This document shows positions 1 to 64,000 of a DNA stretch of 64,000 bases, one piece after another (position 1 is the stretch's first letter; every line of letters begins with the position of its first letter). The translations under genes were made by a program, and so were the position numbers. Where the stretch lies: the NCBI GenBank assembly GCA_944390975.1, contig CALXRX010000002.1, forward strand, positions 1 through 64,000, read 5' to 3'. Below the pieces are notes generated by a model. That model was not told the origin of the DNA. It saw only the letters and a list, made by a program, of their open reading frames with translations, and ran no database searches. The DNA comes from an uncultured Clostridia bacterium (GTDB taxonomy: Bacteria > Bacillota > Clostridia > TANB77 > CAG-508).

Positions 1-148
1 CGCTATTCTTAATACAACAAAAAATTGTGAGTGAACAGGATTTCAACTTGGTAATAAGAAAAAATTTGTGAGTGTTTCGGATTTAAAGACCAAAAAAAGA
101 ACAAACCATTTCTGATTTGCTCATATCACTATTCCTAAAAATTGTAAT

Positions 149-325
149 TTATGTAAAACTTTTTTTCAAACCTTTTTTAAATACTAAAATTGCTTTTGCT
201 GTTCCTGTAATTGACATTGTAACTAATTCATAGCCATTTTCTAACATTTCATTTGCTTTTTCTTCTACTTTTTGTGCCATATCATCTGCCTTTGGAGAAT
301 ACTCTATAACAACAGTTTTATACAT
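149..325 (-). CDS. Small DUF4177-like protein
   Basis: The protein has 58 residues and begins MYKTVV. I chose this start because AAAGGAGG lies seven bases upstream; a longer reading to 370 has no ribosome binding site. The sequence has a beta strand, a charged helix (residues 12-30) and a second strand pair ending in VFKKG, the pattern of DUF4177 proteins, whose function is unknown. There is no signal peptide or membrane segment. It could be host DNA or the edge of the prophage. Confidence 0.6.
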   Translation of the reverse strand: MYKTVVIEYSPKADDMAQKVEEKANEMLENGYELVTMSITGTAKAILVFKKGLKKSFT

Positions 326-353
326 TTTTTTGCCTCCTTTCTTTTCTATATAA

Positions 354-554
354 TCATTTATTTTTTTCATTTTTTGAAATATATAGTACCAATAATATTA
401 TTCCTGTTAGATTAATTCCTATTGATAAACCTAATAGCAGACCTGAACTAAATTCACTAAATGGTGTGGCTTCATTACTACAAAAGAAAGTATAAGCCAA
501 GTACAATATATTTCCTAATATTATTAATAATATTCCAGTTTTTCCTTTATTCAT
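354..554 (-). CDS. Small membrane protein with two transmembrane helices
   Basis: This 66-residue protein has two hydrophobic segments, at about residues 7-24 and 38-59, joined by a short polar loop and followed by a lysine-rich tail. A weak GAGG ribosome binding site precedes the ATG. I recognise no family. It is co-oriented with the neighbouring small genes at 149-325 and 598-840 and may share a transcript with the latter. Confidence 0.5.
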   Translation of the reverse strand: MNKGKTGILLIILGNILYLAYTFFCSNEATPFSEFSSGLLLGLSIGINLTGIILLVLYISKNEKNK

Positions 555-597
555 AAGTAATCCTCACTTTCAAATTACTATTTGTCGGAATAACTTA

Positions 598-840
598 TTA
601 AATATCTAATTGTTTCTTTTCTCCTGTTACTTTATCTACAGCATAATAAATTGTATATTCATGTGCTGGTTTTGGATTAAAGAATTTAGATTCAATATTA
701 TATTTATTTCTGCATTCTTCGCATTCAAAGTATGGAGTATTTTCTTCTATTCTATTCCAATCATCCATTCTTGTTTCTTGTACAAGTTTTCCTTTTCCAC
801 ATAAGCAAGGTTTTGTTCTTTTTGTTGTATCCCAACTCAT
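598..840 (-). CDS. Zinc-ribbon hypothetical protein
   Basis: The protein has 80 residues. The ATG at 840 is preferred over the in-frame GTG at 846 because GGAGGT sits six bases before the ATG but abuts the GTG. Two cysteine pairs, CLC near residue 12 and CEEC near residue 40, suggest a zinc ribbon. The family is unknown. It starts about 100 bases downstream of the recombinase operon terminator and has its own candidate promoter, so it is probably expressed independently. Confidence 0.55.
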   Translation of the reverse strand: MSWDTTKRTKPCLCGKGKLVQETRMDDWNRIEENTPYFECEECRNKYNIESKFFNPKPAHEYTIYYAVDKVTGEKKQLDI

Positions 841-880
841 ATTCACACCTCCAAATTATTCAAGCATTTTTCTTTTGTTA

Positions 881-909
881 ATTATATCACAAATAAAAGA
901 TTATCACCA
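881..909 (-). promoter_or_regulatory. Candidate promoter for the zinc-ribbon gene
   Basis: On the minus strand TGGTGA and TATAAT are separated by 17 bases, and the -10 is preceded by GTGA. The -35 box lies inside the terminator hairpin of the recombinase operon, which leaves little room between the two transcripts. This is assigned from pattern only. Confidence 0.35.
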
Positions 910-926
910 GCAATTGGCAATAATCT
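898..926 (-). terminator. Terminator after the recombinase operon
   Basis: AGATTAT (898-904) and ATAATCT (920-926) form a 7-bp stem with a 15-base loop. On the minus strand it is followed by TTTATTT, just downstream of the stop at 937. It probably ends the three-recombinase transcript. Confidence 0.5.
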
Positions 927-936
927 CTCAACTTTT

Positions 937-2511
937 TTATCCTTTAATTTCTGTCCCATCTCTAAACTTAAATAACACATTATCTTTATACACAACTACG
1001 CTTTCTAACAAACTTCCCCACATCATTTTATCAAAGGTTTCAAGAAGTGTTTCTTGTTTTTTGATTGTATTGATGAATACACTTAATGTTTCTGACTTTG
1101 CTAATTTGTTTGAAATATCAAGTTCCAGCTTTTGATGCTCTACTTTGGTAATTTCATATTCATTTACCAACTTTTCATATTGCTTTTGATATTCTTCTTG
1201 GTTCTGTGCAACTCTTGAATTTACCTCTATTAGCTCTTGTATCTGCTCCACCTGTTCTACCAACTTCTGACTTAACTCATTCTTTTCTTTTGAAAGCAAA
1301 GTTGTATCACATAATGTTTTCCTTATGGTTTCAAGATTTTCTATGACCTCATCTTTATTTTCAATCAAGCTATTTACAACTTTAATAAATCGATTTTCTA
1401 TATCCTCTTTAATTAAGATAGGTGTTGTACATTTATTTTCTCCATTGTACTTTTGGTTACATTGATATACTACTTTTCGATATTTATCATTGGAATGCCA
1501 CACTTTAGAACCAAAACTTCCTCCACATTCCCCACAGATGATTTTTGCTGTTAAAATATCAACTCCACTGTATTTTCCTTTTAAATTTCTACGTCTTTCT
1601 ATTTCTGTTTGAACCATCTCAAATACTTCTGGGTCAATAATCGCTTCATGATTATTTTCAACATAATATTGTTGCACCTCGCCTTCATTAACTTTCTGCT
1701 TTTTAGTTAAGAAGTCTACTGTATAATGCTTTTGAAGTAGTGCATCTCCTTTATATTTTTCATTTTTCAAAATACTTCTTATAGTTGATGCATTCCATTT
1801 TTTCTTATGCCCTGGACTTTCTATTCCATCTTCCATCAACGATTTGGCAATAGAGCAAGCTGTAGAACCTGCTAAATATTCTCGATATATTCTTCTTACA
1901 ACTACAGCTTGTTCTTCATCAATCTCAAGGTTTCCATCTGCTCCTTTTTTATATCCTAAAAAATTACCAAACGGAACACTTACTTTTCCATCTGCGAATC
2001 GTTTTCTATGACCCCATTTAACATTTTCTGATATTGACCTACTTTCTTCTTGTGCCAACGAACTCATTATTGTAAGCAGTAATTCTCCTTTTCCATCAAA
2101 TGTCCAGATGTTTTCTTTTTCAAAATAGCATTCACATCCTATTTCTTTTAAATTTCTAATTGTGGTAAGACTATCAACCGTATTTCTAGCAAATCTTGAT
2201 ACAGACTTGGTAATAATCAAATCAATATTTCCTGCCATTGCATTATCAACCATTTTCTTAAATCCTTCACGATGTTTTGTTGATGTACCGCTTATTCCTT
2301 CATCGGTATAAACTTCTACAAACTCCCAATCATCTCTGGACTTGATGTAATTTGTATAATAATCAACTTGTGCCTCATAACTTGTTAGCTGTTCCTCTTG
2401 GTCTGTTGAAACCCTGGCATAAGCTGCAACTCGTCTCTTTTTTACTGCATTTATTGGAGTTGCATTAAATAAATTAACAGTTGCAGGTATCGTTCTTACA
2501 TTCTTTGACAT
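937..2511 (-). CDS. Large serine recombinase with coiled-coil arm (integrase subunit 1)
   Basis: This large serine recombinase has 524 residues. The N-terminal resolvase domain starts at YARVS, with the catalytic serine near residue 35, and carries the arginine motif SRFARN. A Recombinase DNA-binding domain follows, then a four-cysteine zinc ribbon (CGEC...C...C) near residues 340-380, and a long glutamate/lysine/glutamine-rich coiled coil at about residues 395-480. It is the only one of the three tandem recombinases that keeps this coiled coil. The start at 2511 has GGGAGG nine bases upstream; the ATG at 2520 has no spacing. It overlaps the upstream recombinase by 38 bp, so translation is probably coupled. 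Its likely role is prophage integration and excision. Confidence 0.92.
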   Translation of the reverse strand: MSKNVRTIPATVNLFNATPINAVKKRRVAAYARVSTDQEEQLTSYEAQVDYYTNYIKSRDDWEFVEVYTDEGISGTSTKHREGFKKMVDNAMAGNIDLIITKSVSRFARNTVDSLTTIRNLKEIGCECYFEKENIWTFDGKGELLLTIMSSLAQEESRSISENVKWGHRKRFADGKVSVPFGNFLGYKKGADGNLEIDEEQAVVVRRIYREYLAGSTACSIAKSLMEDGIESPGHKKKWNASTIRSILKNEKYKGDALLQKHYTVDFLTKKQKVNEGEVQQYYVENNHEAIIDPEVFEMVQTEIERRRNLKGKYSGVDILTAKIICGECGGSFGSKVWHSNDKYRKVVYQCNQKYNGENKCTTPILIKEDIENRFIKVVNSLIENKDEVIENLETIRKTLCDTTLLSKEKNELSQKLVEQVEQIQELIEVNSRVAQNQEEYQKQYEKLVNEYEITKVEHQKLELDISNKLAKSETLSVFINTIKKQETLLETFDKMMWGSLLESVVVYKDNVLFKFRDGTEIKG

Positions 2512-3841
2512 ACTTACCATCCTCCCATCTTTTCTTTATTTGCACTCCCCATTCTTTTCTTCTTACATCATCCCAACATCTAGTCCTAGCATGAGAATGC
2601 CATTCTTGTTTTATAATTGTTCCATCATAGAAATAGAACTCCAATAAATCATCACCAATTGGTATAATTTTTTCTACCTTTTCATCAAATAGATTTGAAT
2701 CAAATTCTTCTATTCCTAATACTTTACTTGAAGCAATTTGTAATTCTTTTTCTGGTATTATCTTCGCACTACAATATTTAGCACCTTTTTCACTTTTTGT
2801 TCTACAAATCCAAACATAATAAATTTCTGTACTATATTTAGATTGTCTTTTTCCGCTTCGTCTATAATTCATTCCACATAAAGGACATTTAACTTTACTT
2901 GTAAACGCTGTTGTATTTAAACTTCTATTTCCTCTAGCACCTAGTGTTCTTCTTCTTTTTCTTTCTTCTTGAACTTTTTCAAATATCTCCATTGGAATTA
3001 TTGCTTCATGGGTGTTTTCAACAAAGTATTGCGGTAACTCTCCTCTGTTTTTCTTTGACCTTTTAGTTATTGGATCAACGATATATTCCTTTTGAAATAA
3101 TAAATTCCCTGTATATGTAATATTACTTAAAATAGCTCTTATTGATGATGCCCCAAAATCTCCACCTTTATATGACTTAATATTCATTTCTTGTAATTGC
3201 TTTCCAGTTGTTTCTGCTGATATTCCTTTTAGAAAGTTTTCATATATTATTCTGACTATCTTAGCTTCATTTGGTTCTATAACTAAATGTTCATCTTCCC
3301 ATCTATATCCATAAATACCAAACTTACCATTAGGTATACCTTGTTGAAACCTTTTTCTTGTTCCCCATTTCACATTGTTGCTAATTGATATAGACTCCTC
3401 TTGAGCAAATGATGCAAGTATTGAAAGCATTAATTCTCCATCTCCTGACATTGAATTAATATTTTCTTTTTCAAATCTAACTTCAATTCCAAGCTTTTTC
3501 AGATGTCTTACTGTATTTAAAAGGTCTACTGTATTTCTTGCAAATCTTGAAATGGATTTAGTAAGAATAATATCAATTTTTCCTTGTTCGCAATCATCTA
3601 ATAATCTTTTGAACTCATCTCTATTTTTTATGTCTGTTCCACTAATTCCTAAATCAGCATAAACTCCAGCATATTCCCATTCAGGATTTTTTTGTATTAG
3701 ATTATTATAAAAACTTACTTGTGCAGAGAATGAATGCATCGTTCTTCCCTTATCAACTGATACTCTTGCATAAGCAGCTACTTTTTTTAGTTTTGGAAGT
3801 TCAATCTTTGTAGGTTCAATTTTGGTTATTTTTTTCTTCAT
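2474..3841 (-). CDS. Large serine recombinase without coiled-coil arm (subunit 2)
   Basis: This serine recombinase has 455 residues: resolvase domain (YARVS, about residue 27; SRFARN), Recombinase domain, and a zinc ribbon with CPLC and later cysteines. The long coiled coil of its downstream neighbour is missing. The start at 3841 is supported by GGAGG seven bases upstream and by alignment with the paralogue upstream; a longer reading would run into that gene. The N-terminal half is closely similar to the gene at 3816-5162, which points to tandem duplication. The C-terminal tail is tryptophan- and arginine-rich. Confidence 0.9.
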   Translation of the reverse strand: MKKKITKIEPTKIELPKLKKVAAYARVSVDKGRTMHSFSAQVSFYNNLIQKNPEWEYAGVYADLGISGTDIKNRDEFKRLLDDCEQGKIDIILTKSISRFARNTVDLLNTVRHLKKLGIEVRFEKENINSMSGDGELMLSILASFAQEESISISNNVKWGTRKRFQQGIPNGKFGIYGYRWEDEHLVIEPNEAKIVRIIYENFLKGISAETTGKQLQEMNIKSYKGGDFGASSIRAILSNITYTGNLLFQKEYIVDPITKRSKKNRGELPQYFVENTHEAIIPMEIFEKVQEERKRRRTLGARGNRSLNTTAFTSKVKCPLCGMNYRRSGKRQSKYSTEIYYVWICRTKSEKGAKYCSAKIIPEKELQIASSKVLGIEEFDSNLFDEKVEKIIPIGDDLLEFYFYDGTIIKQEWHSHARTRCWDDVRRKEWGVQIKKRWEDGKYVKECKNDTCNC

Positions 3842-5162
3842 TTTTTCGCCTCCACATCTCCTTACTTTTTTCACTTCTAGCTTTTTTACGTTCATCTGTC
3901 CAAGATTCTTTTTTGCCATTATATTCCCATTTTTCTTGTTTTACTGTTCCATCATTAAAATGAAATTCTAAAATATCATTCCCAATAACAATAACTTTTT
4001 CTATTAATTCATCAAAAACTTCTGGGTCAAATTCTTCTAATCCAAGAACCTTGGTTGAAACTCTTTTTAATGCAATCTCATTTATAGTTTTTCCAGGACA
4101 GGCTTTTGATCCACCTGTTAATCTTGTACCACAAGTCCATATATGAGCTTTTATTCCATCAGAATTTTTAGACCTTGAATTTCTCATATAATTCTTACCA
4201 CATATCGGACATTTTACTCTACATGAAAAGCAAGTTATATTCTTACCGAAATTAGCTCTCTGACCTTCTGCTTTTCTTCTTTTTCTTTCTTCTTGAACTT
4301 GAATAAACATCTCCATAGGAATTATTGCTTCGTGATTATTCTCGACATAGTATTTTGGAAGCTGTCCATTATTTTTTTCTTTTCTTCTTACCAGTGGATT
4401 TGGTGTATAAGATTTTTGTAATAATAAATTTCCAGTATAAGTTATATTTAATAGCATATCTCTAATAGTTCCAATATTAAAATATCCTCCATTAGTTGCA
4501 ATCACACCCATCTCTTTAAGTTCTATCTCCATTCTTTCTGCTGATACTTTATTTAAATACATTTCAAATATGAGCTTTACTATTTTTGCCTCTTCAGGTT
4601 CTATTACTAAATTATCATCATCCCAACGATACCCATATATCTTGTATCTGCATTGAGGTTTCCCACTTTCAAATTTCTTTTTTATAGCCCATTTAATATT
4701 GTTACTTGTTGATATAACTTCTTCTTGAGCAAATGAAGCTAATATTGAAAGCATAAGTTCTCCATCACCTGTTAGAGAATTAATGCCTTCTTTTTCAAAT
4801 CTAACTTCTATACCTAATTCTTTTAAACGTCTTACTACCTTTAATAGGTCAACTGTATTTCTAGCAAATCTTGAAACAGATTTTGTAAAAATAATATCAA
4901 TCTTGCCTTCCTCACAATCTTGTAATAACCTTTTAAAATCATTACGCTTTTCAATTCCAGTACCACTTATACCTAAATCAGCATAAACTCCTGCAAATTC
5001 CCATTCTGGATTTTTTTGTATTAATGCATTGTAGTAACTAACTTGAGCAGAATAAGAATGCATTGTTCTCCCTCTTTCAACCGATACTCTTGCATAAGCA
5101 GCCACTCTTTTAAGTTTAGGAAGCTCTATGTTTTTTGTTTCTAATTTTGTTATTTTTCGCAT
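3816..5162 (-). CDS. Large serine recombinase without coiled-coil arm (subunit 3)
   Basis: First gene of the recombinase operon, 448 residues. It has the same layout as subunit 2: resolvase domain with YARVS, Recombinase domain, zinc ribbon (CPIC and later C residues), then a charged tail (about residues 405-445) with repeated W and K/R that resembles a small NUMOD-like DNA-binding motif. GGAGGTGTAAT precedes the ATG. The promoter at 5190-5218 lies immediately upstream. It overlaps the next recombinase by 26 bp. With the other two it probably forms a multi-subunit integrase. Confidence 0.9.
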   Translation of the reverse strand: MRKITKLETKNIELPKLKRVAAYARVSVERGRTMHSYSAQVSYYNALIQKNPEWEFAGVYADLGISGTGIEKRNDFKRLLQDCEEGKIDIIFTKSVSRFARNTVDLLKVVRRLKELGIEVRFEKEGINSLTGDGELMLSILASFAQEEVISTSNNIKWAIKKKFESGKPQCRYKIYGYRWDDDNLVIEPEEAKIVKLIFEMYLNKVSAERMEIELKEMGVIATNGGYFNIGTIRDMLLNITYTGNLLLQKSYTPNPLVRRKEKNNGQLPKYYVENNHEAIIPMEMFIQVQEERKRRKAEGQRANFGKNITCFSCRVKCPICGKNYMRNSRSKNSDGIKAHIWTCGTRLTGGSKACPGKTINEIALKRVSTKVLGLEEFDPEVFDELIEKVIVIGNDILEFHFNDGTVKQEKWEYNGKKESWTDERKKARSEKSKEMWRRKNEEKNNQN

Positions 5163-5189
5163 ATTACACCTCCATTTTTATCATTACTA

Positions 5190-5218
5190 TATATCACTCT
5201 AAATGATATATATATCAA
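5190..5218 (-). promoter_or_regulatory. Phage promoter P1, GACTTGATA...AGAGTGATATA family
   Basis: On the minus strand TTGATA (5218-5213) and GATATA (5195-5190) are 17 bases apart. The flanks ACTTGATA and TTTAGAGTGATATAT recur at 26216-26244 and 26519-26547, and in part at 5886-5914. It drives the three recombinases. Confidence 0.65.
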
Positions 5219-5221
5219 GTC

Positions 5222-5386
5222 TTATTGGACTATTTCAAAGAATAATCCACTTATTTTTGGTGTATATTTTTCTTTAAATTCAGCCATCATTTGATTGTAT
5301 TCTTCAATTGAAATAATCTTTTTATCTAGCATATCTTTTAAATAATTCATCGTAATCTGGTATGCTATTTCATTTTTTATCTGCAT
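5222..5386 (-). CDS. SHOCT-domain small protein
   Basis: The protein has 54 residues. The C-terminal half (DKKIISIEEYNQMMAEFKEKY) is a SHOCT motif, a short helical oligomerisation or DNA-association module often found beside serine recombinases in Bacillota mobile elements. The ATG at 5386 overlaps the end of the upstream HTH gene by 17 bp, with a weak AAGGTGG ribosome site inside it. Its stop lies within a few bases of promoter P1, so it ends just before the recombinase transcript starts. A regulatory or accessory role in recombination is an inference. Confidence 0.65.
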   Translation of the reverse strand: MQIKNEIAYQITMNYLKDMLDKKIISIEEYNQMMAEFKEKYTPKISGLFFEIVQ

Positions 5387-5804
5387 CAAAGTCCACCACC
5401 TTGCGTTTACTAATGTAGTAACACTCCCTGGAACAATACTTTCTATTCCTTGATGGATATTCAAAGTATTCTTTATTACAAATAATGCAATTATACTTTT
5501 GTGGAACTAACCTACGTTGTTTATCTTTATGGAGAGTCCAATAAACCTTACAACAACTATCAGAACAAAAAGTCTTATTTTTTCTTCCTGCTATTTGATA
5601 GAACTTCTTTCCACATTGTTTACACACTTGAAGATTATCTTTTCCTCTTAATTGTTCTCCAGTTTTAATGTGTCCTGCTATATTTTCTTTTTTACAAAAG
5701 GATCTAATTGTATTTGGAGAAATTTCTAACAAGGATGATATTCTTAAATAACCATAACCTTGACTTCTTAACTTTCTAATTTTTTGTCTTTGTATTTCAT
5801 CCAT
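5370..5804 (-). CDS. HTH plus double zinc-finger protein, recombinase-associated
   Basis: The protein has 144 residues. The N-terminal 45 residues form a sigma-r4-like helix-turn-helix (LRSQGYGYLRISSLLEISP). Two CxxC...CxxxC zinc fingers follow, near residues 60-85 (CKQC, CSDSC) and 105-130 (CIIC, CSREC). Proteins of this shape are common immediately upstream of serine recombinases in Firmicutes elements, where a regulatory role is presumed. AGGAGG lies nine bases before the ATG. A 19-bp sequence here recurs at 36035-36053. Confidence 0.7.
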   Translation of the reverse strand: MDEIQRQKIRKLRSQGYGYLRISSLLEISPNTIRSFCKKENIAGHIKTGEQLRGKDNLQVCKQCGKKFYQIAGRKNKTFCSDSCCKVYWTLHKDKQRRLVPQKYNCIICNKEYFEYPSRNRKYCSRECYYISKRKVVDFDADKK

Positions 5805-5814
5805 TGACTATTAC

Positions 5815-5833
5815 CTCCTAAATAACAGTCAAA
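5815..5833 (-). repeat. 19-bp element, copy 1 (second at 36035-36053)
   Basis: TTTGACTGTTATTTAGGAG on the minus strand is identical to 36053-36035. Here its end is the ribosome binding site of the HTH gene, and its start looks like a TTGACT -35 box. Confidence 0.6.
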
Positions 5834-5868
5834 AATTAGTATGCGATTTTTAACCTATAAACAAAAAA

Positions 5869-5924
5869 CTAGCTTTTATCATCACTTGACTTTTAATAAA
5901 AAAAGAGTGATATATAAAAGCTAG
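5869..5924. repeat. 11-bp inverted repeat flanking a plus-strand promoter
   Basis: CTAGCTTTTAT (5869-5879) and ATAAAAGCTAG (5914-5924) are perfect inverted copies that bracket the promoter at 5886-5914. The right arm overlaps the -10 box and runs into the AGGAGG of the downstream gene. It may be an operator or a leader hairpin that hides the ribosome site. Confidence 0.6.
5886..5914 (+). promoter_or_regulatory. Phage promoter P4, related to P1-P3
   Basis: TTGACT (5886-5891) and GATATA (5909-5914) have a 17-base spacer. It shares ACTTGA and AGAGTGATATAT with P1-P3 but has an A-rich spacer. It drives the gene at 5938. Confidence 0.6.
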
Positions 5925-5937
5925 GAGGATTAATTTT

Positions 5938-6219
5938 ATGTATGATGAAATAAATCAAAATAAATTTGTGCTTGATTGCGAACGTTATATTGAAGAGAAT
6001 ATTGCAGCACCTTATATAGCATTTTATTTAGCAAGAGGTTATGAACTAGATACACTTGGTATATCATCATTAAAACAACATTTCAATTCGGCAGCTGATG
6101 TTTTCAATAGTGATTTTGAAAATACTGATAAAGTTATCGCTGATATGAAACAAATATTGAAAGAAAAGTATAAACTAGAAATCATTGAAGAAAATCCATT
6201 AAAATTAAAAGAGATATGA
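5938..6219 (+). CDS. Hypothetical protein, 93 aa
   Basis: The protein has 93 residues, mostly helical and mildly acidic, with no signal peptide or membrane segment. I recognise no family. It follows promoter P4 with a strong AGGAGG and ends in a bidirectional terminator shared with the convergent Xre gene. Its promoter family links it to the recombinase operon, so a role in lysogeny or excision (for example a recombination directionality factor) is possible but unproven. Confidence 0.6.
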   Translation: MYDEINQNKFVLDCERYIEENIAAPYIAFYLARGYELDTLGISSLKQHFNSAADVFNSDFENTDKVIADMKQILKEKYKLEIIEENPLKLKEI

Positions 6220-6239
6220 TTTTGTTTTCATATCTCTTT
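6208..6239. terminator. Bidirectional terminator
   Basis: AAAGAGATATGA (6208-6219) and TCATATCTCTTT (6228-6239) form a perfect 12-bp stem with an 8-base loop between two convergent genes. The T-rich second arm serves the plus strand and the complement serves the minus strand. Confidence 0.8.
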
Positions 6240-6471
6240 ATTCTTCAAAAAATTTTTCAATACTGACATCTAAAACTATGGCTATCTTATATAAGGTCGT
6301 TAATGATATATTATTTCTGTCATTTTCAGATTCAATTCTTTTTAAATGATCAGGAGTTACATCCACAGCTTCAGCTAAATCCATCAGTCTTACATTCTTT
6401 TCGTTTCTGTATTTTTTAATATTTTGGCATATAACCGATTTGATGTTTTTATTGAAATTATATTCTTTCAT
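6238..6471 (-). CDS. Xre-family HTH repressor
   Basis: The protein has 77 residues: one Cro/CI-type HTH covering about residues 12-68 (IKKYRNEKNVRLMDLAEAVD, DHLKRIESE, TTLYKIAIVLDVS). The start at 6471 has AAGGTG seven bases upstream; the longer reading to 6561 crosses the divergent promoter and lacks a ribosome site. It is divergent from 6597-6941 and probably regulates it or the lysogeny region. The palindrome at 6561-6573 is a candidate operator. Confidence 0.75.
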   Translation of the reverse strand: MKEYNFNKNIKSVICQNIKKYRNEKNVRLMDLAEAVDVTPDHLKRIESENDRNNISLTTLYKIAIVLDVSIEKFFEE

Positions 6472-6551
6472 AACAATCACCTTAATATTTATTATTCCAT
6501 TTTTTTTACAAAAAATAAGCGACCTTTCGTGCCGATTTTCCGAATATATGT

Positions 6552-6573
6552 TATAATACATTTGCAGTGCAAA
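6552..6573 (+). promoter_or_regulatory. Extended -10 promoter with TTTGCA-g-TGCAAA operator
   Basis: TGTTATAAT gives an extended -10 (TATAAT 6552-6557); no good -35 is present. A 13-bp palindrome at 6561-6573 covers the expected transcription start. It lies between the divergent Xre gene and the gene at 6597, as expected for an Xre operator. Confidence 0.5.
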
Positions 6574-6596
6574 AATCCATTAAAAAGGAGGTATTT

Positions 6597-6941
6597 ATGG
6601 ACTACGAGAAAATGTCAAAAGAAGAACTAATTGAAGCTCTTAAAGAATCACAAGAAATATCAAAAGGCTTACTACAATTAATGGAATATCATTCTATTAA
6701 AATGAGTGAAATTTCTATAAAATCTCTTGAAGAGCAAATCAAATTAAGATATAAATTTTTAGCTGATTTAGAAAACGATAAACCACCGAAATTTTTCAAA
6801 TCCGTTCATAAGGAGTGGCAAGAAAAAATTGAAAGTGTAGAAAAAGAAATTGAAGAACTTGATAAAAAACTATTTGAAGAATATACTGAATTAGGTGAAA
6901 GTTTACAAAATTTAAGCAAAAAAAATAAGGACAACGATTAA
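6597..6941 (+). CDS. Coiled-coil hypothetical protein
   Basis: The protein has 114 residues. The ATG at 6597 has AAGGAGG close upstream. It is charged and almost fully helical, with likely coiled coils over residues 4-55 and 75-112; there are no membrane segments or cysteines. The family is unknown. Its stop codon lies inside the left half of the terminator hairpin that the IS256 element interrupted, so its own termination is probably weakened but not lost. Confidence 0.6.
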   Translation: MDYEKMSKEELIEALKESQEISKGLLQLMEYHSIKMSEISIKSLEEQIKLRYKFLADLENDKPPKFFKSVHKEWQEKIESVEKEIEELDKKLFEEYTELGESLQNLSKKNKDND

Positions 6942-6947
6942 GTTGTC
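6929..6947. terminator. Left part of a convergent terminator split by the IS
   Basis: GGACAAC (6929-6935), a short loop, and GTTGTC (6942-6947) still make a 6-bp hairpin. The rest of the original terminator (GTTGTCCTTTT) lies at 8323-8333 on the other side of the IS. Joining the two sides restores GGACAAC-GATTAA-GTTGTCC plus a T tract. Confidence 0.7.
6940..6947. repeat. Target-site duplication, left copy (AAGTTGTC)
   Basis: AAGTTGTC is repeated exactly at 8321-8328, on the outer side of the other IS end. Eight-base duplications are usual for the IS256 family. Confidence 0.85.
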
Positions 6948-7007
6948 GGGTGTGTCAAGAAAAGTGTGTGAGTAGTTAATACCTCACATATAAAATTGTC
7001 AAAGAAC

Positions 7008-8240
7008 TTAATTACAATATTTACGAAACCTGTCTTGAAATTTGGGATGGGCATCTAGCTCATTTCTAACCATAGCCCAATTATAAATAGTAGAGTTATC
7101 CCATTTTTTATAAAGTTCAGTTACCCGTAAATATAATAATTTAAATAGTGCGTTTTCATTAGGAAAAGCGCCTTTTTTTGTAACTTTTCTAAATGAAGAA
7201 TTAATAGATTCGATAGCATTAGTCGTATACATAACTCGTCTTATGGTACTAGAATAATCAAAAAGTTGTTCTACGTGGTTAAAATTTCTAACCCAAACAT
7301 CAACGGCTCCAGAATATTTTGACCATGTATTTTTAAATTTTTCAAATTCTGCTTGAGCTGTTTTTAAATTAGGAGCTCCATAAATTAATTTTAAATTGGC
7401 AGTAAATTTTTTATAATCTTTACTAGGAACATATTTTAAAGAATTTCTTATCAAATGAACGATACATCTTTGAACAACAACACCTTTAAATATCTCTTTA
7501 GCCCCTTGTTCTAAACCACTAACTCCATCCATAGATATAAAGAATATATCTTCAACCCCACGAGATTTTATTTCATCGAATATCTGCATCCATGAATGTT
7601 TAGATTCTGTTTCATTTAACCAAATTCCAAGTATATCTTTATGACCATCTATATCATAGCCAAGAATGGTATAAACAGCAGTTTCTTTACTTTCATATTC
7701 GTATCTCATGGTTACATACATACAATCTACAAATACAAATGGATAACATTTTTTTAGTGGCCTTGATTGCCATTCGTTTAACTCATCTAAAACACAGTCT
7801 GTTATTTGTGAAATAGTATCATGTGATATTTTAAAGCCATATATATCTTCAATAGTATTAGATATATCTCTCTGACTCATACCTTTCGCATACATAGATA
7901 ATACTTTTTTATCAATATCAGAAATGTCTTTAGTTCTTTTAGGAACTATTTGTGGTTCAAATGATCCATCTCTGTCTCTTGGAACATCTATTGTCATTTC
8001 CCCCATACTAGTTTTAACATTTTTACTAATATAACCATTTCTTCTATTATTTGTCTGCTTTTCTCCTTTATCATTATTTTCGTAGCCTAAATGATTATTC
8101 ATTTCCCCTTGTAACATCGCTTCAAACATAGGGCCAAAAATATCCTTTAATGCATCTTGTACATCTTTGGCTGTCTCTGGTTGATATGTATCTATTATTG
8201 CCTTTACTAATTCATTTTTACTTTTATTTTTACTTCTCAT
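7008..8240 (-). CDS. IS256/Mutator-family transposase
   Basis: The transposase has 410 residues, the normal length for the family. Recognisable segments include the N-terminal region with MNNHLGYE, the DVPRDRDGSFEP stretch, the first catalytic aspartate region (FVFVDCMYVTMRY), the second (FISMDGVSGLEQG), the VQRCIVHLIRNSL signature, and the C-terminal glutamate in TTNAIESINSSFR. All three DDE residues appear present and the frame is intact, so it is probably active. AGAGGT lies upstream of the ATG. Confidence 0.95.
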   Translation of the reverse strand: MRSKNKSKNELVKAIIDTYQPETAKDVQDALKDIFGPMFEAMLQGEMNNHLGYENNDKGEKQTNNRRNGYISKNVKTSMGEMTIDVPRDRDGSFEPQIVPKRTKDISDIDKKVLSMYAKGMSQRDISNTIEDIYGFKISHDTISQITDCVLDELNEWQSRPLKKCYPFVFVDCMYVTMRYEYESKETAVYTILGYDIDGHKDILGIWLNETESKHSWMQIFDEIKSRGVEDIFFISMDGVSGLEQGAKEIFKGVVVQRCIVHLIRNSLKYVPSKDYKKFTANLKLIYGAPNLKTAQAEFEKFKNTWSKYSGAVDVWVRNFNHVEQLFDYSSTIRRVMYTTNAIESINSSFRKVTKKGAFPNENALFKLLYLRVTELYKKWDNSTIYNWAMVRNELDAHPKFQDRFRKYCN

Positions 8241-8293
8241 ATTTTTACCTCTTTCTTATATTTTATCATACTTAAAAAGTATGTAAGTTTTTT

Positions 8294-8320
8294 TACTTAC
8301 ACACTTTATTTTACACTCTC
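8294..8320. repeat. IS256 right terminal inverted repeat
   Basis: Read inward on the minus strand it starts GAGAGTGTAAAATAAAGTGT and matches the left end (6948-6974) at 21 of 27 positions. Confidence 0.8.
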
Positions 8321-8328
8321 AAGTTGTC
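8321..8328. repeat. Target-site duplication, right copy (AAGTTGTC)
   Basis: This is an exact copy of 6940-6947. The following CCTTTT completes the interrupted terminator of the endolysin operon. Confidence 0.85.
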
Positions 8329-8334
8329 CTTTTA

Positions 8335-9300
8335 TTATGGTATCAATAATTTTTGTCCTACATGAATTACATTTGGATTTGCTATATTATTAGCACTTGC
8401 TATTTCTTTATATCTATTTCCATCACCGTAATATTTTGTTGCTATTCCCCATAAAGTCTCACCTTTTATAACTGTATGATATTTTTTAGTCGATGCTTTT
8501 ACTCCTACTTTTTGGTTTACAATCGCTTGTACTGCATTATAATCATATCCTGCATCTATTAATGCCTTTTTTCTTGTATCTCCATTTCCCCATTTTCCTG
8601 CTATTACCTCATCTGCTAATTCTTCATTTGTTTTCTTATTTATTTCTGGTGTTGGAGTAATTGATTTTCCATACCCATTCAACCCATTTACTTTCATTAT
8701 ATTAGGATAATCCTTATATGCATAGTTAGTATCTACTCGCATACCACCAACACTACCGCTTGAAGAATTTTGCCACATTCCATAATCTCCATATTTAAAA
8801 GTTGGTTTCTTGCTAGTCCATACTGCAAGCCACTTATCATATTGTTTTAAATTAGCTGTATCAATATAATTATTAAAATAGTTACTATTAGCATAAATGC
8901 TTACATAGTAACCTTTACCTTCTAAATATTCACAAAAACCTTTTATTGCTTCTGCCATCTGTGTTTTTCCTACTCTTTGATGTCTATCTTCTTCTACATC
9001 CATACATATAGGATATTCAAATTGTTTTCCCTTTAAACAATTGCTATACAAATATTCAGCTTCTGCTTTTCCTTTAGCATATGTATTTGCACAACTATAC
9101 CAATAAGCACCTACAGGTATTCCTCTTTCTTTTGCTTGTTTATAAAAATCTTCAAAACATGCATCTTTATTTTTATTAGTTCCATCTCCGCCCCATCCAG
9201 TAAAACCTGCTCTTAATATTACAAATTCTACTGATGATTTTATAGCATCAAAACTAATTCCTTTTTGATATACAGAAATATCTAATCCTTTTACTTCCAT
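8335..9300 (-). CDS. Phage endolysin: GH25 muramidase, CW_7 and LysM
   Basis: This 321-residue endolysin cuts peptidoglycan glycan strands at host lysis. Residues about 3-195 are a GH25 lysozyme domain (GLDISVYQKGISFDAIK; the DVEED acidic pair near residue 100). Residues about 225-265 are a CW_7 (Cpl-7-type) cell-wall binding repeat (DEVIAGKWGNGDTRKKAL). The last 48 residues are a LysM domain (YHTVIKGETLWGIA). There is no signal peptide, so export needs the adjacent holin. It is the last gene of the late operon, and its terminator has been split by the IS256 element. Confidence 0.95.
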   Translation of the reverse strand: MEVKGLDISVYQKGISFDAIKSSVEFVILRAGFTGWGGDGTNKNKDACFEDFYKQAKERGIPVGAYWYSCANTYAKGKAEAEYLYSNCLKGKQFEYPICMDVEEDRHQRVGKTQMAEAIKGFCEYLEGKGYYVSIYANSNYFNNYIDTANLKQYDKWLAVWTSKKPTFKYGDYGMWQNSSSGSVGGMRVDTNYAYKDYPNIMKVNGLNGYGKSITPTPEINKKTNEELADEVIAGKWGNGDTRKKALIDAGYDYNAVQAIVNQKVGVKASTKKYHTVIKGETLWGIATKYYGDGNRYKEIASANNIANPNVIHVGQKLLIP

Positions 9301-9698
9301 TATTTATCTCCTCCATTCTCATTTTTGATTTGTTCCAACACTTCTGTTATTTTTTTAGGCAATGGTAATCCCATTGCTCCCCAATTTTCTAGAATTGAGA
9401 TTCCCTCATTTGCAACAAAAAAGTAGATTACTATATTTCTTATAGCTCCTGTATTACCGACCACTTCATCAAGTAACACAGATACTGCTACAATTATTAA
9501 ATAACCTACTTTTTTTATTATTCCTTTTGCACCTATAATACTATTTATTTCCTTATTTGCTATTGCCTTGCATAATCCTGTGATATAATCAAGAACCATT
9601 AATACTAATAATGTCTTCAATGCTGCGTCTAATCCTCCTAAATAGTATACAACTGTTGTCAGTACCGTACTGCTAAAAAAATTAATTATTTGTTTCAT
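9300..9698 (-). CDS. Phage holin (Phage_holin_4 family)
   Basis: The protein has 132 residues with several hydrophobic helices in the first 105 residues and a charged C-terminus (EQIKNENGGDK). The segment VLMVLDYITGLCKAI...EINSIIGAKGIIKKVGYLI is the signature of the phi LC3/Cp-1-type holin_4 family. It makes holes in the membrane so that the endolysin can reach the wall. Its stop overlaps the endolysin start by one base, so the two are translationally coupled. Confidence 0.93.
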   Translation of the reverse strand: MKQIINFFSSTVLTTVVYYLGGLDAALKTLLVLMVLDYITGLCKAIANKEINSIIGAKGIIKKVGYLIIVAVSVLLDEVVGNTGAIRNIVIYFFVANEGISILENWGAMGLPLPKKITEVLEQIKNENGGDK

Positions 9699-9711
9699 TC
9701 TCTTTTTCCTC

Positions 9712-10173
9712 CTATATTAACTTTCTAAATTTAAAATTAACTGCTCCTGCACCACTCCAAGCAATACTATCACAAATTTGTAATTTTATATAATCATTAC
9801 TTCCACCTTGTCTTAATATTCTCAACCTTATATTATGATTATTTCTTGCATGTCCTGCTTTTGATAATGGTATTTCATCTGCATTTGTTGAATTGGTTGT
9901 TTGATTTGTCCAAGCTACTATACCTGATAAGTATTCTCCATATTGTGAATTTACTTGATATGACGTTATATATACTTGTATTGCATAAGTCCCTGATGGA
10001 ATATTATTTCCTTTTATTCCTGTATCAAACCATGTTTCTGCAGAAGATATATGAATTGACTTATCAAAATTAATGATTGATCCAATTAAATAATTTGGTA
10101 ATATTACCTTATTGTGTACTATACTGCTACTATCTAAATAAGTATTATTCTTAAATTTAATTGCTTTACTCAT
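9712..10173 (-). CDS. Phage tail-tip / receptor-binding accessory protein
   Basis: The protein has 153 residues and starts MSKAIKFKNN, the same opening as the gene upstream (MSKAIQFRDK). This suggests a shared attachment peptide followed by an exchanged C-terminal domain. The rest is beta-rich with a jelly-roll-like pattern (ETWFDTGIKG, YAIQVYITSY, YIKLQICDS). It is probably part of the host-binding device at the tail tip. AGAGGG precedes the ATG, which follows the upstream stop directly. Confidence 0.65.
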   Translation of the reverse strand: MSKAIKFKNNTYLDSSSIVHNKVILPNYLIGSIINFDKSIHISSAETWFDTGIKGNNIPSGTYAIQVYITSYQVNSQYGEYLSGIVAWTNQTTNSTNADEIPLSKAGHARNNHNIRLRILRQGGSNDYIKLQICDSIAWSGAGAVNFKFRKLI

Positions 10174-10605
10174 CTATGACACCCTCTTCCATATATAGAC
10201 CACTAAATATGGTGGCATATTATTGTGTGCTACATTGCCTCCTGTATATGAAACATCTGCATTTGCTTTTGTAATGTTTCCTCCTAAATGTGAGCCAATT
10301 GATGCTGAATTACTATTTGTTTGCCCATCTCCCTGTCTAACATCAACAAACGGTGTTAATGTATGACAGTGACTTGGCATTTCATTTATTGTTAATTTGT
10401 GCGATGCACTACCACCTGTTTTTCCAGCTACATATGTACTTCCTGCACCTAATAAAAACCTATCTTTTATTTGTTCCCATGTTCCGCCAAATATTGTTGA
10501 TGGATTTATGTTATTTACAGACAAATAAATACTTCCAACAGGATAATACGGACATGGATATATTTTTTCATTATTTTTATCTCTAAATTGAATTGCTTTA
10601 CTCAT
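10174..10605 (-). CDS. Tail collar / baseplate protein
   Basis: The protein has 143 residues. The stretch YPVGSIYLSVNNINPSTIFG and the following GTWEQIKDRFLLGAG are the typical phage tail collar motif; GGSASHKLTINEMPSHCH and HNNMPPYLVVYIWKR complete the family pattern, including the His cluster that binds metal in tail fibres. I start at the ATG at 10605 rather than the TTG at 10614. The ribosome site is poor and the start lies two bases after the upstream stop, so coupling is likely. Confidence 0.85.
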   Translation of the reverse strand: MSKAIQFRDKNNEKIYPCPYYPVGSIYLSVNNINPSTIFGGTWEQIKDRFLLGAGSTYVAGKTGGSASHKLTINEMPSHCHTLTPFVDVRQGDGQTNSNSASIGSHLGGNITKANADVSYTGGNVAHNNMPPYLVVYIWKRVS

Positions 10606-10607
10606 AA

Positions 10608-12020
10608 TTACCAACTCGCAATCTCATCATATTCAAGCATCTGTACACCATTGACTTCTAATGACTCTGTTTTTGTAGGAAAGCAATTTACACCTACTGA
10701 TAATTTTTTAGTATCAACAAATAAAATAAATCTACCTTTTGGAAGAACTGTATTGTAAGTTGTAGTTCCAAATTTATCTTTTATTATTATTTTGAAATCC
10801 CACGCCGATTCTTTATCTTTTGTCATTGTTACTTGTACATTATCTGACAATGTTACTAGACTTGAATAAGATGTTTCTGTTGTTTTTTTATATTGATATT
10901 GTATGGTCATTGTGTTTTTTGAATTAACACTTGAAATAGAACCATCAACTTTTAAATAAGTTTCATTCTCATAATTGTTTTTTCTTTTTAAACTTATCAA
11001 TGCTGTTGGCAATGACCAAGCTAAAAAAGTAACTGTTTTAGTAGCCGTTGTTGTATTTCCTCTACTATCTGTTACTTTTACACTTAATGTTAAATTGCTA
11101 CCAGAATTAATAACACCGTAGTCTATATTTCCAGCTGATGTTATTGTTTTTTTTACACCATTTATAGTACTTTCATATTTACTAATGCTTGCTCCTTTTA
11201 ATGCTGTGGCTGATGTTATTGTTACTAAAAGCGAAGATAAATTTTGAACTAAATATTGATTATTTTCAGTTACTGCTGTAGTTACACTATTATTATCCTT
11301 ATAGCTTATATTTGAAGATGTGAATGTTGGATTTCCATTAATAATTGATAGTGTTTTTTCAATATTTGAATGGAATGTATTGCCACCTATTACAGTCTTA
11401 ATGAAAAATTGTACTTTTCTGGAATTACTTGTAGTACAAGCATTCCTTAAAACATTTCTTTCTGCTGTTGTTAAATTAAAAGTATATGATGATCCTGTTT
11501 TAGATATATCTCTATATTTTATATCATCTGTTGCACCTGTTAACGAAATACAAGCTTGAAGTGATGATACATTATTTCCTGCTGGATTTGAATAATTTAT
11601 AGTTGGATTAGCCTCATCATTAAAATCTGGAGCTGATGTTATATTTGCTTGTCTTGGTATTGATGGCAAACTCCACGAACCACTACCTCGACAATTAACT
11701 GCTACATAATATATACCAGCTTCCGCTGATGCACTAAAACTTTTATTTCCTGCACCATCATGATATATATCTAACGAACCACTTGCAACTTGTGTTCCAT
11801 TCCATAATTGAATACGAGTGCTAGAACTATAGACTGTACTACCATTAATTACAACTTTGAAATTACCAGATACATAATATCCACTTGCACTACCCGCACC
11901 AACTAGTTTCCATCCTATGTTTGTCTTGTTATTAGCTATATCTTGCGAGTTTACCCACCAACTAAATGTTAGATATCTATTACTATATGAACTTGTATTA
12001 AATGATCCACTACTTGCCAT
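10608..12020 (-). CDS. Phage minor structural protein, DUF859 family
   Basis: The protein has 470 residues, rich in Ser, Thr and Asn. An N-terminal beta domain (residues 1-125, with SFSASAEAGIYYVAVNCRGS) is followed by Ig-like repeats and a C-terminal domain (KGRFILFVDTKKLSVGVNCF), the arrangement of DUF859 siphovirus proteins. These sit next to the tail spike and are thought to be tail-tip or receptor-binding proteins. GGGGTGG precedes the ATG. Confidence 0.8.
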   Translation of the reverse strand: MASSGSFNTSSYSNRYLTFSWWVNSQDIANNKTNIGWKLVGAGSASGYYVSGNFKVVINGSTVYSSSTRIQLWNGTQVASGSLDIYHDGAGNKSFSASAEAGIYYVAVNCRGSGSWSLPSIPRQANITSAPDFNDEANPTINYSNPAGNNVSSLQACISLTGATDDIKYRDISKTGSSYTFNLTTAERNVLRNACTTSNSRKVQFFIKTVIGGNTFHSNIEKTLSIINGNPTFTSSNISYKDNNSVTTAVTENNQYLVQNLSSLLVTITSATALKGASISKYESTINGVKKTITSAGNIDYGVINSGSNLTLSVKVTDSRGNTTTATKTVTFLAWSLPTALISLKRKNNYENETYLKVDGSISSVNSKNTMTIQYQYKKTTETSYSSLVTLSDNVQVTMTKDKESAWDFKIIIKDKFGTTTYNTVLPKGRFILFVDTKKLSVGVNCFPTKTESLEVNGVQMLEYDEIASW

Positions 12021-12035
12021 TTATACCACCCCTTT

Positions 12036-13682
12036 CTATGTTAATGGAACAATTCCTATTCCTGTATTATCTGTGGTTTCTATTCCTAGCCACCTTGCTA
12101 AACCACACAATGTTATTTCTTCTTCTATGACTGACTTTCTCATATGAAATTCATCACCATTCATCCAAAAGGTTTTTACACCATTGAAATCGTATCCTGC
12201 AAATTCATCTGGATTTATTACAACCTTACTTCCATCTTTTCCAAATACTACAATTCCATTTTCATCAAATGTACCAATTAACACATTAGATAAATCGTAA
12301 ATTTCTATTCTTCCAGCTTCATTCAATTGTGATCCAACTTTAAACGTTCCACCTTTCACTAGGTTAGCTGTCATGTTTATACAATTTACTGCTTGCATAT
12401 CTAGTGTTCCATCTATAAGCCACGCTGAATTAAAAGAACCATTTATTCCTGTATTTGAGAATCCTATTCCACCTGCATTTATCATCATTACATTTGCTGC
12501 TGTTTCTTTTGGTAATGAATCTACCACAAGTATTCTGTCACCTTCATATATAACATAGCTATCTCCTAAAGTACCCCATATTTTTGATGTAGCTGTATTC
12601 AACTCATTTTGTAATGTCACTTTCACAACTTCATTTGCATTGGCTACTGTTTCTTTAGTTTGTTTATCTATGTTGCTTACAAGGTCTTTCAGTTTAGTTT
12701 TAAAATTACCAAATTCTATTTCTATGTACTTATCTCTTATACAATCATATTTTAGAGAAATAACATTCGTAGTAAGGTTTATTCCAAGCCTTTTATGTTC
12801 TACAACTATTACATCTCCTAAATCAATTACACCTTCAATGTGTGCTTTTACCTTATAGTTGCATTTAAAATATTGATTTTCATTTAAGTATGATTTTGCT
12901 TTGTTTCTTAAATCTTCTATCAACGCCTCTTTGTATTCTTCTTCTTTTAAATTTCCTTTTTCATCTTTATAGTCATCTTGATTTATATCTTGTTCAAATT
13001 TAATTACTTTTGTGTAAGGTACACTATACTGTGTTTCTGCCTCTAAATATTTTTCTGGAAGAGTTATTCCGTCATATCCTACTGGTATTATTTTAGTCAC
13101 TACATTAGACCAATCTTCATTTGCTTCAATATTGGTTGAGTTCTTACCATATTTGATTGTAATTCCTCTATCTTCTCCTATTTTGCTTTTTACACCTATT
13201 ACCCAATTATCTCTATATAAATGTCCACCCCATTTTTCAATTACTGTGACAATAGCCTCTTCAAGACTTTGTCTTACTATTCTTGTGGAATTAATAGTTG
13301 TTATATCTGATATTGTAGTGAAAGGTGTACCAACATCACAGGCACTATTTAGATGGTCTAAAGCATCATTACAATTTTTATTTTCTACATAAGAGTTGAA
13401 TATTATATATTTTGATGAGTCTTTCCATAAGTGGTATCCTTTTACGGATATCTTATTATTTTTCCTTACAGGATTTGTTAATCTAAATCCTTGCTCTCCC
13501 CATCTTGTTGCAGCTCTTATTATCATTCCTTCTTGTAGATATTCTAAGTCATCTATTGATGATTCTACATCAATATAGTAATCTCCATTATCTTCTATGT
13601 AGATTTCTGCTTTAGTTGGATGTAATATTTTCAATCCATTATGGTCAAATAATACTTCTGTTGGTTCATATATCTTAATCAT
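12036..13682 (-). CDS. Tail-associated lysin/spike (prophage tail endopeptidase family)
   Basis: The protein has 548 residues. Residues about 1-330 match the Prophage_tail (Tal/gp18-like) fold that forms the hub below the distal tail protein: IYEPTEVLFDHNGLKIL, VKGYHLWKDSSKY, and the GVIDLGDVIVVEHKRLGI barrel. The C-terminal part (about 370-548) is beta-rich with repeated short glycine strands and is probably surface exposed. The ATG at 13682 shares a base with the upstream stop and has GAGGTGG six bases before it. Confidence 0.85.
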   Translation of the reverse strand: MIKIYEPTEVLFDHNGLKILHPTKAEIYIEDNGDYYIDVESSIDDLEYLQEGMIIRAATRWGEQGFRLTNPVRKNNKISVKGYHLWKDSSKYIIFNSYVENKNCNDALDHLNSACDVGTPFTTISDITTINSTRIVRQSLEEAIVTVIEKWGGHLYRDNWVIGVKSKIGEDRGITIKYGKNSTNIEANEDWSNVVTKIIPVGYDGITLPEKYLEAETQYSVPYTKVIKFEQDINQDDYKDEKGNLKEEEYKEALIEDLRNKAKSYLNENQYFKCNYKVKAHIEGVIDLGDVIVVEHKRLGINLTTNVISLKYDCIRDKYIEIEFGNFKTKLKDLVSNIDKQTKETVANANEVVKVTLQNELNTATSKIWGTLGDSYVIYEGDRILVVDSLPKETAANVMMINAGGIGFSNTGINGSFNSAWLIDGTLDMQAVNCINMTANLVKGGTFKVGSQLNEAGRIEIYDLSNVLIGTFDENGIVVFGKDGSKVVINPDEFAGYDFNGVKTFWMNGDEFHMRKSVIEEEITLCGLARWLGIETTDNTGIGIVPLT

Positions 13683-14380
13683 TATAACCACCTCGACTTC
13701 GGATCTATTTCAATTTTGGTTAATGTTCCTGTCCAAGATATTGTATTGTTTCCAACTTCTAACTTTGGAAATTCTCCTAGCATATTTCTATTTTTATAAA
13801 CTCCTTCTTGATATGCCTCTTCTTCCAAACTATCAATCGTTACTTTCGTTTCATCACTTGGAAAAGTATATCTAAATATGTTTATCCCATTAACTGCAAT
13901 TTCAACTACACCAGAACCTTCAAGCACTAAAATAGGCTTAGATATTTCTAAGCCTTGATTAGTAACGTCTATCGATGTTTGAGTTGTAACATTTAAACTT
14001 ACTTTGTTTTCATCTTTTAGATATTTAAATGGCTGCACGTGAAATTTAACTGTTGCTTTTCTCATTATTAGCAATTTCTCATAATCAATATCATCATATA
14101 TACTTGCTATATACACTTTATCTGGTTCATCGCTTATGACAAGTTCTCCTTCTCCTGTGAAGTATTTGATTACCTCGTCAATATCAAAGTTTCTAGTTAA
14201 ACCGATACCTATATTTTTTGTATAACTTTCATAGCCTACTTTTTCAACAATATCACCGTCTCTACCATCAATTTCAATTTTATTTACTTTCATTTTTGGT
14301 TTTGAGATTGGCGGTGTTTCAGTAATTATAAGACCTTCTATTTCTTTGCTTGATTTGTTTTTCCATATAATTTCTGCCAT
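13682..14380 (-). CDS. Distal tail protein (Dit)
   Basis: The protein has 232 residues. The N-terminal belt (KVNKIEIDGRDGDIVEKVGY) and the MRKATVKFHVQPFKYLKDEN motif near residue 110 are typical of siphovirus Dit proteins, which make the hexameric ring joining tail tube and tip. The gene starts in a TAATG overlap with the tape measure and ends in another with the tail spike, as usual for this module. Confidence 0.9.
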   Translation of the reverse strand: MAEIIWKNKSSKEIEGLIITETPPISKPKMKVNKIEIDGRDGDIVEKVGYESYTKNIGIGLTRNFDIDEVIKYFTGEGELVISDEPDKVYIASIYDDIDYEKLLIMRKATVKFHVQPFKYLKDENKVSLNVTTQTSIDVTNQGLEISKPILVLEGSGVVEIAVNGINIFRYTFPSDETKVTIDSLEEEAYQEGVYKNRNMLGEFPKLEVGNNTISWTGTLTKIEIDPKSRWL

Positions 14381-16959
14381 TATCCATACACCACCTTTTC
14401 AACTTTATCTATTACTAACTCTCCAAATAAATCCTCGGATATTTTTATTGTCATACCACTTAATGCTTGTTGAAAAGCAGTTACTAAATTATCTTTAGAA
14501 TATGAATTATTGTTAAAATCCAAACTATCTACATTTGCATTCATTCCTACATTAAAGTCAGTTGGAATTGAATCTTCCATCATATTAGAAACATTATTCA
14601 TCTCTTGTACGAATCCTTCTCCTAAACCTAATGCTAAGTTATTACCAATTTCATCCCTAAAAACTCTTGATGGAGAATGTATACCAAAAAATGACTTAAT
14701 TCCATTTAATATACTTTCTCCAAATCCTTTTATTTTATTAAGCACCCAATCTTTAGCATTACTGATACCATTCCATAATCCTGTTATAAGATTTTTACCC
14801 ACATCTACCATTGAACCAATACCACTTTTAAAAGCTTCTACTAATCCAGATATTATTTGTGGTACTGCTTTTACAATTTCTACAATTATTGTTGGCAAAT
14901 TCTTTATTAATGCAATAAACAACTGGACTCCAGCCATTATGATTTTATCTATATTTCCTATCAGTGCATTTACTATACCAGATATTATTTGTGGTATAGC
15001 ATTTACAATTGTCGTTATAATTTGAGGCAAAGCTTGAATTAAAGCAATTAGTAAATCAATTCCAGCTTGAATTATCAACGGAATCGAACTAACTAATGCA
15101 GTAATTAATCCATCAATTATTTGTGGTATTGCCGCTACTATTGCTGTTATAATTTCTGGCAAAGCAGCAATCAAAGATGTAAGTAATTCTATTCCTGTTT
15201 GGATTATTTGTGGAATTGAATTCAACAAAAATGTCACAATTCCATTTATTATTTCAGGAAGTGCCGCAATTAAAATCGGAAGTGCAGTAATTAATCCTTG
15301 TGCTAATCCCATTATTAATTGAAGTGCTGCATCAAGTAGCAGTGGTAAGTTTTCAATCAATCCATTAACAATTGTAATTATTGCTTGTACCGCAGATGGA
15401 ATTAATGTTGGTAATAATTCTCCTATCCCTTCTATTATTGAAGTAAATATAAGAACTATTGCTTCCATTAAAAGTGGTAGGTTTTCCACTAATGTTTCAA
15501 TTATTGTGGTTAATGCTATAACTACTGTTGGAATAAGTTCTGGAATTAATTCAAGAATTGTCTCAAGTAAACTTGAAAATAATGATGTTACTGCCTCAAC
15601 AAGTGTTGGTAATAGTTGTGCTACTGCACTTAAAAGCGAATCAACAACTATTGGAAGTGCTGTTATTATTTGCTGTAGAACTGGAATAATATTATCAATT
15701 AGAGTCTTTATTGAGTCAGCCATATTTTGGCACAACACTTGCATATCAGCATCTGCATCACCAAAGCCAGTTATTAAATTTTGGAAAGCACCCTTCATTG
15801 CATTTGCTGATCCTGATATAGTCTTTTCTGCCTCTTTTGCAGTTGTTCCTGTTATCCCCATTTCTGTTTGAATTACATGGATTGCACTATATACATCATT
15901 TAAATTAGAAATGTCATATTTAACACCACTAATTTTTTCAGCATCTTTTAATAATCTCTCCATTTCAGTTTTTGTACCACCATACCCTAGTTTTAAGTTA
16001 TCCAGCATGGTATAGTTTTGTTTTGCAAAACCTTGATATGCATTTTGAATTAAGGTCATACTTGTTCCCATCTTGTTTGCATTATCTGACATATCAATTA
16101 TTGCTTGGTTTGACGCTTTTGCTGCCGCCTCTGTGTCTCCATCTAATGAAGCTATTAAGCTCGCACTAAATGATGTAACAGTATTCATATATTCATTTGC
16201 GGAAAGTCCTGCTGTTTTATAAGCATTGTTAGCGTCATTAAAAACTTGTTTTTGTGCAGAAAGTAGTGAATTGTATTTCCCTTCTACTTCTCCTACACTT
16301 TTACCAACACTTGCTGCATATTCTTCAACCGATGACGTTTCAGTACCAAACAGGGTCTTAACACCACCTTCTAATTGTTCAAATTCTGCATATGAAGATA
16401 CTACTTTTTTTGCAAGTGTAACAGCGGCAGCACCTGCCGCTACTGCAACAGCTCCCATTGTCACACCAATTCCTTTTAGAACAGAACCTAATTTTTCAAA
16501 CTTACTATTACTTCCTTCTGCTTTTGCCCCAGCATCATCTATATCTGCTCCCATCTTGTTAGCACTTTTGGATACATCATCCATTTCTGTTCCAGCAGCA
16601 TCAAGGGCAGTTTGATTATCCTTTAATTCTTTCTCCATAGAATTTAATTCAGCAGTTGCATTATTCAATTTAATTTGCCACTCTTGAGTTCTTCTATCGT
16701 TTTCTCCAAAAGACTGCGAAGAGTTGTTTAAGGCATTTTTTAACAATTCAATTTTTGCTTTTTGCGTATCTATTTCTTTATTTAATACTTGGTTTCTAGC
16801 TGTTAAAGATTGAATTGATGTATCATTCTTACTAAATTGTGACTCTACTAATTTCATTTCAGAGCCTAACACTCTAAAACTTTGATTAATACTATAAAGA
16901 GCACTTTTGAACTCTTTTTCTCCTTCAACACCAATTTTTAAACCAAAGTTATCTGCCAT
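14380..16959 (-). CDS. Tail tape measure protein
   Basis: The protein has 859 residues and sets tail length. The first ~150 residues are coiled coil (residues 30-110). A hydrophobic stretch follows near 165-190. From about 410 to 690 there is a long run of Ile/Leu-rich segments with recurring PxIIxxIVxAIPQIIxG-type units. Near residue 770 is the phage motif FFGIHSPSRVFRDEIGNN. AAGGAGGTGA precedes the ATG, and the upstream neighbours are the frameshifted tail chaperones. Confidence 0.95.
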   Translation of the reverse strand: MADNFGLKIGVEGEKEFKSALYSINQSFRVLGSEMKLVESQFSKNDTSIQSLTARNQVLNKEIDTQKAKIELLKNALNNSSQSFGENDRRTQEWQIKLNNATAELNSMEKELKDNQTALDAAGTEMDDVSKSANKMGADIDDAGAKAEGSNSKFEKLGSVLKGIGVTMGAVAVAAGAAAVTLAKKVVSSYAEFEQLEGGVKTLFGTETSSVEEYAASVGKSVGEVEGKYNSLLSAQKQVFNDANNAYKTAGLSANEYMNTVTSFSASLIASLDGDTEAAAKASNQAIIDMSDNANKMGTSMTLIQNAYQGFAKQNYTMLDNLKLGYGGTKTEMERLLKDAEKISGVKYDISNLNDVYSAIHVIQTEMGITGTTAKEAEKTISGSANAMKGAFQNLITGFGDADADMQVLCQNMADSIKTLIDNIIPVLQQIITALPIVVDSLLSAVAQLLPTLVEAVTSLFSSLLETILELIPELIPTVVIALTTIIETLVENLPLLMEAIVLIFTSIIEGIGELLPTLIPSAVQAIITIVNGLIENLPLLLDAALQLIMGLAQGLITALPILIAALPEIINGIVTFLLNSIPQIIQTGIELLTSLIAALPEIITAIVAAIPQIIDGLITALVSSIPLIIQAGIDLLIALIQALPQIITTIVNAIPQIISGIVNALIGNIDKIIMAGVQLFIALIKNLPTIIVEIVKAVPQIISGLVEAFKSGIGSMVDVGKNLITGLWNGISNAKDWVLNKIKGFGESILNGIKSFFGIHSPSRVFRDEIGNNLALGLGEGFVQEMNNVSNMMEDSIPTDFNVGMNANVDSLDFNNNSYSKDNLVTAFQQALSGMTIKISEDLFGELVIDKVEKVVYG

Positions 16960-16973
16960 AAAAACTCACCTCC

Positions 16974-17176
16974 TTAAATTCCATCTGGAATAATATCGTC
17001 TATAAAGATTTCTCTTTTTGGTTTTGCTATTCCATTAAATTGTCTATGGCATTCCCATAAATCAAGTAATAATCCAAAGGGCATTAGCCATACTTCTTCA
17101 TAAGACAAGTTAAGATGAGCTAAACCATAATATAAAAGTCGAGTAAATAATTCTTCATCACTTACTCGACTTCCAC
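16974..17176 (-). CDS. gpT-like extension of the tail chaperone, made by -1 frameshift
   Basis: This open frame has no start of its own. Read on from the slippery site at 17177-17183 in the -1 frame, it encodes RGSRVSDEELFTRLLYYG and about 50 more residues, ending DDIIPDGI. The segment EEVWLMPFGLLLDLWECH resembles the T part of gpG-T chaperones. The fused product from 17545 to 16974 would have 190 residues. Between the chaperone and the tape measure is exactly where this domain is found in long-tailed phages. Confidence 0.85.
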
Positions 17177-17545
17177 GTTTTTTGAATTTTCTTCACTTTC
17201 AATATTTCTTTTTGTTCCTTTATACAAGCATTCTGTTATTGCTTGTTTGTAATCTGCTAAATCGAATGGAGTTGTTAATATCTCCAACATTTCTTCAGTT
17301 AATAATTCTTTTTGATTATCTTTATTTTTGAAGTTATGAATTAATATCGATTGATTTGCTAAAAGACATATTAACCATACAATTTCTCCTATAGCCATTT
17401 CAAAGTTTTCAGCTTTCATCAATTTTTCTCCTAGGTTTTCTAGTCCTCCATAACGACCTGCTATTTCTTTAGTTGCTTTAGTTGTTAAAACTAAATCGTA
17501 CTCAACATCACCAACTTTGATTTTACTAATTCTTTCAGTTTCCAT
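17162..17545 (-). CDS. Tail assembly chaperone (gpG-like)
   Basis: The protein has 127 residues: a beta hairpin (KVGDVEYDLVLTTKA), then helices (IAGRYGGLENLGEKLM). This is the common Gram-positive tail chaperone fold. It binds the tape measure during tail assembly. Seven codons before its stop is a slippery A AAA AAC heptamer, so part of the product is extended into the gpT frame. TTGGAGGT precedes the ATG. Confidence 0.85.
   Translation of the reverse strand: METERISKIKVGDVEYDLVLTTKATKEIAGRYGGLENLGEKLMKAENFEMAIGEIVWLICLLANQSILIHNFKNKDNQKELLTEEMLEILTTPFDLADYKQAITECLYKGTKRNIESEENSKNVEVE
17177..17183 (-). promoter_or_regulatory. -1 ribosomal frameshift heptamer A AAA AAC
   Basis: In the chaperone frame the codons read TCA AAA AAC GTG, so A AAA AAC is correctly phased for a -1 slip. 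The -1 frame stays open through 16974, whereas frame 0 stops at 17162. Confidence 0.85.
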
Positions 17546-17560
17546 TGATTACCTCCAAAT

Positions 17561-18172
17561 TTATTTATCTCCTGCTTGAGCAGCAGCTTCTACTCCATAA
17601 GTAGGTTCGTATACCGAGTTATACCAATTTGTAATAACTGTTTCTGTAACACCTGTATCTCCTTCAGTTACTTCTGCTTTCCAAGGATGTTTTCCGCTTT
17701 CATCTACTTTATTTCTGCACAAAACAGTCCCCTCAATAGACGGTGTAGAGAACGATATTGAATCACCTTTGGTTGCAAGACTTGCTGCTGGTATACCAAA
17801 CTTAACTCTATATAACCAATAATATTTATATTTACCATTTGATTTTTTTGCTCTAAATCCTATTGCTACAGGACTCCCCGCATCTTGTCCTCTTGATATT
17901 AGAACTTTATTGTTATCTATTTGTGCCCCAGTTAAATCTGCTGCTATATCAATACCAATATCATCAACGCCAAGTGTTAAAGTTCCACTTTTAAACTCTT
18001 TAACTATTTCAGCTGCTGTATCATCTGCATAAAGTGTTGCTTCAGCAAGTTCTACTGATAATTCAGCAGATACAGCCTTTGCCAATGTTTTTGGTGTTTC
18101 ATATGTTTCATTTCCAGTTTCATCCTCTGTTATTTTTGCATAATATAGTTTATCTAAACCTATTGTAGCCAT
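17561..18172 (-). CDS. Major tail tube protein (phi13 family)
   Basis: The protein has 203 residues. It starts MATIGLDKLYYAKITEDETG and contains VSAELSVELAEATLYADDTA and KFGIPAASLATKGDSISFST, the pattern of phage phi13-type major tail proteins that polymerise into the tail tube. The C-terminal 20 residues are low complexity. GGAGGAGG precedes the ATG. Its position between the head-tail connectors and the tail chaperone agrees with the assignment. Confidence 0.93.
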   Translation of the reverse strand: MATIGLDKLYYAKITEDETGNETYETPKTLAKAVSAELSVELAEATLYADDTAAEIVKEFKSGTLTLGVDDIGIDIAADLTGAQIDNNKVLISRGQDAGSPVAIGFRAKKSNGKYKYYWLYRVKFGIPAASLATKGDSISFSTPSIEGTVLCRNKVDESGKHPWKAEVTEGDTGVTETVITNWYNSVYEPTYGVEAAAQAGDK

Positions 18173-18174
18173 AT

Positions 18175-18519
18175 TTATACCTCCTCCATTTCATAATATT
18201 TTGCTACGTCTATGTTGTAGTGATGATAACCAGTATCATTTTCATACTCAACATATCGTTTATCTGTAATAGTAAATTTTTTATCTAATAAACCTTTTAC
18301 TATTTTGTTTTTAAATTTTATATAATTTCCTTTTGTGAAGATTGATAGTCTAACTTCTGATGTTTCATATTTGGGCATATCATCACAAAAAAATGAAAAG
18401 TTATCTGATATAGGAACTAGAACAACATATTCATCTAATGCCTTATCACTCAACTTTCCTGTTTCTACCTGTATAGACATATCACTTAAAAGTGTGTTTA
18501 TTTCGGCTAATATCGTCAT
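18175..18519 (-). CDS. Tail completion / tail terminator protein
   Basis: The protein has 114 residues, alpha/beta, with the segment YVVLVPISDNFSFFCDD and the ending YHHYNIDVAKYYEMEEV typical of the small protein between the HK97 gp10-like protein and the tail tube in Clostridia phages. It probably caps the tail tube at the neck. AAGGAGGT precedes the ATG, and it overlaps the upstream gene by four bases. Confidence 0.75.
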   Translation of the reverse strand: MTILAEINTLLSDMSIQVETGKLSDKALDEYVVLVPISDNFSFFCDDMPKYETSEVRLSIFTKGNYIKFKNKIVKGLLDKKFTITDKRYVEYENDTGYHHYNIDVAKYYEMEEV

Positions 18520-18947
18520 GTGTTGTTTACCTCCTTATCAAATGTAGATTTCATTACTTCAATACACTTTGATTTCGATGATGCCTTGGCTGGTTTCATA
18601 AATGGTTTAGCCACTTGACCAGATTTACCATATTCAATGATATTTGCTAATTTAGCATTACTACTTCCATCTTTTCTTGATTCAGCAAAACCTATCTTAA
18701 TATTGTAATTACCATTTTTATCAATTCTAACTTTAGATAAACCTAATGCTCTTTCAAGCTCTCCTGTAGATCTTGATTTATATTTAGTTCCACTACCTAT
18801 AACAGAACTTAAATTACTTTTTACTCGTGAGAGAACAACTTCGCCACCAGCTTTCAACATTTTTTCACATATCACATCAGTTTTACTTCCAAGCCTTGAT
18901 ATTTTTTCTAGAAAATCATCAGGTAATTTCACATAAGCCTTAGCCAT
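18516..18947 (-). CDS. HK97 gp10-like head-tail / neck protein
   Basis: The protein has 143 residues. The helix EKISRLGSKTDVICEKMLKA followed by a basic segment and the ending AKPFMKPAKASSKSK...MKSTFDKEV are typical of the HK97 gp10 family of neck proteins. It sits between the head closure protein and the tail terminator. AGAAGGTG lies before the ATG, and both neighbours overlap by a few bases. Confidence 0.85.
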   Translation of the reverse strand: MAKAYVKLPDDFLEKISRLGSKTDVICEKMLKAGGEVVLSRVKSNLSSVIGSGTKYKSRSTGELERALGLSKVRIDKNGNYNIKIGFAESRKDGSSNAKLANIIEYGKSGQVAKPFMKPAKASSKSKCIEVMKSTFDKEVNNT

Positions 18948-19272
18948 TTTGAATCACCTTCTTTGCTAGAATTTCAATATACATATTTTTACCTTTCACA
19001 TTTTCAATTGAAGTAATTTCAAATTTTTCATCATCGCAAATAATAATCATATCAGTGTCTAATTTAATACCTGGAATAGTACGAATAACAAAAAGGTCAG
19101 TTGCTTCTGTAAAAGTAGTCCTATTTGCCCACTTTTCACTTCCGTGTCTGCCCTCTCTATATCCTCTTACTTTTGCAATTGTTGTATTTTGATTTATTGA
19201 AAAACCTTCTTCATCCTTTACATTTTGGATACCTTTTATTTCAATGAACTTGTTCATTTTACCAAAGCTCAT
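18940..19272 (-). CDS. Phage head closure protein (SPP1 gp16-like)
   Basis: The protein has 110 residues with a beta-barrel pattern: IEIKGIQNVKDEEGFS, ANRTTFTEATDLFVIRTIPG, IICDDEKFEITSIENVKGKN. This matches head-tail adaptors of the SPP1 gp16 / HK97 gp9 type, which close the capsid after packaging. It lies between the connector and the gp10-like protein in the usual order. Confidence 0.85.
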   Translation of the reverse strand: MSFGKMNKFIEIKGIQNVKDEEGFSINQNTTIAKVRGYREGRHGSEKWANRTTFTEATDLFVIRTIPGIKLDTDMIIICDDEKFEITSIENVKGKNMYIEILAKKVIQNG

Positions 19273-19275
19273 ATG

Positions 19276-19590
19276 TTACACCTTCCAATCTCTATCTAAT
19301 CTCAATAATAAATTTACCGTGTTCCATATTTGACTCGCTGCATTAACATTATCAGCAAAGAAACCGCCCGTTGAACCATCTCTACTTTCATAAAAATGAC
19401 TTACAAGCATAATTACTGCTTGTTTTGTTGTTTCAGGCATTTTATTTTTTGAATAGTATCCTTCTTCTATATGTTGATAGCTCTCTGCATATGAGATTGC
19501 AGCAGTGATGAATTGTTTGAGTAATTCATCATCTACCGAATGCTCTAGTATAAGATTTTGTTTTACATTAATTAATAACTCTTCAATCAC
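19276..19590 (-). CDS. Head-tail connector (HK97 gp6-like)
   Basis: The protein has 104 residues, all helical: FITAAISYAESYQHIEEGYY and KQAVIMLVSHFYESRDGS are typical of gp6-like connector proteins that bind under the portal. It starts with GTG at 19590, with GGAGG nine bases upstream. It lies directly after the capsid gene in the transcript. Confidence 0.88.
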   Translation of the reverse strand: MIEELLINVKQNLILEHSVDDELLKQFITAAISYAESYQHIEEGYYSKNKMPETTKQAVIMLVSHFYESRDGSTGGFFADNVNAASQIWNTVNLLLRLDRDWKV

Positions 19591-19608
19591 CGCTGTTATC
19601 CTCCTTTA

Positions 19609-20790
19609 TTATTCTTCTATTGTACTTTCTTCTAGTGAAACTCTTAAAATTTGAACTGCTTCAGGAAGTACTAATTTTCCATCTACTCTTTCTTTTGCAA
19701 CATAACCAATCATTCCATTACCTGCAAATAACTCTGTTAATTGCTTAAAGGATCTTACTCCTCTATCACCAATGTTGTAATAACTAAAATCACCAAATGC
19801 GATAGAGTCTTCTGGTGCATATTGTGATGTGTATACAGGGTATCCAAGTAATCTATCTGGTTCTCCTTGAACTAATGATGGTTGCCACATATATGCTCCG
19901 TTTTGATCTTTATAAGTTCTAATAGTCGCTATCATTTTATCGTTCAAAATAAATGATGCATTTTTTCTGTATGCTCTTTTTAAACTATAAACAAGTTCAA
20001 TAATAGCATCAGCACCTGTTGTTTTAGCAGTAATATATGTTCCTCCGCCAGTAGTTGCAAAAATACCAGTTGGTTGTCCAGTTCCTGTTCCATTTAAAAA
20101 CGCATTCTCTTCAGCATTTCCGATTGCTTTAGCAAAGCTATCAATCAAGAAATTCTCTAAACCGAATGCGTTATCATATAATAATTCTTCTGTTACTTTA
20201 ACCGCAACATGTAATTTATGTGCATCTAAGATTTTTTGGTCAAACTTAGCATCTCCAAAAGTTAATGTTCCACCTTCTTCAATCCAAGCTGCTGCAGGTG
20301 TTGTACTTGCAATATTGATTTTATGTTCTCCGCTTGTTTTGATTATTGTAGATAAACTACGAACAATATTATTTTCCTCCAATTTTTGTATCAATCTTGT
20401 GTCATATTCATCTGGTACTAAATATCCACCATCAGCATCTACACCTTCTTGTAATATATTTGATACTTGCCTAAAATTTGAACGTAATGCTGTTAACATT
20501 GCATCTTTATATTCGTTTGATGCCCTTCCTGTTTTTACTTCATTATCTACCTTTGTTGGTCTTGTGACGATTGGAGTATTAACAGGTTTATTTAATTCGT
20601 TCTCCATATTTTCCATTGCCTCCATTCTTTCAATTTCCTTGCTATAATTTTTTATTTTTTCTTCCATTATGTTATAAGTTTCAGCATCTTCTTTTGAAAG
20701 AAGACCATCCTTATCTCTTTTGCTTTCTACAAAGGCTTTTGCACCTTCCCAAGCTTTATTTCTAGCTTCTCTTAATTCTAAAATAGTCAT
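19609..20790 (-). CDS. HK97-type major capsid protein
   Basis: The protein has 393 residues. Residues 1-85 form the coiled-coil scaffold-like delta domain (LELREARNKAWEGAKAFVES). The HK97 fold follows from about residue 100 (LQEGVDADGGYLVPDEYDTR, FLNGTGTGQPTGIFATTGGG, YPVYTSQYAPEDSIAFGDFS). The N-terminal part is probably removed by the protease encoded upstream. The ATG at 20790 follows GGAGGT; the TTG at 20805 is rejected. Confidence 0.97.
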   Translation of the reverse strand: MTILELREARNKAWEGAKAFVESKRDKDGLLSKEDAETYNIMEEKIKNYSKEIERMEAMENMENELNKPVNTPIVTRPTKVDNEVKTGRASNEYKDAMLTALRSNFRQVSNILQEGVDADGGYLVPDEYDTRLIQKLEENNIVRSLSTIIKTSGEHKINIASTTPAAAWIEEGGTLTFGDAKFDQKILDAHKLHVAVKVTEELLYDNAFGLENFLIDSFAKAIGNAEENAFLNGTGTGQPTGIFATTGGGTYITAKTTGADAIIELVYSLKRAYRKNASFILNDKMIATIRTYKDQNGAYMWQPSLVQGEPDRLLGYPVYTSQYAPEDSIAFGDFSYYNIGDRGVRSFKQLTELFAGNGMIGYVAKERVDGKLVLPEAVQILRVSLEESTIEE

Positions 20791-20795
20791 TTTTA

Positions 20796-21536
20796 TTACC
20801 TCCAATTTCTTATTAATTCCAGACGTTCTAATAAACTGTCTGATGCTATTTCATTTTTTGTTTTCTGTGATACTTTGCACTTTTCTGCTACTTTTTTCAT
20901 CAATGAATTAGTAACAGAAGCACGAGAAAACGTCATGCTTACATTTGGAACTTCAATATCATCTTGTATATTTCTTTGCATAATCTCATCTGCAAATCCT
21001 AGCTCTATTGCAGAATTCGCATCCATCCAGGTTTCAGCATCCATTAAATGTGATAGTTTTGCCCTAGATAATCCAGTTTTAATTTCATATGCATTGATGA
21101 TTGATTCCTTAACTTCCTCCAGCATTGCTATTGCTTTTTGCATTTCATTTGTATCTCCTGCCGCTATTGTTGCAGGATTATGAATCATAATCATTGATAC
21201 TGGAGATACAATTACTTTATTTCCAGCCATTGCAATAACTGAAGCAGCACTTGCAGCAATTCCATCTATCTTTACGGTTACATTACCTTTGTAATCCATT
21301 AGCATATTATAGATTTGTGCTGCTGCAACACAGTCTCCACCTGGAGAATTTATCCATACGGTAACATCTCCTTCGCCACTATTTAATTCTTCTTTAAATA
21401 ATGTGGGTGTAACATCATCATCAAACCACGACTCTTCAGCTATTGTTCCATTTAGGAACAGTATCCTTTCTTGACTTTGAGTCATTGTTTCCTGATTTGT
21501 TATTGTCTTGTTCTTCCAATTCCAAAACTTCTTCAT
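20796..21536 (-). CDS. ClpP-like prohead maturation protease
   Basis: The protein has 246 residues with a ClpP/crotonase fold. Visible motifs are VWINSPGGDCVAAAQIYNML, the nucleophile region IDGIAASAASVIAMAG near residues 95-110, and the histidine region MIMIHNPATIAAG. It processes the capsid delta domain. The ATG at 21536 follows GGAGAGGAGG. It overlaps the portal gene by about 100 bp in another frame, which is common in this module. Confidence 0.93.
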   Translation of the reverse strand: MKKFWNWKNKTITNQETMTQSQERILFLNGTIAEESWFDDDVTPTLFKEELNSGEGDVTVWINSPGGDCVAAAQIYNMLMDYKGNVTVKIDGIAASAASVIAMAGNKVIVSPVSMIMIHNPATIAAGDTNEMQKAIAMLEEVKESIINAYEIKTGLSRAKLSHLMDAETWMDANSAIELGFADEIMQRNIQDDIEVPNVSMTFSRASVTNSLMKKVAEKCKVSQKTKNEIASDSLLERLELIRNWR

Positions 21537-22785
21537 CTTTTTCCTCCTCTCCTTTAGGTCTATAGGCTGCACCTACTTGTGTTATTGGCATCATATTTCC
21601 ATTTACCATGTATGTATTTCCTCCTTTTTCTTCTGGGATTAAATCCAAGTTTTCGAGTTCTCTTACATCATTTGGTGACATGAAACCATTTTGAATGCCT
21701 ATGCTATATCCATTCATTCTGCTTTGATAGTCTCCACGAAGTAATCCGTCAACATTAAATTTGATAAAATATTTTTTCTTTTCCTCTTTATTTAATAGCG
21801 ACCTTACCATTGTTTGCTCCCATCTTGAAACCCAAGGATCAAGCGTATATTTTACAAACTCCAATGATTGTTGCTCTATATTAGAAAAACTCGACTTTTC
21901 AAGATCACCAACCATATGTGGTGGTATTCTAAAAATTCGAGCTATTTCATTTATTTGAAATTTGCGAGTTTCTAAAAATTGAGCCTCGTTTGGAGAAATC
22001 GAAATAGGAGTATATTTCATCCCTTCTTCTAAAACCGCTACCTTATGAGAGTTATGACTTCCACCAAAAGTTTCTGTCCAACTTTCTCTTACTTTTGTAG
22101 GGTCTTTTAATGTTCCAGGATGTTCTAATACCCCACTTGGTGCAGCACCATTTGCATAAAACTTACTTCCAAATTCTTCTGCTGCAATTGCAAGACCTAT
22201 AGCATTTTTAGCCATAGCAATCGGAGAATATCCAACCAATCCATCAAATCCTAAACCAGGAATATGTAAGACATCGGTTTCACTCAATCTTACTGTTGTT
22301 TCTTTATTGATTGGAACATCATCTGTAGTTGTTAAATATTCGTAATAAAGTTTTCCCTTTTCATCTCGATTAACTGTCATCCTATCTGGCATAAGTGGAT
22401 ACAATGCTATGATTTCTCCTTTTCCATTTCTTATGATTTGTGCATAAGCGTTACCCCATAATAAAAGATGAGTCATAAGTGTTTCTCTAAACACAAATGA
22501 TGTCATCTCTGGATTAGGTTCATCATGTAATAAAAAATATAACGGGTGCTCTATAGCTTTTTTCTTACTACCATTTTCATCATATTTATAAAAATGCAAT
22601 GGTAAACTTGCTACCGCCTCTGACAAAATTCTCACACAACTATAAACCGCTGTCATTTGCATAGCTGAACGCTCATTTACTCTTTTTCCACTTGTAGTGC
22701 CTCCCATAAAGAAACTATAATTACTTCCTACTGTTCTATTTTTAGGTGCATCTCTCGACCTAAATATGCCACTCCAAAATCCCAT
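21436..22785 (-). CDS. HK97-family portal protein
   Basis: The protein has 449 residues. Typical stretches are AVYSCVRILSEAVASLPLHF near residue 50, ETLMTHLLLWGNAYAQIIRN near residue 105, and the FRIPPHMVGDLEKSSFSNIE motif near residue 285. It forms the dodecameric DNA gate. The acidic, asparagine-rich C-terminus overlaps the protease start. AAAGGAG precedes the ATG. Confidence 0.96.
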   Translation of the reverse strand: MGFWSGIFRSRDAPKNRTVGSNYSFFMGGTTSGKRVNERSAMQMTAVYSCVRILSEAVASLPLHFYKYDENGSKKKAIEHPLYFLLHDEPNPEMTSFVFRETLMTHLLLWGNAYAQIIRNGKGEIIALYPLMPDRMTVNRDEKGKLYYEYLTTTDDVPINKETTVRLSETDVLHIPGLGFDGLVGYSPIAMAKNAIGLAIAAEEFGSKFYANGAAPSGVLEHPGTLKDPTKVRESWTETFGGSHNSHKVAVLEEGMKYTPISISPNEAQFLETRKFQINEIARIFRIPPHMVGDLEKSSFSNIEQQSLEFVKYTLDPWVSRWEQTMVRSLLNKEEKKKYFIKFNVDGLLRGDYQSRMNGYSIGIQNGFMSPNDVRELENLDLIPEEKGGNTYMVNGNMMPITQVGAAYRPKGEEEKDEEVLELEEQDNNKSGNNDSKSRKDTVPKWNNS

Positions 22786-22800
22786 ATTTCATCATCTCCT

Positions 22801-24402
22801 TTATATAAATAAAATTCCTCGATTATCGTATACGCTTTCACTTAAAGCACTACCACATCTTATCGCTCTATCAAGTGCCATTATTGTTGCAATAACACCA
22901 TCGATTTTTTCTGTAGATTTTTCTTTATCTGCTTTTATATTTCCAGCAGGGTCTGTTTTAATAAAGACATTGTCCATGTTCCATCTTAAAATTGGATGAC
23001 CACCATGAATCAGTTTCTTTTCAAGTGTTAGTTTCATCAACTCTTTAGTTGGTGGACTCATGTCTTTAAATCCCTGTCCAAATGGGACAACGGTAAATCC
23101 CATGTTCTCTAAATTTTGAACCATCTGCACTGCTCCCCATCTATCAAATGCAATTTCTCTAATATTAAATTTTTCTCCTAACTCTTCTATAAATTTTTCA
23201 ATATAACCATAATGAACTACATTTCCTTCTGTTGTTTGTAAGTACCCTTGTCTTTGCCACACATCATAAGGAACATGATCCCTTTTTACTCTCAAATCAA
23301 GAGTATCTTCTGGTATCCAAAAGTAAGGCAACACAATGTATTCTTCTTCATCATCAATTGGTGGAAACACTAAAGAAAAAGCCGTTATATCTGTTGTGGA
23401 TGATAAATCTAATCCTCCATAACATACACGACCTTCTAGTTTTTCTTCATTAACTTTTCCGCCACACAAATCCCACTTTTCCATTGGCATCCATCTTATT
23501 GATTGCTTTACCCATTGGTTGAGTCTCAATTGCCTGAATGCATTTTCTTCTCCAGGATTTTGCTGTGCTGACTCACAAGCAGCTCTTACTTTATCTTCAG
23601 CAACTGTTATTCCAAGTGATGGATTTGCTTTTCTCCATACTTTTGGATCAGTCCAATCTTCACTCTCATCTGCACCATAAATTACAGAATAAAATGTAGG
23701 ATCTATCTTATTTCCTTTTTCAATATCTTTTGCCTTTTGATGTATTTCATAACAAATTGAGTTAGTATCATTTCCTGCTGTCGTAATCAAAAAATATAGT
23801 GGTTGCATTCTTGCATCTCCAGAACCTTGTGTCATTACATCATACAATTTTCTATTTGGTTGTGTGTGTAATTCATCAAAAATAACCCCATGGGTATTGA
23901 AACCATGTTTATTAGCTACATCGGCAGATAAAACTTGATATGAACTATTAGTTGGTTTATATATTAGTTTTTTCTGTGATTCTAATATTTTCACTCTTCT
24001 TGAAAGTGCAGGACAGAACTTAACCATATCTACTGCAACATCAAATACTATTTTTGCTTGATTTCTATCAGCAGCACATCCATATACTTCTGCTCTTTCT
24101 TCTCCATCACCACAAGTTAATAAAAGTGCTACTGCCGCCGCTAGTTCTGATTTACCTTGTTTCTTTGGAATTTCAATATAGGCTGTATTAAATTGTCTAT
24201 ATCCATTTGGTTTAAGAACTCCAAAGATATCTCTGATAATTTGTTCTTGCCAATCTATCAATTCAAAGTTCTTTCCAGCCCAAGTTCCTTTTGTATGACA
24301 AAGGCTTTCAATAAAGGCAACTGCAAAATCGGCAGCATCCTTATCATAATAACTTGTCTTTGCCATATACTTGGTTGGCTTATAGTTCTTTAACTTTCTC
24401 AA
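22801..24402 (-). CDS. Terminase large subunit
   Basis: The protein has 533 residues. The ATPase part contains the Walker A-like IEIPKKQGKSELAAAVALLL near residue 75 and the Walker B GVIFDELHTQ near residue 175. The nuclease part contains GGLDLSSTTDITAFSLVF near residue 335 and the late AFDRWGAVQMVQNLENMGF segment. It starts with TTG at 24402, with GGAGGT six bases upstream. It translocates DNA into the capsid through the portal encoded next to it. The small subunit is 5.5 kb away, separated by the methylation and amidoligase cassette. Confidence 0.96.
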   Translation of the reverse strand: MRKLKNYKPTKYMAKTSYYDKDAADFAVAFIESLCHTKGTWAGKNFELIDWQEQIIRDIFGVLKPNGYRQFNTAYIEIPKKQGKSELAAAVALLLTCGDGEERAEVYGCAADRNQAKIVFDVAVDMVKFCPALSRRVKILESQKKLIYKPTNSSYQVLSADVANKHGFNTHGVIFDELHTQPNRKLYDVMTQGSGDARMQPLYFLITTAGNDTNSICYEIHQKAKDIEKGNKIDPTFYSVIYGADESEDWTDPKVWRKANPSLGITVAEDKVRAACESAQQNPGEENAFRQLRLNQWVKQSIRWMPMEKWDLCGGKVNEEKLEGRVCYGGLDLSSTTDITAFSLVFPPIDDEEEYIVLPYFWIPEDTLDLRVKRDHVPYDVWQRQGYLQTTEGNVVHYGYIEKFIEELGEKFNIREIAFDRWGAVQMVQNLENMGFTVVPFGQGFKDMSPPTKELMKLTLEKKLIHGGHPILRWNMDNVFIKTDPAGNIKADKEKSTEKIDGVIATIMALDRAIRCGSALSESVYDNRGILFI

Positions 24403-24468
24403 TTTTGCACCTCCTCACAACGCAAAAAGCACTCCATAATTGAAGTGCCTTTAAAATATTATTTAGTT

Positions 24469-24669
24469 TTATTTTTCTTGAGTTCTATGTATTGTTTTAA
24501 TGATATGTTCTTGTTCTTTAATATCAACACCTATTGACTCAAGTGCCTCCCTTGTTCCACAATCAGGACATATTGGTGTTTTATTATCTCTTCTTGATAT
24601 TGCTGGATGTCCTTGATATTCTGCTCCGCATTGTGGACATTTTCTTGTCCTATTAATTTCCTTCTTCAT
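24469..24669 (-). CDS. Small double-CxxC zinc ribbon protein
   Basis: The protein has 66 residues. CPQCGAEYQGHPAISRRDNK followed by CPDCGTREALESIG makes a zinc ribbon (cysteines near 11, 14, 34 and 37). Proteins of this kind occur widely in Clostridia phages just upstream of the terminase. Function is unknown. It overlaps the end of the GGCT gene by 17 bp and is co-transcribed with it. Confidence 0.75.
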   Translation of the reverse strand: MKKEINRTRKCPQCGAEYQGHPAISRRDNKTPICPDCGTREALESIGVDIKEQEHIIKTIHRTQEK

Positions 24670-25129
24670 AATCTAACCTCCTACTTTTATCTAATGCATC
24701 TAATAGGTACAACGGATCAAAATTAAATCTCATGTAACCTTCATAACAAGTTCTTAAATAATGAACACTTGGAATACCTAGTTTTCTATCTTCATGCATT
24801 ATATAAACATAGGCTTTTCTTACTCTTATCTTTTTTGATTTAATTCCCTTGATTGGAAGATACATTTCAGTTTTGTAATAAAACTGTGGGCATCCTTCAT
24901 ACCTATCAAGTGCAAGTTCATCACTTTCTTTTGTTTCCCAAATTACTACTGGTACTTGCTCACCTTTCTTTTTTTCAATGGTTAAATAAGAACCTGTCTT
25001 ACTACCTTTAAATAATAATTCATAATCCTTAATAACCGATGTTCCAATAATCCTTGCTGTTGGACATCTGTATTTCATCTGTCTAACATTTAAATTACTA
25101 CCATAAGCTATATAATATCTTCTCTCCAT
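24653..25129 (-). CDS. Gamma-glutamylcyclotransferase-like (AIG2/GGCT) protein
   Basis: The protein has 158 residues. The N-terminal YIAYGSNLNVRQMKYRCP is the diagnostic GGCT substrate loop, and LALDRYEGCPQFYYKTE carries the conserved glutamate region. The family releases pyroglutamate from gamma-glutamyl amines or cuts isopeptide-type bonds. It sits directly downstream of an amidoligase that would make such bonds. A structured intergenic RNA candidate lies between the two genes. AAAGGAGG precedes the ATG. Confidence 0.85.
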   Translation of the reverse strand: MERRYYIAYGSNLNVRQMKYRCPTARIIGTSVIKDYELLFKGSKTGSYLTIEKKKGEQVPVVIWETKESDELALDRYEGCPQFYYKTEMYLPIKGIKSKKIRVRKAYVYIMHEDRKLGIPSVHYLRTCYEGYMRFNFDPLYLLDALDKSRRLDYEEGN

Positions 25130-25148
25130 AAGATATCCTCCTTTCTAT

Positions 25149-25223
25149 TCAAGGGGTTACCCTTCTACCACCTTAAGGGCAGTCAATGCTGCCGATTAAA
25201 GTACCAGGAGGCTAACTCCTTGA
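25149..25223 (-). other. Structured intergenic RNA candidate
   Basis: A 14-base outer stem pairs 25149-25162 with 25210-25223, with 12 of 14 pairs possible on the minus strand. It encloses a hairpin of GGCAG and CTGCC and the palindrome CCTTAAGG. The element spans the amidoligase stop codon and ends about ten bases before the ribosome site of the GGCT gene. It could be a cis-regulator of that gene. Confidence 0.45.
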
Positions 25224-26168
25224 GCTTACTCTTTTTTGTCTAAATGCTGTGTCACCTTCAAGTCTTTTTGTTAATACATCTCTTGCTGTTTTAAATTCAT
25301 CTCCAATAAATCCTAATCTTAATAGCCATGTTCTCATTGCATATTTTGGATTTTCATTTTGTTGTCTTTTGGCTGATGCGAATTTCACATCTTTTGCCAT
25401 TTGACTTAATGCTAGGCAAAATTGAATGTAGCTTTTTAATTGTCCTGCATGAAGTCCATTTTGTTTTCCTTCTGCTGGTGGATCAAATTGAAATAATCTA
25501 AATTCAATAGTTCCTTTTGTAAAAGTCGCATGGAAGTTTAGCATATGGTATCTGCTATCATTGTAATGTTGATTTCTGTAATAACTAGCATTTTGTGTTT
25601 GATACCAAATGTCTGCAAATTTTGACATTGTCTTAGGTTTCTTTCTATTAAGTACCCTTAAGAATTCTGGATTAACCGTTCTGCAATATCTAGCCATTCT
25701 CATTGAATCAAGTTTTAATGCATCTGCTATTAACAATTCATGACTTGCCATAATATTTGCTAGGTTTCTCATTGTTTGAGGTGTGTGTCCATCTGCTCCT
25801 ATGTGGATGTGAACTCCGCATCCTCTTGTTGCATCGCTCTTTGCTCCCGCTTTTCTTAAAAGCCTTATTAGTTCCTGTAGGGTTTCAATATCGTCATACT
25901 TTAATATTGGTGTTACCAATTCGCATTTTTTACTTTCAACTCCAGAAATACTTGTATCTCTTTGAAACTTCCATTCTCTTCCGTCACTTGACCAGGCAGA
26001 CCATGTTAAGTATCCATTCCTATTATCTGTATATTCATATCTGCCTGTTCCAAATAACTCGGCTGCTATCCTTGCAGCTTTTTCTCTTGTAATGTTATTC
26101 ATCTCAACTTCTACTCCGATTGTCTGTTCTTTCATCTTTTCAGATTGTCTTATTGCTTTTTCGCTCAT
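25212..26168 (-). CDS. Amidoligase-family enzyme (ATP-grasp/COOH-NH2 ligase fold)
   Basis: The protein has 318 residues. Motifs of the amidoligase_2 family are present: IGVEVEMNNITREKAARIAA, SISGVESKKCELVTPIL, and the CGVHIHIGADGHTPQTMRNL histidine region, followed by FTKGTIEFRLFQFDPP. The family makes ATP-dependent amide bonds, probably with a peptide or protein substrate; the substrate here is unknown. It is paired with a GGCT-like gene, an association described for phage amidoligases. The ATG at 26168 is eight bases from AAAGG. Promoter P2 lies upstream. Confidence 0.8.
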   Translation of the reverse strand: MSEKAIRQSEKMKEQTIGVEVEMNNITREKAARIAAELFGTGRYEYTDNRNGYLTWSAWSSDGREWKFQRDTSISGVESKKCELVTPILKYDDIETLQELIRLLRKAGAKSDATRGCGVHIHIGADGHTPQTMRNLANIMASHELLIADALKLDSMRMARYCRTVNPEFLRVLNRKKPKTMSKFADIWYQTQNASYYRNQHYNDSRYHMLNFHATFTKGTIEFRLFQFDPPAEGKQNGLHAGQLKSYIQFCLALSQMAKDVKFASAKRQQNENPKYAMRTWLLRLGFIGDEFKTARDVLTKRLEGDTAFRQKRVSSRS

Positions 26169-26215
26169 CTTATTCACCTTTCTTTATATAAGATTTTCTC
26201 TTTTTGTTATGTATA

Positions 26216-26244
26216 TATATCACTCTAAAACGCATATATATCAA
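26216..26244 (-). promoter_or_regulatory. Phage promoter P2
   Basis: On the minus strand TTGATA (26244-26239) and GATATA (26221-26216) have a 17-base spacer, with flanks GACTTGATATATAT and TTTTAGAGTGATATATAT. It lies just upstream of the amidoligase gene. Confidence 0.65.
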
Positions 26245-26276
26245 GTCATTTCGGCAAAATAAGTGTATTTTTTTTA

Positions 26277-26495
26277 TTATATTTTGATACATTTATCGAC
26301 ATTGTAAATAACATTTAAGGAACTACCATTATCCCAAGCAACCATAATTGATGCAGTATCATCTACACTAATTACAGTTCCTAAAGTTCCAATAGGTGGT
26401 GCTTGGAAATCATCCATCTTTACAAGTTTTACTCTTGTTCCTTTTGGATATTCTTTTCTTATTTTTTTAACTATTTCTTGTTTTGGAAACATCAT
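26277..26495 (-). CDS. DUF4314 protein
   Basis: The protein has 72 residues. PKGTRVKLVKMDDFQAPPIG followed by TLGTVISVDDTASIMVAWD is the DUF4314 pattern, an SH3-like small barrel found in phages and conjugative elements. Function is unknown. GGAGGT lies seven bases before the ATG and promoter P3 sits immediately upstream, so it has its own transcription start inside the late region. Confidence 0.8.
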   Translation of the reverse strand: MMFPKQEIVKKIRKEYPKGTRVKLVKMDDFQAPPIGTLGTVISVDDTASIMVAWDNGSSLNVIYNVDKCIKI

Positions 26496-26518
26496 ATCGT
26501 TTACCTCCTTGCACTACA

Positions 26519-26547
26519 TATATCACTCTAAAACACATATTTATCAA
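26519..26547 (-). promoter_or_regulatory. Phage promoter P3
   Basis: TTGATA (26547-26542) and GATATA (26524-26519) have a 17-base spacer, with flanks GACTTGATAAATAT and TTTTAGAGTGATATAT. The -35 overlaps the stop of the C5 methyltransferase gene. Confidence 0.65.
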
Positions 26548-27917
26548 GTCATGTGTGCATAATATTCAATTCCAGATAAAACAAAGTAGACACAAGGAAG
26601 TGCTACACCGTTTCCCCATAATTTATATTCAGCTGAATCAGAATGAGGATTTTTTAGCCATTTAATTATTTGATTATCGGTTTTTTCTCTTTTATTTTTC
26701 CCTTCTGCTTTTGAGCTTTCATTAAATATTTCTCTCCAATATTCAATATCTTCTTTGGTTGGTTCTTTTGTTTCCAAATTATCACACCACCAATCAGGAA
26801 AACCTTGAAGTCTTGCACATTCTTTTGGTGTAAGTCTTCTTACTTTCAACTTATCATTTACTATTGGTGGATCCATATAATCAGTTGCTATTAATGTATT
26901 AGCTAAATTTTCACTTGCTCTTGTATGAAATGAACTCTTACTTGTTGAATAAACAATTGCAACTCCACCTTGATTTGAATTAGGAAAATTCCCATTTGTA
27001 TCAAGGGTTCTTGATGTTTCAGTTTCATAAACATTGTTTCTTGCATTCTTTGTTCCTTCTGATGTTAATCTTATGTCATAGTTTTTTGAATGAACAACAA
27101 ATGGTTGATTATTACCACCAGTACCATAAGTTGAAAGTATTGTTGGTGCTATATCTAACGGTCCTTTATATCTTAAATCTTGTGAATGGTTTTCAAACAA
27201 ATCTAACTTGCTTGATTTTCTAACGCTATCCTCAATGTTTCTGGTAGAGTCTTGCCACGACTTAAAGCTCTCTTTAGAATACCCTGACAAGCCCTCTGAC
27301 TCAAATAATATTTTTGAGGCACTGTTTCCTCCAAAATCTGCGACAAGGTAGATACGATTTCTTCTCTGGGGAACTCCCCAAAACTGAGCATCAAAAACTC
27401 TCCATGCGATTGAGAAATCATCTCCCATGATTGCTCCTGCTTGTTCCCACTTTGTAGGTTTAGGAATAGACATTTCTTGATGTTTGACTTTGCAGATTTC
27501 ATCAAGGACACTTTTGAAGTCATCTCCTTTGTTTGAGGAGAAGGCTCCTGTGACATTTTCCCAAACAATATATCTTGGTTTTTCTCCATTTGTTGCACAC
27601 CTCATTTCTTTTACAATTCTTATTGCCTCATAAAAAAGATTAGACCTACTTCCGTCTAATCCTGCTCTTTTACCCGCTATCGACATATCCTGGCATGGAC
27701 TTCCAAATGTAATTATATCTACGGGTTCTACTTCATTTCCTTTTATTTTAGTAATATCACCATAATGCTTTACTTTAGATAATCTTTTAGTAGTTACTCT
27801 AATTGCAAATGGATCTACCTCTGAACTCCATACAGGTTTAATACCTGCTAACATTCCACCTAATGGGAAACCACCACTTCCATCAAATAAACTTGCAAGT
27901 GTTAGTTCTTTATCCAT
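26544..27917 (-). CDS. DNA C5-cytosine methyltransferase (phage-borne)
   Basis: The enzyme has 457 residues. All major motifs are visible: I (LFDGSGGFPLGGMLAG), IV with the catalytic cysteine (FGSPCQDMSIAGKRAGLDGS), VI (WENVTGAF), VIII (QRRNRIYLVADFGG), IX (LTPKECARLQGFPDWW) and X (LWGNGVALPCVYF). It methylates cytosine at an unknown site. No restriction enzyme is adjacent, so it probably protects phage DNA from host restriction. It overlaps the upstream methyltransferase by 8 bp. Confidence 0.95.
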   Translation of the reverse strand: MDKELTLASLFDGSGGFPLGGMLAGIKPVWSSEVDPFAIRVTTKRLSKVKHYGDITKIKGNEVEPVDIITFGSPCQDMSIAGKRAGLDGSRSNLFYEAIRIVKEMRCATNGEKPRYIVWENVTGAFSSNKGDDFKSVLDEICKVKHQEMSIPKPTKWEQAGAIMGDDFSIAWRVFDAQFWGVPQRRNRIYLVADFGGNSASKILFESEGLSGYSKESFKSWQDSTRNIEDSVRKSSKLDLFENHSQDLRYKGPLDIAPTILSTYGTGGNNQPFVVHSKNYDIRLTSEGTKNARNNVYETETSRTLDTNGNFPNSNQGGVAIVYSTSKSSFHTRASENLANTLIATDYMDPPIVNDKLKVRRLTPKECARLQGFPDWWCDNLETKEPTKEDIEYWREIFNESSKAEGKNKREKTDNQIIKWLKNPHSDSAEYKLWGNGVALPCVYFVLSGIEYYAHMT

Positions 27918-29169
27918 TATTAACTCCTACCTCTTTAACTAAATCTTTGTACAGTATCTTCTCACCATTTCTAATTACATACACATTTTCACTATCGTTA
28001 GTATCTTCAACATATCTTCTTAAAATAACTGATGCATACTTTTCATCAAGTTCCATTGTGTAACAAATTCTATTCATTTGTTCACAAGCCATAAGTGTTG
28101 ATCCACTACCACCAAATGTATCTATAACAATTGCATTAGCTTGAGTAGAATTGTTTATTGGATAAGCTAATAAATCAAGTGGTTTAGAAGTTGGATGATT
28201 TGAGTTCTTTTTAGGTTTATCAAAATTCCAGATAGTTGTTTGCTTTCTATCTGAATACCATGGATGTTTTCCATTTTGCATAAATCCATATAAAATAGGT
28301 TCATGTTGCCATTGATAATCAGAACGTCCAAGTACTAGACTATCTTTTACCCATATGCAACAACCTGCTAAATGAAATCCTGCATCAATAAATGCTTTTC
28401 TAAAATTCAAGCCTTCTGTATCAGCATGGAATATATAAGCAGCTCCACCATTTTCTAAATGCTCTGCCATATTCTTAAATGATGAAAATAAGAACTTATA
28501 AAAATCATTATTTTTCATACTATCATTTTGAATTGTTAATCCATCTGAACTTTTGAAAGCTACATTGTAAGGTGGGTCGGTTAAGATTAAGTTTGCTTTT
28601 TTATCTTCCATAAGTTTTGCTACATCTTCACTTGATGTTGCATCACCACACATCAATTTATGCTTTCCTACAAACCACACATCCCCTCTTTCAACAAAAC
28701 TTGCTTTTTCAAGGGCAGCAGTTAAATCAAAATCATCATCTTTTACTTCTTTATCATCTATTCCAAATAAATCAGCTAGTTCTTTTTCATCAAATCCTGT
28801 ATAACCTAAGTCATATCCTAGATTTTGTAATTCTTCCATTTCTATTTTTAATAATTCTTCATCCCAACCTGCATCCATAGCCATACGGTTATCTGCTAAA
28901 ATGTATGCTTTCTTTTGAGCATCAGTTAAGAAGTCAGCAAACACACAAGGTACTTCATTTATTCCTTCTTCTTTTGCTGCCATCAATCTTCCATGACCCG
29001 CAATCACATTGAAATCTCTATCAATTATGATTGGATTGACAAAACCAAATTCTCGAAGTGAAGAACGAAGCTTTATAATTTGCTCAGCTGAGTGTGTTCT
29101 GGCATTATTCACATAAGGCACTAATTTATCAGTCGATATTAGTTGCATTTCTGTTGTTGTTCTAGACAT
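27910..29169 (-). CDS. ParB-nuclease-like domain fused to N4/N6 DNA methyltransferase
   Basis: The protein has 419 residues. Residues about 5-100 form a ParB/Srx-like domain (DKLVPYVNNARTHSAEQIIK, GHGRLMAAKEEGINEVPCVF). Residues about 150-410 are an amino-methyltransferase with DPPYNV near residue 195 and the SAM motif DTFGGSGSTLMACEQ near residue 360, in the order of beta-class enzymes. This fusion is common in Firmicutes phages. The ATG at 29169 follows AGGAGG by eight bases. SAM may come from the synthetase encoded just upstream. Confidence 0.93.
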   Translation of the reverse strand: MSRTTTEMQLISTDKLVPYVNNARTHSAEQIIKLRSSLREFGFVNPIIIDRDFNVIAGHGRLMAAKEEGINEVPCVFADFLTDAQKKAYILADNRMAMDAGWDEELLKIEMEELQNLGYDLGYTGFDEKELADLFGIDDKEVKDDDFDLTAALEKASFVERGDVWFVGKHKLMCGDATSSEDVAKLMEDKKANLILTDPPYNVAFKSSDGLTIQNDSMKNNDFYKFLFSSFKNMAEHLENGGAAYIFHADTEGLNFRKAFIDAGFHLAGCCIWVKDSLVLGRSDYQWQHEPILYGFMQNGKHPWYSDRKQTTIWNFDKPKKNSNHPTSKPLDLLAYPINNSTQANAIVIDTFGGSGSTLMACEQMNRICYTMELDEKYASVILRRYVEDTNDSENVYVIRNGEKILYKDLVKEVGVNNG

Positions 29170-29181
29170 TTTCTCCACCTC

Positions 29182-29964
29182 CTAAAAAAGTCCCCATTCA
29201 GCAAATTTTTCAAATCCACCGATAGACTCAATATATTCTTTAGCAATATTAACTATTTCTTCATAAGGTCTTCCATCTACTTCTTTATCACCAATAGCAC
29301 AACATAAACTTACTACTTCTCCTGTTTCTTGTGCTTTCAAAAAAGCATAAATATTTACTGATACATCTGCTTTTGATAAATCTTTTCCATGTAAGCCTCC
29401 GCCAGTTACTCCATCTGCCATATCAGAACCTAATTTTCTATTTGTAGCACCTGTATCAACATCAGTGCCTCCAGTCCAATCTCCTAAAGGATTAATTATT
29501 GCATCTTGATACAATTCTTTTAATTCTTCAGTCTTGCAATTACTTTGACAGATTATTAATTTTTCTTTATCTAAAATGTATTTGCCATCACTTGAATATT
29601 TTTCATAAATAAAACGAGCAATTTCTGATAACTTTTTTTGCTCGTCTGTTAAAGGCACACCCTTAAATATTCCATTGTCACCACATCTTATTTCTTTTTC
29701 TTGATTCTTAGATAAATGTGTATCTTGTGGCACTAATACAACATCTTTCTCAATATCTCCTGATATTCTCAAAATAATATTCTCTATATCTTTCTTATCA
29801 TAATTTACTGAAGTTTCAACAATAACATGGCAAACTCCATGCCCAATTAAAACCTCAACTGCAATTTTAGGATTTGTTTCTAATTTATATCCTAAATCTA
29901 CTATTGCTCCTGCAATTCTATCCGCTACTTTGTCTGGGTGCTTTGGATTAACTTTTTCTATCAT
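29182..29964 (-). CDS. Short phage S-adenosylmethionine synthetase
   Basis: The protein has 260 residues against about 385 for cellular MetK. KHPDKVADRIAGAIVD carries the ATP-binding histidine and lysine motif; CGDNGIFKG corresponds to the GAGDQG loop; NPLGDWTGGTDVDTGATNRK and GGGLHGKDLSKAD match the phosphate-binding region. The C-terminal domain of cellular enzymes is shortened, but all catalytic signatures remain, so I do not call it a pseudogene. It overlaps the small terminase gene (TAATG) and precedes two DNA methyltransferases, its likely consumers. Confidence 0.88.
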   Translation of the reverse strand: MIEKVNPKHPDKVADRIAGAIVDLGYKLETNPKIAVEVLIGHGVCHVIVETSVNYDKKDIENIILRISGDIEKDVVLVPQDTHLSKNQEKEIRCGDNGIFKGVPLTDEQKKLSEIARFIYEKYSSDGKYILDKEKLIICQSNCKTEELKELYQDAIINPLGDWTGGTDVDTGATNRKLGSDMADGVTGGGLHGKDLSKADVSVNIYAFLKAQETGEVVSLCCAIGDKEVDGRPYEEIVNIAKEYIESIGGFEKFAEWGLF

Positions 29965-30518
29965 TATTTTCTCTCCTCTCTTGCTCTTAGCAATCTTTCC
30001 ATCAAATCATTTTGTGGTGCAGCATCTTCATAAGCTGTACTGCAATTTTCTTTTACAATTTGGAATATCTCATTCCATAATCTAACTGCCTGGTTCATAT
30101 AATTAATACCAATATTTATAAATGGCGATGGTATTGGTTTTTGTGTAGTTGGATGTTTTGATAAAAGTCCGAGCTTATTTGTTAGTTCTTCACATTGTAT
30201 CCATCTGGCACTACACATTGAATATCTCTCTAAAAGTTGTGGCGAGATTTTTTGAGCACAACCTACTTTTTTAAGCCACTCCCAAGTTTCTTCATATATT
30301 TCTTTTGCCTGCAGTTCATTTCCATCTCTCTGTTTCTCTGATAAAAAATCATGTGGTTTAGGCATCTCCGCTCCTTCAATTTCTGGTATATCTAACATTT
30401 CTAAAGACCTGCCACCAGGATTACCATTTGCGAATTTCTCTTTTACCGCTGATTTCTTTCTACCAGCACCAATTCTAGCACCACCACGACCACCAATGTT
30501 ATTGGATTTTGTTGGCAT
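29964..30518 (-). CDS. Terminase small subunit (P27 family)
   Basis: The protein has 184 residues. It starts with a basic glycine-rich stretch (GGRGGARIGAGRKKS) followed by helices; ERYSMCSARWIQCEELTNKL and PTTQKPIPSPFINIGINYMN are the P27 terminase pattern. It recognises phage DNA for packaging. GGGAGGTGAG precedes the ATG. Confidence 0.93.
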   Translation of the reverse strand: MPTKSNNIGGRGGARIGAGRKKSAVKEKFANGNPGGRSLEMLDIPEIEGAEMPKPHDFLSEKQRDGNELQAKEIYEETWEWLKKVGCAQKISPQLLERYSMCSARWIQCEELTNKLGLLSKHPTTQKPIPSPFINIGINYMNQAVRLWNEIFQIVKENCSTAYEDAAPQNDLMERLLRAREERK

Positions 30519-30619
30519 TCTATCTCACCTCCCTTTAATACCCTTTTGAATTTGCCTTTTTTACACATAAGACCCCACGCCCGTTGCACTGCTCTTACTT
30601 TTTAGAGATTTGACTCCCC

Positions 30620-30994
30620 CTACCTATAATATTTTGGTTTAGGTTTCCATCTATCTCCTCGTTCAGCATGAATCGTTGCATGGCATGATTTACAAAGTGA
30701 AATCAAATTCTTTCTGTCATGTGTTCCACCTTCTGCAAGAGGTAATCTATGATGTACCTCTTCCATCGCTCTGTACACACCTTGTTCCAAACACTTCTCA
30801 CACAAAGGGTGCTCTTTTGCATAGCTATCTCTTATTCTTTTCCAAACTCGTCCGTACCTTTTCTTTACTTCTGGACTTCTATCGTATTGTTCATACCTTT
30901 TGTTTTCTTGTTTCTCATGTTCTAAACAAAACCTACCGTCTGTTAATCGTGGACATCCTGGGTAAGAACATGGACGCTTTGGTTTCTTCGGCAT
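30620..30994 (-). CDS. Phage HNH endonuclease
   Basis: The protein has 124 residues. Two cysteine pairs (CSYPGC, CLEH; CEKC, CKSC) frame the HNH core VHHRLPLAEGGTHDRKNLIS followed by LCKSCHATIH. HNH proteins next to the terminase are needed for packaging-site cleavage in several cos phages. The ATG at 30994 follows AAAGGAAAAGGAAAG; the reading to 31042 has no better site. Confidence 0.93.
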   Translation of the reverse strand: MPKKPKRPCSYPGCPRLTDGRFCLEHEKQENKRYEQYDRSPEVKKRYGRVWKRIRDSYAKEHPLCEKCLEQGVYRAMEEVHHRLPLAEGGTHDRKNLISLCKSCHATIHAERGDRWKPKPKYYR

Positions 30995-31122
30995 CTTTCC
31001 TTTTCCTTTCTTGCATAATAAAAGCCCTACAGGTTTCCCCATAAGGCTTTCGTCATTCTAATTTCTTCCATTATAATAATATCACAAGACCATAGTCTCA
31101 TACTATCACATTTACTCTCATC

Positions 31123-31530
31123 TTAACTTGGAACTACAATTTCTTTCAAAGCTGAACTATGCATACGGTGTATATGCTGTATTGAGTAGTTCATATCAAC
31201 AGATATTTGTTCCCAAGTGTTGAAACACAAGTACCTCTTTTCAAGAAGTGTTTGGTATTCAATGTTAGGAACTGCTCTTATAACTTCCATTATCTCTTGC
31301 TTTAGGTTTATTAACTTTTCTATGTCTTCCTTAAGCTTGTCTTCCAAATCAATTATTTTAATAATGCAATCTTCCATTCTTGATCCACCACGATTAGGAC
31401 TCTTTGGCATATCAGAAATGGTAGACGTGCATCTTGTTGCTAATTCGTTTAAGGATGCTATCTGTTGTGTCTTTGATGTTATACGTTCATCTAAATAATG
31501 AGCCTGTAACAAGTATTCTTTTGCTGTCAT
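31123..31530 (-). CDS. DUF1492/ArpU-like late regulator
   Basis: The protein has 135 residues: a helical N-terminus with a coiled coil (residues 60-95), then a C-terminal sigma-region-4-like HTH (RYLCFNTWEQISVDMNYSIQ). This layout is typical of DUF1492/ArpU-type proteins encoded just before the packaging module of Firmicutes phages, where they are thought to activate late transcription. CGGAGG precedes the ATG. Confidence 0.8.
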   Translation of the reverse strand: MTAKEYLLQAHYLDERITSKTQQIASLNELATRCTSTISDMPKSPNRGGSRMEDCIIKIIDLEDKLKEDIEKLINLKQEIMEVIRAVPNIEYQTLLEKRYLCFNTWEQISVDMNYSIQHIHRMHSSALKEIVVPS

Positions 31531-31554
31531 ATTTTAACCTCCGATTCTTTTTGA

Positions 31555-32937
31555 TTACCCTCGGATTGACTCTGATTTACTAAGATTTACTTTTACTGCA
31601 CTAATCAATGAATCCTGTACTTTGTGTTTTCCTTCTAATGCTTGTATTATTTGTTCATCAATAGTGCCTTTTGAAACAATATGTTCTATTACTACCGTTT
31701 TTGCCTTTTGACCTTGACGCCATAATCTTGCATTTGTTTGTTCGTACAATTCTAAAGACCAAGTAAGTCCAAACCATATAATTGTAGAACCACCATCTTG
31801 AAGATTTAAGCCATGTCCTGTTGATGCTGGATGAATAAGTGCAACTGATATTTTTCCATTGTTCCAATCTTCGATACTTTTGTCACTATCAAGTCTTGCA
31901 AATTCAATCTTTTTACTTTTTAGGTGTTTTTCAATTCTTTCAAGATCATGTTTGAACCAGTATGCAACAAGTACAGGTTTTCCATTTGCTGATTCAATTA
32001 AATCTTCCAAAGCCTCTAATTTTTTACTATGTACATCTACAAACTCTCCATTTTCATCATATATGGCTCCATTTGCCATTTGTATTAATTTGTTTGATAG
32101 TACTGCAGCATTACTTGCTGTTATTTCTCCTCCAGGAAGTTCCAATACTAAATCTTCTTTTAATTCTTGATATTTATTCCATTCTTTATCATCTAAAGTT
32201 ACAGAATAATTGCTTTTTATCAATTCTGGCATTTCCAAATAATCAGTTGATTTCATAGAAATCGTAATATCGGATATTTGCTTATATATTTGTTCTTCTG
32301 CATTTGGTAGTGGTTTATAGCTGAATATTATTTGACCATTTCGCTTATCTGGTTCAAAATAGTTGTTTCTATATTCTCCAATAAACCTACCTAGTCTTTT
32401 TCCCATATCTAGCACTTTAAATTCGGCAAATAAATCCATTAATCCATTACTTGATGGAGTTCCTGTTAATCCAACCATTCTTTTAACTCTAGGTCGTACT
32501 TTCATAAAACTTCTAAATCTTTGTGAGTTGTAATTCTTAAAAGATGATAATTCATCAATTACAACCATATCAAAGTTAAATTTAGAACCCATTTTTTTAA
32601 CTAGCCACTTAACATTGTCACGATTAATAATATAAATATCGGCATTGTTCCTCAAAGCAGCTATTCTTTCTTTTTCTGTACCTACTACAATTTCATATTT
32701 CAAGTTATGTAGGTGTTCCCATTTTTCTATTTCAGCTTTCCAACTAAATCTTGCAACTCTTAAAGGTGCAATTACTAAAACTTTGTGAACTTCAAAACTA
32801 TCAAATAATAAATCATTTATTGCAGTAAGTGTTATTGATGTTTTTCCAAGTCCCATATCAAGTAGGACTGCTGACTCGTTGTGAGTTTCAATAAACTCGG
32901 TTGCATACTTTTGATAATTATGTGGTTTGTATATCAT
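31555..32937 (-). CDS. SNF2-family DNA helicase
   Basis: The protein has 460 residues. Motif I is LLDMGLGKTSITLTAI near residue 27, motif II VVIDELSSFKN (DELS) near residue 125, motif III GLTGTPSSNGLMDLF near residue 155, and motifs V-VI GHGLNLQDGGSTIIWFG...QTNARLWRQGQ near residues 375-405. It is a compact phage SNF2 translocase usually found beside a VRR-NUC nuclease. The two genes overlap by 20 bp here. Confidence 0.95.
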   Translation of the reverse strand: MIYKPHNYQKYATEFIETHNESAVLLDMGLGKTSITLTAINDLLFDSFEVHKVLVIAPLRVARFSWKAEIEKWEHLHNLKYEIVVGTEKERIAALRNNADIYIINRDNVKWLVKKMGSKFNFDMVVIDELSSFKNYNSQRFRSFMKVRPRVKRMVGLTGTPSSNGLMDLFAEFKVLDMGKRLGRFIGEYRNNYFEPDKRNGQIIFSYKPLPNAEEQIYKQISDITISMKSTDYLEMPELIKSNYSVTLDDKEWNKYQELKEDLVLELPGGEITASNAAVLSNKLIQMANGAIYDENGEFVDVHSKKLEALEDLIESANGKPVLVAYWFKHDLERIEKHLKSKKIEFARLDSDKSIEDWNNGKISVALIHPASTGHGLNLQDGGSTIIWFGLTWSLELYEQTNARLWRQGQKAKTVVIEHIVSKGTIDEQIIQALEGKHKVQDSLISAVKVNLSKSESIRG

Positions 32938-33199
32938 CGATTACACCTCCTATATCTTCTAAAGTGTCTAACACATATACACTGAATCCCAGTTCTTTTA
33001 ACTTCTTAATTCTTACAAGCTGGAGTTTTCTTGGTTTTTGTTTTGGTGCTTTCAACTCTACAAAAGCAACCCTACCTTTTGCCATTAGTACCAGCCTATC
33101 TGGAATACCATCTAATCCTGTTGATGCAAGTTTCAAACAAATGCCACCACACTTTTTAACTTCACTAACTAATTTTTGCTCTATATACTTTTCTCTCAT
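32918..33199 (-). CDS. VRR-NUC domain nuclease
   Basis: The protein has 93 residues, a minimal VRR-NUC fold: STGLDGIPDRLVLMAKGRVA followed by FVELKAPKQKPRKLQ supplies the PD...ExK catalytic motif. It probably acts on branched DNA or flaps during phage replication with the overlapping SNF2 helicase. GTAAGGA lies before the ATG. Confidence 0.92.
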   Translation of the reverse strand: MREKYIEQKLVSEVKKCGGICLKLASTGLDGIPDRLVLMAKGRVAFVELKAPKQKPRKLQLVRIKKLKELGFSVYVLDTLEDIGGVIDDIQTT

Positions 33200-33232
33200 T
33201 TTTCCTTACTCCCATCAGTCTTTTAAAGTGAT

Positions 33233-33331
33233 GGTGACGGTCGGTGACGGTCATTTCCATAACTTTTCTTATATATTAATTTTTTTAACTCTATAGAATA
33301 TTTATAGAAAAGACTGTCACCGAGTGTCACC
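33233..33331. other. Candidate phage replication origin (inverted GGTGAC repeats around an AT-rich core)
   Basis: A 20-base arm at 33233-33252, built from two direct repeats of GGTGACGGTC, is inverted at 33312-33331 with 17 of 20 matches. The 59 bases between are almost only A and T. A second pair, CAGTCTTTT (33217-33225) and AAAAGACTG (33308-33316), overlaps. The region lies directly downstream of the primase/helicase gene and upstream of the nuclease gene. Confidence 0.5.
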
Positions 33332-33334
33332 TTT

Positions 33335-35593
33335 TTAATTTTCTAGAAATTCTGATTTGAGTTTTAAGCCATAAATTAGCCTTGCTGTTTTTGTTTTTCT
33401 TCTTTGAAAACCAGCACTTTCAAGAGCAGTATAAAAATCAGTAGTACTTCTTATGTAGTCACCTACCCTCGAACAGTAGTCCCTATAGGCACTATAAACT
33501 TCTCCAGAATTTTCACTAAATGAATTATCAACTTCACAACATTCATCCAGGAATTGTGAAAACCAATCGTTGCTTTCTTTGTACTTATTAATTGCGTTTT
33601 CAACTACTGCTGGTTTAGTTAAGTGATACTTATTATCAATTACTCGTTTAGAACCTTCCATTATCCATTTAAGAATTACACCACCTGCATTTTCATATAA
33701 GTAGTCAGCATAATTCTTTATATCTGATGAACCATCAATTACTGCATTAAACGGAATAACTATAAGTCTTCTCCATGTTCCTTCATCAATTGCACCTACC
33801 TTTGGTAGATGATTTGTATAAAGTACTAAAGTATGAGTTGGTTCAAACTTAAAAGGTTCTTTATATTTTTTCTCGGCATAGATTTCATCGGTAGAACACA
33901 ACTGCTTTATATTAGAAGTATTAAACCTCATACCTTCTTCAAGTTCTGCTGCAATTACAAGTCGTTTTCCTTTTATCTCTGCCATCTCTGGTTTAACATT
34001 TCTCTTGCATCCAACAGTTAGAGTATCAGCTGACATATTGCCACTATAAGTACCTAGTATTTTGGAGATTGTATTCCAGAATGTAGACTTACCATTTCTA
34101 CCACCACCATAAGCAATAATAAGACCTTCAAGATGCACTTTACCTATTGCAGCAAGTCCTGCTACTTCTTGCACGTATCTTATTAAGTCCTTATCCTCAC
34201 AGAAGAATGTGTTTAGAGCATCATTCCATATCTCTTCTCCTTCATTAGATGGATCAAGTGTTGTTTGTTTTGTAATGTAATCTTCTGCTGAATGCTCATG
34301 CTTTTTATCAGTACCAAACCTTAAATCATATGTTGCTGTTGGTGTGTTCAATAAGAACTCATCACTATCTAATCTGTCCTGTTTGATTTCAACCATAGGA
34401 CTTGCCTCTTTTAATGATGCAAAAATATACTTGGAGTCTCTTCTTTTAATTGCATACTTCCTATAAGCTGTTACGTCTTCATAGTCTTTGAAAACTCTAG
34501 CTTGTTCTTCATTAAATAATCCAACTGCTTTTTTAGGGCCGACAGAAGATAAAATATCCCAAGCACCATTTTTAAGCATTACATCAGTTAGTTTTTTTAT
34601 TCCTACTTCCGCTTCTTCAAGTTGCCTTGTTGTTAGTTCCTGTGATATAGCTTGAGCTTTAGACTTTGACTCCTCCCAGTAACTTCCGTTATAAACAAGA
34701 AAGTCTGTCGATGGAGAATACTTTAATTTGTTCTCATACTCTTTTGCTAGTACAGTTGCCTGTCCTACATCTGAATAATCCAATGGTTCTAATAAGAAAT
34801 CTTGGTTGTATTGTTCTGGGTCAACATAGCCTTCTTGATTGGATAACTTCTTATAAAACTTTTTAGCACTATTCCAAATAGAAACTAATTCTTCATCTCC
34901 TAATGGTGGATCACAAAGAGCAGCTTTTTCCATAAACACTGCATATGCTTTTTCGGTGTCTCCATACTTCTTTATAACTCGACCAGCAAAATGAGATAAT
35001 GTGGAGTTACGACTACCTTCCTTAATTACCAAACTCTCTGGCATTTTATTCATTTCCATGTTTTCAAATTCATCAGAGTTTAAGTATTCGGTTAAATTAA
35101 TACTTCCTTGATAGATTTCAACTTCAGCCTCTTTTGTACCAAAGAAGAACCTTGCAGCATCAAGAGCATTTGTATCGAAGTATGGAAATATAGAATTAAC
35201 CCTTAATTTGATGTCTTTATATTTAGTTGCATCAGTTTCATAATCAATTGAAAATAAAACATGGAACTTTGGACGAGCACTTTTTCCGTTCTTTTCCTTG
35301 TTGTTTGACCTGCTGTAATGAATAGCAAATGAAACATCAGGAAATGCCTCTCTTATAATACTTGGTGTTATCCAATCTTCTGGATTATCAGAGTGGTCAT
35401 TATCACAATCAACAGGAAGACAATCACTTCCTATGAAATTGTCACCATTACGATAGCTGTTTTTATATTCAGCACATACATAATCATGACTAATAGCCTC
35501 TTTTAAGCTACCCTCATCAGTCACCAGTTTCTTATGAGGATAACTGCAGTTACTTGGAACTCCAGTAACATCTGAATAATAAATTGTAAACAT
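33335..35593 (-). CDS. D5/P4-type phage primase-helicase
   Basis: The protein has 752 residues. The N-terminal part (about 1-200) has the primase-polymerase-like segment GSDCLPVDCDNDHSDNP followed by RPKFHVLFSID. A primase C-terminal helical region follows (HFAGRVIKKYGDTEKAYAVF). The C-terminal half is an SF3/D5 helicase with Walker A AYGGGRNGKSTFWNTI near residue 495 and LVLYTNHLPKVGAIDEGTWR. It starts phage replication. AAAGGAGG precedes the ATG. Confidence 0.95.
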   Translation of the reverse strand: MFTIYYSDVTGVPSNCSYPHKKLVTDEGSLKEAISHDYVCAEYKNSYRNGDNFIGSDCLPVDCDNDHSDNPEDWITPSIIREAFPDVSFAIHYSRSNNKEKNGKSARPKFHVLFSIDYETDATKYKDIKLRVNSIFPYFDTNALDAARFFFGTKEAEVEIYQGSINLTEYLNSDEFENMEMNKMPESLVIKEGSRNSTLSHFAGRVIKKYGDTEKAYAVFMEKAALCDPPLGDEELVSIWNSAKKFYKKLSNQEGYVDPEQYNQDFLLEPLDYSDVGQATVLAKEYENKLKYSPSTDFLVYNGSYWEESKSKAQAISQELTTRQLEEAEVGIKKLTDVMLKNGAWDILSSVGPKKAVGLFNEEQARVFKDYEDVTAYRKYAIKRRDSKYIFASLKEASPMVEIKQDRLDSDEFLLNTPTATYDLRFGTDKKHEHSAEDYITKQTTLDPSNEGEEIWNDALNTFFCEDKDLIRYVQEVAGLAAIGKVHLEGLIIAYGGGRNGKSTFWNTISKILGTYSGNMSADTLTVGCKRNVKPEMAEIKGKRLVIAAELEEGMRFNTSNIKQLCSTDEIYAEKKYKEPFKFEPTHTLVLYTNHLPKVGAIDEGTWRRLIVIPFNAVIDGSSDIKNYADYLYENAGGVILKWIMEGSKRVIDNKYHLTKPAVVENAINKYKESNDWFSQFLDECCEVDNSFSENSGEVYSAYRDYCSRVGDYIRSTTDFYTALESAGFQRRKTKTARLIYGLKLKSEFLEN

Positions 35594-35597
35594 AGTT

Positions 35598-35993
35598 TTA
35601 ACTCTCCTCCTTTAAATCGTGATTGAAATACCTAATTGGCTTTTTTCTCTTCTTCGCAACAGATATTTCTCGTTTCATTCCTTCTGTAATGACATCACCA
35701 AAAACCCACACTTCTTTACAAAACCCTAAAAGAACATAGTTGATTTTGTGAATCGCAATGTTTCTTTCAAACAGGTCATCGTCATTTATGAATTGCGGGT
35801 ATAAAAGATGTGGTGTTATTGGTATGTTTTTCTTTTCAAATGTGAACCTACTATACTCTCTAGCCTTTCGAGTATTCTCCTCTATGTTTCCTCTATATGG
35901 AGAACATACATACACAAGTGGGTAGAACTCATCAGTTAGATTGAATTTATTTAGTAAATCTTTATAATCAAGAATCTCTCCGTCACTTGCCAT
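35598..35993 (-). CDS. DUF4406-like / nucleoside deoxyribosyltransferase-like protein
   Basis: The protein has 131 residues. The core PLVYVCSPYRGNIEENTRKA, a central HLLYPQFINDDDLFERNIAI, and CKEVWVFGDVITEGMKREIS match the phage DUF4406/nucleoside 2-deoxyribosyltransferase-like fold. It may act on modified nucleotides or bind them; the activity is unknown. The ATG at 35993 follows AAGGAGG by eight bases. The 19-bp element at 36035-36053 lies upstream. Confidence 0.8.
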   Translation of the reverse strand: MASDGEILDYKDLLNKFNLTDEFYPLVYVCSPYRGNIEENTRKAREYSRFTFEKKNIPITPHLLYPQFINDDDLFERNIAIHKINYVLLGFCKEVWVFGDVITEGMKREISVAKKRKKPIRYFNHDLKEES

Positions 35994-36034
35994 TATTCTT
36001 GCCTCCTTCCTTTGCACTTCAAGAGAAACACTTT

Positions 36035-36053
36035 CTCCTAAATAACAGTCAAA
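36035..36053 (-). repeat. 19-bp element, copy 2 (first at 5815-5833)
   Basis: TTTGACTGTTATTTAGGAG on the minus strand is identical to the copy before the HTH/zinc-finger gene. Here it lies about 40 bases upstream of the DUF4406-like start and is followed by a separate AAGGAGG. Confidence 0.6.
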
Positions 36054-36081
36054 GAAAAAAGGCTATATTTTAGCCTCTCAT

Positions 36082-38070
36082 TTAATCTTTTTTATAAAAT
36101 TCACATTCATACCCATCAGCTCTTAAAAGTAAGCCTTTAATCCAAGGAGGAGTTTCTCCCATTTGTTCACATACCTTTTCAAGCGACATCTCTTTACTAC
36201 ATTCAATTATCATTTCATCATGAACGTGTCCTACTATAAAGCAATAAGATAACCTCTGCATTGCATAACACAAGATGTCTCTACTAATGGCTTGTATGAT
36301 ATTTTCTACAAACTTTGGACCGTAGCTTTCTAATCGCTCCCACTTTTTAGTAGCACCTACACCTTCGTATGTTACACTTTCTGATCCATATTGATTAATT
36401 TTAATCTTAGGTTTTACATAGGCTAGTCTTCTACCACTTGGTAATTCAATAAAGAGCATCCCACTTTTATAAATGAACTTTAATCCATGAGTTTCAGTTT
36501 TAGTTCTATTTCTAACTGCAGTTTTTATTGCTTTATCTACTGCCCACCACATTTCCACGATGTGTGGATTTGCCTCTCTCCAGGATTTAACAAGAGGTTC
36601 TAATTCCTCTTCTTGAAGTCCCATATCAATGGCTCCCATTGCTTTCAAAGCTCCAACAGAGCCACCATAACCACAGGCAAGTTCTGCAATTTTTCCTTTT
36701 TGTCTTAGATGTCCATTTACACCATGTTTTTCAACTGGCACTTTAAACATAGCAGATGCTGACTGACAATAGATATCACCATTATTTGCAAATACCTCCA
36801 TTCTCCATTTTTCGTTTGCTAGGAATGATAGCACTCTAGCCTCAATTGCAGAAAAGTCTGCAACAATAAACTTCATACCTTTTCTTGGAACAAACGCTGT
36901 ACGGATAAGTTGAGATAAGGTATCTGGAACATCATATAAGGTTTCAAAAGCATTGTAGTCACCATACTTAACTAGTTCTCTTGCATCTTTTAAATCTTCT
37001 ATATGATTTTGTGGTAGGTTTTGTAATTGTATAATCCTTCCTGCCCATCTTCCAGTTCTATTAGCACCATAGAATTGAAACATACCTCTAGCACGATTAC
37101 ACCAGCACCCTGCATTCTTCATGGCTAGATATTTCTTAACAGATGATTTAGATATTTGTTGCCTTAGCTCTAAAACCTCAGCTATTTCTTTCGGTGCATC
37201 TTTTATCATTTCAGCCACTTGCTTTTTCCCAAGCGACTCTGCCTCAACTCCATTATTGTTGAGCCATTCTTTCATTTGCATGACCGAGTTTGGATTTTCT
37301 ATGTTGGTTAGGTTTTGTAGTTTTTCTGATGTTTCTTGCTTGGCTATTTCATCAAACTTTATAGCATTTTCTACAAGTTCCATATCAAGTCCAATTCCTC
37401 TATCATTTATTTCTTGATCCAAGTGATACTCATCCCATAAGAACTCTGGTACAGGATATCTTTGTAACCTTTCCTGGATAGATACTTCAACTTCAACATC
37501 TCGCTTATTATACTTTTTGAAAAGCTCCCATTTAGTCATATCATGCTCTGGTAGGTTCCTTGTTCTACCACCATTTGTTTTTGTTGGATTACAAGGAACA
37601 CAAAAGTACTTGATTAAATCTTTACCCTCTTTTAGTTTTTGTTCTTCTAATCCTAATACAGCACCAACTCCTGCAAGTGACAAAGGAAGTCCTAAATAAG
37701 CCGACCATATCATAGAACATCTCCAAGAACTAGGGCCTAAAAACTCATTAACTGTGTCTTCATCAATGCTGTAAGATATAAAGTATTCAGGATAATATCT
37801 TGATATATAGCGAGATAAACACACTCTTTCAAAGTTAGCATTATAAGCCCACTTGGTTACTTTATCATCAACAAGTGCTGATATTATTTCTAGTGGTATC
37901 TTTTCTCCTAAAGCTAAATCAACAACTTGTACCTCTTCATGATTTATGGAATATGCAAACAGTAGTATTTCAAATTTCTCTGATTCAGAGTATTTGTAGA
38001 CACCACACTTTGATAGGTCTATATCAGAAAATGTTTCTATATCAATAGAGATTGTTTTAATTTCTCTCAT
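36082..38070 (-). CDS. Phage family A DNA polymerase with 3'-5' exonuclease
   Basis: The protein has 662 residues. The N-terminus has exonuclease motif SIDIETFSDIDLSKCGVYKY. Polymerase motif A is FIVADFSAIEARVLSFLANE near residue 405, motif B RQKGKIAELACGYGGSVGAL near residue 455, and motif C VGHVHDEMIIE near residue 625. No 5' nuclease domain is present. It copies the phage genome. AGGAGGT precedes the ATG. Confidence 0.97.
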   Translation of the reverse strand: MREIKTISIDIETFSDIDLSKCGVYKYSESEKFEILLFAYSINHEEVQVVDLALGEKIPLEIISALVDDKVTKWAYNANFERVCLSRYISRYYPEYFISYSIDEDTVNEFLGPSSWRCSMIWSAYLGLPLSLAGVGAVLGLEEQKLKEGKDLIKYFCVPCNPTKTNGGRTRNLPEHDMTKWELFKKYNKRDVEVEVSIQERLQRYPVPEFLWDEYHLDQEINDRGIGLDMELVENAIKFDEIAKQETSEKLQNLTNIENPNSVMQMKEWLNNNGVEAESLGKKQVAEMIKDAPKEIAEVLELRQQISKSSVKKYLAMKNAGCWCNRARGMFQFYGANRTGRWAGRIIQLQNLPQNHIEDLKDARELVKYGDYNAFETLYDVPDTLSQLIRTAFVPRKGMKFIVADFSAIEARVLSFLANEKWRMEVFANNGDIYCQSASAMFKVPVEKHGVNGHLRQKGKIAELACGYGGSVGALKAMGAIDMGLQEEELEPLVKSWREANPHIVEMWWAVDKAIKTAVRNRTKTETHGLKFIYKSGMLFIELPSGRRLAYVKPKIKINQYGSESVTYEGVGATKKWERLESYGPKFVENIIQAISRDILCYAMQRLSYCFIVGHVHDEMIIECSKEMSLEKVCEQMGETPPWIKGLLLRADGYECEFYKKD

Positions 38071-38120
38071 TGCTTTACCTCCTATTAAGATAAAAGCGGT
38101 AGCTTTACTACCGCCTTATC

Positions 38121-38309
38121 TTATTTCATAAATTCTCTCATTCTTGCTTTGTGGTATTCTTCATCTCTTTTTTCTTGTTTAGCTCTTCTTTTTTCTGTGT
38201 TTACATCAGATGTTAATGAAAACAAAGAACTTAGAACAAAAAGGAACATTAGAGTAATAAACTCAATACCTACAATTACACAGAATATTGTTGATAAAAC
38301 GTTAATCAT
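38121..38309 (-). CDS. Small single-pass membrane protein
   Basis: The protein has 62 residues. Residues about 5-32 are strongly hydrophobic (VLSTIFCVIVGIEFITLMFL), followed by a charged cytoplasmic tail rich in K, R and E. Function is unknown; it is located between the DNA polymerase and the DUF2815 gene. A GGAGG lies before the ATG. Confidence 0.6.
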   Translation of the reverse strand: MINVLSTIFCVIVGIEFITLMFLFVLSSLFSLTSDVNTEKRRAKQEKRDEEYHKARMREFMK

Positions 38310-38321
38310 CTTTTTATCCTC

Positions 38322-38885
38322 CTATTCTAAAAAGTCATCTTCATCGCTAGTTGCGAAGTCGTCTTCAGCCCTTGATTTTCCACCAAGACTTTCTCCGTCT
38401 TTTATTTTTTGTAAGTTATTTAATCCGCAGGCAATACCTTTATTACCATTTGAATTAAATGCATATAAGTTAATACTTGCTCGTCCATATACTCCACTAT
38501 AAACTTCAGAGCGTTCTAAAATAGGTTGAAGAGCTGCATCTACGATGCCCGGTGCTTTTGGAGAATTTGCATTTATAAAGTAACATCCTTTATATGCCTC
38601 GTCATCTGGTCTTTCTAAATCTCCATCACGAAGTGGTGTCTTAATTGCTTGTAATGCTGGTACACTTTTTCCTGTTCCTTTTAATTTACTTTCTCCTTCT
38701 TTATATGCTACTTCAATCGCCTTTTTAATCTTCTCAACTGTTACTGTGTCAGTTTTTGGAATTATTAATGATACACTGTATTTTGGTGTTCCTCCATTGA
38801 TAGATTTTGGCTCCCAAACATTGCAGTAGCTCCATCTTGTATTTACTCCTGTTATTACTTTTGTCGAATTAAAACTATTATTCAT
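38322..38885 (-). CDS. DUF2815 phage single-strand DNA-binding-like protein
   Basis: The protein has 187 residues. Typical segments are KVITGVNTRWSYCNVWEPKS, KYSVSLIIPKTDTVTVEKIK and SGVYGRASINLYAFNSNGNK; the acidic C-terminus (DDFATSDEDDFLE) resembles SSB tails. DUF2815 proteins have an OB-like fold and accompany phage PolA and DUF2800 genes. The ATG at 38885 has GAGAGGAAA upstream and overlaps the DUF2800 gene by 8 bp. Confidence 0.9.
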   Translation of the reverse strand: MNNSFNSTKVITGVNTRWSYCNVWEPKSINGGTPKYSVSLIIPKTDTVTVEKIKKAIEVAYKEGESKLKGTGKSVPALQAIKTPLRDGDLERPDDEAYKGCYFINANSPKAPGIVDAALQPILERSEVYSGVYGRASINLYAFNSNGNKGIACGLNNLQKIKDGESLGGKSRAEDDFATSDEDDFLE

Positions 38886-40014
38886 AATTATTTTCCTCTC
38901 TTTCATCTTTAAAATCATTTATTTGCATGGCTGGTCTTTTATCACTCTCCAGTACGAGCGTTGGTTTGCCTTGAGGTTTATAAATTAGATTTCCTAATAC
39001 CTCATTAAATTTTGTTCTTCCTAGTAGGTTTGTCATTGCTGTGATTCCTAGAACTTTCTTTTCGTAAGGATCATATCCTGCATTTTTAACTGCTGTTGCT
39101 ACTTCTTCTTCATTTAAGTATTTTCGATTAGAACGTCCTTCAACCAGTTTCAAATTTGGATAATTCTTTCCAAGAAGGGCTTGATTTAAAGCATAATCTT
39201 TTACATCAGATACCCAAGATACCAAATCACTTGATTTAATAAGAATTGATGATATCTCTTCATCTGTTAATTCAGCAGGTTCTTCAAAATCATACTTTGC
39301 AAGTTCCATATTGTATTCAGCTCTCTTTCTACAAGTTGCTTTTATCTTGCAAAACTGACAGTGGTCTCCTGCTTTGAACTCGCCTTTTCCTTCGTAGGCA
39401 AGTTCTGCTATTGGCTTTAGTGTATTTTCTGCCCAACTATATAACTCTGTAACACTCATGTTTGAAACACTGATGTTTTCTATTCTTGGCTGATAAATCA
39501 CCATGCATACTTCTTCAATGTCATATAAGCTGTTAAATAGTTCTAGAGCTCCAATTGCATAGCACATCATTTGTGAATTATCTTCGCTCTCAACTTCTAC
39601 ACCTTTGCCATATTTAAAATCAATTATATAAAGTTTTTTGTCTGCTATGATTAAGCAATCTCCTGTTCCAAATCCCTCTGGAACAAATCTTGAAAAGTCT
39701 AGTCTTTGTTCTATTAAAACAAGTGGGTCTTTACAATAGCTCTTTGCCTCTTCTATAACTTCCATGACATAACTTGCATAATCATTAGCACATCTTTCCA
39801 TTTCTTCATTATAGTAAGATAAACTATCTGTTGGATCTTGCATTTTAATTCCTAGCATTGACTTAACTTTATACTCACAAAGTGTGTGTGCATCTGTACC
39901 TTCTTTAGCATATTCAGATGTTGTATCTTCTACCTCTGCACATAGCTTTGCTGAAGGAGGACAATTGAGCCATCTTTTACTACTAGATGCTGATAATATT
40001 GCATGACTGCTCAT
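38878..40014 (-). CDS. DUF2800 RecB/Cas4-like nuclease
   Basis: The protein has 378 residues with a PD-(D/E)XK fold: SSSKRWLNCPPSAKLCAEVE, the active-site stretch TGDCLIIADKKLYIIDFKYG near residues 115-135, and a cysteine cluster HCQFCKIKATCRKRAEYN that would hold an Fe-S cluster as in Cas4/AddB. It probably processes DNA ends with the neighbouring single-strand binding protein. It overlaps that gene by 8 bp. Confidence 0.9.
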   Translation of the reverse strand: MSSHAILSASSSKRWLNCPPSAKLCAEVEDTTSEYAKEGTDAHTLCEYKVKSMLGIKMQDPTDSLSYYNEEMERCANDYASYVMEVIEEAKSYCKDPLVLIEQRLDFSRFVPEGFGTGDCLIIADKKLYIIDFKYGKGVEVESEDNSQMMCYAIGALELFNSLYDIEEVCMVIYQPRIENISVSNMSVTELYSWAENTLKPIAELAYEGKGEFKAGDHCQFCKIKATCRKRAEYNMELAKYDFEEPAELTDEEISSILIKSSDLVSWVSDVKDYALNQALLGKNYPNLKLVEGRSNRKYLNEEEVATAVKNAGYDPYEKKVLGITAMTNLLGRTKFNEVLGNLIYKPQGKPTLVLESDKRPAMQINDFKDEREENNYE

Positions 40015-40015
40015 A

Positions 40016-40351
40016 TTAAATTCCCTCCGTTTCTTTCAACAACTCATCATACTTTGATGCGTCTAATTCAGATAATTTGTTAACTCCAAATTTAGTAAGT
40101 AACCCTTTTACTTCTGCTGTTTTACCTGCTCTAGATTTTTCTGCTAAAATTGCTCTTACTTCTTCTAAAGTTACAGACTTTTTATTTTCTTTAGGTTTTT
40201 CTGGAGAACTTGAAAAGGCTGATTCAATACTTCCTACAATGTCATTAATCGATGTTATAATGTCGCTTACTGTAGATAATATTTCACTTAACTTATTTGT
40301 ACTTTTTCTTAGTTCTTCTAGTTCTAAAGATAAATTATTCATCTTTGCCAT
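40016..40351 (-). CDS. Phage hypothetical protein with SAP-like C-terminus
   Basis: The protein has 111 residues. The N-terminal half is helical (possible coiled coil 5-45), then a proline/lysine linker. The C-terminal half (KSVTLEEVRAILAEKSRAGK, GLLTKFGVNKLSELDASKY) resembles small DNA-binding helices seen in many Clostridia phages in this position. The protein is often mislabelled rRNA biogenesis protein. Function is unknown. GGAAGGAGG precedes the ATG. Confidence 0.65.
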   Translation of the reverse strand: MAKMNNLSLELEELRKSTNKLSEILSTVSDIITSINDIVGSIESAFSSSPEKPKENKKSVTLEEVRAILAEKSRAGKTAEVKGLLTKFGVNKLSELDASKYDELLKETEGI

Positions 40352-40553
40352 CGGTACTTCCTCCTTCCTTTATTTCTTTGACATCAACGGATTGTACTGA
40401 CTGACCAGGGTCTAATAAAAATACTTGTCTATAATCTCCAAATAGAAATTTGATGATTTTCTGTGGCAAAGTTAATTGACCACCTCGCAGTATTTTCACA
40501 TTGTTGCCATTCTCATCAGTTACGTTGATTGTGACCTTATGCTTTATAGCCAT
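40335..40553 (-). CDS. Small phage hypothetical protein
   Basis: The protein has 72 residues, beta-rich (HKVTINVTDENGNNVKILRG), with an acidic tail; family not recognised. It overlaps the next gene by 17 bp and starts after GGGAGG. It is the second gene of the early operon, after the sigma-like gene; a hairpin at 40572-40601 lies between them. Confidence 0.6.
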   Translation of the reverse strand: MAIKHKVTINVTDENGNNVKILRGGQLTLPQKIIKFLFGDYRQVFLLDPGQSVQSVDVKEIKEGGSTDGKDE

Positions 40554-40571
40554 CCTCTTGAGCCTCCCTTC

Positions 40572-40601
40572 GTATTTGTAAGTCCATTGCCTTACAAGTA
40601 C
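40572..40601 (-). other. Hairpin between the sigma-like gene and the next early gene
   Basis: TTGTAAG (40576-40582) and CTTACAA (40591-40597) pair, extended by GTA/TAC. There is no T tract, so it is more likely a processing or translation element than a terminator. Confidence 0.4.
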
Positions 40602-40625
40602 TAGGCAAAGAATTTTTTATCTTTT

Positions 40626-41162
40626 TTAACCTCTCTTGAAATTTTCTTTTATAAACTTCAAAATTTTTTCCTTGTGCTTATGAACACTCGGTATAGAAGT
40701 TCCCATAATTGCGGCTACTTCAGTAAGTGAATAACCTTCTAGAAAATGAAGTTCATATACTCTTTGTTGTTTTTCAGTCATCATTGAAACAACTTCTCTT
40801 AACCTATCTACTTCATCAGATGTATCTTCTACAGCAGTCGTATTATCTGCAAGATAGATACACTTGTCCTGATTTCCTTCCTCATCAAAGATTGAATCAA
40901 TAGATAAGTTCCATATCTCTTGATATTTTTCGCCTGGGTGTTTTTCTTCCCAATCCTTAATATCTTGTTTTTCTTTTTCAGATATAGGTCTATGCCAATT
41001 CTTATGGTTGTAATAAACCTCTGAATCATCTAAAGAATGTAATTTTTTGATGAACTCCTCTGTTACTCCTTCCTCTCCTGGTTTAATTGTGATTTTAGTT
41101 CCATCGTCAAAGATGTAGGTATAAGTACCCCTGTTTTCTTGTTTTGTTTTATGACTTTTCAT
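40626..41162 (-). CDS. Sigma-70 region 4-like early regulator
   Basis: The protein has 178 residues. The C-terminal part (MTEKQQRVYELHFLEGYSLT, EVAAIMGTSIPSVHKHKEKI) is a sigma-70 region 4 HTH. The N-terminal 100 residues are acidic and of unknown fold. It is the first protein gene of the phage early operon. It has GGGAGG eight bases before its ATG, and its ATG directly follows the TAA of a leader ORF. It may direct RNA polymerase to phage promoters. Confidence 0.75.
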   Translation of the reverse strand: MKSHKTKQENRGTYTYIFDDGTKITIKPGEEGVTEEFIKKLHSLDDSEVYYNHKNWHRPISEKEKQDIKDWEEKHPGEKYQEIWNLSIDSIFDEEGNQDKCIYLADNTTAVEDTSDEVDRLREVVSMMTEKQQRVYELHFLEGYSLTEVAAIMGTSIPSVHKHKEKILKFIKENFKRG

Positions 41163-41294
41163 TTAAAAGTCCTCCCTTCCTTTTGCCTGTTTCGGTGCAG
41201 AAGGAAAGGAAAAAAGAGTCCGTGCTTTTTTAGTACACGGACTCCTACTACCTGATTTAGGGTGCAATAAAGAGAGGGTACTAAAAATAGGCAT
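41163..41294 (-). CDS. 43-codon leader peptide of the early operon
   Basis: An ATG at 41294 preceded by AAAGG opens a frame of 43 codons (begins MPIFSTLSLLHPKSG) that runs through the terminator hairpin at 41210-41244 and ends with TAA directly against the ATG of the sigma-like gene. Its last codons contain the ribosome site of that gene. The arrangement is typical of translation-dependent attenuation. It is too short for normal gene calling, and the peptide has no family I recognise. Confidence 0.5.
   Translation of the reverse strand: MPIFSTLSLLHPKSGSRSPCTKKARTLFSFPSAPKQAKGREDF
41210..41244 (-). terminator. Intrinsic terminator inside the early-operon leader
   Basis: GAGTCCGTG (41216-41224) and CACGGACTC (41236-41244) form a perfect 9-bp stem followed on the minus strand by six T residues. 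It lies upstream of every early gene, so it must be bypassed for early expression. Confidence 0.75.
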
Positions 41295-41356
41295 TTTTAC
41301 CTTTACGGTATTAAATAGCTTTTATTCGTATCCTTCTGCCCTATTGCAAACTCAGG
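41251..41356 (-). promoter_or_regulatory. Structured leader RNA upstream of the early operon
   Basis: On the minus strand CCTGA pairs with TCAGG (41356-41352 with 41255-41251), GCAATA with TATTGC (41347-41342 with 41269-41264), and TACC with GGTA in a small hairpin at 41298-41310 that overlaps the leader-ORF ribosome site. The intrinsic terminator comes directly after. It is an attenuator or riboswitch candidate of no class I recognise. Confidence 0.5.
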
Positions 41357-41412
41357 CATCAAAACATTAAATTTATAAAAAGCAAAAAGTTATTCGTTTT
41401 TGTATTTTTTTT

Positions 41413-41445
41413 ATGCAATTGCATATTTTTTTTATGCAAAAGCAT
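41413..41445. promoter_or_regulatory. Tandem palindromic operator (two 12-bp sites, 21 bp apart)
   Basis: ATGCAATTGCAT (41413-41424) is a perfect palindrome; ATGCAAAAGCAT (41434-41445) shares the ATGC...GCAT arms. Their centres are 21 bp apart, two helical turns, each preceded by a run of T. They lie between divergent operons and touch the -35 region of the plus-strand promoter. Confidence 0.6.
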
Positions 41446-41473
41446 GGTTTTCTTCATAATTTTCTGATATAAT
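41445..41473 (+). promoter_or_regulatory. Candidate promoter of the five-gene operon
   Basis: TATAAT lies at 41468-41473. The -35 position holds TGGTTT, a weak match, 17 bases upstream. It points toward the gene at 41628, giving a leader of about 150 bases with a doubled GGGTAGTC near 41570-41587. Weak -35 boxes next to operators suit activator or repressor control. Confidence 0.4.
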
Positions 41474-41627
41474 ATTTTCATCAATTTAAAAATCATATCG
41501 TGCTATCTATGAAGTTATTACTTCTGCTTTTTACACTTAAGATTTTAACAGCTTTGCTATAAAATCTCGGGTAGTCATGGGTAGTCTTCGGGATGTTTCG
41601 GTAATACAAGAAATGAGGAGATAATTA

Positions 41628-42449
41628 ATGACTTTTTCAAATTTCGCTAAATTACTAAAACCAATCATTGGTGGTTCAGATAACACAGTTGAATTTACTA
41701 GGAAACTCTTTATAGCTATGATTGGAGAAGATAACTCTACAGTAATTGAAAATAAATCAGATGATAGTTTTAAAGCCTATTACAATGGAAGATCAACAAT
41801 AAATGGAATAGCTAGAGAAATATCTCCTGTTGCTGACCTAGAGAACTTTGTATCTTTCCTTGATAATTTTGGAGACTCAGTTTCAGAGAAACTTTGTGAT
41901 GCTTTTTCAGGAAGTATTGATGAAATAGACCTACAAAATATTAATTACAAAATAGCTAGTTGCTTTGATGAAATCATAAAAAAAGCAGCAGCTACTCAGA
42001 GGAAAAGCTCATCTAATAAAGATGAACCACTTAATATTCCCGTTGAGCAGACTGCTGCTAGTTTCCCTTATACAGAAACTGATAATGAATTGCTTACTGA
42101 ATTTAATTCAGATTATGAGGAAATCATGCTTACTTTAATTAGAGGAGACTATGCATCCTATTTAGTAGACATGAGTATTCCTAACAAAATTAAAAAGTTA
42201 TATCAAGAAAAATGGAAAGAAAAATCTAATGATTTTGTAAATCCAATGCTAAAATCAGATGTATTTGGAATTTTAGGTGTTCTTGATGAATTAAGTACAA
42301 GTTTCATTTCATGTAACTTAAATACAAGTGTAATCAAAAGTCAAAGAATAAAAATAAGAAATTTATATGTTAAACTTCATCCAGAAAAATATGACAAAAA
42401 CATCCCATATGATATTTTGTTAGATGATTGGAATGATAGTGAATTTTAG
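41628..42449 (+). CDS. Unknown protein, first gene of the helicase/RM operon
   Basis: The protein has 273 residues, soluble and mainly helical. I recognise no named domain. Residues about 50-115 (FKAYYNGRSTINGIAREISP, ADLENFVSFLDNFGDSVSEK) followed by an IASCFDEIIKKAA helix form a compact helical module. I recall similar sequences beside ATPases and nucleases in gut Firmicutes, but I cannot verify this. A charged linker (residues 120-145) leads to a second helical domain ending in VKLHPEKYDKN. GAGGAG precedes the ATG. It ends 15 bp before the helicase gene, so the two probably work together. Confidence 0.6.
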   Translation: MTFSNFAKLLKPIIGGSDNTVEFTRKLFIAMIGEDNSTVIENKSDDSFKAYYNGRSTINGIAREISPVADLENFVSFLDNFGDSVSEKLCDAFSGSIDEIDLQNINYKIASCFDEIIKKAAATQRKSSSNKDEPLNIPVEQTAASFPYTETDNELLTEFNSDYEEIMLTLIRGDYASYLVDMSIPNKIKKLYQEKWKEKSNDFVNPMLKSDVFGILGVLDELSTSFISCNLNTSVIKSQRIKIRNLYVKLHPEKYDKNIPYDILLDDWNDSEF

Positions 42450-42464
42450 AAAGGATGATAATAA

Positions 42465-45224
42465 ATGCCAACAATTGATAATTCTATAAAAAGAATAGAT
42501 AGTGTTATATGTAGACACTTAGATGAAATCGAAGACTCTTCTCGTGGTGCAATTTCACAAGATATATTAGAGCAACTAATAAAATTCATTAATCATGTAA
42601 TGCTAAAATTTTATGCCAATGGCAAAGAAATCGACATCAACGAAGAAAACTTAACTAAAGCAATCGAATATTGCCAAATAAATAGCGACCTATATACCCT
42701 ATATAAGTTTCGTAACTATTTGCAAGTTGTCACTACACAATACACTTTAGACGAAGATGGATCAGAACGATTAATGTTAAAGTATTATCAGTACTTACTA
42801 GAAACAAAAAATCTTCTTAGCCAGCATTTTGGTATTGAGGTACTGCATAATTTAGATAAATTCCCTTTACATCTAGATGATACCTTACAGGAATACTATA
42901 AAAAAATTGCGGAGAAAATAGAACGTCATCCTACATCATTACACGCAGATAGTAAAGATAAATATTATATCCAAAAAATCAAACCTCTATTTGTAGATAG
43001 AAAGATATATTATGAAGTTACATTTACTCCAATTGATGACAGGAAAAATAAATCTAAGACAAACAGAGTTATTGCTTTTACAAAACTCCCAGTCAAAAGT
43101 AACTACGCATCTAAATTTCACCTTATAAATGAAACTATCGAAATTTTAGGCAAAACCATGCCTATTATAGTTATTGATGGTTGGGAAGTTTCTATAAGAG
43201 ATTGCGAATTTCAAAATTTCATATCAATAATAAATGGAGACAAAATAAAAGTAGGTTATCCAGAACAGCGATTAATTTGTGAATTTCTTACTAAAACAAA
43301 ATACACCTTAAATAACCTAATAGACTTCCCAGATTCTGCATATAATGATATTACTAATAGATGGAAAAGTAGCCTAAAAAATCCTATATTTATTCCAACA
43401 TTAGATTATTGCAGAAACTTAATATTAAGCGGCAAGAACGGAAAAAACATTCTAAGATACCTACTATATAATATGAATAACGTCATAATAAAAAGTCAAT
43501 ATTCATCAGGGTATTATAGTAAATATTATGAGGAATGGATTAAAGCTGGTAACGGTCATCTATCTAACTTATATTTAGATATTGGTAGTAAGCCATTTGA
43601 TGATTTACCATTTAACCGCTCTCCTCTTGGACATAATCCAAAATTATCTGCAATATTTGAGTGCATTCCTTGTAATGGTAATCGTCATGAATTATTTGCA
43701 AGATTTATAGAAAATAATACAGAAGGCAAAGGACAATTATTCACTGATATTAGTGAATTGACTAATTACCCAGATTATCAGGAACTTATAAAAACATATA
43801 ATGAAAATCTTTACTCAGGGCATAGACCTGAGGGCGATATAATGCTAGAACATAATCAAGTATTTATAAATGATTATAAACTAGACACTTGTACCATAAT
43901 TGAAAAATTACAAGAATTAGCTGAGTCAGGTATAGAAAACTACAGCACTGATGTTGATGTATGGCTACTCTTTGATGGCTATGAAATAGATTGTGATGAA
44001 AAGAAAGGTATTATTAGACAGATATTTTCCGATTCAAAAGTTGGTGTAATATACGGCTCTGCTGGTGTAGGAAAATCCACATTAATAAACCACGTTTCAC
44101 ACTATTTAAACGATGCCCCTAAATTATACTTAACTCAAACAAATCCAGCAAAAGAAAACTTAATTAGAAAAATTGATGCAGAAAATACTACATTTTCTAC
44201 AATTGAAAGCTTTAAGCACCAAACTACCTCAATGGATTATAAATTGTTAGTTATTGATGAATGTAGTACTGTTAGTAATAAAGATATGGTTGAGATACTT
44301 CAAAAAGCAAACTTTGAAATGCTTTTATTAGTCGGAGATACTTATCAAATTGATGCAATACAATTTGGAAACTGGTTCTCAGTACTAAAGGCATTCTTAC
44401 CTGATACTGCTGTTTTTGAACTTAAAAAACCTCATAGAACAAAAAACAAACAACTGCTAGAGCTTTGGGATAAAGTTAGATGCATGGATGATACAGCTAA
44501 GGAAGTAATTGAAAGAGAAAGTTATTCTCTAAAAGTAGATGAGTCATTACTTTCCTCACTTGAACCTGACGAGGCTATTTTATGTCTTAATTACGATGGA
44601 CTATATGGTATAAATAATATTAACAGGTTTTTACAAGAAAGTAATCCAAACCCAGCAGTTACTTGGGATGTTCAACAATATAAAGTTGGTGATCCTATAC
44701 TATTTCTTGATTCAGATAGATTCAGACCAGTCATATACAACAATTTGAAAGGAATAATCCGAGATGTTAAAATCATGGATGTAGATACTCCTAATGAACG
44801 CATCCGATTTGATGTTGAAATTCCTAAATTAGTATATGAAAGAGATACGTATGGTACAGGTCTTGACCTTCTTGAAAACAATGAAGAAGAAGAAACATCT
44901 CTTATAAGATTTTATGTATATAAACTTAAAAGTGCTGATGAAGAAGGAGAAGATTTTAGAACTATAGTTCCGTTTCAAGTTGCTTATGCAGTTTCAATAC
45001 ATAAAGCTCAGGGATTAGAGTTTGAATCCGTCAAAATAGTAGTAACTGATGAAGTTGAGGAATTAGTAACGCATAACGTTTTCTATACTGCTATAACAAG
45101 AGCAAGAGAAAAACTAAAAATCTACTGGACACCAGAAGTAGAAGAAAAAGTTATAAATAGAATTAAACCTAGGGACATAAGTAAAGATGTTGAAATTTTA
45201 AAAAACTATATTGATAAAAAGTAA
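42465..45224 (+). CDS. Large protein with unknown N-terminal half and SF1 (RecD-like) helicase
   Basis: The protein has 919 residues. Residues 1-525 match no family I know. From 531 a superfamily 1 helicase begins: Walker A GSAGVGKST (531-539), Walker B VIDECSTVSN near 597, motif III LVGDTYQIDAIQ near 622, an insert with a small barrel (residues 735-840), and motifs V and VI as VSIHKAQGLEFESVKIVV and YTAITRAREKLKIYW. The C-terminal arrangement is that of RecD2/UvrD-C proteins. AAAGGATG precedes the ATG. The following gene is 13 bp away. Confidence 0.85.
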   Translation: MPTIDNSIKRIDSVICRHLDEIEDSSRGAISQDILEQLIKFINHVMLKFYANGKEIDINEENLTKAIEYCQINSDLYTLYKFRNYLQVVTTQYTLDEDGSERLMLKYYQYLLETKNLLSQHFGIEVLHNLDKFPLHLDDTLQEYYKKIAEKIERHPTSLHADSKDKYYIQKIKPLFVDRKIYYEVTFTPIDDRKNKSKTNRVIAFTKLPVKSNYASKFHLINETIEILGKTMPIIVIDGWEVSIRDCEFQNFISIINGDKIKVGYPEQRLICEFLTKTKYTLNNLIDFPDSAYNDITNRWKSSLKNPIFIPTLDYCRNLILSGKNGKNILRYLLYNMNNVIIKSQYSSGYYSKYYEEWIKAGNGHLSNLYLDIGSKPFDDLPFNRSPLGHNPKLSAIFECIPCNGNRHELFARFIENNTEGKGQLFTDISELTNYPDYQELIKTYNENLYSGHRPEGDIMLEHNQVFINDYKLDTCTIIEKLQELAESGIENYSTDVDVWLLFDGYEIDCDEKKGIIRQIFSDSKVGVIYGSAGVGKSTLINHVSHYLNDAPKLYLTQTNPAKENLIRKIDAENTTFSTIESFKHQTTSMDYKLLVIDECSTVSNKDMVEILQKANFEMLLLVGDTYQIDAIQFGNWFSVLKAFLPDTAVFELKKPHRTKNKQLLELWDKVRCMDDTAKEVIERESYSLKVDESLLSSLEPDEAILCLNYDGLYGINNINRFLQESNPNPAVTWDVQQYKVGDPILFLDSDRFRPVIYNNLKGIIRDVKIMDVDTPNERIRFDVEIPKLVYERDTYGTGLDLLENNEEEETSLIRFYVYKLKSADEEGEDFRTIVPFQVAYAVSIHKAQGLEFESVKIVVTDEVEELVTHNVFYTAITRAREKLKIYWTPEVEEKVINRIKPRDISKDVEILKNYIDKK

Positions 45225-45236
45225 GGAGGTTAATTT

Positions 45237-45473
45237 ATGCATATTAGTTATAACAAATTATGGAAATTATTAATTGATAAAGGAATGAATAAGCAGGATT
45301 TAGGAAAAATTGCAAACATTAGTCCTGCGTCTATAGCAAAACTCGGAAAAGGTGCAAATGTGACCACAGATGTTCTTCTAAAAATATGTGAAGCATTAGA
45401 ATGCAATCTTGAAGATATAATAGAAACCGTAAAAAATGAAGGAGATGAACAAAATGAGTACTCAATTAAATAG
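45237..45473 (+). CDS. Small Xre regulator, C-protein-like
   Basis: The protein has 78 residues with one HTH: YNKLWKLLIDKGMNKQDLGK, NISPASIAKLGKGANVTTDV, LLKICEALECNLEDIIE. Small Xre proteins overlapping the restriction gene are the control (C) proteins of several type II systems. Here the gene overlaps the next one by 20 bp. AAGGAGG precedes the ATG. It probably tunes expression of the restriction and methylase genes; the palindromes at 41413-41445 and at 46420-46429 are candidate sites. Confidence 0.85.
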   Translation: MHISYNKLWKLLIDKGMNKQDLGKIANISPASIAKLGKGANVTTDVLLKICEALECNLEDIIETVKNEGDEQNEYSIK

Positions 45474-46374
45474 CAATATCAAATTTGTAGGGACAAACCC
45501 TATTATTAATTCAAAAGCATCAGAGACATATGTTTCTGTAATTTTCACTTACAACTCAAAAACATGGAAAGGATATGTTCCAATTGAATATCGAAGAACA
45601 GGAGTATCAATTGACTTTGATGACAAGGATAAATTATATCAACACCTTAATCAAGTATATGATGATATGAACCCATCAAAATTTGATGCTTGGAAAGCAG
45701 AACAAGAACTTTTTTGGGCTAGTAAACCAAATGCAGATACAACCAAAGCATTCTTTGATAAATTAGTGGAAGGTGGATGGAAATGTGGTGCTTGTGAAAT
45801 GCCACGTAATCCTAATCCTCAAAGAAGAATTCAAGATTTAAAAGAATTTGGATATACTATTGCTACTGATTTAGCCCATTACTGTCCAAACTGTAATAGA
45901 AATACAAGTCAAAGGATTTTACTTCCTATTCCACGTGGTGGAAATACAGGAAATGGTTATGAAACCTGGTCACCAGCCCTTAGAAAACGAATCATTAGTA
46001 TTCTTGACAATTTTGATGTCTATGAATGTGTTACTACCCCACACTGTTTACCTGATCATAAATTTTCAGAGATAAGATGGGATGATAATACAAAAGCAGA
46101 AAATCCAGATACCATGACTGATGATGAAATCAGACAAAAATTCCAATTGATGACTAACCAAAGAAATCAACAAAAAAGAGAAGTTTGTAGAAACTGCTTT
46201 CAAACTGGAAAAAGAGGTCAAATTTACGGAATACCATTCTTCTATGCAGGTGGTCCATATTGGGATAATAACATTCCGCAAAAAGGAAAAGAAGCTGAAA
46301 AAGGATGCATCGGATGTCCTTGGTATGATATAGCTGAATGGAGAAAAAATCTCCTTGATAAAATAGATAAATAA
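45454..46374 (+). CDS. Candidate type II restriction endonuclease, HNH-type, zinc-binding
   Basis: The protein has 306 residues. Cysteine pairs CGAC (111-114) and CPNC (144-147) frame RNPNPQRRIQDLKEFGYTIA, a stretch typical of HNH restriction enzymes that read short sites. Further on come DHKFSEIRW (201-209), the NQRNQQKREVCRNC block (235-248) and GCIGCPWYDI near 284, giving a His...Asn metal centre and zinc ligands. The call comes from motif memory and from the neighbouring C5 methyltransferase; no match was run. The ATG at 45454 has AAGGAG nine bases upstream; earlier ATGs lie inside that site. Confidence 0.65.
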   Translation: MSTQLNSNIKFVGTNPIINSKASETYVSVIFTYNSKTWKGYVPIEYRRTGVSIDFDDKDKLYQHLNQVYDDMNPSKFDAWKAEQELFWASKPNADTTKAFFDKLVEGGWKCGACEMPRNPNPQRRIQDLKEFGYTIATDLAHYCPNCNRNTSQRILLPIPRGGNTGNGYETWSPALRKRIISILDNFDVYECVTTPHCLPDHKFSEIRWDDNTKAENPDTMTDDEIRQKFQLMTNQRNQQKREVCRNCFQTGKRGQIYGIPFFYAGGPYWDNNIPQKGKEAEKGCIGCPWYDIAEWRKNLLDKIDK

Positions 46375-46390
46375 AATAATGCTAAATATT

Positions 46391-46431
46391 TCTTGATATC
46401 ACTTGATATTACTTGAATAGTTAGCTAACAT
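46391..46431 (+). promoter_or_regulatory. Methyltransferase promoter with three 10-bp repeats and a palindrome
   Basis: TCTTGATATC, ACTTGATATT and ACTTGAATAG follow each other with an exact 10-bp period (46391-46420). GTTAGCTAAC (46420-46429) is a perfect palindrome overlapping a TAACAT -10 box; TTGATA lies 17 bases upstream. This suggests separate, regulated expression of the methyltransferase. Confidence 0.5.
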
Positions 46432-46458
46432 ATATAAAAATGAAAGGAGCAAATACTA

Positions 46459-47889
46459 ATGGATATAAAAAGTATTGGTAGCATTTGTTCTGGTATTGAG
46501 GCTGCATCTGTAGCATGGAAACCTCTAAAAGTAGAATTTGATTGGTTCTCTGAAATTGCAGATTTTCCATCTATGGTTTTAGCTAGTAAATATCCAGATG
46601 TCCCAAATTTAGGAGATATGAATGATATACCAAATAAAATAATAAATAAAGAAATTACAGCACCTGATTTAATTTGTGGCGGAACACCATGCCAAGCATT
46701 TTCTTTCGCTGGTAATCAAAATGGTCTTAATGATGATAGAGGAAATTTAACTCTAAAATTTGTAGATATTATTAATGCAAATGATAAAATTAGAATTGAA
46801 AATGGTCAAAAAAGAACAGTTGTATTCTGGGAAAATGTTGAAGGTGTGCTTACAGATAAAACAAACGCTTTTGGATGCTTAGTATCATCACTTGCAGGAC
46901 TTGACAGTCCGATAGAAAAGAAAAGATGGGCATCTTCTGGTTTTTTAAGTGGTCCTACAAGAAATGTGGCTTGGAGAGTCCTTGATGCAAAGTTCTTTGG
47001 ACTACCTCAGCAAAGAAAAAGATTATATGTTCTTGCTGGAGATAAAGACTTCCATCCAGAGGATGTGTTATTTGAAAAAAGCACTAAAAAATTACAGGAT
47101 TTTCCTGATTGTGAATTAACATTTGAAAAAGAAGGACATCGATTTGAAGTTTTTAGAGGATATACTGACTGCTTATATGCTGCATACGGAACAAAATGGA
47201 ATGGTAATGCCGCAGCCTTAAATGGTTCATTATTTGTAGTACAGGATGATAGAATAAGACGTTTATCACCTCTTGAAACTGAACGTTTGATGGGATTTCC
47301 AGATAATTATACTGATTTACCTAGAGCAAGAAAAACTAATAGATATCAAGCAACTGGAAACTCATGGGCAGTTCCTGTTGTTAAATGGCTAGGAAAACGA
47401 ATAATTGATTCTAAACTGCCTACTTTAAATCTTGATCCTGTTGAATTGTATAAACAAGGATTAGCTGAAAAAATAAATGATTCTACATATTTAATGCTAT
47501 TTGGAAAAGATATTGTCACTATTAATAATGACTTAAAAATAAATGGAACATCAACTCCAGAAAATTGTACTTTTGGAAATATGAAAGATATTGTATCACC
47601 TGACGCTCCAGAAGATATTTATATTTCCCCAGTAGGATGTTTTGGAATAGTTAGAAGAAAACGAGAACGCAATTTGAAAATCAATTCACGTCTTGAAGAA
47701 GTATTGCTTTCTATTTCTTCTAATATGTCTCCAGAAGAAATAGAAAAAAGGTCTAGAGTTCAAAAGCGTGGAAAATTTAGTGACATATCTAATGACGATG
47801 ATTCATCAAATAATGACTCAAGTGATGATGAAGATGCATCAAATAACAATGTTCAAGTATCAATTTTTGATTTAGCAACTAATGAGTAA
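46459..47889 (+). CDS. DNA C5-cytosine methyltransferase with acidic tail and clamp-like peptide
   Basis: The protein has 476 residues. Motif I is SICSGIEAASVAW, IV GGTPCQAFSFAGNQNGLNDD with the catalytic cysteine, VI FWENVEGVL, VIII QQRKRLYVLAG, IX LSPLETERLMGFPDNY, X YQATGNSWAVPVV. After motif X it has about 155 extra residues: a folded part (to about 435), a serine/aspartate/asparagine-rich acidic linker, and the end QVSIFDLATNE. QVSIF fits the bacterial sliding-clamp binding consensus. It probably methylates the site cut by the adjacent nuclease. AAAGGAG precedes the ATG. Confidence 0.93.
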   Translation: MDIKSIGSICSGIEAASVAWKPLKVEFDWFSEIADFPSMVLASKYPDVPNLGDMNDIPNKIINKEITAPDLICGGTPCQAFSFAGNQNGLNDDRGNLTLKFVDIINANDKIRIENGQKRTVVFWENVEGVLTDKTNAFGCLVSSLAGLDSPIEKKRWASSGFLSGPTRNVAWRVLDAKFFGLPQQRKRLYVLAGDKDFHPEDVLFEKSTKKLQDFPDCELTFEKEGHRFEVFRGYTDCLYAAYGTKWNGNAAALNGSLFVVQDDRIRRLSPLETERLMGFPDNYTDLPRARKTNRYQATGNSWAVPVVKWLGKRIIDSKLPTLNLDPVELYKQGLAEKINDSTYLMLFGKDIVTINNDLKINGTSTPENCTFGNMKDIVSPDAPEDIYISPVGCFGIVRRKRERNLKINSRLEEVLLSISSNMSPEEIEKRSRVQKRGKFSDISNDDDSSNNDSSDDEDASNNNVQVSIFDLATNE

Positions 47890-47897
47890 AGAAAATA

Positions 47898-47935
47898 AAC
47901 AGAATTACATATTTTAATTTGTAATCTGTTTTTTT
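47898..47935 (+). terminator. Terminator of the five-gene operon
   Basis: AACAGAATTACA (47898-47909) pairs with TGTAATCTGTT (47920-47930) with one bulge and is followed by a T run. It lies nine bases after the methyltransferase stop. Confidence 0.8.
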
Positions 47936-48052
47936 ATTGCCTTTAATTAACATACAATCCTTTTATTATTAAATTACAAATTTGAGCTTAACATATAAAA
48001 ATTTCGCTATTAAATTATAATGCCTCAATTCTTGCTTTCTTTAAATCCGGGC

Positions 48053-48099
48053 ATAAAAAAAAGAGCCTTTCCTAAATCAATTAAAATTTAGAAAAGGCT
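48053..48099 (-). terminator. Terminator of the 48-51 kb minus-strand genes
   Basis: On the minus strand AGCCTTTTCTAAAT pairs with ATTTAGGAAAGGCT (one mismatch) and is followed by CTTTTTTTT. It overlaps the stop of the gene at 48098. Between it and the previous terminator (47936-48052) I see nothing coding; the prophage right end may lie here. Confidence 0.8.
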
Positions 48100-48340
48100 A
48101 TATTTCCTTTGAAATCAAAGGTTTTCTTTCAAATATCCCGCTTATTCTTTGTATCATATTTGGAGTTGTTTGGTCTAAGTAAAATATATTTAATTCTTCT
48201 TGATTGATATTTAGATTTGCATATTCAGAATTATTTGTTTCTGTATGTACATTATTATTTTGTAATAAAATTGCAATTATAATTATTATAAAAAATATTA
48301 AAAATACTAATATTTGACTTGCTAGTTTTTTCTTATTCAA
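48098..48340 (-). CDS. Small membrane-anchored hypothetical protein
   Basis: The protein has 80 residues. Residues 7-26 (ASQILVFLIFFIIIIIAILL) form one membrane anchor; the rest is polar and extracellular. It starts with TTG at 48340, six bases after AAGGAG. No family recognised. It is the last gene before the terminator on this strand. Confidence 0.55.
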   Translation of the reverse strand: MNKKKLASQILVFLIFFIIIIIAILLQNNNVHTETNNSEYANLNINQEELNIFYLDQTTPNMIQRISGIFERKPLISKEI

Positions 48341-48373
48341 CTTATTCTCCTTCTTTATATATAGTTTTACTTA

Positions 48374-48865
48374 TTACTCTATCAATCCTCCTGAACAATG
48401 AAGTTCATAAATCAATTTATTATTCTTATATATTTGTTCTATTCCGTCAAAATTTTCTACTGTTCCTGTAGTTTTAAATTTATATACATATCCATTATTT
48501 TCAAATTGACTTATACCTCTAACAGGAATAATACTTTTATCTTCTCCCACTTTCATAAGTGCTGGTCTTAAAGCATTGTCCATTGCTTCCTCTCCAAGTG
48601 TATCATCAAATGTTACTCCATAATAGTTCATTCCCCATACTGGTTTATTACTATCACAATATACAACTTCTTCTCCTATAAATTTAGTACCACCAAAGTA
48701 TGTATCATGATATATATATTTTTTGTTATCTATTTCTTCTTCATAATGATAGTCTGATGAACCTACTCTACTTGATTTTGTTTTTTCTATTGTAATATTA
48801 GCATAAGTTGATTTCTTTGCTTTAATTAAAAAATCAATAAATGTGTTATTTATCATATTTTCCAT
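48374..48865 (-). CDS. DUF5680 domain protein
   Basis: The protein has 163 residues. FIDFLIKAKKSTYANITIEK, YIYHDTYFGGTKFIGEEVVY and PVWGMNYYGVTFDDTL match the DUF5680 fold, which often occurs alone or fused to Xre regulators. Function is unknown. It is followed closely by, and co-oriented with, the flavodoxin gene (stop-to-start about one base), so both are probably in one transcript. GGAGG lies nine bases before the ATG. Confidence 0.75.
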   Translation of the reverse strand: MENMINNTFIDFLIKAKKSTYANITIEKTKSSRVGSSDYHYEEEIDNKKYIYHDTYFGGTKFIGEEVVYCDSNKPVWGMNYYGVTFDDTLGEEAMDNALRPALMKVGEDKSIIPVRGISQFENNGYVYKFKTTGTVENFDGIEQIYKNNKLIYELHCSGGLIE

Positions 48866-48866
48866 A

Positions 48867-49439
48867 TTAATTATCCTCCAAATTCATTTCATCATTTATA
48901 ACTTCTCTTTGTTGTTGAAAATTTGCTTTTGTTACAGGTATTCTTGCATACATTTTCGTTCCTAAAAAATAGTTTAATGTATCAAATGCTTTTAGTGTTT
49001 CTTCTGTTCCACTACCACTTCCTCCTGCACAAGCAATGCAAACGATTTTCTTTCCTTTTATTTTGGATTTATCATTAAATGCATCACATCTTTTTAATCT
49101 ATCAAAAAATGTTTTCGCTGACTCACTCATTTCATGAAAATAAACTGGCGTAACAAATACATAAGCATCAAAATCTTCCATATATTTATAAATTTCGTTA
49201 AAATCATCTTTTTGAATACATATATGTTCATCTAGGCAAATTCCCCATCCTCTTTTACCACAAGCTAAACATTTTTGAATATTCTTTCTATTAATACAAA
49301 TATGTTCTACATCATTGCCTAATTTTTTTAATTCTTTCTCACATTCTTCCACACAAGAAAAGGTTAATCCTATTTTATTTGGTATATAACTATCTTCGTT
49401 TACTAGATTACTACTGAAACTTAATATTAAAACTTTCAT
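48867..49439 (-). CDS. Flavodoxin-family NAD(P)H-dependent reductase
   Basis: The protein has 190 residues, an FMN reductase fold: VLILSFSSNLVNEDSYIPNK (phosphate loop region), CLACGKRGWGICL with several cysteines, DAYVFVTPVYFHEMSESAKT, and GKKIVCIACAGGSGSGTEET. The CxxC near residue 57 is usual for iron-sulfur-flavoprotein-like reductases. AAAGGTG precedes the ATG. Substrate is unknown. It is located downstream of a cupin gene. Confidence 0.85.
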   Translation of the reverse strand: MKVLILSFSSNLVNEDSYIPNKIGLTFSCVEECEKELKKLGNDVEHICINRKNIQKCLACGKRGWGICLDEHICIQKDDFNEIYKYMEDFDAYVFVTPVYFHEMSESAKTFFDRLKRCDAFNDKSKIKGKKIVCIACAGGSGSGTEETLKAFDTLNYFLGTKMYARIPVTKANFQQQREVINDEMNLEDN

Positions 49440-49458
49440 TTATATTTCACCTTTATAT

Positions 49459-49803
49459 TTAATCTATTAACTTATGTTGTTCTGCTGACCATGCAGGAGT
49501 GCAGGTCATAGAAATCACACAATATTCAGTATCATAATAATATTTTTCATTAGGTTCTATTAAAATAGAATCGCCTTTTGAAAATTCAATCCTTTTATTT
49601 TCAAAATTTAATGTTCCTTTACCTTCTATAACATATATTAATTCTTTGCTTACAAGATTTATTCCATATCCACAATCTGGATATCTCCCATTAATTGTTG
49701 CAATTCCTAAATCTATTTCTTTATCATTAAATGAATATTCCAATGTTTTACATTCATCACTATTCTTTCCTTTTAAGGCATTATCATATTTAATAATTTC
49801 CAT
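49459..49803 (-). CDS. Cupin-domain protein
   Basis: The protein has 114 residues. NLVSKELIYVIEGKGTLNFE and FSKGDSILIEPNEKYYYDTE are the two cupin strands, with reduced metal ligands. The ATG at 49803 follows AAAGGG; the longer reading to 49836 would start inside the 19-bp palindrome without a ribosome site. It is probably a small sugar- or metabolite-binding protein. The palindrome upstream suggests control by a dimeric repressor. Confidence 0.75.
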   Translation of the reverse strand: MEIIKYDNALKGKNSDECKTLEYSFNDKEIDLGIATINGRYPDCGYGINLVSKELIYVIEGKGTLNFENKRIEFSKGDSILIEPNEKYYYDTEYCVISMTCTPAWSAEQHKLID

Positions 49804-49827
49804 TTTATTAACCCTTTCCTTTAAATT

Positions 49828-49846
49828 TTGCAACATAATGTTGCAA
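49828..49846. promoter_or_regulatory. Perfect 19-bp palindromic operator
   Basis: TTGCAACATAATGTTGCAA is a perfect palindrome centred on one base, 25 bp upstream of the cupin start and just below the Nudix stop. The size suits a MarR- or TetR-type dimer. No such regulator is encoded next to it. Confidence 0.6.
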
Positions 49847-49849
49847 TTT

Positions 49850-50338
49850 TCATATAATTTTCTTTAAAGCATTCAACCATTCAAATCCTTCATTATCTAA
49901 ATCTTCTAATTCTTCTATTTTAAAATATTTTACTTCTTCCAGTTCCTCTTCTTGTAATTTACATTCATCTATATCAATATCTTTTCTAACATAATATACT
50001 GTAAAATGTGCTTTTTCATTTGTGTCCATACTTAAAAATTTCAAATCATCTATATTTAAAGTAATACCAATTTCTTCAAAAGTTTCTCTTATACCTGCAT
50101 CAAGTGTTGTTTCTCCAAAATCAACTTTACCACCACAAATCCCCCATTTGCTAGGATTAGCTCTTTTTAATCTACTACGCTTTTGAAGTAAAATCTCATT
50201 ATTACTATTGATAATAAGTACTCCAACAACTGATATGTAATATCCCTCTGGTACATTGTCTGGATTACGAGCTTCTATATGTGTTAGAATCTTACCTGTT
50301 TTGTTTCCATTTCTGTCAACTAGCTCATGCTTTTCCAT
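49850..50338 (-). CDS. Nudix hydrolase
   Basis: The protein has 162 residues. The Nudix box is GGKVDFGETTLDAGIRETFE followed by EIGI, with the catalytic glutamates intact. The N-terminal segment ELVDRNGNKTGKILTHIEAR is of the IPP-isomerase-like/YfcD type. It hydrolyses a nucleoside diphosphate derivative; the substrate is unknown. GGAGATGG precedes the ATG, and the upstream gene ends one base earlier. Confidence 0.92.
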   Translation of the reverse strand: MEKHELVDRNGNKTGKILTHIEARNPDNVPEGYYISVVGVLIINSNNEILLQKRSRLKRANPSKWGICGGKVDFGETTLDAGIRETFEEIGITLNIDDLKFLSMDTNEKAHFTVYYVRKDIDIDECKLQEEELEEVKYFKIEELEDLDNEGFEWLNALKKII

Positions 50339-50339
50339 T

Positions 50340-50579
50340 CTATTTATCCATCTCCCAACTTTTAAAATAAATACATTCTAAGTCATCATTGAATTTTATT
50401 TCATAAATTCCATCATATGTTGTCATATCTTCTTCAAACAGCCATTCTACAATCAAAACATTTTTATCAATAGCTAATATCCTAAATTCTATATTTTTTA
50501 TATCTTGATTTTTAATATGTTGCCATTCCTGTTTTATTTCTTCAAATGTTGTATATGGTGTCATTTTAAAATTTTCCAT
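50340..50579 (-). CDS. Hypothetical protein, 79 aa
   Basis: The protein has 79 residues with alternating strands (IEFRILAIDKNVLIVEWLFE, DGIYEIKFNDDLECIYFKSW). It is acidic and aromatic, with no membrane segment. It resembles small single-domain proteins of the SnoaL/NTF2-like sort only loosely. It overlaps the end of the AlbA-type gene by 19 bp, so the two are co-transcribed. Confidence 0.55.
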   Translation of the reverse strand: MENFKMTPYTTFEEIKQEWQHIKNQDIKNIEFRILAIDKNVLIVEWLFEEDMTTYDGIYEIKFNDDLECIYFKSWEMDK

Positions 50580-51907
50580 TTTCCCTTTTTAGTAGAACCT
50601 TCTCTAGAAATTATATTCATTTCTTTTAAAACATTCATATTGTATTTTACTCCATCTCTTGTCATTTGTAATTCTTTTGCTATTTCTTTTTGAGTTATTG
50701 ATGGATTTTCTTCTATCAATTTTATAATGTGTATTTGTGTTTCATTAAGCATTGCATAATTTTCTTGGGTAGTTTCTTGGGTAGTTTCTTGGGTAGTTGT
50801 TTTTTCATATTTGAATGGATTTTCTCTATACTTAAATGAAACCCTTAAAAAATTATCCATAAAAATAAAACAACTTTTATCATAAGCTTTCAAAATTCTT
50901 AATATTCCAGACCCTATATTTTCAATTAAATCTACATCCTTAAAAACTCTTATTAATTCCTTATTTCTTGGTGCGGTAACACCTTTAAAGAAATCACTTT
51001 TTGATAACTCTTGTGGTAAACCTCCTGCAGATGTAATTTCAATTCTGTCAGAATATAGTTCTATTATTGGTGAATTACCATAAGAATAATCATTGTGGAC
51101 AATAGCATTAATAACCGCTTCTTTTAATGCTTTACTATTAATCATTTCCACTTCTTTTCTTCCTTTATACTCTATTTTAGCATAAACAGTATTCTCAGCA
51201 TCTAATCTATCTAGCACTTTCTGTGTAGCAGTAATTAAGCAACAATACCCATACTCTTGATTTTTAACCAAATCCATTTTGTCTGTTCCTAGATATTTTA
51301 CAACTTTAATAGATACATTATTTTCATCAGCAAGTAAAAATGCATTGTAATTATACTTTCCATCACTTGTTAATAAATCTAAGTTTTTTAAGAAGTTTTC
51401 ATTCAATTGTAAGCCTTGTCCTTCATAATATATTTTTAATTGATTAAATGTTAGTTCTTGCCTAGGAGATTCAATTTCCTTTAATGTATTTTTGACTCTT
51501 TTAGCATACATATTATCAATCATTTCAAAAGTCATTTTTTCTTTACTACTTCCAACTCTTAAATAACATCCTTCTGGTGTTCTTCCCTTTTTTCTTAAAT
51601 AGTAAGGTTTTTCAGTACCGCTTGATATTACAACTTTTATTACATTTTTGTCTTCTATTTGCTCTACAATAACATCAAATAATCCTAATGTAGATGGTTG
51701 TATGTTGTTCTTTATTCTGTCCTTTATTTGTAACTGTATTTTATCAATATCATCAACACCAACTACCTTTCCATCTTTTCTAATTCCAACATAAATAATC
51801 CCGCCTTCTTTATAATTTAGAAAAGCTATTACTTCTTGCTCAAAATCTTCATTTAGTTGCTCTTTGTTTTCTATACGGTTATTTTCAATATTTTGCATTT
51901 CTTTCAT
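50561..51907 (-). CDS. AlbA/Schlafen-type ATP-binding transcriptional regulator
   Basis: The protein has 448 residues. The N-terminus (AFLNYKEGGIIYVGIRKDGK, VVGVDDIDKIQLQIKDRIKN) is the AlbA_2/AAA_4 domain. A GHKL-like middle part follows (EAVINAIVHNDYSYGNSPIE, RIEITSAGGLPQELSKSDFF), then a perfect TTQE repeat linker and a winged-helix end (NPSITQKEIAKELQMTRDGV). Such proteins are common regulators or defence-linked proteins in Firmicutes. AAAGGAAT precedes the ATG. Confidence 0.88.
   Translation of the reverse strand: MKEMQNIENNRIENKEQLNEDFEQEVIAFLNYKEGGIIYVGIRKDGKVVGVDDIDKIQLQIKDRIKNNIQPSTLGLFDVIVEQIEDKNVIKVVISSGTEKPYYLRKKGRTPEGCYLRVGSSKEKMTFEMIDNMYAKRVKNTLKEIESPRQELTFNQLKIYYEGQGLQLNENFLKNLDLLTSDGKYNYNAFLLADENNVSIKVVKYLGTDKMDLVKNQEYGYCCLITATQKVLDRLDAENTVYAKIEYKGRKEVEMINSKALKEAVINAIVHNDYSYGNSPIIELYSDRIEITSAGGLPQELSKSDFFKGVTAPRNKELIRVFKDVDLIENIGSGILRILKAYDKSCFIFMDNFLRVSFKYRENPFKYEKTTTQETTQETTQENYAMLNETQIHIIKLIEENPSITQKEIAKELQMTRDGVKYNMNVLKEMNIISREGSTKKGKWKILK
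50762..50797. repeat. Three perfect 12-bp tandem repeats
   Basis: TTCTTGGGTAGT is repeated three times without change. It encodes TTQE repeats in the linker before the winged helix. Such repeats can vary in number by slippage without breaking the frame. Confidence 0.85.
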
Positions 51908-52029
51908 AAGACTAATTCCTTTCTTATTTAATTTTCACCTTTCCATTACTAGTTATTATACAATATATAATTAGAAATTAATAGCAAACAAGTAAAAAAA
52001 TAACAGATAATTTCTTATCTGCTACTTCT

Positions 52030-52105
52030 TGGCTCCTCTTGTTGGACTCGAACCAACGACCTATCGGTTAACAGCCGAGCGCTCTACCAACTGAGCTAAA
52101 GAGGA
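52030..52105 (-). tRNA. tRNA-Asn (GTT)
   Basis: The gene has 76 bases on the minus strand. The acceptor stem is TCCTCTT/AAGAGGA, the D arm has AGCTCAGTTGGTAGAGC, the anticodon loop is CTGTTAA with anticodon GTT, the T arm has GGTTCGAGTCC, and the CCA end is encoded. There is no partial copy of its 3' end elsewhere in the window, so there is no sign of use as an attachment site. Confidence 0.96.
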
Positions 52106-52171
52106 ATGTATTTAAATTATATCCATATAATAACATTTGTATACGATTTTGTAAATAGTTTTTTATAATTT

Positions 52172-52242
52172 TTTTAAGAACAAGTATTAAGTAAGTATTA
52201 ATCACATTATCAAGTATTAATTTTATATACTTGTTCTTAAAA
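52172..52242. repeat. 16-bp perfect inverted repeat with internal AAGTATTAA repeats
   Basis: TTTTAAGAACAAGTAT (52172-52187) and ATACTTGTTCTTAAAA (52227-52242) are perfect inverted copies around a 39-base loop that holds two further AAGTATTAA copies. It lies between rseP and tRNA-Asn. It could end rseP transcription, but the T tract is poor; it may be a small mobile repeat. Confidence 0.6.
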
Positions 52243-52252
52243 TATATTCTAT

Positions 52253-53518
52253 TTAAAATATCCTTAATATATCATTGTAAGTAACATAAATTGATAGTGC
52301 AATTAAGATAGTAAATCCAAGCATTTGAATGCCTACTTCTATATTTTCTTTCATTGGTTTTTTTCTAATTGCTTCAATTAGATATATTACTACCTTTCCT
52401 CCATCAAGTGGTGGAAATGGAAGTAAATTTGTAACTCCTAGTGATAAGGAAATTAATGCTATAATATATACAAAATCACTTACTCCCGTTGTATTTGCAA
52501 CCATACCAGATATTCCAACTGGTCCCATTAATTGATTTGCATTAACTTTACCTGTAAATAACATTTTTAAATTGTCAACAATTGATACTGAGAAATCTAG
52601 CGTATCCCAAAAACCATAATATATATTATTAGCTAAATTATTCTCCGCTTTTGCAAACTGAATTCCTAAAACATAGCTGTATACAATTTGTGGTGTTATA
52701 GAAATTTCTTTTGTTTCATTTCCTCTTTGAATTGTAAATACACAATTTTCACTTTCACTATTTTTTATATATTCTACTATTTTATATGGATCTTGTTCTA
52801 CGTCTTTCCCATTTACTTTTAAAATAACATCATTAACTTCAAGACCACTTTTTTCTGCTGGGCTATCTGGATATATTGCCACTATTTTATTTGTAACACT
52901 TCCTCCGCTAGCATCTAAATATATTCCTGTATCTTTATTGGGAATTGCTGTCGGTTTAACATTTAAATCTAGCAAATTATTATCTCTTTTTACTGTTACT
53001 ATTAATTCACTATCACCAGATTTTTCTAATATTTCAGTTATATCATTTTTATTTCTTATTCTTTTTCCATTTATTTTTATTATCTCATCATTAGCAATAA
53101 TTCCAGCTTCAGATGCACCATAACCATCTTCTACAACTTCTACTTTTTGTGATACATAATTTCCCATACTTGAAACTAAAACAAAGTATACTAATAGTCC
53201 AAATATTATATTAACAGTTCCTCCAGCTAATACAATTGCAATACGTTTTGGTATGCTAGCTTTACTAAAAGAGCCTTCGCTATCTGATCGTTCCTCTTCG
53301 CCTTCCATATTCACAAATCCACCTAAAGGAATTAATCTAAGTGCATATAATGTATCTCCCTTTTTCTTTTTCCATATAGTTGGACCAAAACCTATAGCAA
53401 ACTCATTTACTTTGACTTTGCATAATTTTGCAACTATAAAATGTCCTCCCTCATGTATGAATATTAAAAACCCTAATAAAAATATCACTTTTAAAGCTGT
53501 TATTAAAAAACTAATCAA
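52253..53518 (-). CDS. rseP: Site-2 intramembrane metalloprotease RseP/RasP
   Basis: The protease has 421 residues. HEGGH (residues 22-26) is the zinc motif, and NLLPFPPLDGGK near residue 365 carries the third ligand aspartate. Two PDZ-like domains lie between. Transmembrane segments are at both ends. It cleaves membrane-bound anti-sigma factors and signal peptides. It starts with TTG at 53518, seven bases after AGGAGG. It follows cdsA by 11 bp in the usual Bacillota order. Confidence 0.96.
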   Translation of the reverse strand: MISFLITALKVIFLLGFLIFIHEGGHFIVAKLCKVKVNEFAIGFGPTIWKKKKGDTLYALRLIPLGGFVNMEGEEERSDSEGSFSKASIPKRIAIVLAGGTVNIIFGLLVYFVLVSSMGNYVSQKVEVVEDGYGASEAGIIANDEIIKINGKRIRNKNDITEILEKSGDSELIVTVKRDNNLLDLNVKPTAIPNKDTGIYLDASGGSVTNKIVAIYPDSPAEKSGLEVNDVILKVNGKDVEQDPYKIVEYIKNSESENCVFTIQRGNETKEISITPQIVYSYVLGIQFAKAENNLANNIYYGFWDTLDFSVSIVDNLKMLFTGKVNANQLMGPVGISGMVANTTGVSDFVYIIALISLSLGVTNLLPFPPLDGGKVVIYLIEAIRKKPMKENIEVGIQMLGFTILIALSIYVTYNDILRIF

Positions 53519-53529
53519 ATTCTATCCTC

Positions 53530-54333
53530 CTATAATAGTCTTAAGAGCATATAAGCAAATGGTGCAATAAATATTACACTATCTAATCTATCTAACATTC
53601 CCCCATGACCTGGAATTAAATTGCTAAAATCTTTAATTCCAACATACCTTTTTATGCTAGAAGCTGAAAAATCTCCAATTTGTCCTACTACACTTAATAT
53701 AATTGATATTATTATTGTATTTATATAAGAAAATGCCATTCCAAAGAAGCTATTAAATATATATGTAAATAATAATGATAATAGAATTGCTCCTATAATA
53801 CCGCTAATACAACCTTCTATACTTTTATTTGGACTAATTTTGCTAAATTTGTGCTTTCCTATCCATTTTCCAAAAATATATGCAAATACATCTGTTCCCC
53901 ATGCACATGAGAATATATACCAAACTAAAAATTTCCCATTTTCAAAACCATTTATTAATGGAATAAACATTAAAAATAATGATATATAGCATATTCCAAA
54001 GAATGTAATTGCAATATCTTTTACAGTTGTTTTCATATTTGTTAATATAACTTGTAAAAACAATACCGCTATAGCTGTTGGTATTAATACACTTACAATT
54101 GTTATAGCATGTTCTAGTGGAATTATATGTATAAATGCAATTAAAGCTGATGCAACATATCCTATCCATATAACTGGATTTGCTTTTTCTTTAAAAGCAT
54201 TAAAATATTCATGTAAACTCATTGCAGCTACAATTGCAAATGTAATATCTACAACATATTTATTTCCCAAAACTAATATTATTACTACTAATGGAAGTCC
54301 TAGTAGTGCAGAAGTTATTCTTTTTATATCCAT
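53530..54333 (-). CDS. cdsA: Phosphatidate cytidylyltransferase
   Basis: The protein has 267 residues, about eight membrane helices. The CTP transferase signature is KISPNKSIEGCISGIIGAIL and later DFSNLIPGHGGMLDRLDSVI. It makes CDP-diacylglycerol from phosphatidate and CTP for phospholipid synthesis. GAAAGGT precedes the ATG. It is between uppS and rseP. Confidence 0.96.
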   Translation of the reverse strand: MDIKRITSALLGLPLVVIILVLGNKYVVDITFAIVAAMSLHEYFNAFKEKANPVIWIGYVASALIAFIHIIPLEHAITIVSVLIPTAIAVLFLQVILTNMKTTVKDIAITFFGICYISLFLMFIPLINGFENGKFLVWYIFSCAWGTDVFAYIFGKWIGKHKFSKISPNKSIEGCISGIIGAILLSLLFTYIFNSFFGMAFSYINTIIISIILSVVGQIGDFSASSIKRYVGIKDFSNLIPGHGGMLDRLDSVIFIAPFAYMLLRLL

Positions 54334-54352
54334 GTGAATTTACCTTTCCTTT

Positions 54353-55072
54353 TTATTTTCCTTTTTTAATTATTCTATTTTGATATTCTTTTATAGCTAA
54401 TAGCAAATCTTCCTCTTTAAAATCAGGCCAATTTTTTTTCATAAAAACAAATTCTGAATAAATTGTTTGCCATGGTAAAAATCCACTTGTTCTTATTTGT
54501 CCACTTGTTCTTATCATAAGTTCTGGATCCGGCTGTCCTTTGGTATAAACAGTATTACTTATCATTTCCTCTGTAATATCATCTATTTGAATTTTACCTA
54601 TTTTTACTTGTTTTGCAATTTCTTTAGTGGCCATAACAAGTTCCGCTCTTCCACCATAATTAAATGCCACATTAAATACTATTCCTGTATTGGCTTCTGT
54701 TCTTTTAACTGCTTTGTTAATACTTTCTTGTAATCTTTTTGATAAAGCAGATATTTCTCCTAATACTTGTATTTTTACATTTTCCGTATCTGCTCTTTTG
54801 GCAAAATCATCTAAATAATTACCTAAAAGCAACATCAATGCTCCTACTTCCTCTTCTGTTCTTTTCCAATTTTCAGTTGAAAAAGCATATACAGTTAAAT
54901 ATTTAATTCCTATTTTATTGGCATACCTTACGATATTTTCTAGTACTTTTGCACCTTCTTTATGTCCAAGTTTAGGATCTAACCCTTTTTGTCTTGCCCA
55001 AGTTCTATTCCCATCCATAATAATAGCAATATGTTTCGGTAAATTATTTTTATCTATATCCTCTAAAGTCAA
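54353..55072 (-). CDS. uppS: Undecaprenyl diphosphate synthase
   Basis: The protein has 239 residues. The cis-prenyltransferase signature HIAIIMDGNRTWARQKG (residues 14-30) has the catalytic aspartate, with later YGGRAELV and the end region DPELMIRTSGQIRTSGFLPW. It makes the lipid carrier for cell-wall synthesis. It starts with TTG at 55072, with AGGAG ten bases upstream. It belongs to the frr-uppS-cdsA-rseP cluster. Confidence 0.96.
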   Translation of the reverse strand: MTLEDIDKNNLPKHIAIIMDGNRTWARQKGLDPKLGHKEGAKVLENIVRYANKIGIKYLTVYAFSTENWKRTEEEVGALMLLLGNYLDDFAKRADTENVKIQVLGEISALSKRLQESINKAVKRTEANTGIVFNVAFNYGGRAELVMATKEIAKQVKIGKIQIDDITEEMISNTVYTKGQPDPELMIRTSGQIRTSGFLPWQTIYSEFVFMKKNWPDFKEEDLLLAIKEYQNRIIKKGK

Positions 55073-55114
55073 CGTTTTAGTACTCCTATCTCAATTTATA
55101 TTTTTATATTTATG

Positions 55115-55663
55115 TTATATGCTCATAATATCTTTTTCTTTGTTTTCTAATATACTATCTATTTCTCCAATTTTACTATCTGTTATTTTTTGTATTTGTT
55201 CTTCTGCTGTATGTAAATCATCTTCTGTAATTTCTGAATCTTTTTGTTTCTTTTTGAATTCATCTATACCGTCTCTTCTAATACTTCTTATCGCAACTTT
55301 TGCTTCTTCTGCCATTTTTCTAACATCTTTTACTAGTTCTTTTCTTCTTTCTTCATTTAATTCAGGAAAAGCTAAGCGAATTACTTTTCCATCATTGTTT
55401 GGATTTATTCCAATATCAGATGCTAATATTGCTCTTTCAATTTCTTTTAATATACTTAAATCCCAAGGTTGAATAACAATTAGCCTTGCTTCTGGAACAG
55501 ATATTCCTGCAACTTGATTTATTGGTGTTGGTGTTCCATAATAGTCTATTTTTACTTTATTTAATATAGCTGGATTAGCTCTTCCAGCTCTTACCTCTGC
55601 TAAATTTTCACTAAATACACTTATTGTTTTTTCCATTTTTTCTTTAATATTACTATAATCCAT
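55115..55663 (-). CDS. frr: Ribosome recycling factor
   Basis: The protein has 182 residues, near the normal 185. KTISVFSENLAEVRAGRANP and the C-terminal EDDLHTAEEQIQKITDSKIG are the RRF signature. It splits ribosomes after termination, with EF-G. It follows pyrH by 73 bp on the same strand, the usual pairing. AAGGGATTAGTG precedes the ATG. Confidence 0.97.
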   Translation of the reverse strand: MDYSNIKEKMEKTISVFSENLAEVRAGRANPAILNKVKIDYYGTPTPINQVAGISVPEARLIVIQPWDLSILKEIERAILASDIGINPNNDGKVIRLAFPELNEERRKELVKDVRKMAEEAKVAIRSIRRDGIDEFKKKQKDSEITEDDLHTAEEQIQKITDSKIGEIDSILENKEKDIMSI

Positions 55664-55736
55664 ATCACTAATCCCTTTCTTAAAATTATATTTATTGTTT
55701 TTTATTTTATTATATTACTATTAATTATATTTAAAA

Positions 55737-56453
55737 CTATTTTACTATAGTTCCTATTTTTTCTCCTTTAACTATTTTTACCATATTCTCAGGTTTATCT
55801 ATACCAAATACCATTAAAGGAATTTTATTATCTCGGCATAATGCTGTTGCTGTTGAATCCATAACTTTTAAATCTTTATTTAAAATATCTGTATATGAAA
55901 TTTCATCATATTTAATTGCTGATGGATCTATTTTAGGATCTGCTGAATAAACTCCATCTATTGTTTTTGCAAGTAGTATTACTTCTGCATCAATTTCTGC
56001 TGCTCTAAGAGCTGCTCCTGTATCAGTTGTAAAGTAAGGGTTTCCAGTTCCACATGCGAATATAACTACTCTTCCTTTTTCTAAATGTTTAACTGCTTTT
56101 CTTTTTATGTATGGCTCTGCAATTTGTCTCATTTCTATTGCTGTTTGTACTCTTGTATTAAGTCCTCTTGCTTCAAGTGCATCTTGTAAAGCAAGTCCAT
56201 TCATTGCTGTTGCTAGCATTCCCATATAATCTGATGTTGTTCTTTCCATTTGATGCCCATATCTTCCTCTCCAGAAGTTACCACCTCCAACAACTATTGC
56301 CACTTGTACTCCTAAGTCTACTAAATTTTTAATTTGATCACATATACTTCCTAAAACATCTGCGTATACACCTGTTTTTTTATCTCCTGCTAATGCTTCT
56401 CCACTAAGTTTTAATAATACTCTTTTATATAGTACGTCGCCCACTTTTAACAC
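55737..56453 (-). CDS. pyrH: Uridylate kinase
   Basis: The protein has 238 residues. [13 protein letters not shown], the [11 protein letters not shown] loop and [20 protein letters not shown] are the UMP kinase motifs. It phosphorylates UMP to UDP. The start is uncertain: GTG at 56453 sits against GGAG, while GTG at 56444 has ten bases of spacing. It is separated from the upstream sleB-like gene by 217 bp with a terminator. Confidence 0.96.
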
Positions 56454-56587
56454 TCTCCTAATCTTTTTTATTTATCGTTCCTTATTTTATCATATATCAT
56501 TATATTTTTGCACTATTTTTTTCAAATTTATTAAAATTCCTTAAATTTAAAAGCAAAATCCAGTAAATTTTCGCTTATTATAAATTT

Positions 56588-56648
56588 AAATAAAAATAAA
56601 GCTTTCAGAAAATAACTTTACTTAACTAATTTATTCACCAAAAGCTTT
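56588..56648 (-). terminator. Terminator of the sleB-like gene
   Basis: Two AAAGCTTT sequences (56641-56648 and 56598-56605) pair on the minus strand and are followed by ATTTTTATTT. The loop is long. The rest of 56454-56670 shows no gene and no clear pyrH promoter. Confidence 0.45.
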
Positions 56649-56670
56649 TTAATTTTGTATTTTTATATTC

Positions 56671-57369
56671 TTATTTACAAAATCTGTGTCTTCCTATTGT
56701 TACTACATGAGGTCTTGACCAAATCCATTTATTAGTAGCTGTTGCTGGATTAAAGTAGTATATTGAGCCATATGAAGGATCCCATCCGTTTAAAGCATCT
56801 TGTGCAGCTTTTCTTGCTGTACTATTAGGTGTTAAATTTATTTGACCATCAGATACGACATCAAATGCTCCCTTTTGATATATAACTCCTGCTATTGTAT
56901 TGGGAAAACTTGAACTTTTAACTCTGTTTAACACTACAGCTGCTACCGCAACTTGGCCTGTATACGGCTCTCCTCTTGCTTCTCCATATACCAAACGGCT
57001 TAATAAATCTAAATCACTAGAATTTGACGATGATGTACTTGAATTTCCTGATGAATTAAATATACCCATTGCTTCTAACGTATTTTTTCCAGCTATTCCA
57101 TCAACTACTAATCCATTTTTCCTTTGAAAATATTTAACTGCTTCTAATGTTTGACTGCCATATATTCCATCAATATTTCCATTATAATATCCCCATCGCT
57201 TTAATTTAGTTTGTATTGTCCTTACTTCTTCTCCTCTTGATCCATATTTTGAAAGTGCTTGAACAATATTTACACTAAATATGTTGTACAATAAAAATAA
57301 TAAAAGTACTGAACTAATACTAATAATTGCAATTCTATTTGAATACATTGCTTTACCTATTTTTTTCAA
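56671..57369 (-). CDS. Cell-wall hydrolase, SleB family, with peptidoglycan-binding domain
   Basis: The protein has 232 residues. There is a membrane anchor or signal at about 14-35, a PG_binding_1 domain at about 40-105 (YGSRGEEVRTIQTKLKRWGY), a serine-rich linker, and a Hydrolase_2 (SleB) domain at about 122-232 with LVYGEARGEPYTGQVAVAAV and PNTIAGVIYQKGAFDVVSDG. SleB enzymes are lytic transglycosylases of spore cortex, though homologues exist in non-spore contexts. It starts with TTG at 57369 after AGAGGTGA. Confidence 0.9.
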   Translation of the reverse strand: MKKIGKAMYSNRIAIISISSVLLLFLLYNIFSVNIVQALSKYGSRGEEVRTIQTKLKRWGYYNGNIDGIYGSQTLEAVKYFQRKNGLVVDGIAGKNTLEAMGIFNSSGNSSTSSSNSSDLDLLSRLVYGEARGEPYTGQVAVAAVVLNRVKSSSFPNTIAGVIYQKGAFDVVSDGQINLTPNSTARKAAQDALNGWDPSYGSIYYFNPATATNKWIWSRPHVVTIGRHRFCK

Positions 57370-57388
57370 AAAAATTCACCTCTTTAGA

Positions 57389-57411
57389 AAAATACTATTT
57401 TTTAGTATTTT
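57389..57411 (-). terminator. Terminator after fhs
   Basis: AAAATACTA (57389-57397) and TAGTATTTT (57403-57411) make a 9-bp stem followed by a T run on the minus strand. It lies between fhs and the sleB-like gene. Confidence 0.6.
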
Positions 57412-57447
57412 CTCCAAATTAGGTGAATTTATACAAAAATTTAATTT

Positions 57448-59109
57448 TTAAAATATTCCTACTATATTTCCATTTTCATCAATATCTATATTCTCTGCTG
57501 AAGGTATTCTTGGTAGTCCTGGCATTGTCATAATTTTTCCTGTTAATACAACTATAAATCCGGCTCCAGTTCGTAAATTTACCTCTGATACATGAATTTT
57601 AAATGGCTCTTTACACAATAAATTTTTTGGATCATCAGAAAATGAATATTGTGTTTTTGCAATACATATTGGTAAATTTCCATATCCAAGTTTTTCTATT
57701 TGTTTTATTGTGTCCATTGCTTCTTCTGAAAATTCCACTCCAGATGCTCCATATATTTTTGTAGCTACTTTTTCAATTTTAGTCTGAACACTATCTTCTA
57801 AGTCATACATATACTCTAATTTTGTTTCTTTTTCGCATAAAGAAGAAACTTTTGTTGCTAAGTCCTTTGCACCTTCGCCTCCTTTTCCCCATGCTTCAAC
57901 TAAACTTAATTCTATTCCTTTTTCTTCTAATTTTGTTTTTAACAAGTTGATTTCTTCTTCTGTATCGTCTACATATTTATTAATAGCAACAATAACATTT
58001 AATCCAAATTTATTTTTAATATTGTCCACATGTCTTAACAAATTATGTACACCTTCTTCTAAAGCTTGTAAATTTTCTTTTTGTATATCTTCTTTTTCAA
58101 CTCCACCATGATATTTTAATGCTTTCATTGTTGCAACACATACAACTGCTGAAGGTTTTATTCCTAAAGTCCTACATTTAATATCAATAAATTTTTCAGC
58201 TCCTAAATCTGCTCCAAATCCTGCTTCTGTTACAACATATTCTCCTAGTTTAAGAGCCATTTTTGTTGCCATTATACTATTACATCCATGTGCAATATTA
58301 GCAAATGGTCCTCCATGGATAAAAGCTGGTGTATGTTCTAATGTTTGTACTAAATTTGGTTTTATTGCATCCTTTAATAAAACTGCTAAACTTCCTTGAG
58401 CTTTTAAGTCACTCGCTCTTATTGGTTGTTCTTCTTCATTATATCCAACAATGATGTTACCAATTCTTTTCTTTAAGTCTTCTATATCTTTTGACAAACA
58501 TAAAATTGCCATAATTTCTGATGCAACAGTAATATCAAATCCATCTTCTCTTGGCACTATGTTTTTCTCTCCTGATAGGCCACATTCAATTTTTCTTAAT
58601 TGTCTATCATTTAGGTCTACGCATCTTTTCCATACAACTTTTTTAAATTTTAATTCATTTCCAAAATAAATATGATTATCAATCATAGCTGCAAGTAAGT
58701 TATTTGCAGATGTTATTGCATGTATATCACCTGTAAAATGTAAATTAATATCTTCCATTGGTGCAACTTGAGCATATCCTCCTCCTGTTGCTCCTCCTTT
58801 TATTCCAAATACAGGTCCTAATGATGGTTCTCTTAAAGCTAATACTGCTTTTTTACCTATTTTAGATAATCCATCAGCAAGTCCTATAGATATTGTTGTT
58901 TTTCCTTCTCCTAATGGTGTTGGATTTACAGCCGTAACTAGTACTAGTTTTCCATTTTCTCTTTCTTTTATTTTTTCATATAATTTGTCAGAAATTTTTG
59001 CTTTATACTTTCCATAATTTTCAACATATTCTTCATCAATATTTAATTTTTGTGCCACCTCTGTAATTGGTTTTAATTTCACACTTCTTGCTATTTCAAT
59101 ATCTCCCAT
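57448..59109 (-). CDS. fhs: Formate-tetrahydrofolate ligase
   Basis: The protein has 553 residues, the usual length. The nucleotide-binding motif is [18 protein letters not shown] near residue 65; [20 protein letters not shown] and [19 protein letters not shown] are diagnostic. It makes 10-formyl-THF from formate and ATP in one-carbon metabolism and, in acetogens, the Wood-Ljungdahl methyl branch. The ATG at 59109 has GGAG eight bases upstream; the GTG at 59118 lies inside that site. Confidence 0.98.
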
Positions 59110-59133
59110 TTTTTTCACTCCTTTTTTTATTTT

Positions 59134-59565
59134 TTAAAATATTAAACCTGCTGTAATTCCTATTATTGCCCCAACTATAACTTGTTTTGGTGTATGTCCT
59201 AATATCTCTACTAATCTTTCTTGAACTTGTATATTAGTTAACCCAGGTGTATTAACAATTTTATTTAATAAACTAGCTTGTTTTCCTGCAGCCCTTCTTA
59301 TACCCGCTGCATCATACATTACAATAAAAGAAAATATAACTGCTAAAGCAAATATTGGACTTGTAGTACCTTCTGTTTTTCCTATCATTGTTGCAAGTGA
59401 TGTTACTACTGCTGTATGAGAACTAGGCATTCCTCCTGCTCCCATAATTCTTTTAAAATTAAATTTTTTAGTTGTTACTAAATCCCAAATAACTTTAAAC
59501 ATTTGTATCCCAAACCATAGTATAAATGGAACATATAGGTATCTAAACTGTGTAATTTCCTCCAT
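59134..59565 (-). CDS. Divergent PAP2 (DUF212) membrane protein
   Basis: The protein has 143 residues, four hydrophobic segments. GAGGMPSSHTAVVTSLATMI is the SSHT phosphatase-like motif, and later TNIQVQERLVEILGHTPKQV matches the family end. It is a membrane protein related to PAP2 phosphatases; the substrate is unknown. GAAAGGGG precedes the ATG. It lies between xseB and fhs. Confidence 0.92.
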   Translation of the reverse strand: MEEITQFRYLYVPFILWFGIQMFKVIWDLVTTKKFNFKRIMGAGGMPSSHTAVVTSLATMIGKTEGTTSPIFALAVIFSFIVMYDAAGIRRAAGKQASLLNKIVNTPGLTNIQVQERLVEILGHTPKQVIVGAIIGITAGLIF

Positions 59566-59627
59566 TATTTTCCCCTTTCAAAGTTTTCTTTTTGAATTTA
59601 TCTTTCCTATAAGTAAAAATTTTTAAT

Positions 59628-59852
59628 TTATTCTACATTAAAATCTTCTTCAGTCACTTCATCTTCTTTTTTTATTAATATAGAAATTCTTTTTTCGGCA
59701 TTTTCAAGTATTTGGCTACATTTCTTAGATAATTTCATTCCTTCTTCAAATTTAGATACAGATTCATCTAAGTTTAAATCTCCCTTTTCCAATTCATTAG
59801 CTATTATTTCTAATTGTTTTATTGTGTCTTCAAAATTTGCCTCTTTTTCCAT
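59628..59852 (-). CDS. xseB: Exodeoxyribonuclease VII small subunit
   Basis: The protein has 74 residues. NFEDTIKQLEIIANELEKGD followed by LNLDESVSKFEEGMKLSKKC is the XseB helical pattern. It associates with XseA to degrade single-strand DNA. It follows xseA by 46 bp on the same strand. Confidence 0.95.
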   Translation of the reverse strand: MEKEANFEDTIKQLEIIANELEKGDLNLDESVSKFEEGMKLSKKCSQILENAEKRISILIKKEDEVTEEDFNVE

Positions 59853-59898
59853 TTTTTATTACTCCTTTCATAATTTATATTTACTATTTTTTTGTAGT

Positions 59899-61089
59899 TT
59901 AGTCTAAAACTTTTGCTTTTTTATTTCCATCAATAAATCTTAATTCTATTTCTTCATTTAATTCAACATCCTTAACTGACTTAATCGTTTTTCCCTCTTT
60001 ATTTGCTATACAATAACCTCTAGTTAATGTTTTTAATGGACTTAATGAATCCAGCTTTGCAACTAATGTTAATAGTTCATTTTTTCTGTCTTTATATTTA
60101 TTTACAATACTATTTTCCAAACTTTTTACTAACATATCTACTCTTATATATTGTTCATTAACTCTTTGTAATGGCTCTTTAAATGCTCTAGACGCCATAC
60201 ACTTTTCATACTTCATTCTCATTAATTCTACTTTTTTCTTTAAAGCTAATTTAAGACGGTTATTATAATTATGTAATTTCAATTTAATTTCTTCTATATC
60301 TGAAACTGCAAGTTCGGCAGCTGCAGAAGGTGTAGGTGCTCTTAAATCTGCCACAAAATCTGCTATAGTAAAATCTGTTTCATGTCCTACTGCAGATATT
60401 ATAGGAATTTTAGACTCATAAATTGCTCTTGCAACTATTTCTTCATTAAATGGCCATAAATCTTCTAAAGATCCTCCGCCTCTTGCTAAAATTAATACAT
60501 CTGCTAATTTTTTCTCGTTCATATATTTAATTGCTTCTGCTATTTTTATGCTAGCACCCTCACCTTGTACTGGCACAGGAAATAACCTTATATATACATT
60601 TGGATTTCTTCTTGTACTTACATTTATAATATCTTTTATTACAGATCCAGTTTGAGAAGTTAATACCCCAATTGTTTTTGGCATAAAAGGTATCTTCTTT
60701 TTGTATTTTGAATCAAATAAACCTTCTTTTTCAAGTTTTAGTTTTAGTTCTTCATAAGCTTTATATAAACTTCCCATTCCTTCTTCTTGCATTGCTTTAC
60801 AGTAAATTTGATATACACCATCTCTTTCAAAAACTGAAACAGTTCCAAATACCATAACTTTCATTCCGTCTTTAGGTGTGAATTTTAAATTTCCTGTATA
60901 AGATTTAAACATAATACATTTTATTAAAGAATTGTCATCTTTTAATGTAAAGTATAAATGCCCTGTATAATGATTTTTAAAATTTGAAATTTCTCCTTTT
61001 ACCAATACATTATTTAAGTATTCATCTCCAGCAACTTTTTCTTTTATGTACTTATTTAAATCACTTACTGATATTGCTTCATATTTCAT
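59899..61089 (-). CDS. xseA: Exodeoxyribonuclease VII large subunit
   Basis: The protein has 396 residues. The N-terminal OB fold (VLVKGEISNFKNHYTGHLYF) is followed by the catalytic core (IGVLTSQTGSVIKDIINVST, ILARGGGSLEDLWPFNEE, SAVGHETDFTIADFVADLRA) and a coiled-coil C-terminus. It cuts single-strand DNA from both ends. It is placed between nusB and xseB in the usual order. Confidence 0.97.
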   Translation of the reverse strand: MKYEAISVSDLNKYIKEKVAGDEYLNNVLVKGEISNFKNHYTGHLYFTLKDDNSLIKCIMFKSYTGNLKFTPKDGMKVMVFGTVSVFERDGVYQIYCKAMQEEGMGSLYKAYEELKLKLEKEGLFDSKYKKKIPFMPKTIGVLTSQTGSVIKDIINVSTRRNPNVYIRLFPVPVQGEGASIKIAEAIKYMNEKKLADVLILARGGGSLEDLWPFNEEIVARAIYESKIPIISAVGHETDFTIADFVADLRAPTPSAAAELAVSDIEEIKLKLHNYNNRLKLALKKKVELMRMKYEKCMASRAFKEPLQRVNEQYIRVDMLVKSLENSIVNKYKDRKNELLTLVAKLDSLSPLKTLTRGYCIANKEGKTIKSVKDVELNEEIELRFIDGNKKAKVLD

Positions 61090-61112
61090 ATTCTTCTCCT
61101 ATACTAAAATCT

Positions 61113-61155
61113 AAGATGTCAAAAGTCGAACACTAATGTTAACTTCCGACATCTT
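61113..61155 (-). terminator. Hairpin after nusB
   Basis: AAGATGTC (61113-61120) and GACATCTT (61148-61155) pair, extended by AAGT/ACTT after two mismatched bases. It lies between the nusB stop and xseA start. The following T tract is short, so termination may be partial. Confidence 0.45.
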
Positions 61156-61162
61156 TTTAACC

Positions 61163-61570
61163 TTAATTATTTAAACTTTTTACTATACTTGCTAGTACTC
61201 CATTTATAAATATACGAGAATTATCTTCTCCATATTTTTTTGCTAACTCTACCACTTCGTTTATTACTACTTTAAATGGTATTTTTTTATATATAATTTC
61301 ATATATAGCTAATTTTAGAAGTGAAATATTTATTTGGGAAACTCTTTCAATTGTCCATCCTTCTTTTAAATTACTTGATATTTGTTTTTCAATTTCTTCT
61401 TCATTTTTGATAATTCCTACAATAGTGTCTCTTATGTAGTTTTGCATTCCTTGGTTTGTTATTTCATTATTTTCAATATAAAGTTCTATTTGTTCTTCTG
61501 CATTATCTTGTTGCATTTCTATACTATATAATAATTTAAAAGCTTCTTCTCTTGCTAGCGTTCTATTCAT
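61163..61570 (-). CDS. nusB: Transcription antitermination factor NusB
   Basis: The protein has 135 residues, all helical. [40 protein letters not shown] and [20 protein letters not shown] match NusB. It works with NusE in rRNA transcription. AGAGGAAA precedes the ATG. It is preceded by the envelope-stress genes. Confidence 0.97.
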
Positions 61571-61593
61571 AATATTTCCTCTTTCTTTTAATT

Positions 61594-61797
61594 CTACATT
61601 CTATCTATAAAATTTTTTAGTTTTTCTTTAACATCATATTTATTTCTTTGTACGTAATTTCCAATAAATATTCCTATTATTACTAATATAATTCCTACAA
61701 TTAATTCATATAAACGTGTACACAATATAATAATTGCAATTACTCCTCCTATAATTCCACCTTTATATTCACTTACAAAATTTTTAAAATTATCCAT
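61594..61797 (-). CDS. DUF2273 small membrane protein
   Basis: The protein has 67 residues: two hydrophobic helices (about 14-27 and 30-47) with the [20 protein letters not shown] segment of DUF2273, then a basic tail. DUF2273 proteins are encoded with Asp23 and AmaP. The ATG at 61797 follows AGGAGGAG; the longer reading overlaps amaP without a ribosome site. Confidence 0.9.
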
Positions 61798-61807
61798 TTT
61801 TCTCCTC

Positions 61808-62365
61808 CTATACTTGTGTGTTTTCTGGGTTAGGAGCAATATTTTTTACTCTTACATTTACTTCTTTTATATCTATATCCATTGATTTTTTTACCACATC
61901 TTTTATTTTTAATTGTAAATCATTTGATAAATCTTTTATAATAACATCTTGTGTAACATATAATATAACATCAATATTAATATTATTGTCTTTTGATAAT
62001 ACTACTTTTGATGAAATATCTTGTGCCCCATCAATTTGTTTTACAACACCACTTACAAGGTTTTGTATTGTATCCTTTGATATAAATAATTTACCATTTT
62101 CATTTTGTATTAAAATCCCGTTTTCAATTCCATCATCATTTTTTGAATCAGATGAAAAGAAAATTCCTTTTATTGCAAGTAGTATAAATACTACTAATAC
62201 GCCTAATGTGATATTTGATGAAACAGGATTGTTTAAAACATTTTTTACATATAATGTAATTATATCTATATTAATCCAACCAAAAATAACTAAACAAAAT
62301 AAAATTGAAAAAATTAATATAATACTTGAAAATAATACTAAAGCTATTCTATCTAATACTTTCAT
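61808..62365 (-). CDS. amaP: AmaP, membrane anchor of Asp23
   Basis: The protein has 185 residues. Two membrane helices (about 7-30 and 52-70) are followed by a cytoplasmic Asp23-like domain (FISKDTIQNLVSGVVKQIDG...NINIDVILYVTQDVIIKDLS). It anchors Asp23 to the membrane in the alkaline shock response. It starts 32 bp after asp23. Confidence 0.93.
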   Translation of the reverse strand: MKVLDRIALVLFSSIILIFSILFCLVIFGWINIDIITLYVKNVLNNPVSSNITLGVLVVFILLAIKGIFFSSDSKNDDGIENGILIQNENGKLFISKDTIQNLVSGVVKQIDGAQDISSKVVLSKDNNINIDVILYVTQDVIIKDLSNDLQLKIKDVVKKSMDIDIKEVNVRVKNIAPNPENTQV

Positions 62366-62397
62366 ATACTATTACATTCCTTCCTACATTTAATATA

Positions 62398-62817
62398 TTA
62401 TTCTTGAACGTTTTCTTGTTCTTGATTATTAATATCTGTATTAACTCCTTGAACATGTACATTTACTTCTATTACTTTTAGTCCTGTCATTGTTTCTACA
62501 GCTTTTTTTACTCTATTTTGTATTTCAAAAGCTACATCTGGTATTCTTGTACCATATTCAACTATAATATTAACATCTATTTTAGTTTCTTTTTCTCCAA
62601 CTTCTACTTTAATTCCTTTAGATAAGTTTTTCTTTCCACTTAATACTTCTGTAATTCCTCCTGCAAATCCTCCTGCCATTCCAGAAACACCTGGTACTTC
62701 TGATACTGCTACTCCAGCAATAACAGCAACTACATCATCAGATATTTTTATGCTATTATTATCTTGGCTTTCTATTGAAACTTCCTCTTTTACATTCTCT
62801 ACATTTTCATTTTCCAT
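62398..62817 (-). CDS. Asp23/Gls24 envelope stress protein
   Basis: The protein has 139 residues. ISDDVVAVIAGVAVSEVPGV followed by SGMAGGFAGGITEVLSGKKN and VEVGEKETKIDVNIIVEYGT is the Asp23 pattern. It is a membrane-associated general stress protein held by AmaP. It lies upstream of amaP and downstream of tsf, ending in a glutamine/asparagine tail. Confidence 0.95.
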   Translation of the reverse strand: MENENVENVKEEVSIESQDNNSIKISDDVVAVIAGVAVSEVPGVSGMAGGFAGGITEVLSGKKNLSKGIKVEVGEKETKIDVNIIVEYGTRIPDVAFEIQNRVKKAVETMTGLKVIEVNVHVQGVNTDINNQEQENVQE

Positions 62818-62840
62818 AATTATTCCTCCTTAAATATTAA

Positions 62841-62886
62841 AAAAATTGATACACTTAAGTTTGTCTACCTTAGTATATCAATTTTT
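62841..62886 (-). terminator. Terminator of tsf
   Basis: AAAAATTGATATACTAAG pairs with CTTAAGTGTATCAATTTTT on the minus strand, with small mismatches, and runs into T. It separates rpsB-tsf from the Asp23 operon. Confidence 0.75.
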
Positions 62887-62940
62887 CTAAAATTTTACAA
62901 CATATTTAATTAAATTTTAACTATTTTAATTAATTTATAC

Positions 62941-63819
62941 TTATTTTAATTGATCCATAACTTCCTTAGCAAAATTTTCTTCTTTCTTTTCAATTCCTTC
63001 ACCTTTTTCAAATCTTGCAAATTTTAAAATTTTTGCTCCTTTTTGTTCTACTAATTTTCCAACTTTAACATCAGGATCTTTTACAAAAGCTTGTTCAACT
63101 AAACAAATTTCAGAATAGAATTTTCCAATTCTTCCTTGTACCATTTTTTCAGCAATTTCAGCTGGCTTTCCTTCATTCATTGCTTGTGCTTTTAGTATTT
63201 CCATTTCTTTTTCTACACGCTCTTGTGGAACAGCTTCTCTATCTAAGTATTCTGGTCTTGCAGCAGCTATTTGCATACAAATGTCTTTTGCAAGTTCTTC
63301 ATCTCCATTTTCTAATTCAACAAGTACTCCTATTTTTCCATCACCATGTATATATTTTTCTACAAGTCCATTTGTTTCAAATCTTGCAAATCTTCTTATT
63401 GTTAAGTTTTCTCCAATTGTTGCAATTTTTCCTGTTAATACTTCTTGAACTGTTTTTGATGAATCTTTAATAGATTTTTGATTTAATAAATCTTCTACAT
63501 CATTTGGATTTTCTTTAGCAATTTGTTCTGCAACATCTTCAACAAAGCTTCTAAATTCTTCATTTTTTCCAACAAAGTCTGTTTCTGAGTTTACTTCTAC
63601 AATACTTCCTACTTTTCCGTCTTCTGAAACATATGCTGTTACAACACCTTCAGCAGCTACTCTGTCTGATTTTTTTGCAGCTTTTGCTATTCCTCTTTCA
63701 CGTAATAACTCAATGGCTTTCTCGATATCACCATTTGTTTCTGTTAAAACTTTTTTGCAATCCATCATTCCTGCACCTGTTTTTTCTCTTAATTCTTTAA
63801 CTAATGTTGCTGTAATCAT
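62941..63819 (-). CDS. tsf: Elongation factor Ts
   Basis: The protein has 292 residues. TATLVKELREKTGAGMMDCK and KKVLTETNGDIEKAIELLRE are the UBA-like N-terminus; VNSETDFVGKNEEFRSFVED is the diagnostic loop. It reloads EF-Tu with GTP. GAAGGAGG precedes the ATG. It follows rpsB on the same strand. Confidence 0.98.
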   Translation of the reverse strand: MITATLVKELREKTGAGMMDCKKVLTETNGDIEKAIELLRERGIAKAAKKSDRVAAEGVVTAYVSEDGKVGSIVEVNSETDFVGKNEEFRSFVEDVAEQIAKENPNDVEDLLNQKSIKDSSKTVQEVLTGKIATIGENLTIRRFARFETNGLVEKYIHGDGKIGVLVELENGDEELAKDICMQIAAARPEYLDREAVPQERVEKEMEILKAQAMNEGKPAEIAEKMVQGRIGKFYSEICLVEQAFVKDPDVKVGKLVEQKGAKILKFARFEKGEGIEKKEENFAKEVMDQLK

Positions 63820-63859
63820 TTTATATTCCTCCTTCTATATTCTTTTATATTTTTAAAAT

Positions 63860-63881
63860 GGACACGGCCCTGACCGTGCCC
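63860..63881 (-). other. Hairpin between rpsB and tsf
   Basis: GGACACGG (63860-63867) pairs with CCGTGCCC (63874-63881) with one G-T pair. On the minus strand it is followed by ATTTT. It is probably a partial terminator or RNA stabiliser that sets the rpsB:tsf ratio. Confidence 0.6.
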
Positions 63882-63899
63882 ATACAAATATTTTATAAA

Positions 63900-64000
63900 C
63901 TATTCTTGTGTAGCTTCTTCCTCTTGTGCTACTACTTCTTCTATACTTGTTGGCTCTTCATTTTCTGCTACTTCTTCCATTTCTTCAGTAGGTGTTTCAA
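63900..64000 (-). CDS. rpsB: Ribosomal protein S2, C-terminal end (partial)
   Basis: An open frame enters from the right edge and ends with TAG at 63900. The visible 33 residues are a strongly acidic tail (EETPTEEMEEVAENEEPTSI and on). Such acidic tails end S2 in several Clostridia, and the gene just upstream of tsf is almost always rpsB. The assignment is by position and composition; the fold itself is outside the window. Confidence 0.75.
   Translation of the reverse strand, partial: ETPTEEMEEVAENEEPTSIEEVVAQEEEATQE

Follow-up and report, generated by a model that had tools for sequence, protein, structure and literature searches.

The window, by which we mean the whole stretch of 64,000 nt from an uncultured Clostridia bacterium analyzed here, contains a prophage whose early operon lies on the minus strand, starts at position 41162, and is headed by a gene for a sigma-70 region-4-like protein (hereafter the sigma-like gene; table 1). 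Divergent from the leader of this operon, the region 41628-47889 (plus strand) encodes an unknown protein of 273 aa, a 919-aa SF1-type helicase, an ICEA-like protein (PF05315), and a C5 cytosine DNA methylase, a block that is perhaps restriction-modification or defense cargo; in other loci, the genes divergent from the leader include a helicase in TPDSL_ph1 (L054) and a methyltransferase in L206. By eye, we also noted a tandem of three large serine-recombinase-like genes on one side of the prophage (937-5162, minus strand) and a MetK-like (S-adenosylmethionine synthetase) protein (29182-29964, minus strand) that adjoins two DNA-methylase-like genes (26544-29178).

The leader of the early operon is structured, and its elements are arranged in the 5' to 3' order P1, P2, a, b, P2', P1', b', a', a second partner of P1, the Shine-Dalgarno (SD) sequence of the sigma-like gene, and the ATG. 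The fold of the whole leader (41160-41380) has a z score of -5.82, and the region 41251-41356 alone folds at -28.0 kcal/mol (z -3.56) with none of the shuffled sequences folding equally well. A preliminary description of this DNA had reported this structured region on the minus strand, a UACC/GGUA hairpin, and a perfect 9-bp terminator with six T residues inside an open reading frame (ORF) of 43 codons, the stop of which abuts the sigma-like ATG, and all of these are present in the window. The terminator was not listed by a simple hairpin scan with a loop limit of 8, presumably due to its 11-nt loop. Absent from that description were a strong hairpin that buries the sigma-like gene's own SD and two long-range complementarities, one between strands b and b' and the other between the core of strand a and a'.

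Two observations on other parts of the leader were made by eye. Many leaders (examples are L054, L055, L065, L067, and L069) carry, ~25-50 nt upstream of P1, a small hairpin of unconserved sequence and then a linker rich in A (AAAUAAAAUAUCAC), which is possibly the 5' end of the transcript; none is obvious in the window. In some members, GGGC after P2 and GCCC after P2' form a candidate pseudoknot.

Table 1. Positions in the window of the leader elements and of the operon genes behind them; OFF and ON denote the two predicted folds.
Feature	Position	Strand	Evidence
Whole leader element, 198 nt, from P1 5' strand through ATG of sigma-like gene	41160-41357	-	Covariance model matches and alignment with 39 other distinct leaders
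P1 5' strand, GCCTGA; partner 41250-41255 in OFF, 41185-41189 in ON	41352-41357	-	Near-invariant letters; no swap signal
P2 5' strand	41340-41348	-	Covariation with P2 3' strand, z -6.1 (n = 40 leaders)
Strand a, SD-like, core GCAGAAGG at 41332-41339	41325-41341	-	Own-partner test a:a', z -11.2
Strand b, TTTTTAGTAC; ON partner is b' within the terminator	41278-41287	-	Own-partner test b:b', z -10.6
P2 3' strand	41263-41269	-	
P1 3' strand, TCAGGT	41250-41255	-	
Intrinsic terminator, stem GAGTCCGTG/CACGGACTC (41236-41244/41216-41224, nine perfect pairs), then TTTTTT (41210-41215)	41210-41244	-	Fold z -5.51 (41-nt hairpin stretch); stem covariation, 91.7% of cells paired
b', GTACTAAAAA, terminator loop and final base of 5' arm	41227-41236	-	Complementary to b, 10 of 10 pairs in the window
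Anti-SD arm, CCTTTCCTTCTGC	41197-41209	-	Contains a'
a', CCTTCTGC, part of anti-SD arm	41197-41204	-	Complementary to strand a
CAGGC, alternative partner of P1 5' strand in ON	41185-41189	-	CAGGC near SD in 23 of 40 leaders; weak swap signal, z -2.1
SD region of sigma-like gene; OFF partner is the anti-SD arm	41171-41180	-	Predicted unpaired (window): 0.01 in OFF, 0.62 in ON
ORF of 43 codons, judged unconserved and outside the mechanism	41163-41294	-	
Sigma-70 region-4-like protein, 178 aa, first gene of early operon	40626-41162	-	PF08281, E 2.1e-10; phrog_1740
Next operon genes: phage proteins of 72 aa and 111 aa, DUF2800 exonuclease, single-stranded DNA-binding protein	38322-40553	-	

Distribution of the Leader Family

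Relatives of the leader were collected by protein and pattern searches rather than by DNA similarity; when the window leader was compared with the DNA of named phages, none of the 196 records covered 80% of the query, and the matches were short, chance-like pieces. A protein search found one viral relative and five relatives in bacterial assemblies, one of which encodes an identical protein. The search of named phages with the protein returned eight records; the element is present in Terrisporobacter phage TPDSL_ph1, NatCom_43819, and Gardnerella phage vB_Gva_AB1, and the Streptococcus and Syntrophomonadaceae phages among the eight records were found to be without it. A search with a protein alignment gave 56 sigma-like loci, 23 of which have the element upstream of the sigma-like gene according to a covariance model (E value of 0.004 or less), with two more (L072 and L095) recognized by eye; the remaining loci have other leaders or are cut off upstream. 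In addition, a DNA pattern based on the 5' half of the core matched 77 viral contigs, and 74, with the element ahead of a sigma-70 region-4-like gene, were retained after we dropped L141 and L171, which look like chance matches, and L146, which is incomplete. Together with 16 leaders found otherwise, these hits make up a set of 90 leaders, with some contigs reached twice, which 8-mer similarity reduced to 40 distinct representatives and then to 23 strictly different ones. Because the pattern fixes the P2 5' strand and GGATAC, some of the conservation in this part of the core results from the search itself; a', b, and b' lie outside the pattern. Of the two covariance models, R1, in which the P2 and P3 columns are offset, was used for finding members only and not for counting pairs, and R2 was built with corrected columns.

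Further members were identified in phages of Ruminococcus and Oscillospiraceae, two inspected ones of which are filed as Ca. Heliusvirales, on a Peptoclostridium plasmid, and in 7 other genomes among the 391 searched in the class (the window's own genome, which has a single copy, excluded). One candidate, L201, was rejected as a false match located inside a coding gene. A protein search of family genomes (48 of 292 genomes) yielded mostly weak sigma-domain matches, which were left out of the leader set. The family is thereby known from phages of Clostridia, Erysipelotrichaceae, and Gardnerella, the last a host from another phylum, Actinomycetota, and most of its members come from metagenomic contigs to which no host name is attached. 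Behind the 40 distinct leaders, the first gene matches phrog_1740 (RNA polymerase sigma factor) in 37 cases and the Sigma70_r4_2 domain model (E value of 0.01 or less) in 33. The identity of these sigma-like proteins to the reference goes down to 13%, and the leader RNA is more conserved than the protein encoded behind it.

No Rfam 15 model had a gathering match in the window except for a tRNA, the best weak matches being unrelated, and the isrK and C4 models gave no match at an E value of 10 or less in the window region. In open-licence literature we did not find the leader described; an unnamed entry among the thousands of candidate RNAs in PMC8040213 may correspond to it. Judged by sequence comparison, the leader apparently represents a large and undescribed phage RNA family.

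The same kind of gene is also preceded by leaders of other types. A second, unrelated type, present in 14 related loci (L096-L103, L105, L106, L108-L110, and L112), carries AATCCGC, its own terminator, and GCGGATT before the SD. Its 5' strand has two possible pairing sites, one right behind the terminator and one immediately ahead of the SD; the covariation is weak for both (X:Y z -2.2 and X:Z z -1.9, nine distinct leaders). These loci hint that RNA control of the sigma-like gene may have arisen more than once. By eye, we further observed a third type (L074, L075, L081, L082, and L086), in which a strand such as GAAAUUCCUUCAUU has two possible partners, AAUGAAGGAAUUUC lying upstream and the SD region, an arrangement that suggests a translational switch, and a fourth (CATACCGAGCAACGGAGCCGAG and onward, plus a long hairpin) before the sigma-like gene in L104, L114, L116, L119, and L058.

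Covariation and Two Exclusive Folds

The pairings of the leader resolve into two predicted folds. In OFF, P1, P2, and P4 close the core, strand a faces strand b (P3), the terminator forms, and a' helps to hide the SD; ON consists of the nested helices a:a' and b:b' and of the helix between the P1 5' strand and its second partner, which is nested as well. Because P1 and P2 cross a:a', the two folds are mutually exclusive.

We evaluated each helix with an own-partner test, in which the duplex energy of a strand with the partner from its own phage is compared with the energies obtained when partners are swapped in from other phages. For the 40 distinct leaders, a:a' averaged -20.75 kcal/mol with own and -16.50 kcal/mol with swapped partners (z -11.2), and b:b' averaged -11.63 against -8.22 kcal/mol (z -10.6); none of 20,000 permutations was as low as the own-partner value for either pairing. 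Related leaders are not independent, a concern answered in part by the 23 strictly different leaders, in which z was -8.9 for a:a' and -8.2 for b:b', and in part by control pairings, four of five of which were null (z -0.2 to -1.0 with 40 leaders and -0.6 to -1.1 with 23), the fifth, b against the region after the terminator, being weakly positive (z -1.6; -2.2 in the strict set). Helices of OFF also pass the test in the 40 leaders (P2, z -6.1; P4, z -7.4; SD hairpin, z -7.5), and P1 with its second partner gives a weak signal (z -2.1). P1 and P3 (a:b) gave no own-partner signal in the same set since their letters hardly vary, and the contact that would sequester a and b together is thus without independent support.

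A structure-independent alignment led to the same picture: the ON helices have 52 cells changed on both sides, compared with 26.3 in shuffled and at most 37 in slid alignments, and P2 and the terminator have 37 doubly changed cells compared with 15.4 in shuffled ones. At position -8 from the end of b, for example, the pair with b' is G-C in 26 leaders, U-A in 8, G-U in 2, A-U in 1, and C-G in 1, with 2 unpaired, counts that use the best duplex of each leader and are therefore biased towards pairing. Ten leaders had been held out, of which seven are near-copies that add little (six at 8-mer similarities of 0.91-1.00, L198 and L199 being identical over the compared stretch, and L206, also at 0.91). 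In the three less similar ones (L207, L208, and L202), a:a' is kept (-20.3 to -22.8), and b:b' is clear in L207, slight in L208 (-9.8 vs. -8.9), and unsupported in L202 (-9.4 own vs. -10.1 swapped). At the level of sequence comparison, these data demonstrate a family in which the helices of both folds covary and the folds exclude each other, and the conserved, covarying stems proposed as a check in the preliminary description were found in related prophages.

A Predicted Switch and Competing Explanations

When the 40 leaders were forced into ON in predictions, the mean number of local terminator pairs fell from 11.7 to 0.7 and the mean unpaired fraction of the SD rose from 0.24 to 0.77, increasing in 36 of 40; the SD stays closed in the other four (L057, L161, L162, and L195), in some of which it is misassigned. 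OFF is predicted to be the more stable state in 35 leaders and ON in 5, the predicted cost of ON having a median of 9.5 kcal/mol and reaching 17.7 kcal/mol in the window, where the switch may therefore be weak or need a strong input. Before the 3' arm of the terminator exists, the predicted probability of b:b' exceeds 0.5 in just 3 of the 40 leaders, and plain minimum-energy folds already include a:a' in 7 of 40. The stability of OFF together with the rarity of early b:b' pairing makes termination the predicted default, with an input needed to free b and a; the assignment of OFF as default and of the other fold as ON is in this sense a prediction from folding models.

Taking sequence and folding models together, we consider it likely that the leader is a bistable double-lock riboregulator with OFF as its default. 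In that default state the core would be closed by P1, P2, P4, and the a:b contact P3, and the terminator would be formed, with the SD of any leaky read-through mRNA held in a hairpin as a second lock. Some input would open the core or prevent its formation and so release strand b, which would pair with the 5' arm and loop of the terminator (b') and cancel termination. Once RNA polymerase has passed, the SD-mimicking strand a would capture its anti-SD partner a', and the P1 5' strand would pair beside the SD, freeing the SD for translation of the sigma-like protein, which is encoded first in the early operon. We rate the leader as a new RNA family in which one core provides two strands, each predicted to cancel a different downstream lock, and it has the appearance of an on/off switch built into the phage program; its polarity, its trigger, and its action in cis or in trans are what we infer.

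In its logic, the nearest experimentally studied system is by analogy the isrK locus of Gifsy-1. In the part of its published account drawn on here, a prophage leader terminates to yield a small RNA that acts in trans, read-through produces a silent mRNA for which two global folds are described, a translated uORF is required, and an anti-repressor is controlled (PMC4825925). On this partial account, isrK-orf45-anrP and the phage leaders have in common a terminator in a prophage leader, exclusive folds brought about by pairing between leader and downstream sequence, and a phage regulator under control; a terminator in the leader, together with a read-through mRNA that can adopt either of two global folds, is seen in our family as well, in predictions only. 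The long-range pairing of isrK, however, belongs to its inactive fold, which is opposite to the polarity predicted for the phage leaders (PMC4825925), and whereas isrK needs its translated uORF, the 40 leaders have no conserved uORF between leader and regulator gene, nor do the Rfam models point to a sequence relation.

An IsrK-like or immunity RNA is accordingly an explanation to be weighed, and one that we regard as unlikely without dismissing it. A putative short, terminated leader would pair in trans with the read-through mRNA through a:a' and b:b', either activating translation as IsrK does in Gifsy-1 or shutting off a superinfecting phage, and the cis switch would then be only part of the story. 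The layout shared with isrK-orf45-anrP, as far as the portion of the report used here describes it (prophage leader, terminator, and a silent read-through mRNA with two folds; PMC4825925), agrees with this, and a and b do lie within the terminated RNA with their partners a' and b' in the mRNA. The letters of b:b' vary between phages, which would give specificity, and the second gene, usually one for a small protein, encodes the anti-repressor Ant in Ruminococcus phage NatCom_2329 (L207, 3780-4547). On the other hand, predictions for the terminated RNA have a and b paired with each other, pairing in cis is favored, and neither the isrK nor the C4 model matches the window region at the threshold given above. 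C4 antisense RNA of P1/P7 resembles the leader as an RNA of a phage immunity region with two segments complementary to downstream mRNA, but in the passages of the source considered it arises by processing of a longer transcript and acts as a repressor (PMC5320573), and the Rfam C4 model has no match in the leader.

Protein-dependent antitermination, in which a phage or host protein binds the core or the core modifies RNA polymerase and RNA pairings are of minor importance, seems improbable to us. It would account for core letters that are near-invariant beyond the needs of pairing, and the sigma-like domain is the only constant feature behind the leader; but the covariation of the terminator arm and of the anti-SD strand with strands of the core would go unexplained, and the operon behind the leader varies. 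The trp leader of B. subtilis with TRAP likewise has one regulator setting both the terminator and access to the ribosome site; as the excerpted account has it, that system is protein-driven through binding to NAG repeats, and the phage leader is likened to it by logic alone (PMC4347634).

The preliminary description had favored translation-dependent attenuation by the 43-codon ORF, which in the window extends across the terminator up to the next ATG, and gene callers have annotated small ORFs at this place in some phages. We now judge this very unlikely. Among six close relatives compared by eye (the window, L001, and L060-L063), the start codon is ACG in L001 and L061, the frame ends early in L060 and L063, and just two of the six, the window and L062, retain an intact ORF. 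ORFs that span the terminator occur in 22 of 40 leaders compared with 18.6 expected from shuffles, and those starting with ATG in 7 of 40 compared with 6.5. The loss of the ATG, the early stops, and the shuffle-level frequencies do not support translation-dependent attenuation, and the leader peptide was rejected, no conserved translated ORF spanning or preceding the terminator, as in leader-peptide attenuators, having been found in the 40 leaders; an alternative start codon shortly after the SD-like strand a was also discarded, since by eye this codon is not conserved. What holds of the earlier proposal is the appearance of a regulated attenuator with conserved, covarying stems, whereas translation dependence, the leader peptide, and the suggested sensing of host translation or antibiotics find no support, and the conserved competitor of the terminator is strand b of the core RNA instead of a ribosome. 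A plain terminator behind a structured 5' end, without any switch, is the least probable explanation of all: OFF is indeed the more stable state in most leaders, as given above, but matched, covarying ON helices would have nothing maintaining them.

A Possible Sensory RNA and Its Significance

The double-lock riboregulator that we prefer has features found in riboswitches: a conserved, covarying core (P2 and P4) stands upstream of one gene type in the 40 distinct leaders, and the expression platform is exclusive with the core, in that P1 and P2 cross a:a' and b:b' breaks the terminator. Tentatively, and as a possibility we hold at well below even, the leaders may be sensory RNAs of a new class: in a broad group of temperate phages, an orphan core resembling that of a riboswitch would read a small molecule or a phage signal. 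Transcription and translation of the first early regulator might, on this tentative reading, be set together through one nested refolding. In dual-platform riboswitches, too, one conserved core sets both a terminator and access to the ribosome site, which in the sections of the source used here lies in the 3' side of the terminator (PMC2258182); the phage leader differs from that description in having two separate hairpins, each cancelled by a different strand of the core, and matches no known riboswitch class in Rfam 15.

Decisions between lysis and lysogeny in phages have been explained mostly by repressor proteins and lately also by peptides. From its position, a role of the leader in this decision is plausible. 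The RNA has been kept while the protein it controls diverged to 13% identity, which suggests that, within the circuit, it is the RNA that stays constant. The design, with termination and translation placed under one core by means of two separate elements, is uncommon, and the family poses a testable question, namely what opens the core. As a marker, the leader can serve for finding such phages in gut data. If the sensory-RNA reading is true, an RNA decision switch would sit atop the phage program.

Follow-up and report, generated by a model that had tools for sequence, protein, structure and literature searches.

A helicase gene, a small upstream partner, a regulator and a restriction-modification (RM) pair lie in one run at the right end of a prophage in a gut Clostridia genome. 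The question this locus raises is whether the five genes form a single defence system, or whether a conserved core has come to lie beside exchangeable RM genes. The window is the whole stretch of DNA analysed, 64,000 nucleotides in length; L-numbers denote related loci.

The five-gene locus and its prophage

All five ORFs are open, tightly packed and on the same strand, as the preliminary description had noted, and the 919-aa helicase ORF spans 42465-45224. Their order is not due to chance, since the homologues of the first three genes keep it in isolated phages and many prophages. The features are as follows.

41413..41447, no strand: two adjacent palindrome-like boxes, ATGCAATTGCAT and ATGCAAAAGCAT, upstream of orf1; candidate Xre operator
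41628..42449, + strand: orf1, 273 aa, N domain and C domain
42465..43574, + strand: N-terminal region of the helicase, aa 1-370 (AF2 model, pTM 0.82)
43575..45224, + strand: RecD-type SF1 part of the 919-aa PDC-S53 protein (PADLOC PDC-S53; RecD2 3gpl)
45237..45473, + strand: xre, 78 aa, Cro/C1-type (HTH_26) regulator (PF13443, 4.8e-19)
45434, no strand: recombination seam, where identity to the L044, L045 and L046 prophages stops; the RM genes past it are unrelated
45454..46374, + strand: R candidate, 306 aa, with an IceA-like HNH-type nuclease C-terminus (PF05315 ICEA; PADLOC REase_II)
46459..47889, + strand: M, 476-aa C5-cytosine DNA methyltransferase (PF00145)
47948..48191, no strand: prophage end, where identity with related prophages returns; comEC-like gene in the relatives

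The locus had been placed in or beside a prophage, and it is indeed prophage-borne, with about 13 kb matching related prophages. The cassette occupies the right end of the prophage and is encoded on the other strand from the phage replication/recombination block; its upstream neighbour encodes a sigma-70 region 4 protein. Region 47948-48191 adjoins or forms the 3' end of comEC in L045 and L046 (PF03772 Competence host genes). Because identity with the three related prophages is regained here, the prophage appears to be inserted in comEC-like host genes with the cassette as its last cargo. A recombination-site search yielded no repeat that the left end of the contig shares with the right end of the prophage, and matches in a promoter scan did not rise above the level of shuffled sequence.

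The prophage carries further genes. At its integrase end, opposite to the cassette, are three tandem large serine recombinase genes (937-5162), and a Mutator-family (IS256-like) transposase (PF00872, 7011-8240) lies beside the lysis genes. An amidoligase (PF12224) adjoins a gamma-glutamylcyclotransferase-like gene (PF06094) at 24656-26177 and the two may form a peptide-ligation pair. A C5 methyltransferase (MTase), a ParB-N6/N4 MTase and a SAM-synthetase-like gene follow one another at 26547-29964 and are distinct from the right-end RM genes.

The helicase and its two-domain partner

The PADLOC profile PDC-S53 gives a full-length match to the 919-aa protein (1213 bits, residues 1-917). PDC stands for phage defence candidate (PMC11514479), and a literature search of partial coverage found no paper on PDC-S53. 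The protein also matches PHROG_325, annotated as a 'Dda-like helicase'. Its helicase motifs are intact (GSAGVGKST at 531, DECS at 598, GDTYQ at 624, IHKAQG at 845 and FYTAITRA at 873), and in the AF2 model residues 371-918 align with RecD2 (3gpl, Z 22.2). Structure matches mostly cover residues 403-915, and residues 1-370 were barely probed by those searches. The preliminary description had split the protein into a 525-aa unknown N-terminus and a RecD-like SF1 helicase; the helicase assignment holds, but the unknown part shrinks to about 370 aa, with the RecD2 fold beginning at residue 371. The protein thus has a fold in common with RecD2 and RecD, to which it adds a 370-aa N-terminus. A housekeeping RecD2 variant, named earlier as the identity to check, is rejected at 95.5 bits against the TIGR01448 equivalog cutoff of 500.

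One scan of genome contigs confirmed 557 PDC-S53 relatives from many phyla. The helicase is carried by about 2% of the sampled genomes of the class (8/391) and was matched in only 3 of 50,697 phage records. Two phages that have been isolated, phi1605 of Erysipelothrix and TPDSL_ph1 of Terrisporobacter, encode the same core (helicases 81% and 78% identical) together with yet other RM genes. In a quick tree with SH-aLRT support only, a single supported clade holds the orf1-bearing helicases, which make up 31 of its 32 rows, and the Xre-bearing ones lie in a 23-row subclade of it. In L056, the row that differs, the place of orf1 is taken by an unrelated gene of 257 aa. This single clade bears out the earlier proposal that the first two genes form a module.

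Helicases outside the orf1 clade are mostly solo genes on chromosomes or plasmids, and a few are found within RM operons. L112 (5646-15887) has a PDC-S53 helicase inside a type I operon, in the order hsdM-hsdS-helicase-hsdR, and L075 (3988-12694) has one directly behind type I genes, hsdR-hsdM-hsdS-helicase. A general RM link of the helicases that lack orf1 was considered and dropped, as an operon-linked MTase accompanied 7/73 of them versus 19/158 other genes on the same islands.

Orf1 comprises an N domain (aa 1-122, 41628-41993) and a C domain (aa 148-273, 42069-42449). Its AF2 model shows two all-helical domains, residues 1-122 (pLDDT 85-96) and 150-270. A match to the PADLOC LmuA profile PDLC03857 (3.6e-14) covers residues 1-156 and the N-terminal half of the profile, and the C half of Orf1 does not match it. 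Pfam and NCBIfam profile searches returned nothing for Orf1, its fold had no significant counterpart in the PDB (the listed structures are helical bundles with Z < 8.5), and BFVD gave uncharacterised phage proteins only. The protein that had been called unknown is thus not entirely so, its N domain being LmuA-like. This domain contains no recognised catalytic motif and has no significant PDB fold match; the missing motif leaves room for a pure adaptor role.

The C domain was seen solely alongside a PDC-S53-type helicase. Compared with the window, members of the main clade are about 50% identical in the C domain, mostly 30-48% in the N domain and 69-82% in the helicase. Two groups, L025/L027 and L032/L039/L058-L062, retain the C domain but have an N domain that differs in sequence and is missed by the profile. 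Across the helicase clade, the N domain is thus replaced by two other types next to a constant C domain. Judged by sequence, Orf1 is a modular protein.

The N domain also heads other cassettes. One type consists of the N domain with a short tail, a protein of about 216 aa and an AAA_13 protein (~760 aa). Another has the N domain joined to CTD11, followed by a ~75-aa protein and a ~550-aa ABC ATPase (ABC-3C). The domain furthermore occurs in a genuine LmuA-LmuC-LmuB trio and, in additional cassettes, is fused to NACHT-SNaCT14. Behind almost all of these non-helicase cassettes stand an Xre of the same family and, after it, RM genes, with an MTase in 16/18, a sample drawn largely through an Xre search. 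A search of 381 class-level genomes that used the N domain alone gave six loci besides the window. Xre was present at 6/6, and an MTase lay just past it in all four loci with enough flank (L243, L244, L245 and L248). N-domain proteins related to Orf1 weakly match HamA1 (about 1e-4), and the AAA_13 versions weakly match PrrC.

Two side observations concern these cassettes. In L184, L186, L194 and L198, an N domain-NACHT fusion of 797-840 aa (PF05729 and SNaCT14 in L194) precedes the same Xre at ~8000, past which are clustered genes that include a Vsr-like ORF and a C5 MTase. In L011 (10001-11226) and L182 (4466-5688), short motifs that look matching, QQINVIQNGEKNFNLTNNGTMNFNF and NVAVSNQPGATVNFTYNI, are found C-terminally in the N-domain protein and N-terminally in the protein encoded next; the pair resembles self-assembly (amyloid-signalling-like) motifs.

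A conserved core and exchangeable RM genes

The fourth protein, described earlier as a Cys-rich HNH-type nuclease candidate, has five Cys pairs and matches PF05315 ICEA (28.3 bits, gathering threshold 24) and PADLOC REase_II (82.6 bits, 8.9e-24). Its ICEA/REase_II C-terminus makes HNH-type nuclease a fair reading of its sequence, and a comparison with solved structures gave no meaningful match. We prefer the start at ATG 45454 (306 aa) to the 312-aa ORF: AAGGAG lies just 5' of it, and the L240 homologue, 75% identical, begins at the matching residue. R then overlaps xre by 20 nt. The fifth gene begins 84 bp past the end of R and, as expected of a C5 methyltransferase, matches PF00145 (137 bits, 1.2e-39) with GGTPCQ and ENVEG motifs.

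A small HTH gene overlapping an endonuclease gene next to a C5 MTase resembles a controlled type II (C.R-M) system, and the locus had been described as including one. The overlap and the adjoining M are real, but the regulator does not go with them. The window is 95-98% identical to L044, L045 and L046 across the matching 13 kb (32463-45434), and this identity ends at the 3' end of xre. Beyond the seam lie a 465-aa ORF and three N6/N4-type genes in L044 and L046, and a 387-aa ORF and a different C5 MTase in L045. The xre gene remains 97% identical in all three, where R and M are replaced. The R gene of the window is absent from other cassettes and sits with a different Xre in L240. A C protein travelling with R and M is therefore rejected, as is a fixed five-gene system coupled to type II RM, which the preliminary description had proposed. 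The conserved core consists of orf1, the helicase gene and xre, and the RM genes behind it are exchangeable cargo. In wider relatives, the slot holds MspI-like (L053; weakly L029), SinI-like (L054), HNH (L070) and other nucleases, often accompanied by a Nudix protein or an HhH-GPD glycosylase.

The regulator follows the helicase in the 23-row subclade and also stands behind other N-domain cassettes. It goes with the helicase core and not with the R and M pair, so the apparent overlap of a C gene with R more probably marks the junction of core and cargo. The RM repressor RptR, reported recently, is a non-Xre protein, unlike the regulator here (PMC12255303). Box ATGCAAAAGCAT upstream of orf1 is mostly retained in three close relatives, and box ATGCAATTGCAT is degenerate in L045. 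Upstream of the wider cassette set the palindrome boxes occur in 1/36, so that they are kept among the closest relatives only. An MTase is also present at 19/25 Xre loci in which no N domain was recognised, so the link to RM extends to the entire Xre family. In seven loci (L209-L212, L214, L219 and L229), an unrecognised two-gene module (about 440-460 aa and 870 aa) stands before xre (~8000) and RM genes.

MTases were called with a C5 profile built for this analysis and an N6/N4 motif. Distinct orf1-helicase-xre cassettes were included if they had 4 kb or more of downstream sequence, and MTases were counted up to 6 kb downstream. An MTase was found downstream of 14/15 cassettes (C5 in 11/15) and upstream of 0/21. 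Helicases without orf1 had one in 6/53 (C5 in 2/53; Fisher p = 4e-9 for MTase and 6e-8 for C5), p-values that overstate independence because near relatives may have a common history, in a homology-based sample with cut contigs. The association with RM genes proposed earlier thus holds, at a frequency well above expectation, though not for the R gene of the window.

These counts bear on a rather unlikely alternative, in which a cargo slot of Clostridia prophages gathers a helicase system and an RM system that act independently and have only the regulator in common. Prophage ends are common cargo sites, the exact RM genes vary freely, and orf1 cassettes without Xre but with enough flank have an MTase nearby in only 4/9, all of which would suit such a co-location. 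The one-sided placement of the MTase, downstream and not upstream, and an order that is identical across four unrelated NTPase types speak against it.

Proposed function and comparison with known systems

PADLOC lists PDC-S53 as a single-gene defence candidate; the protein here matches that profile in full length, but an invariant partner and a regulator accompany it, and RM genes follow as cargo. Orf1 links the locus to Lamassu and ABC-3C. Its N domain corresponds in sequence to that of LmuA PDLC03857, and the protein may have the same layout of an N-terminal effector and a C-terminal docking domain. LmuA-type proteins have variable N-terminal effectors, and their C-terminal domains are possibly docking stations (PMC10586767). 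Unlike Lamassu, the five-gene locus has neither an SMC-like LmuB nor LmuC, and its sole NTPase is the SF1 helicase. Hachiman also pairs a helicase sensor with a small partner, which the helicase holds back and activates upon DNA damage (PMC12278908); the locus here would have a comparable two-component arrangement. Hachiman uses an SF2/Hel308-like helicase as HamB and a DUF1837 nuclease as HamA, whereas the helicase here is a RecD-type SF1 protein, and profile searches with Orf1 gave no DUF1837/Pfam and no HamA match. No GajA of Gabija is present among the five proteins, and the match of the helicase to GajB is weak (27 bits).

We tentatively favour, at slightly less than an even chance, a composite prophage defence cassette in which Orf1 and the helicase combine a sensor of damage or DNA ends with an effector or adaptor, next to an Xre-linked slot for an exchangeable RM system. 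Orf1 and the helicase would form a two-component complex, the C domain docking on the helicase as the C-terminal domains of LmuA are thought to dock on their ATPase. The LmuA-type N domain would be the effector or an adaptor that recruits one. The helicase could load on DNA ends or damage arising from RM cutting of phage DNA or from phage replication, and its ATPase activity would then free or activate Orf1, comparable to HamB acting on HamA. Xre may hold expression of the operon low. The RM enzyme would serve as the first line and the helicase pair as the second, working on RM products.

This composite cassette draws on the LmuA-type N domain, the constant C domain, the single helicase clade and the RecD2 fold. 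It is also consistent with the downstream MTase counts, the RM swap, the varied endonuclease types in the slot, the Xre and MTase at the N-domain-only loci, and the Hachiman and Lamassu precedents. Against it, the N domain may not be an effector, given that it has neither a catalytic motif nor a PDB fold, and the MTase linkage of solo helicases (7/73) does not exceed the background of 19/158. We know of no NACHT protein that senses DNA ends, which counts against the DNA-end reading.

A further alternative, which we consider unlikely, is that the helicase pair guards the RM system. It would stay inactive while RM is intact, and inhibition or removal of RM by a phage would make it set off abortive infection. 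PrrC in EcoprrI and PARIS offer the precedent, as defence genes that stand beside RM or sense its inhibition, and both respond to RM inhibition (PMC12707154). Like PrrC, the core is encoded with an RM system, as an MTase lies behind 14/15 cassettes, but its product is a helicase and not an anticodon nuclease. The core's constant position beside very different RM types, the PrrC-like solo helicases (one inside and one right after type I genes) and the weak PrrC match of the AAA_13 versions would fit such a guard. However, the slot holds RM proteins of different types that have no sequence relationship, for which a common docking surface is implausible unless the cue is indirect, such as the state of the DNA, and solo helicases are no more RM-linked than their local background.

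A Dda/RecD-like helicase serving phage replication, recombination or counter-defence is very improbable: the PHROG_325 annotation and the core in phi1605 and TPDSL_ph1 would suit it, but the cassette has its own regulator and runs opposite to the early/replication genes, phage records rarely match it (3/50,697), its relatives are mostly chromosomal or plasmid-borne in many phyla, and PADLOC lists it as a defence candidate.

Returning to the composite cassette, a broader version of it is possible though somewhat doubtful. Here, in Clostridia prophages, one family of helical N domains of ~125 aa and one Xre family would connect any of four NTPase sensors (the RecD-like SF1 helicase, SMC-like LmuB/ABC-3C, AAA_13 and NACHT) to any adjoining RM system, and the cue would be restriction breaks or RM failure. 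Helicase-partner defence and an RM-linked second line are already known as individual ideas. The combination of a RecD-like helicase, an LmuA-type partner and exchangeable RM is undescribed as far as the partial coverage of the literature shows, and searches of that literature gave no account of such a platform.

With its hundreds of relatives, the defence candidate PDC-S53 gains a partner and a context. If the proposal is right, PDC-S53, some Lamassu, ABC-3C, AAA_13/PDC-S06 and some bNACHT systems would have a common adaptor or effector domain and a regulatory link to RM, and the layering of restriction and abortive infection, an old question, would become directly testable.
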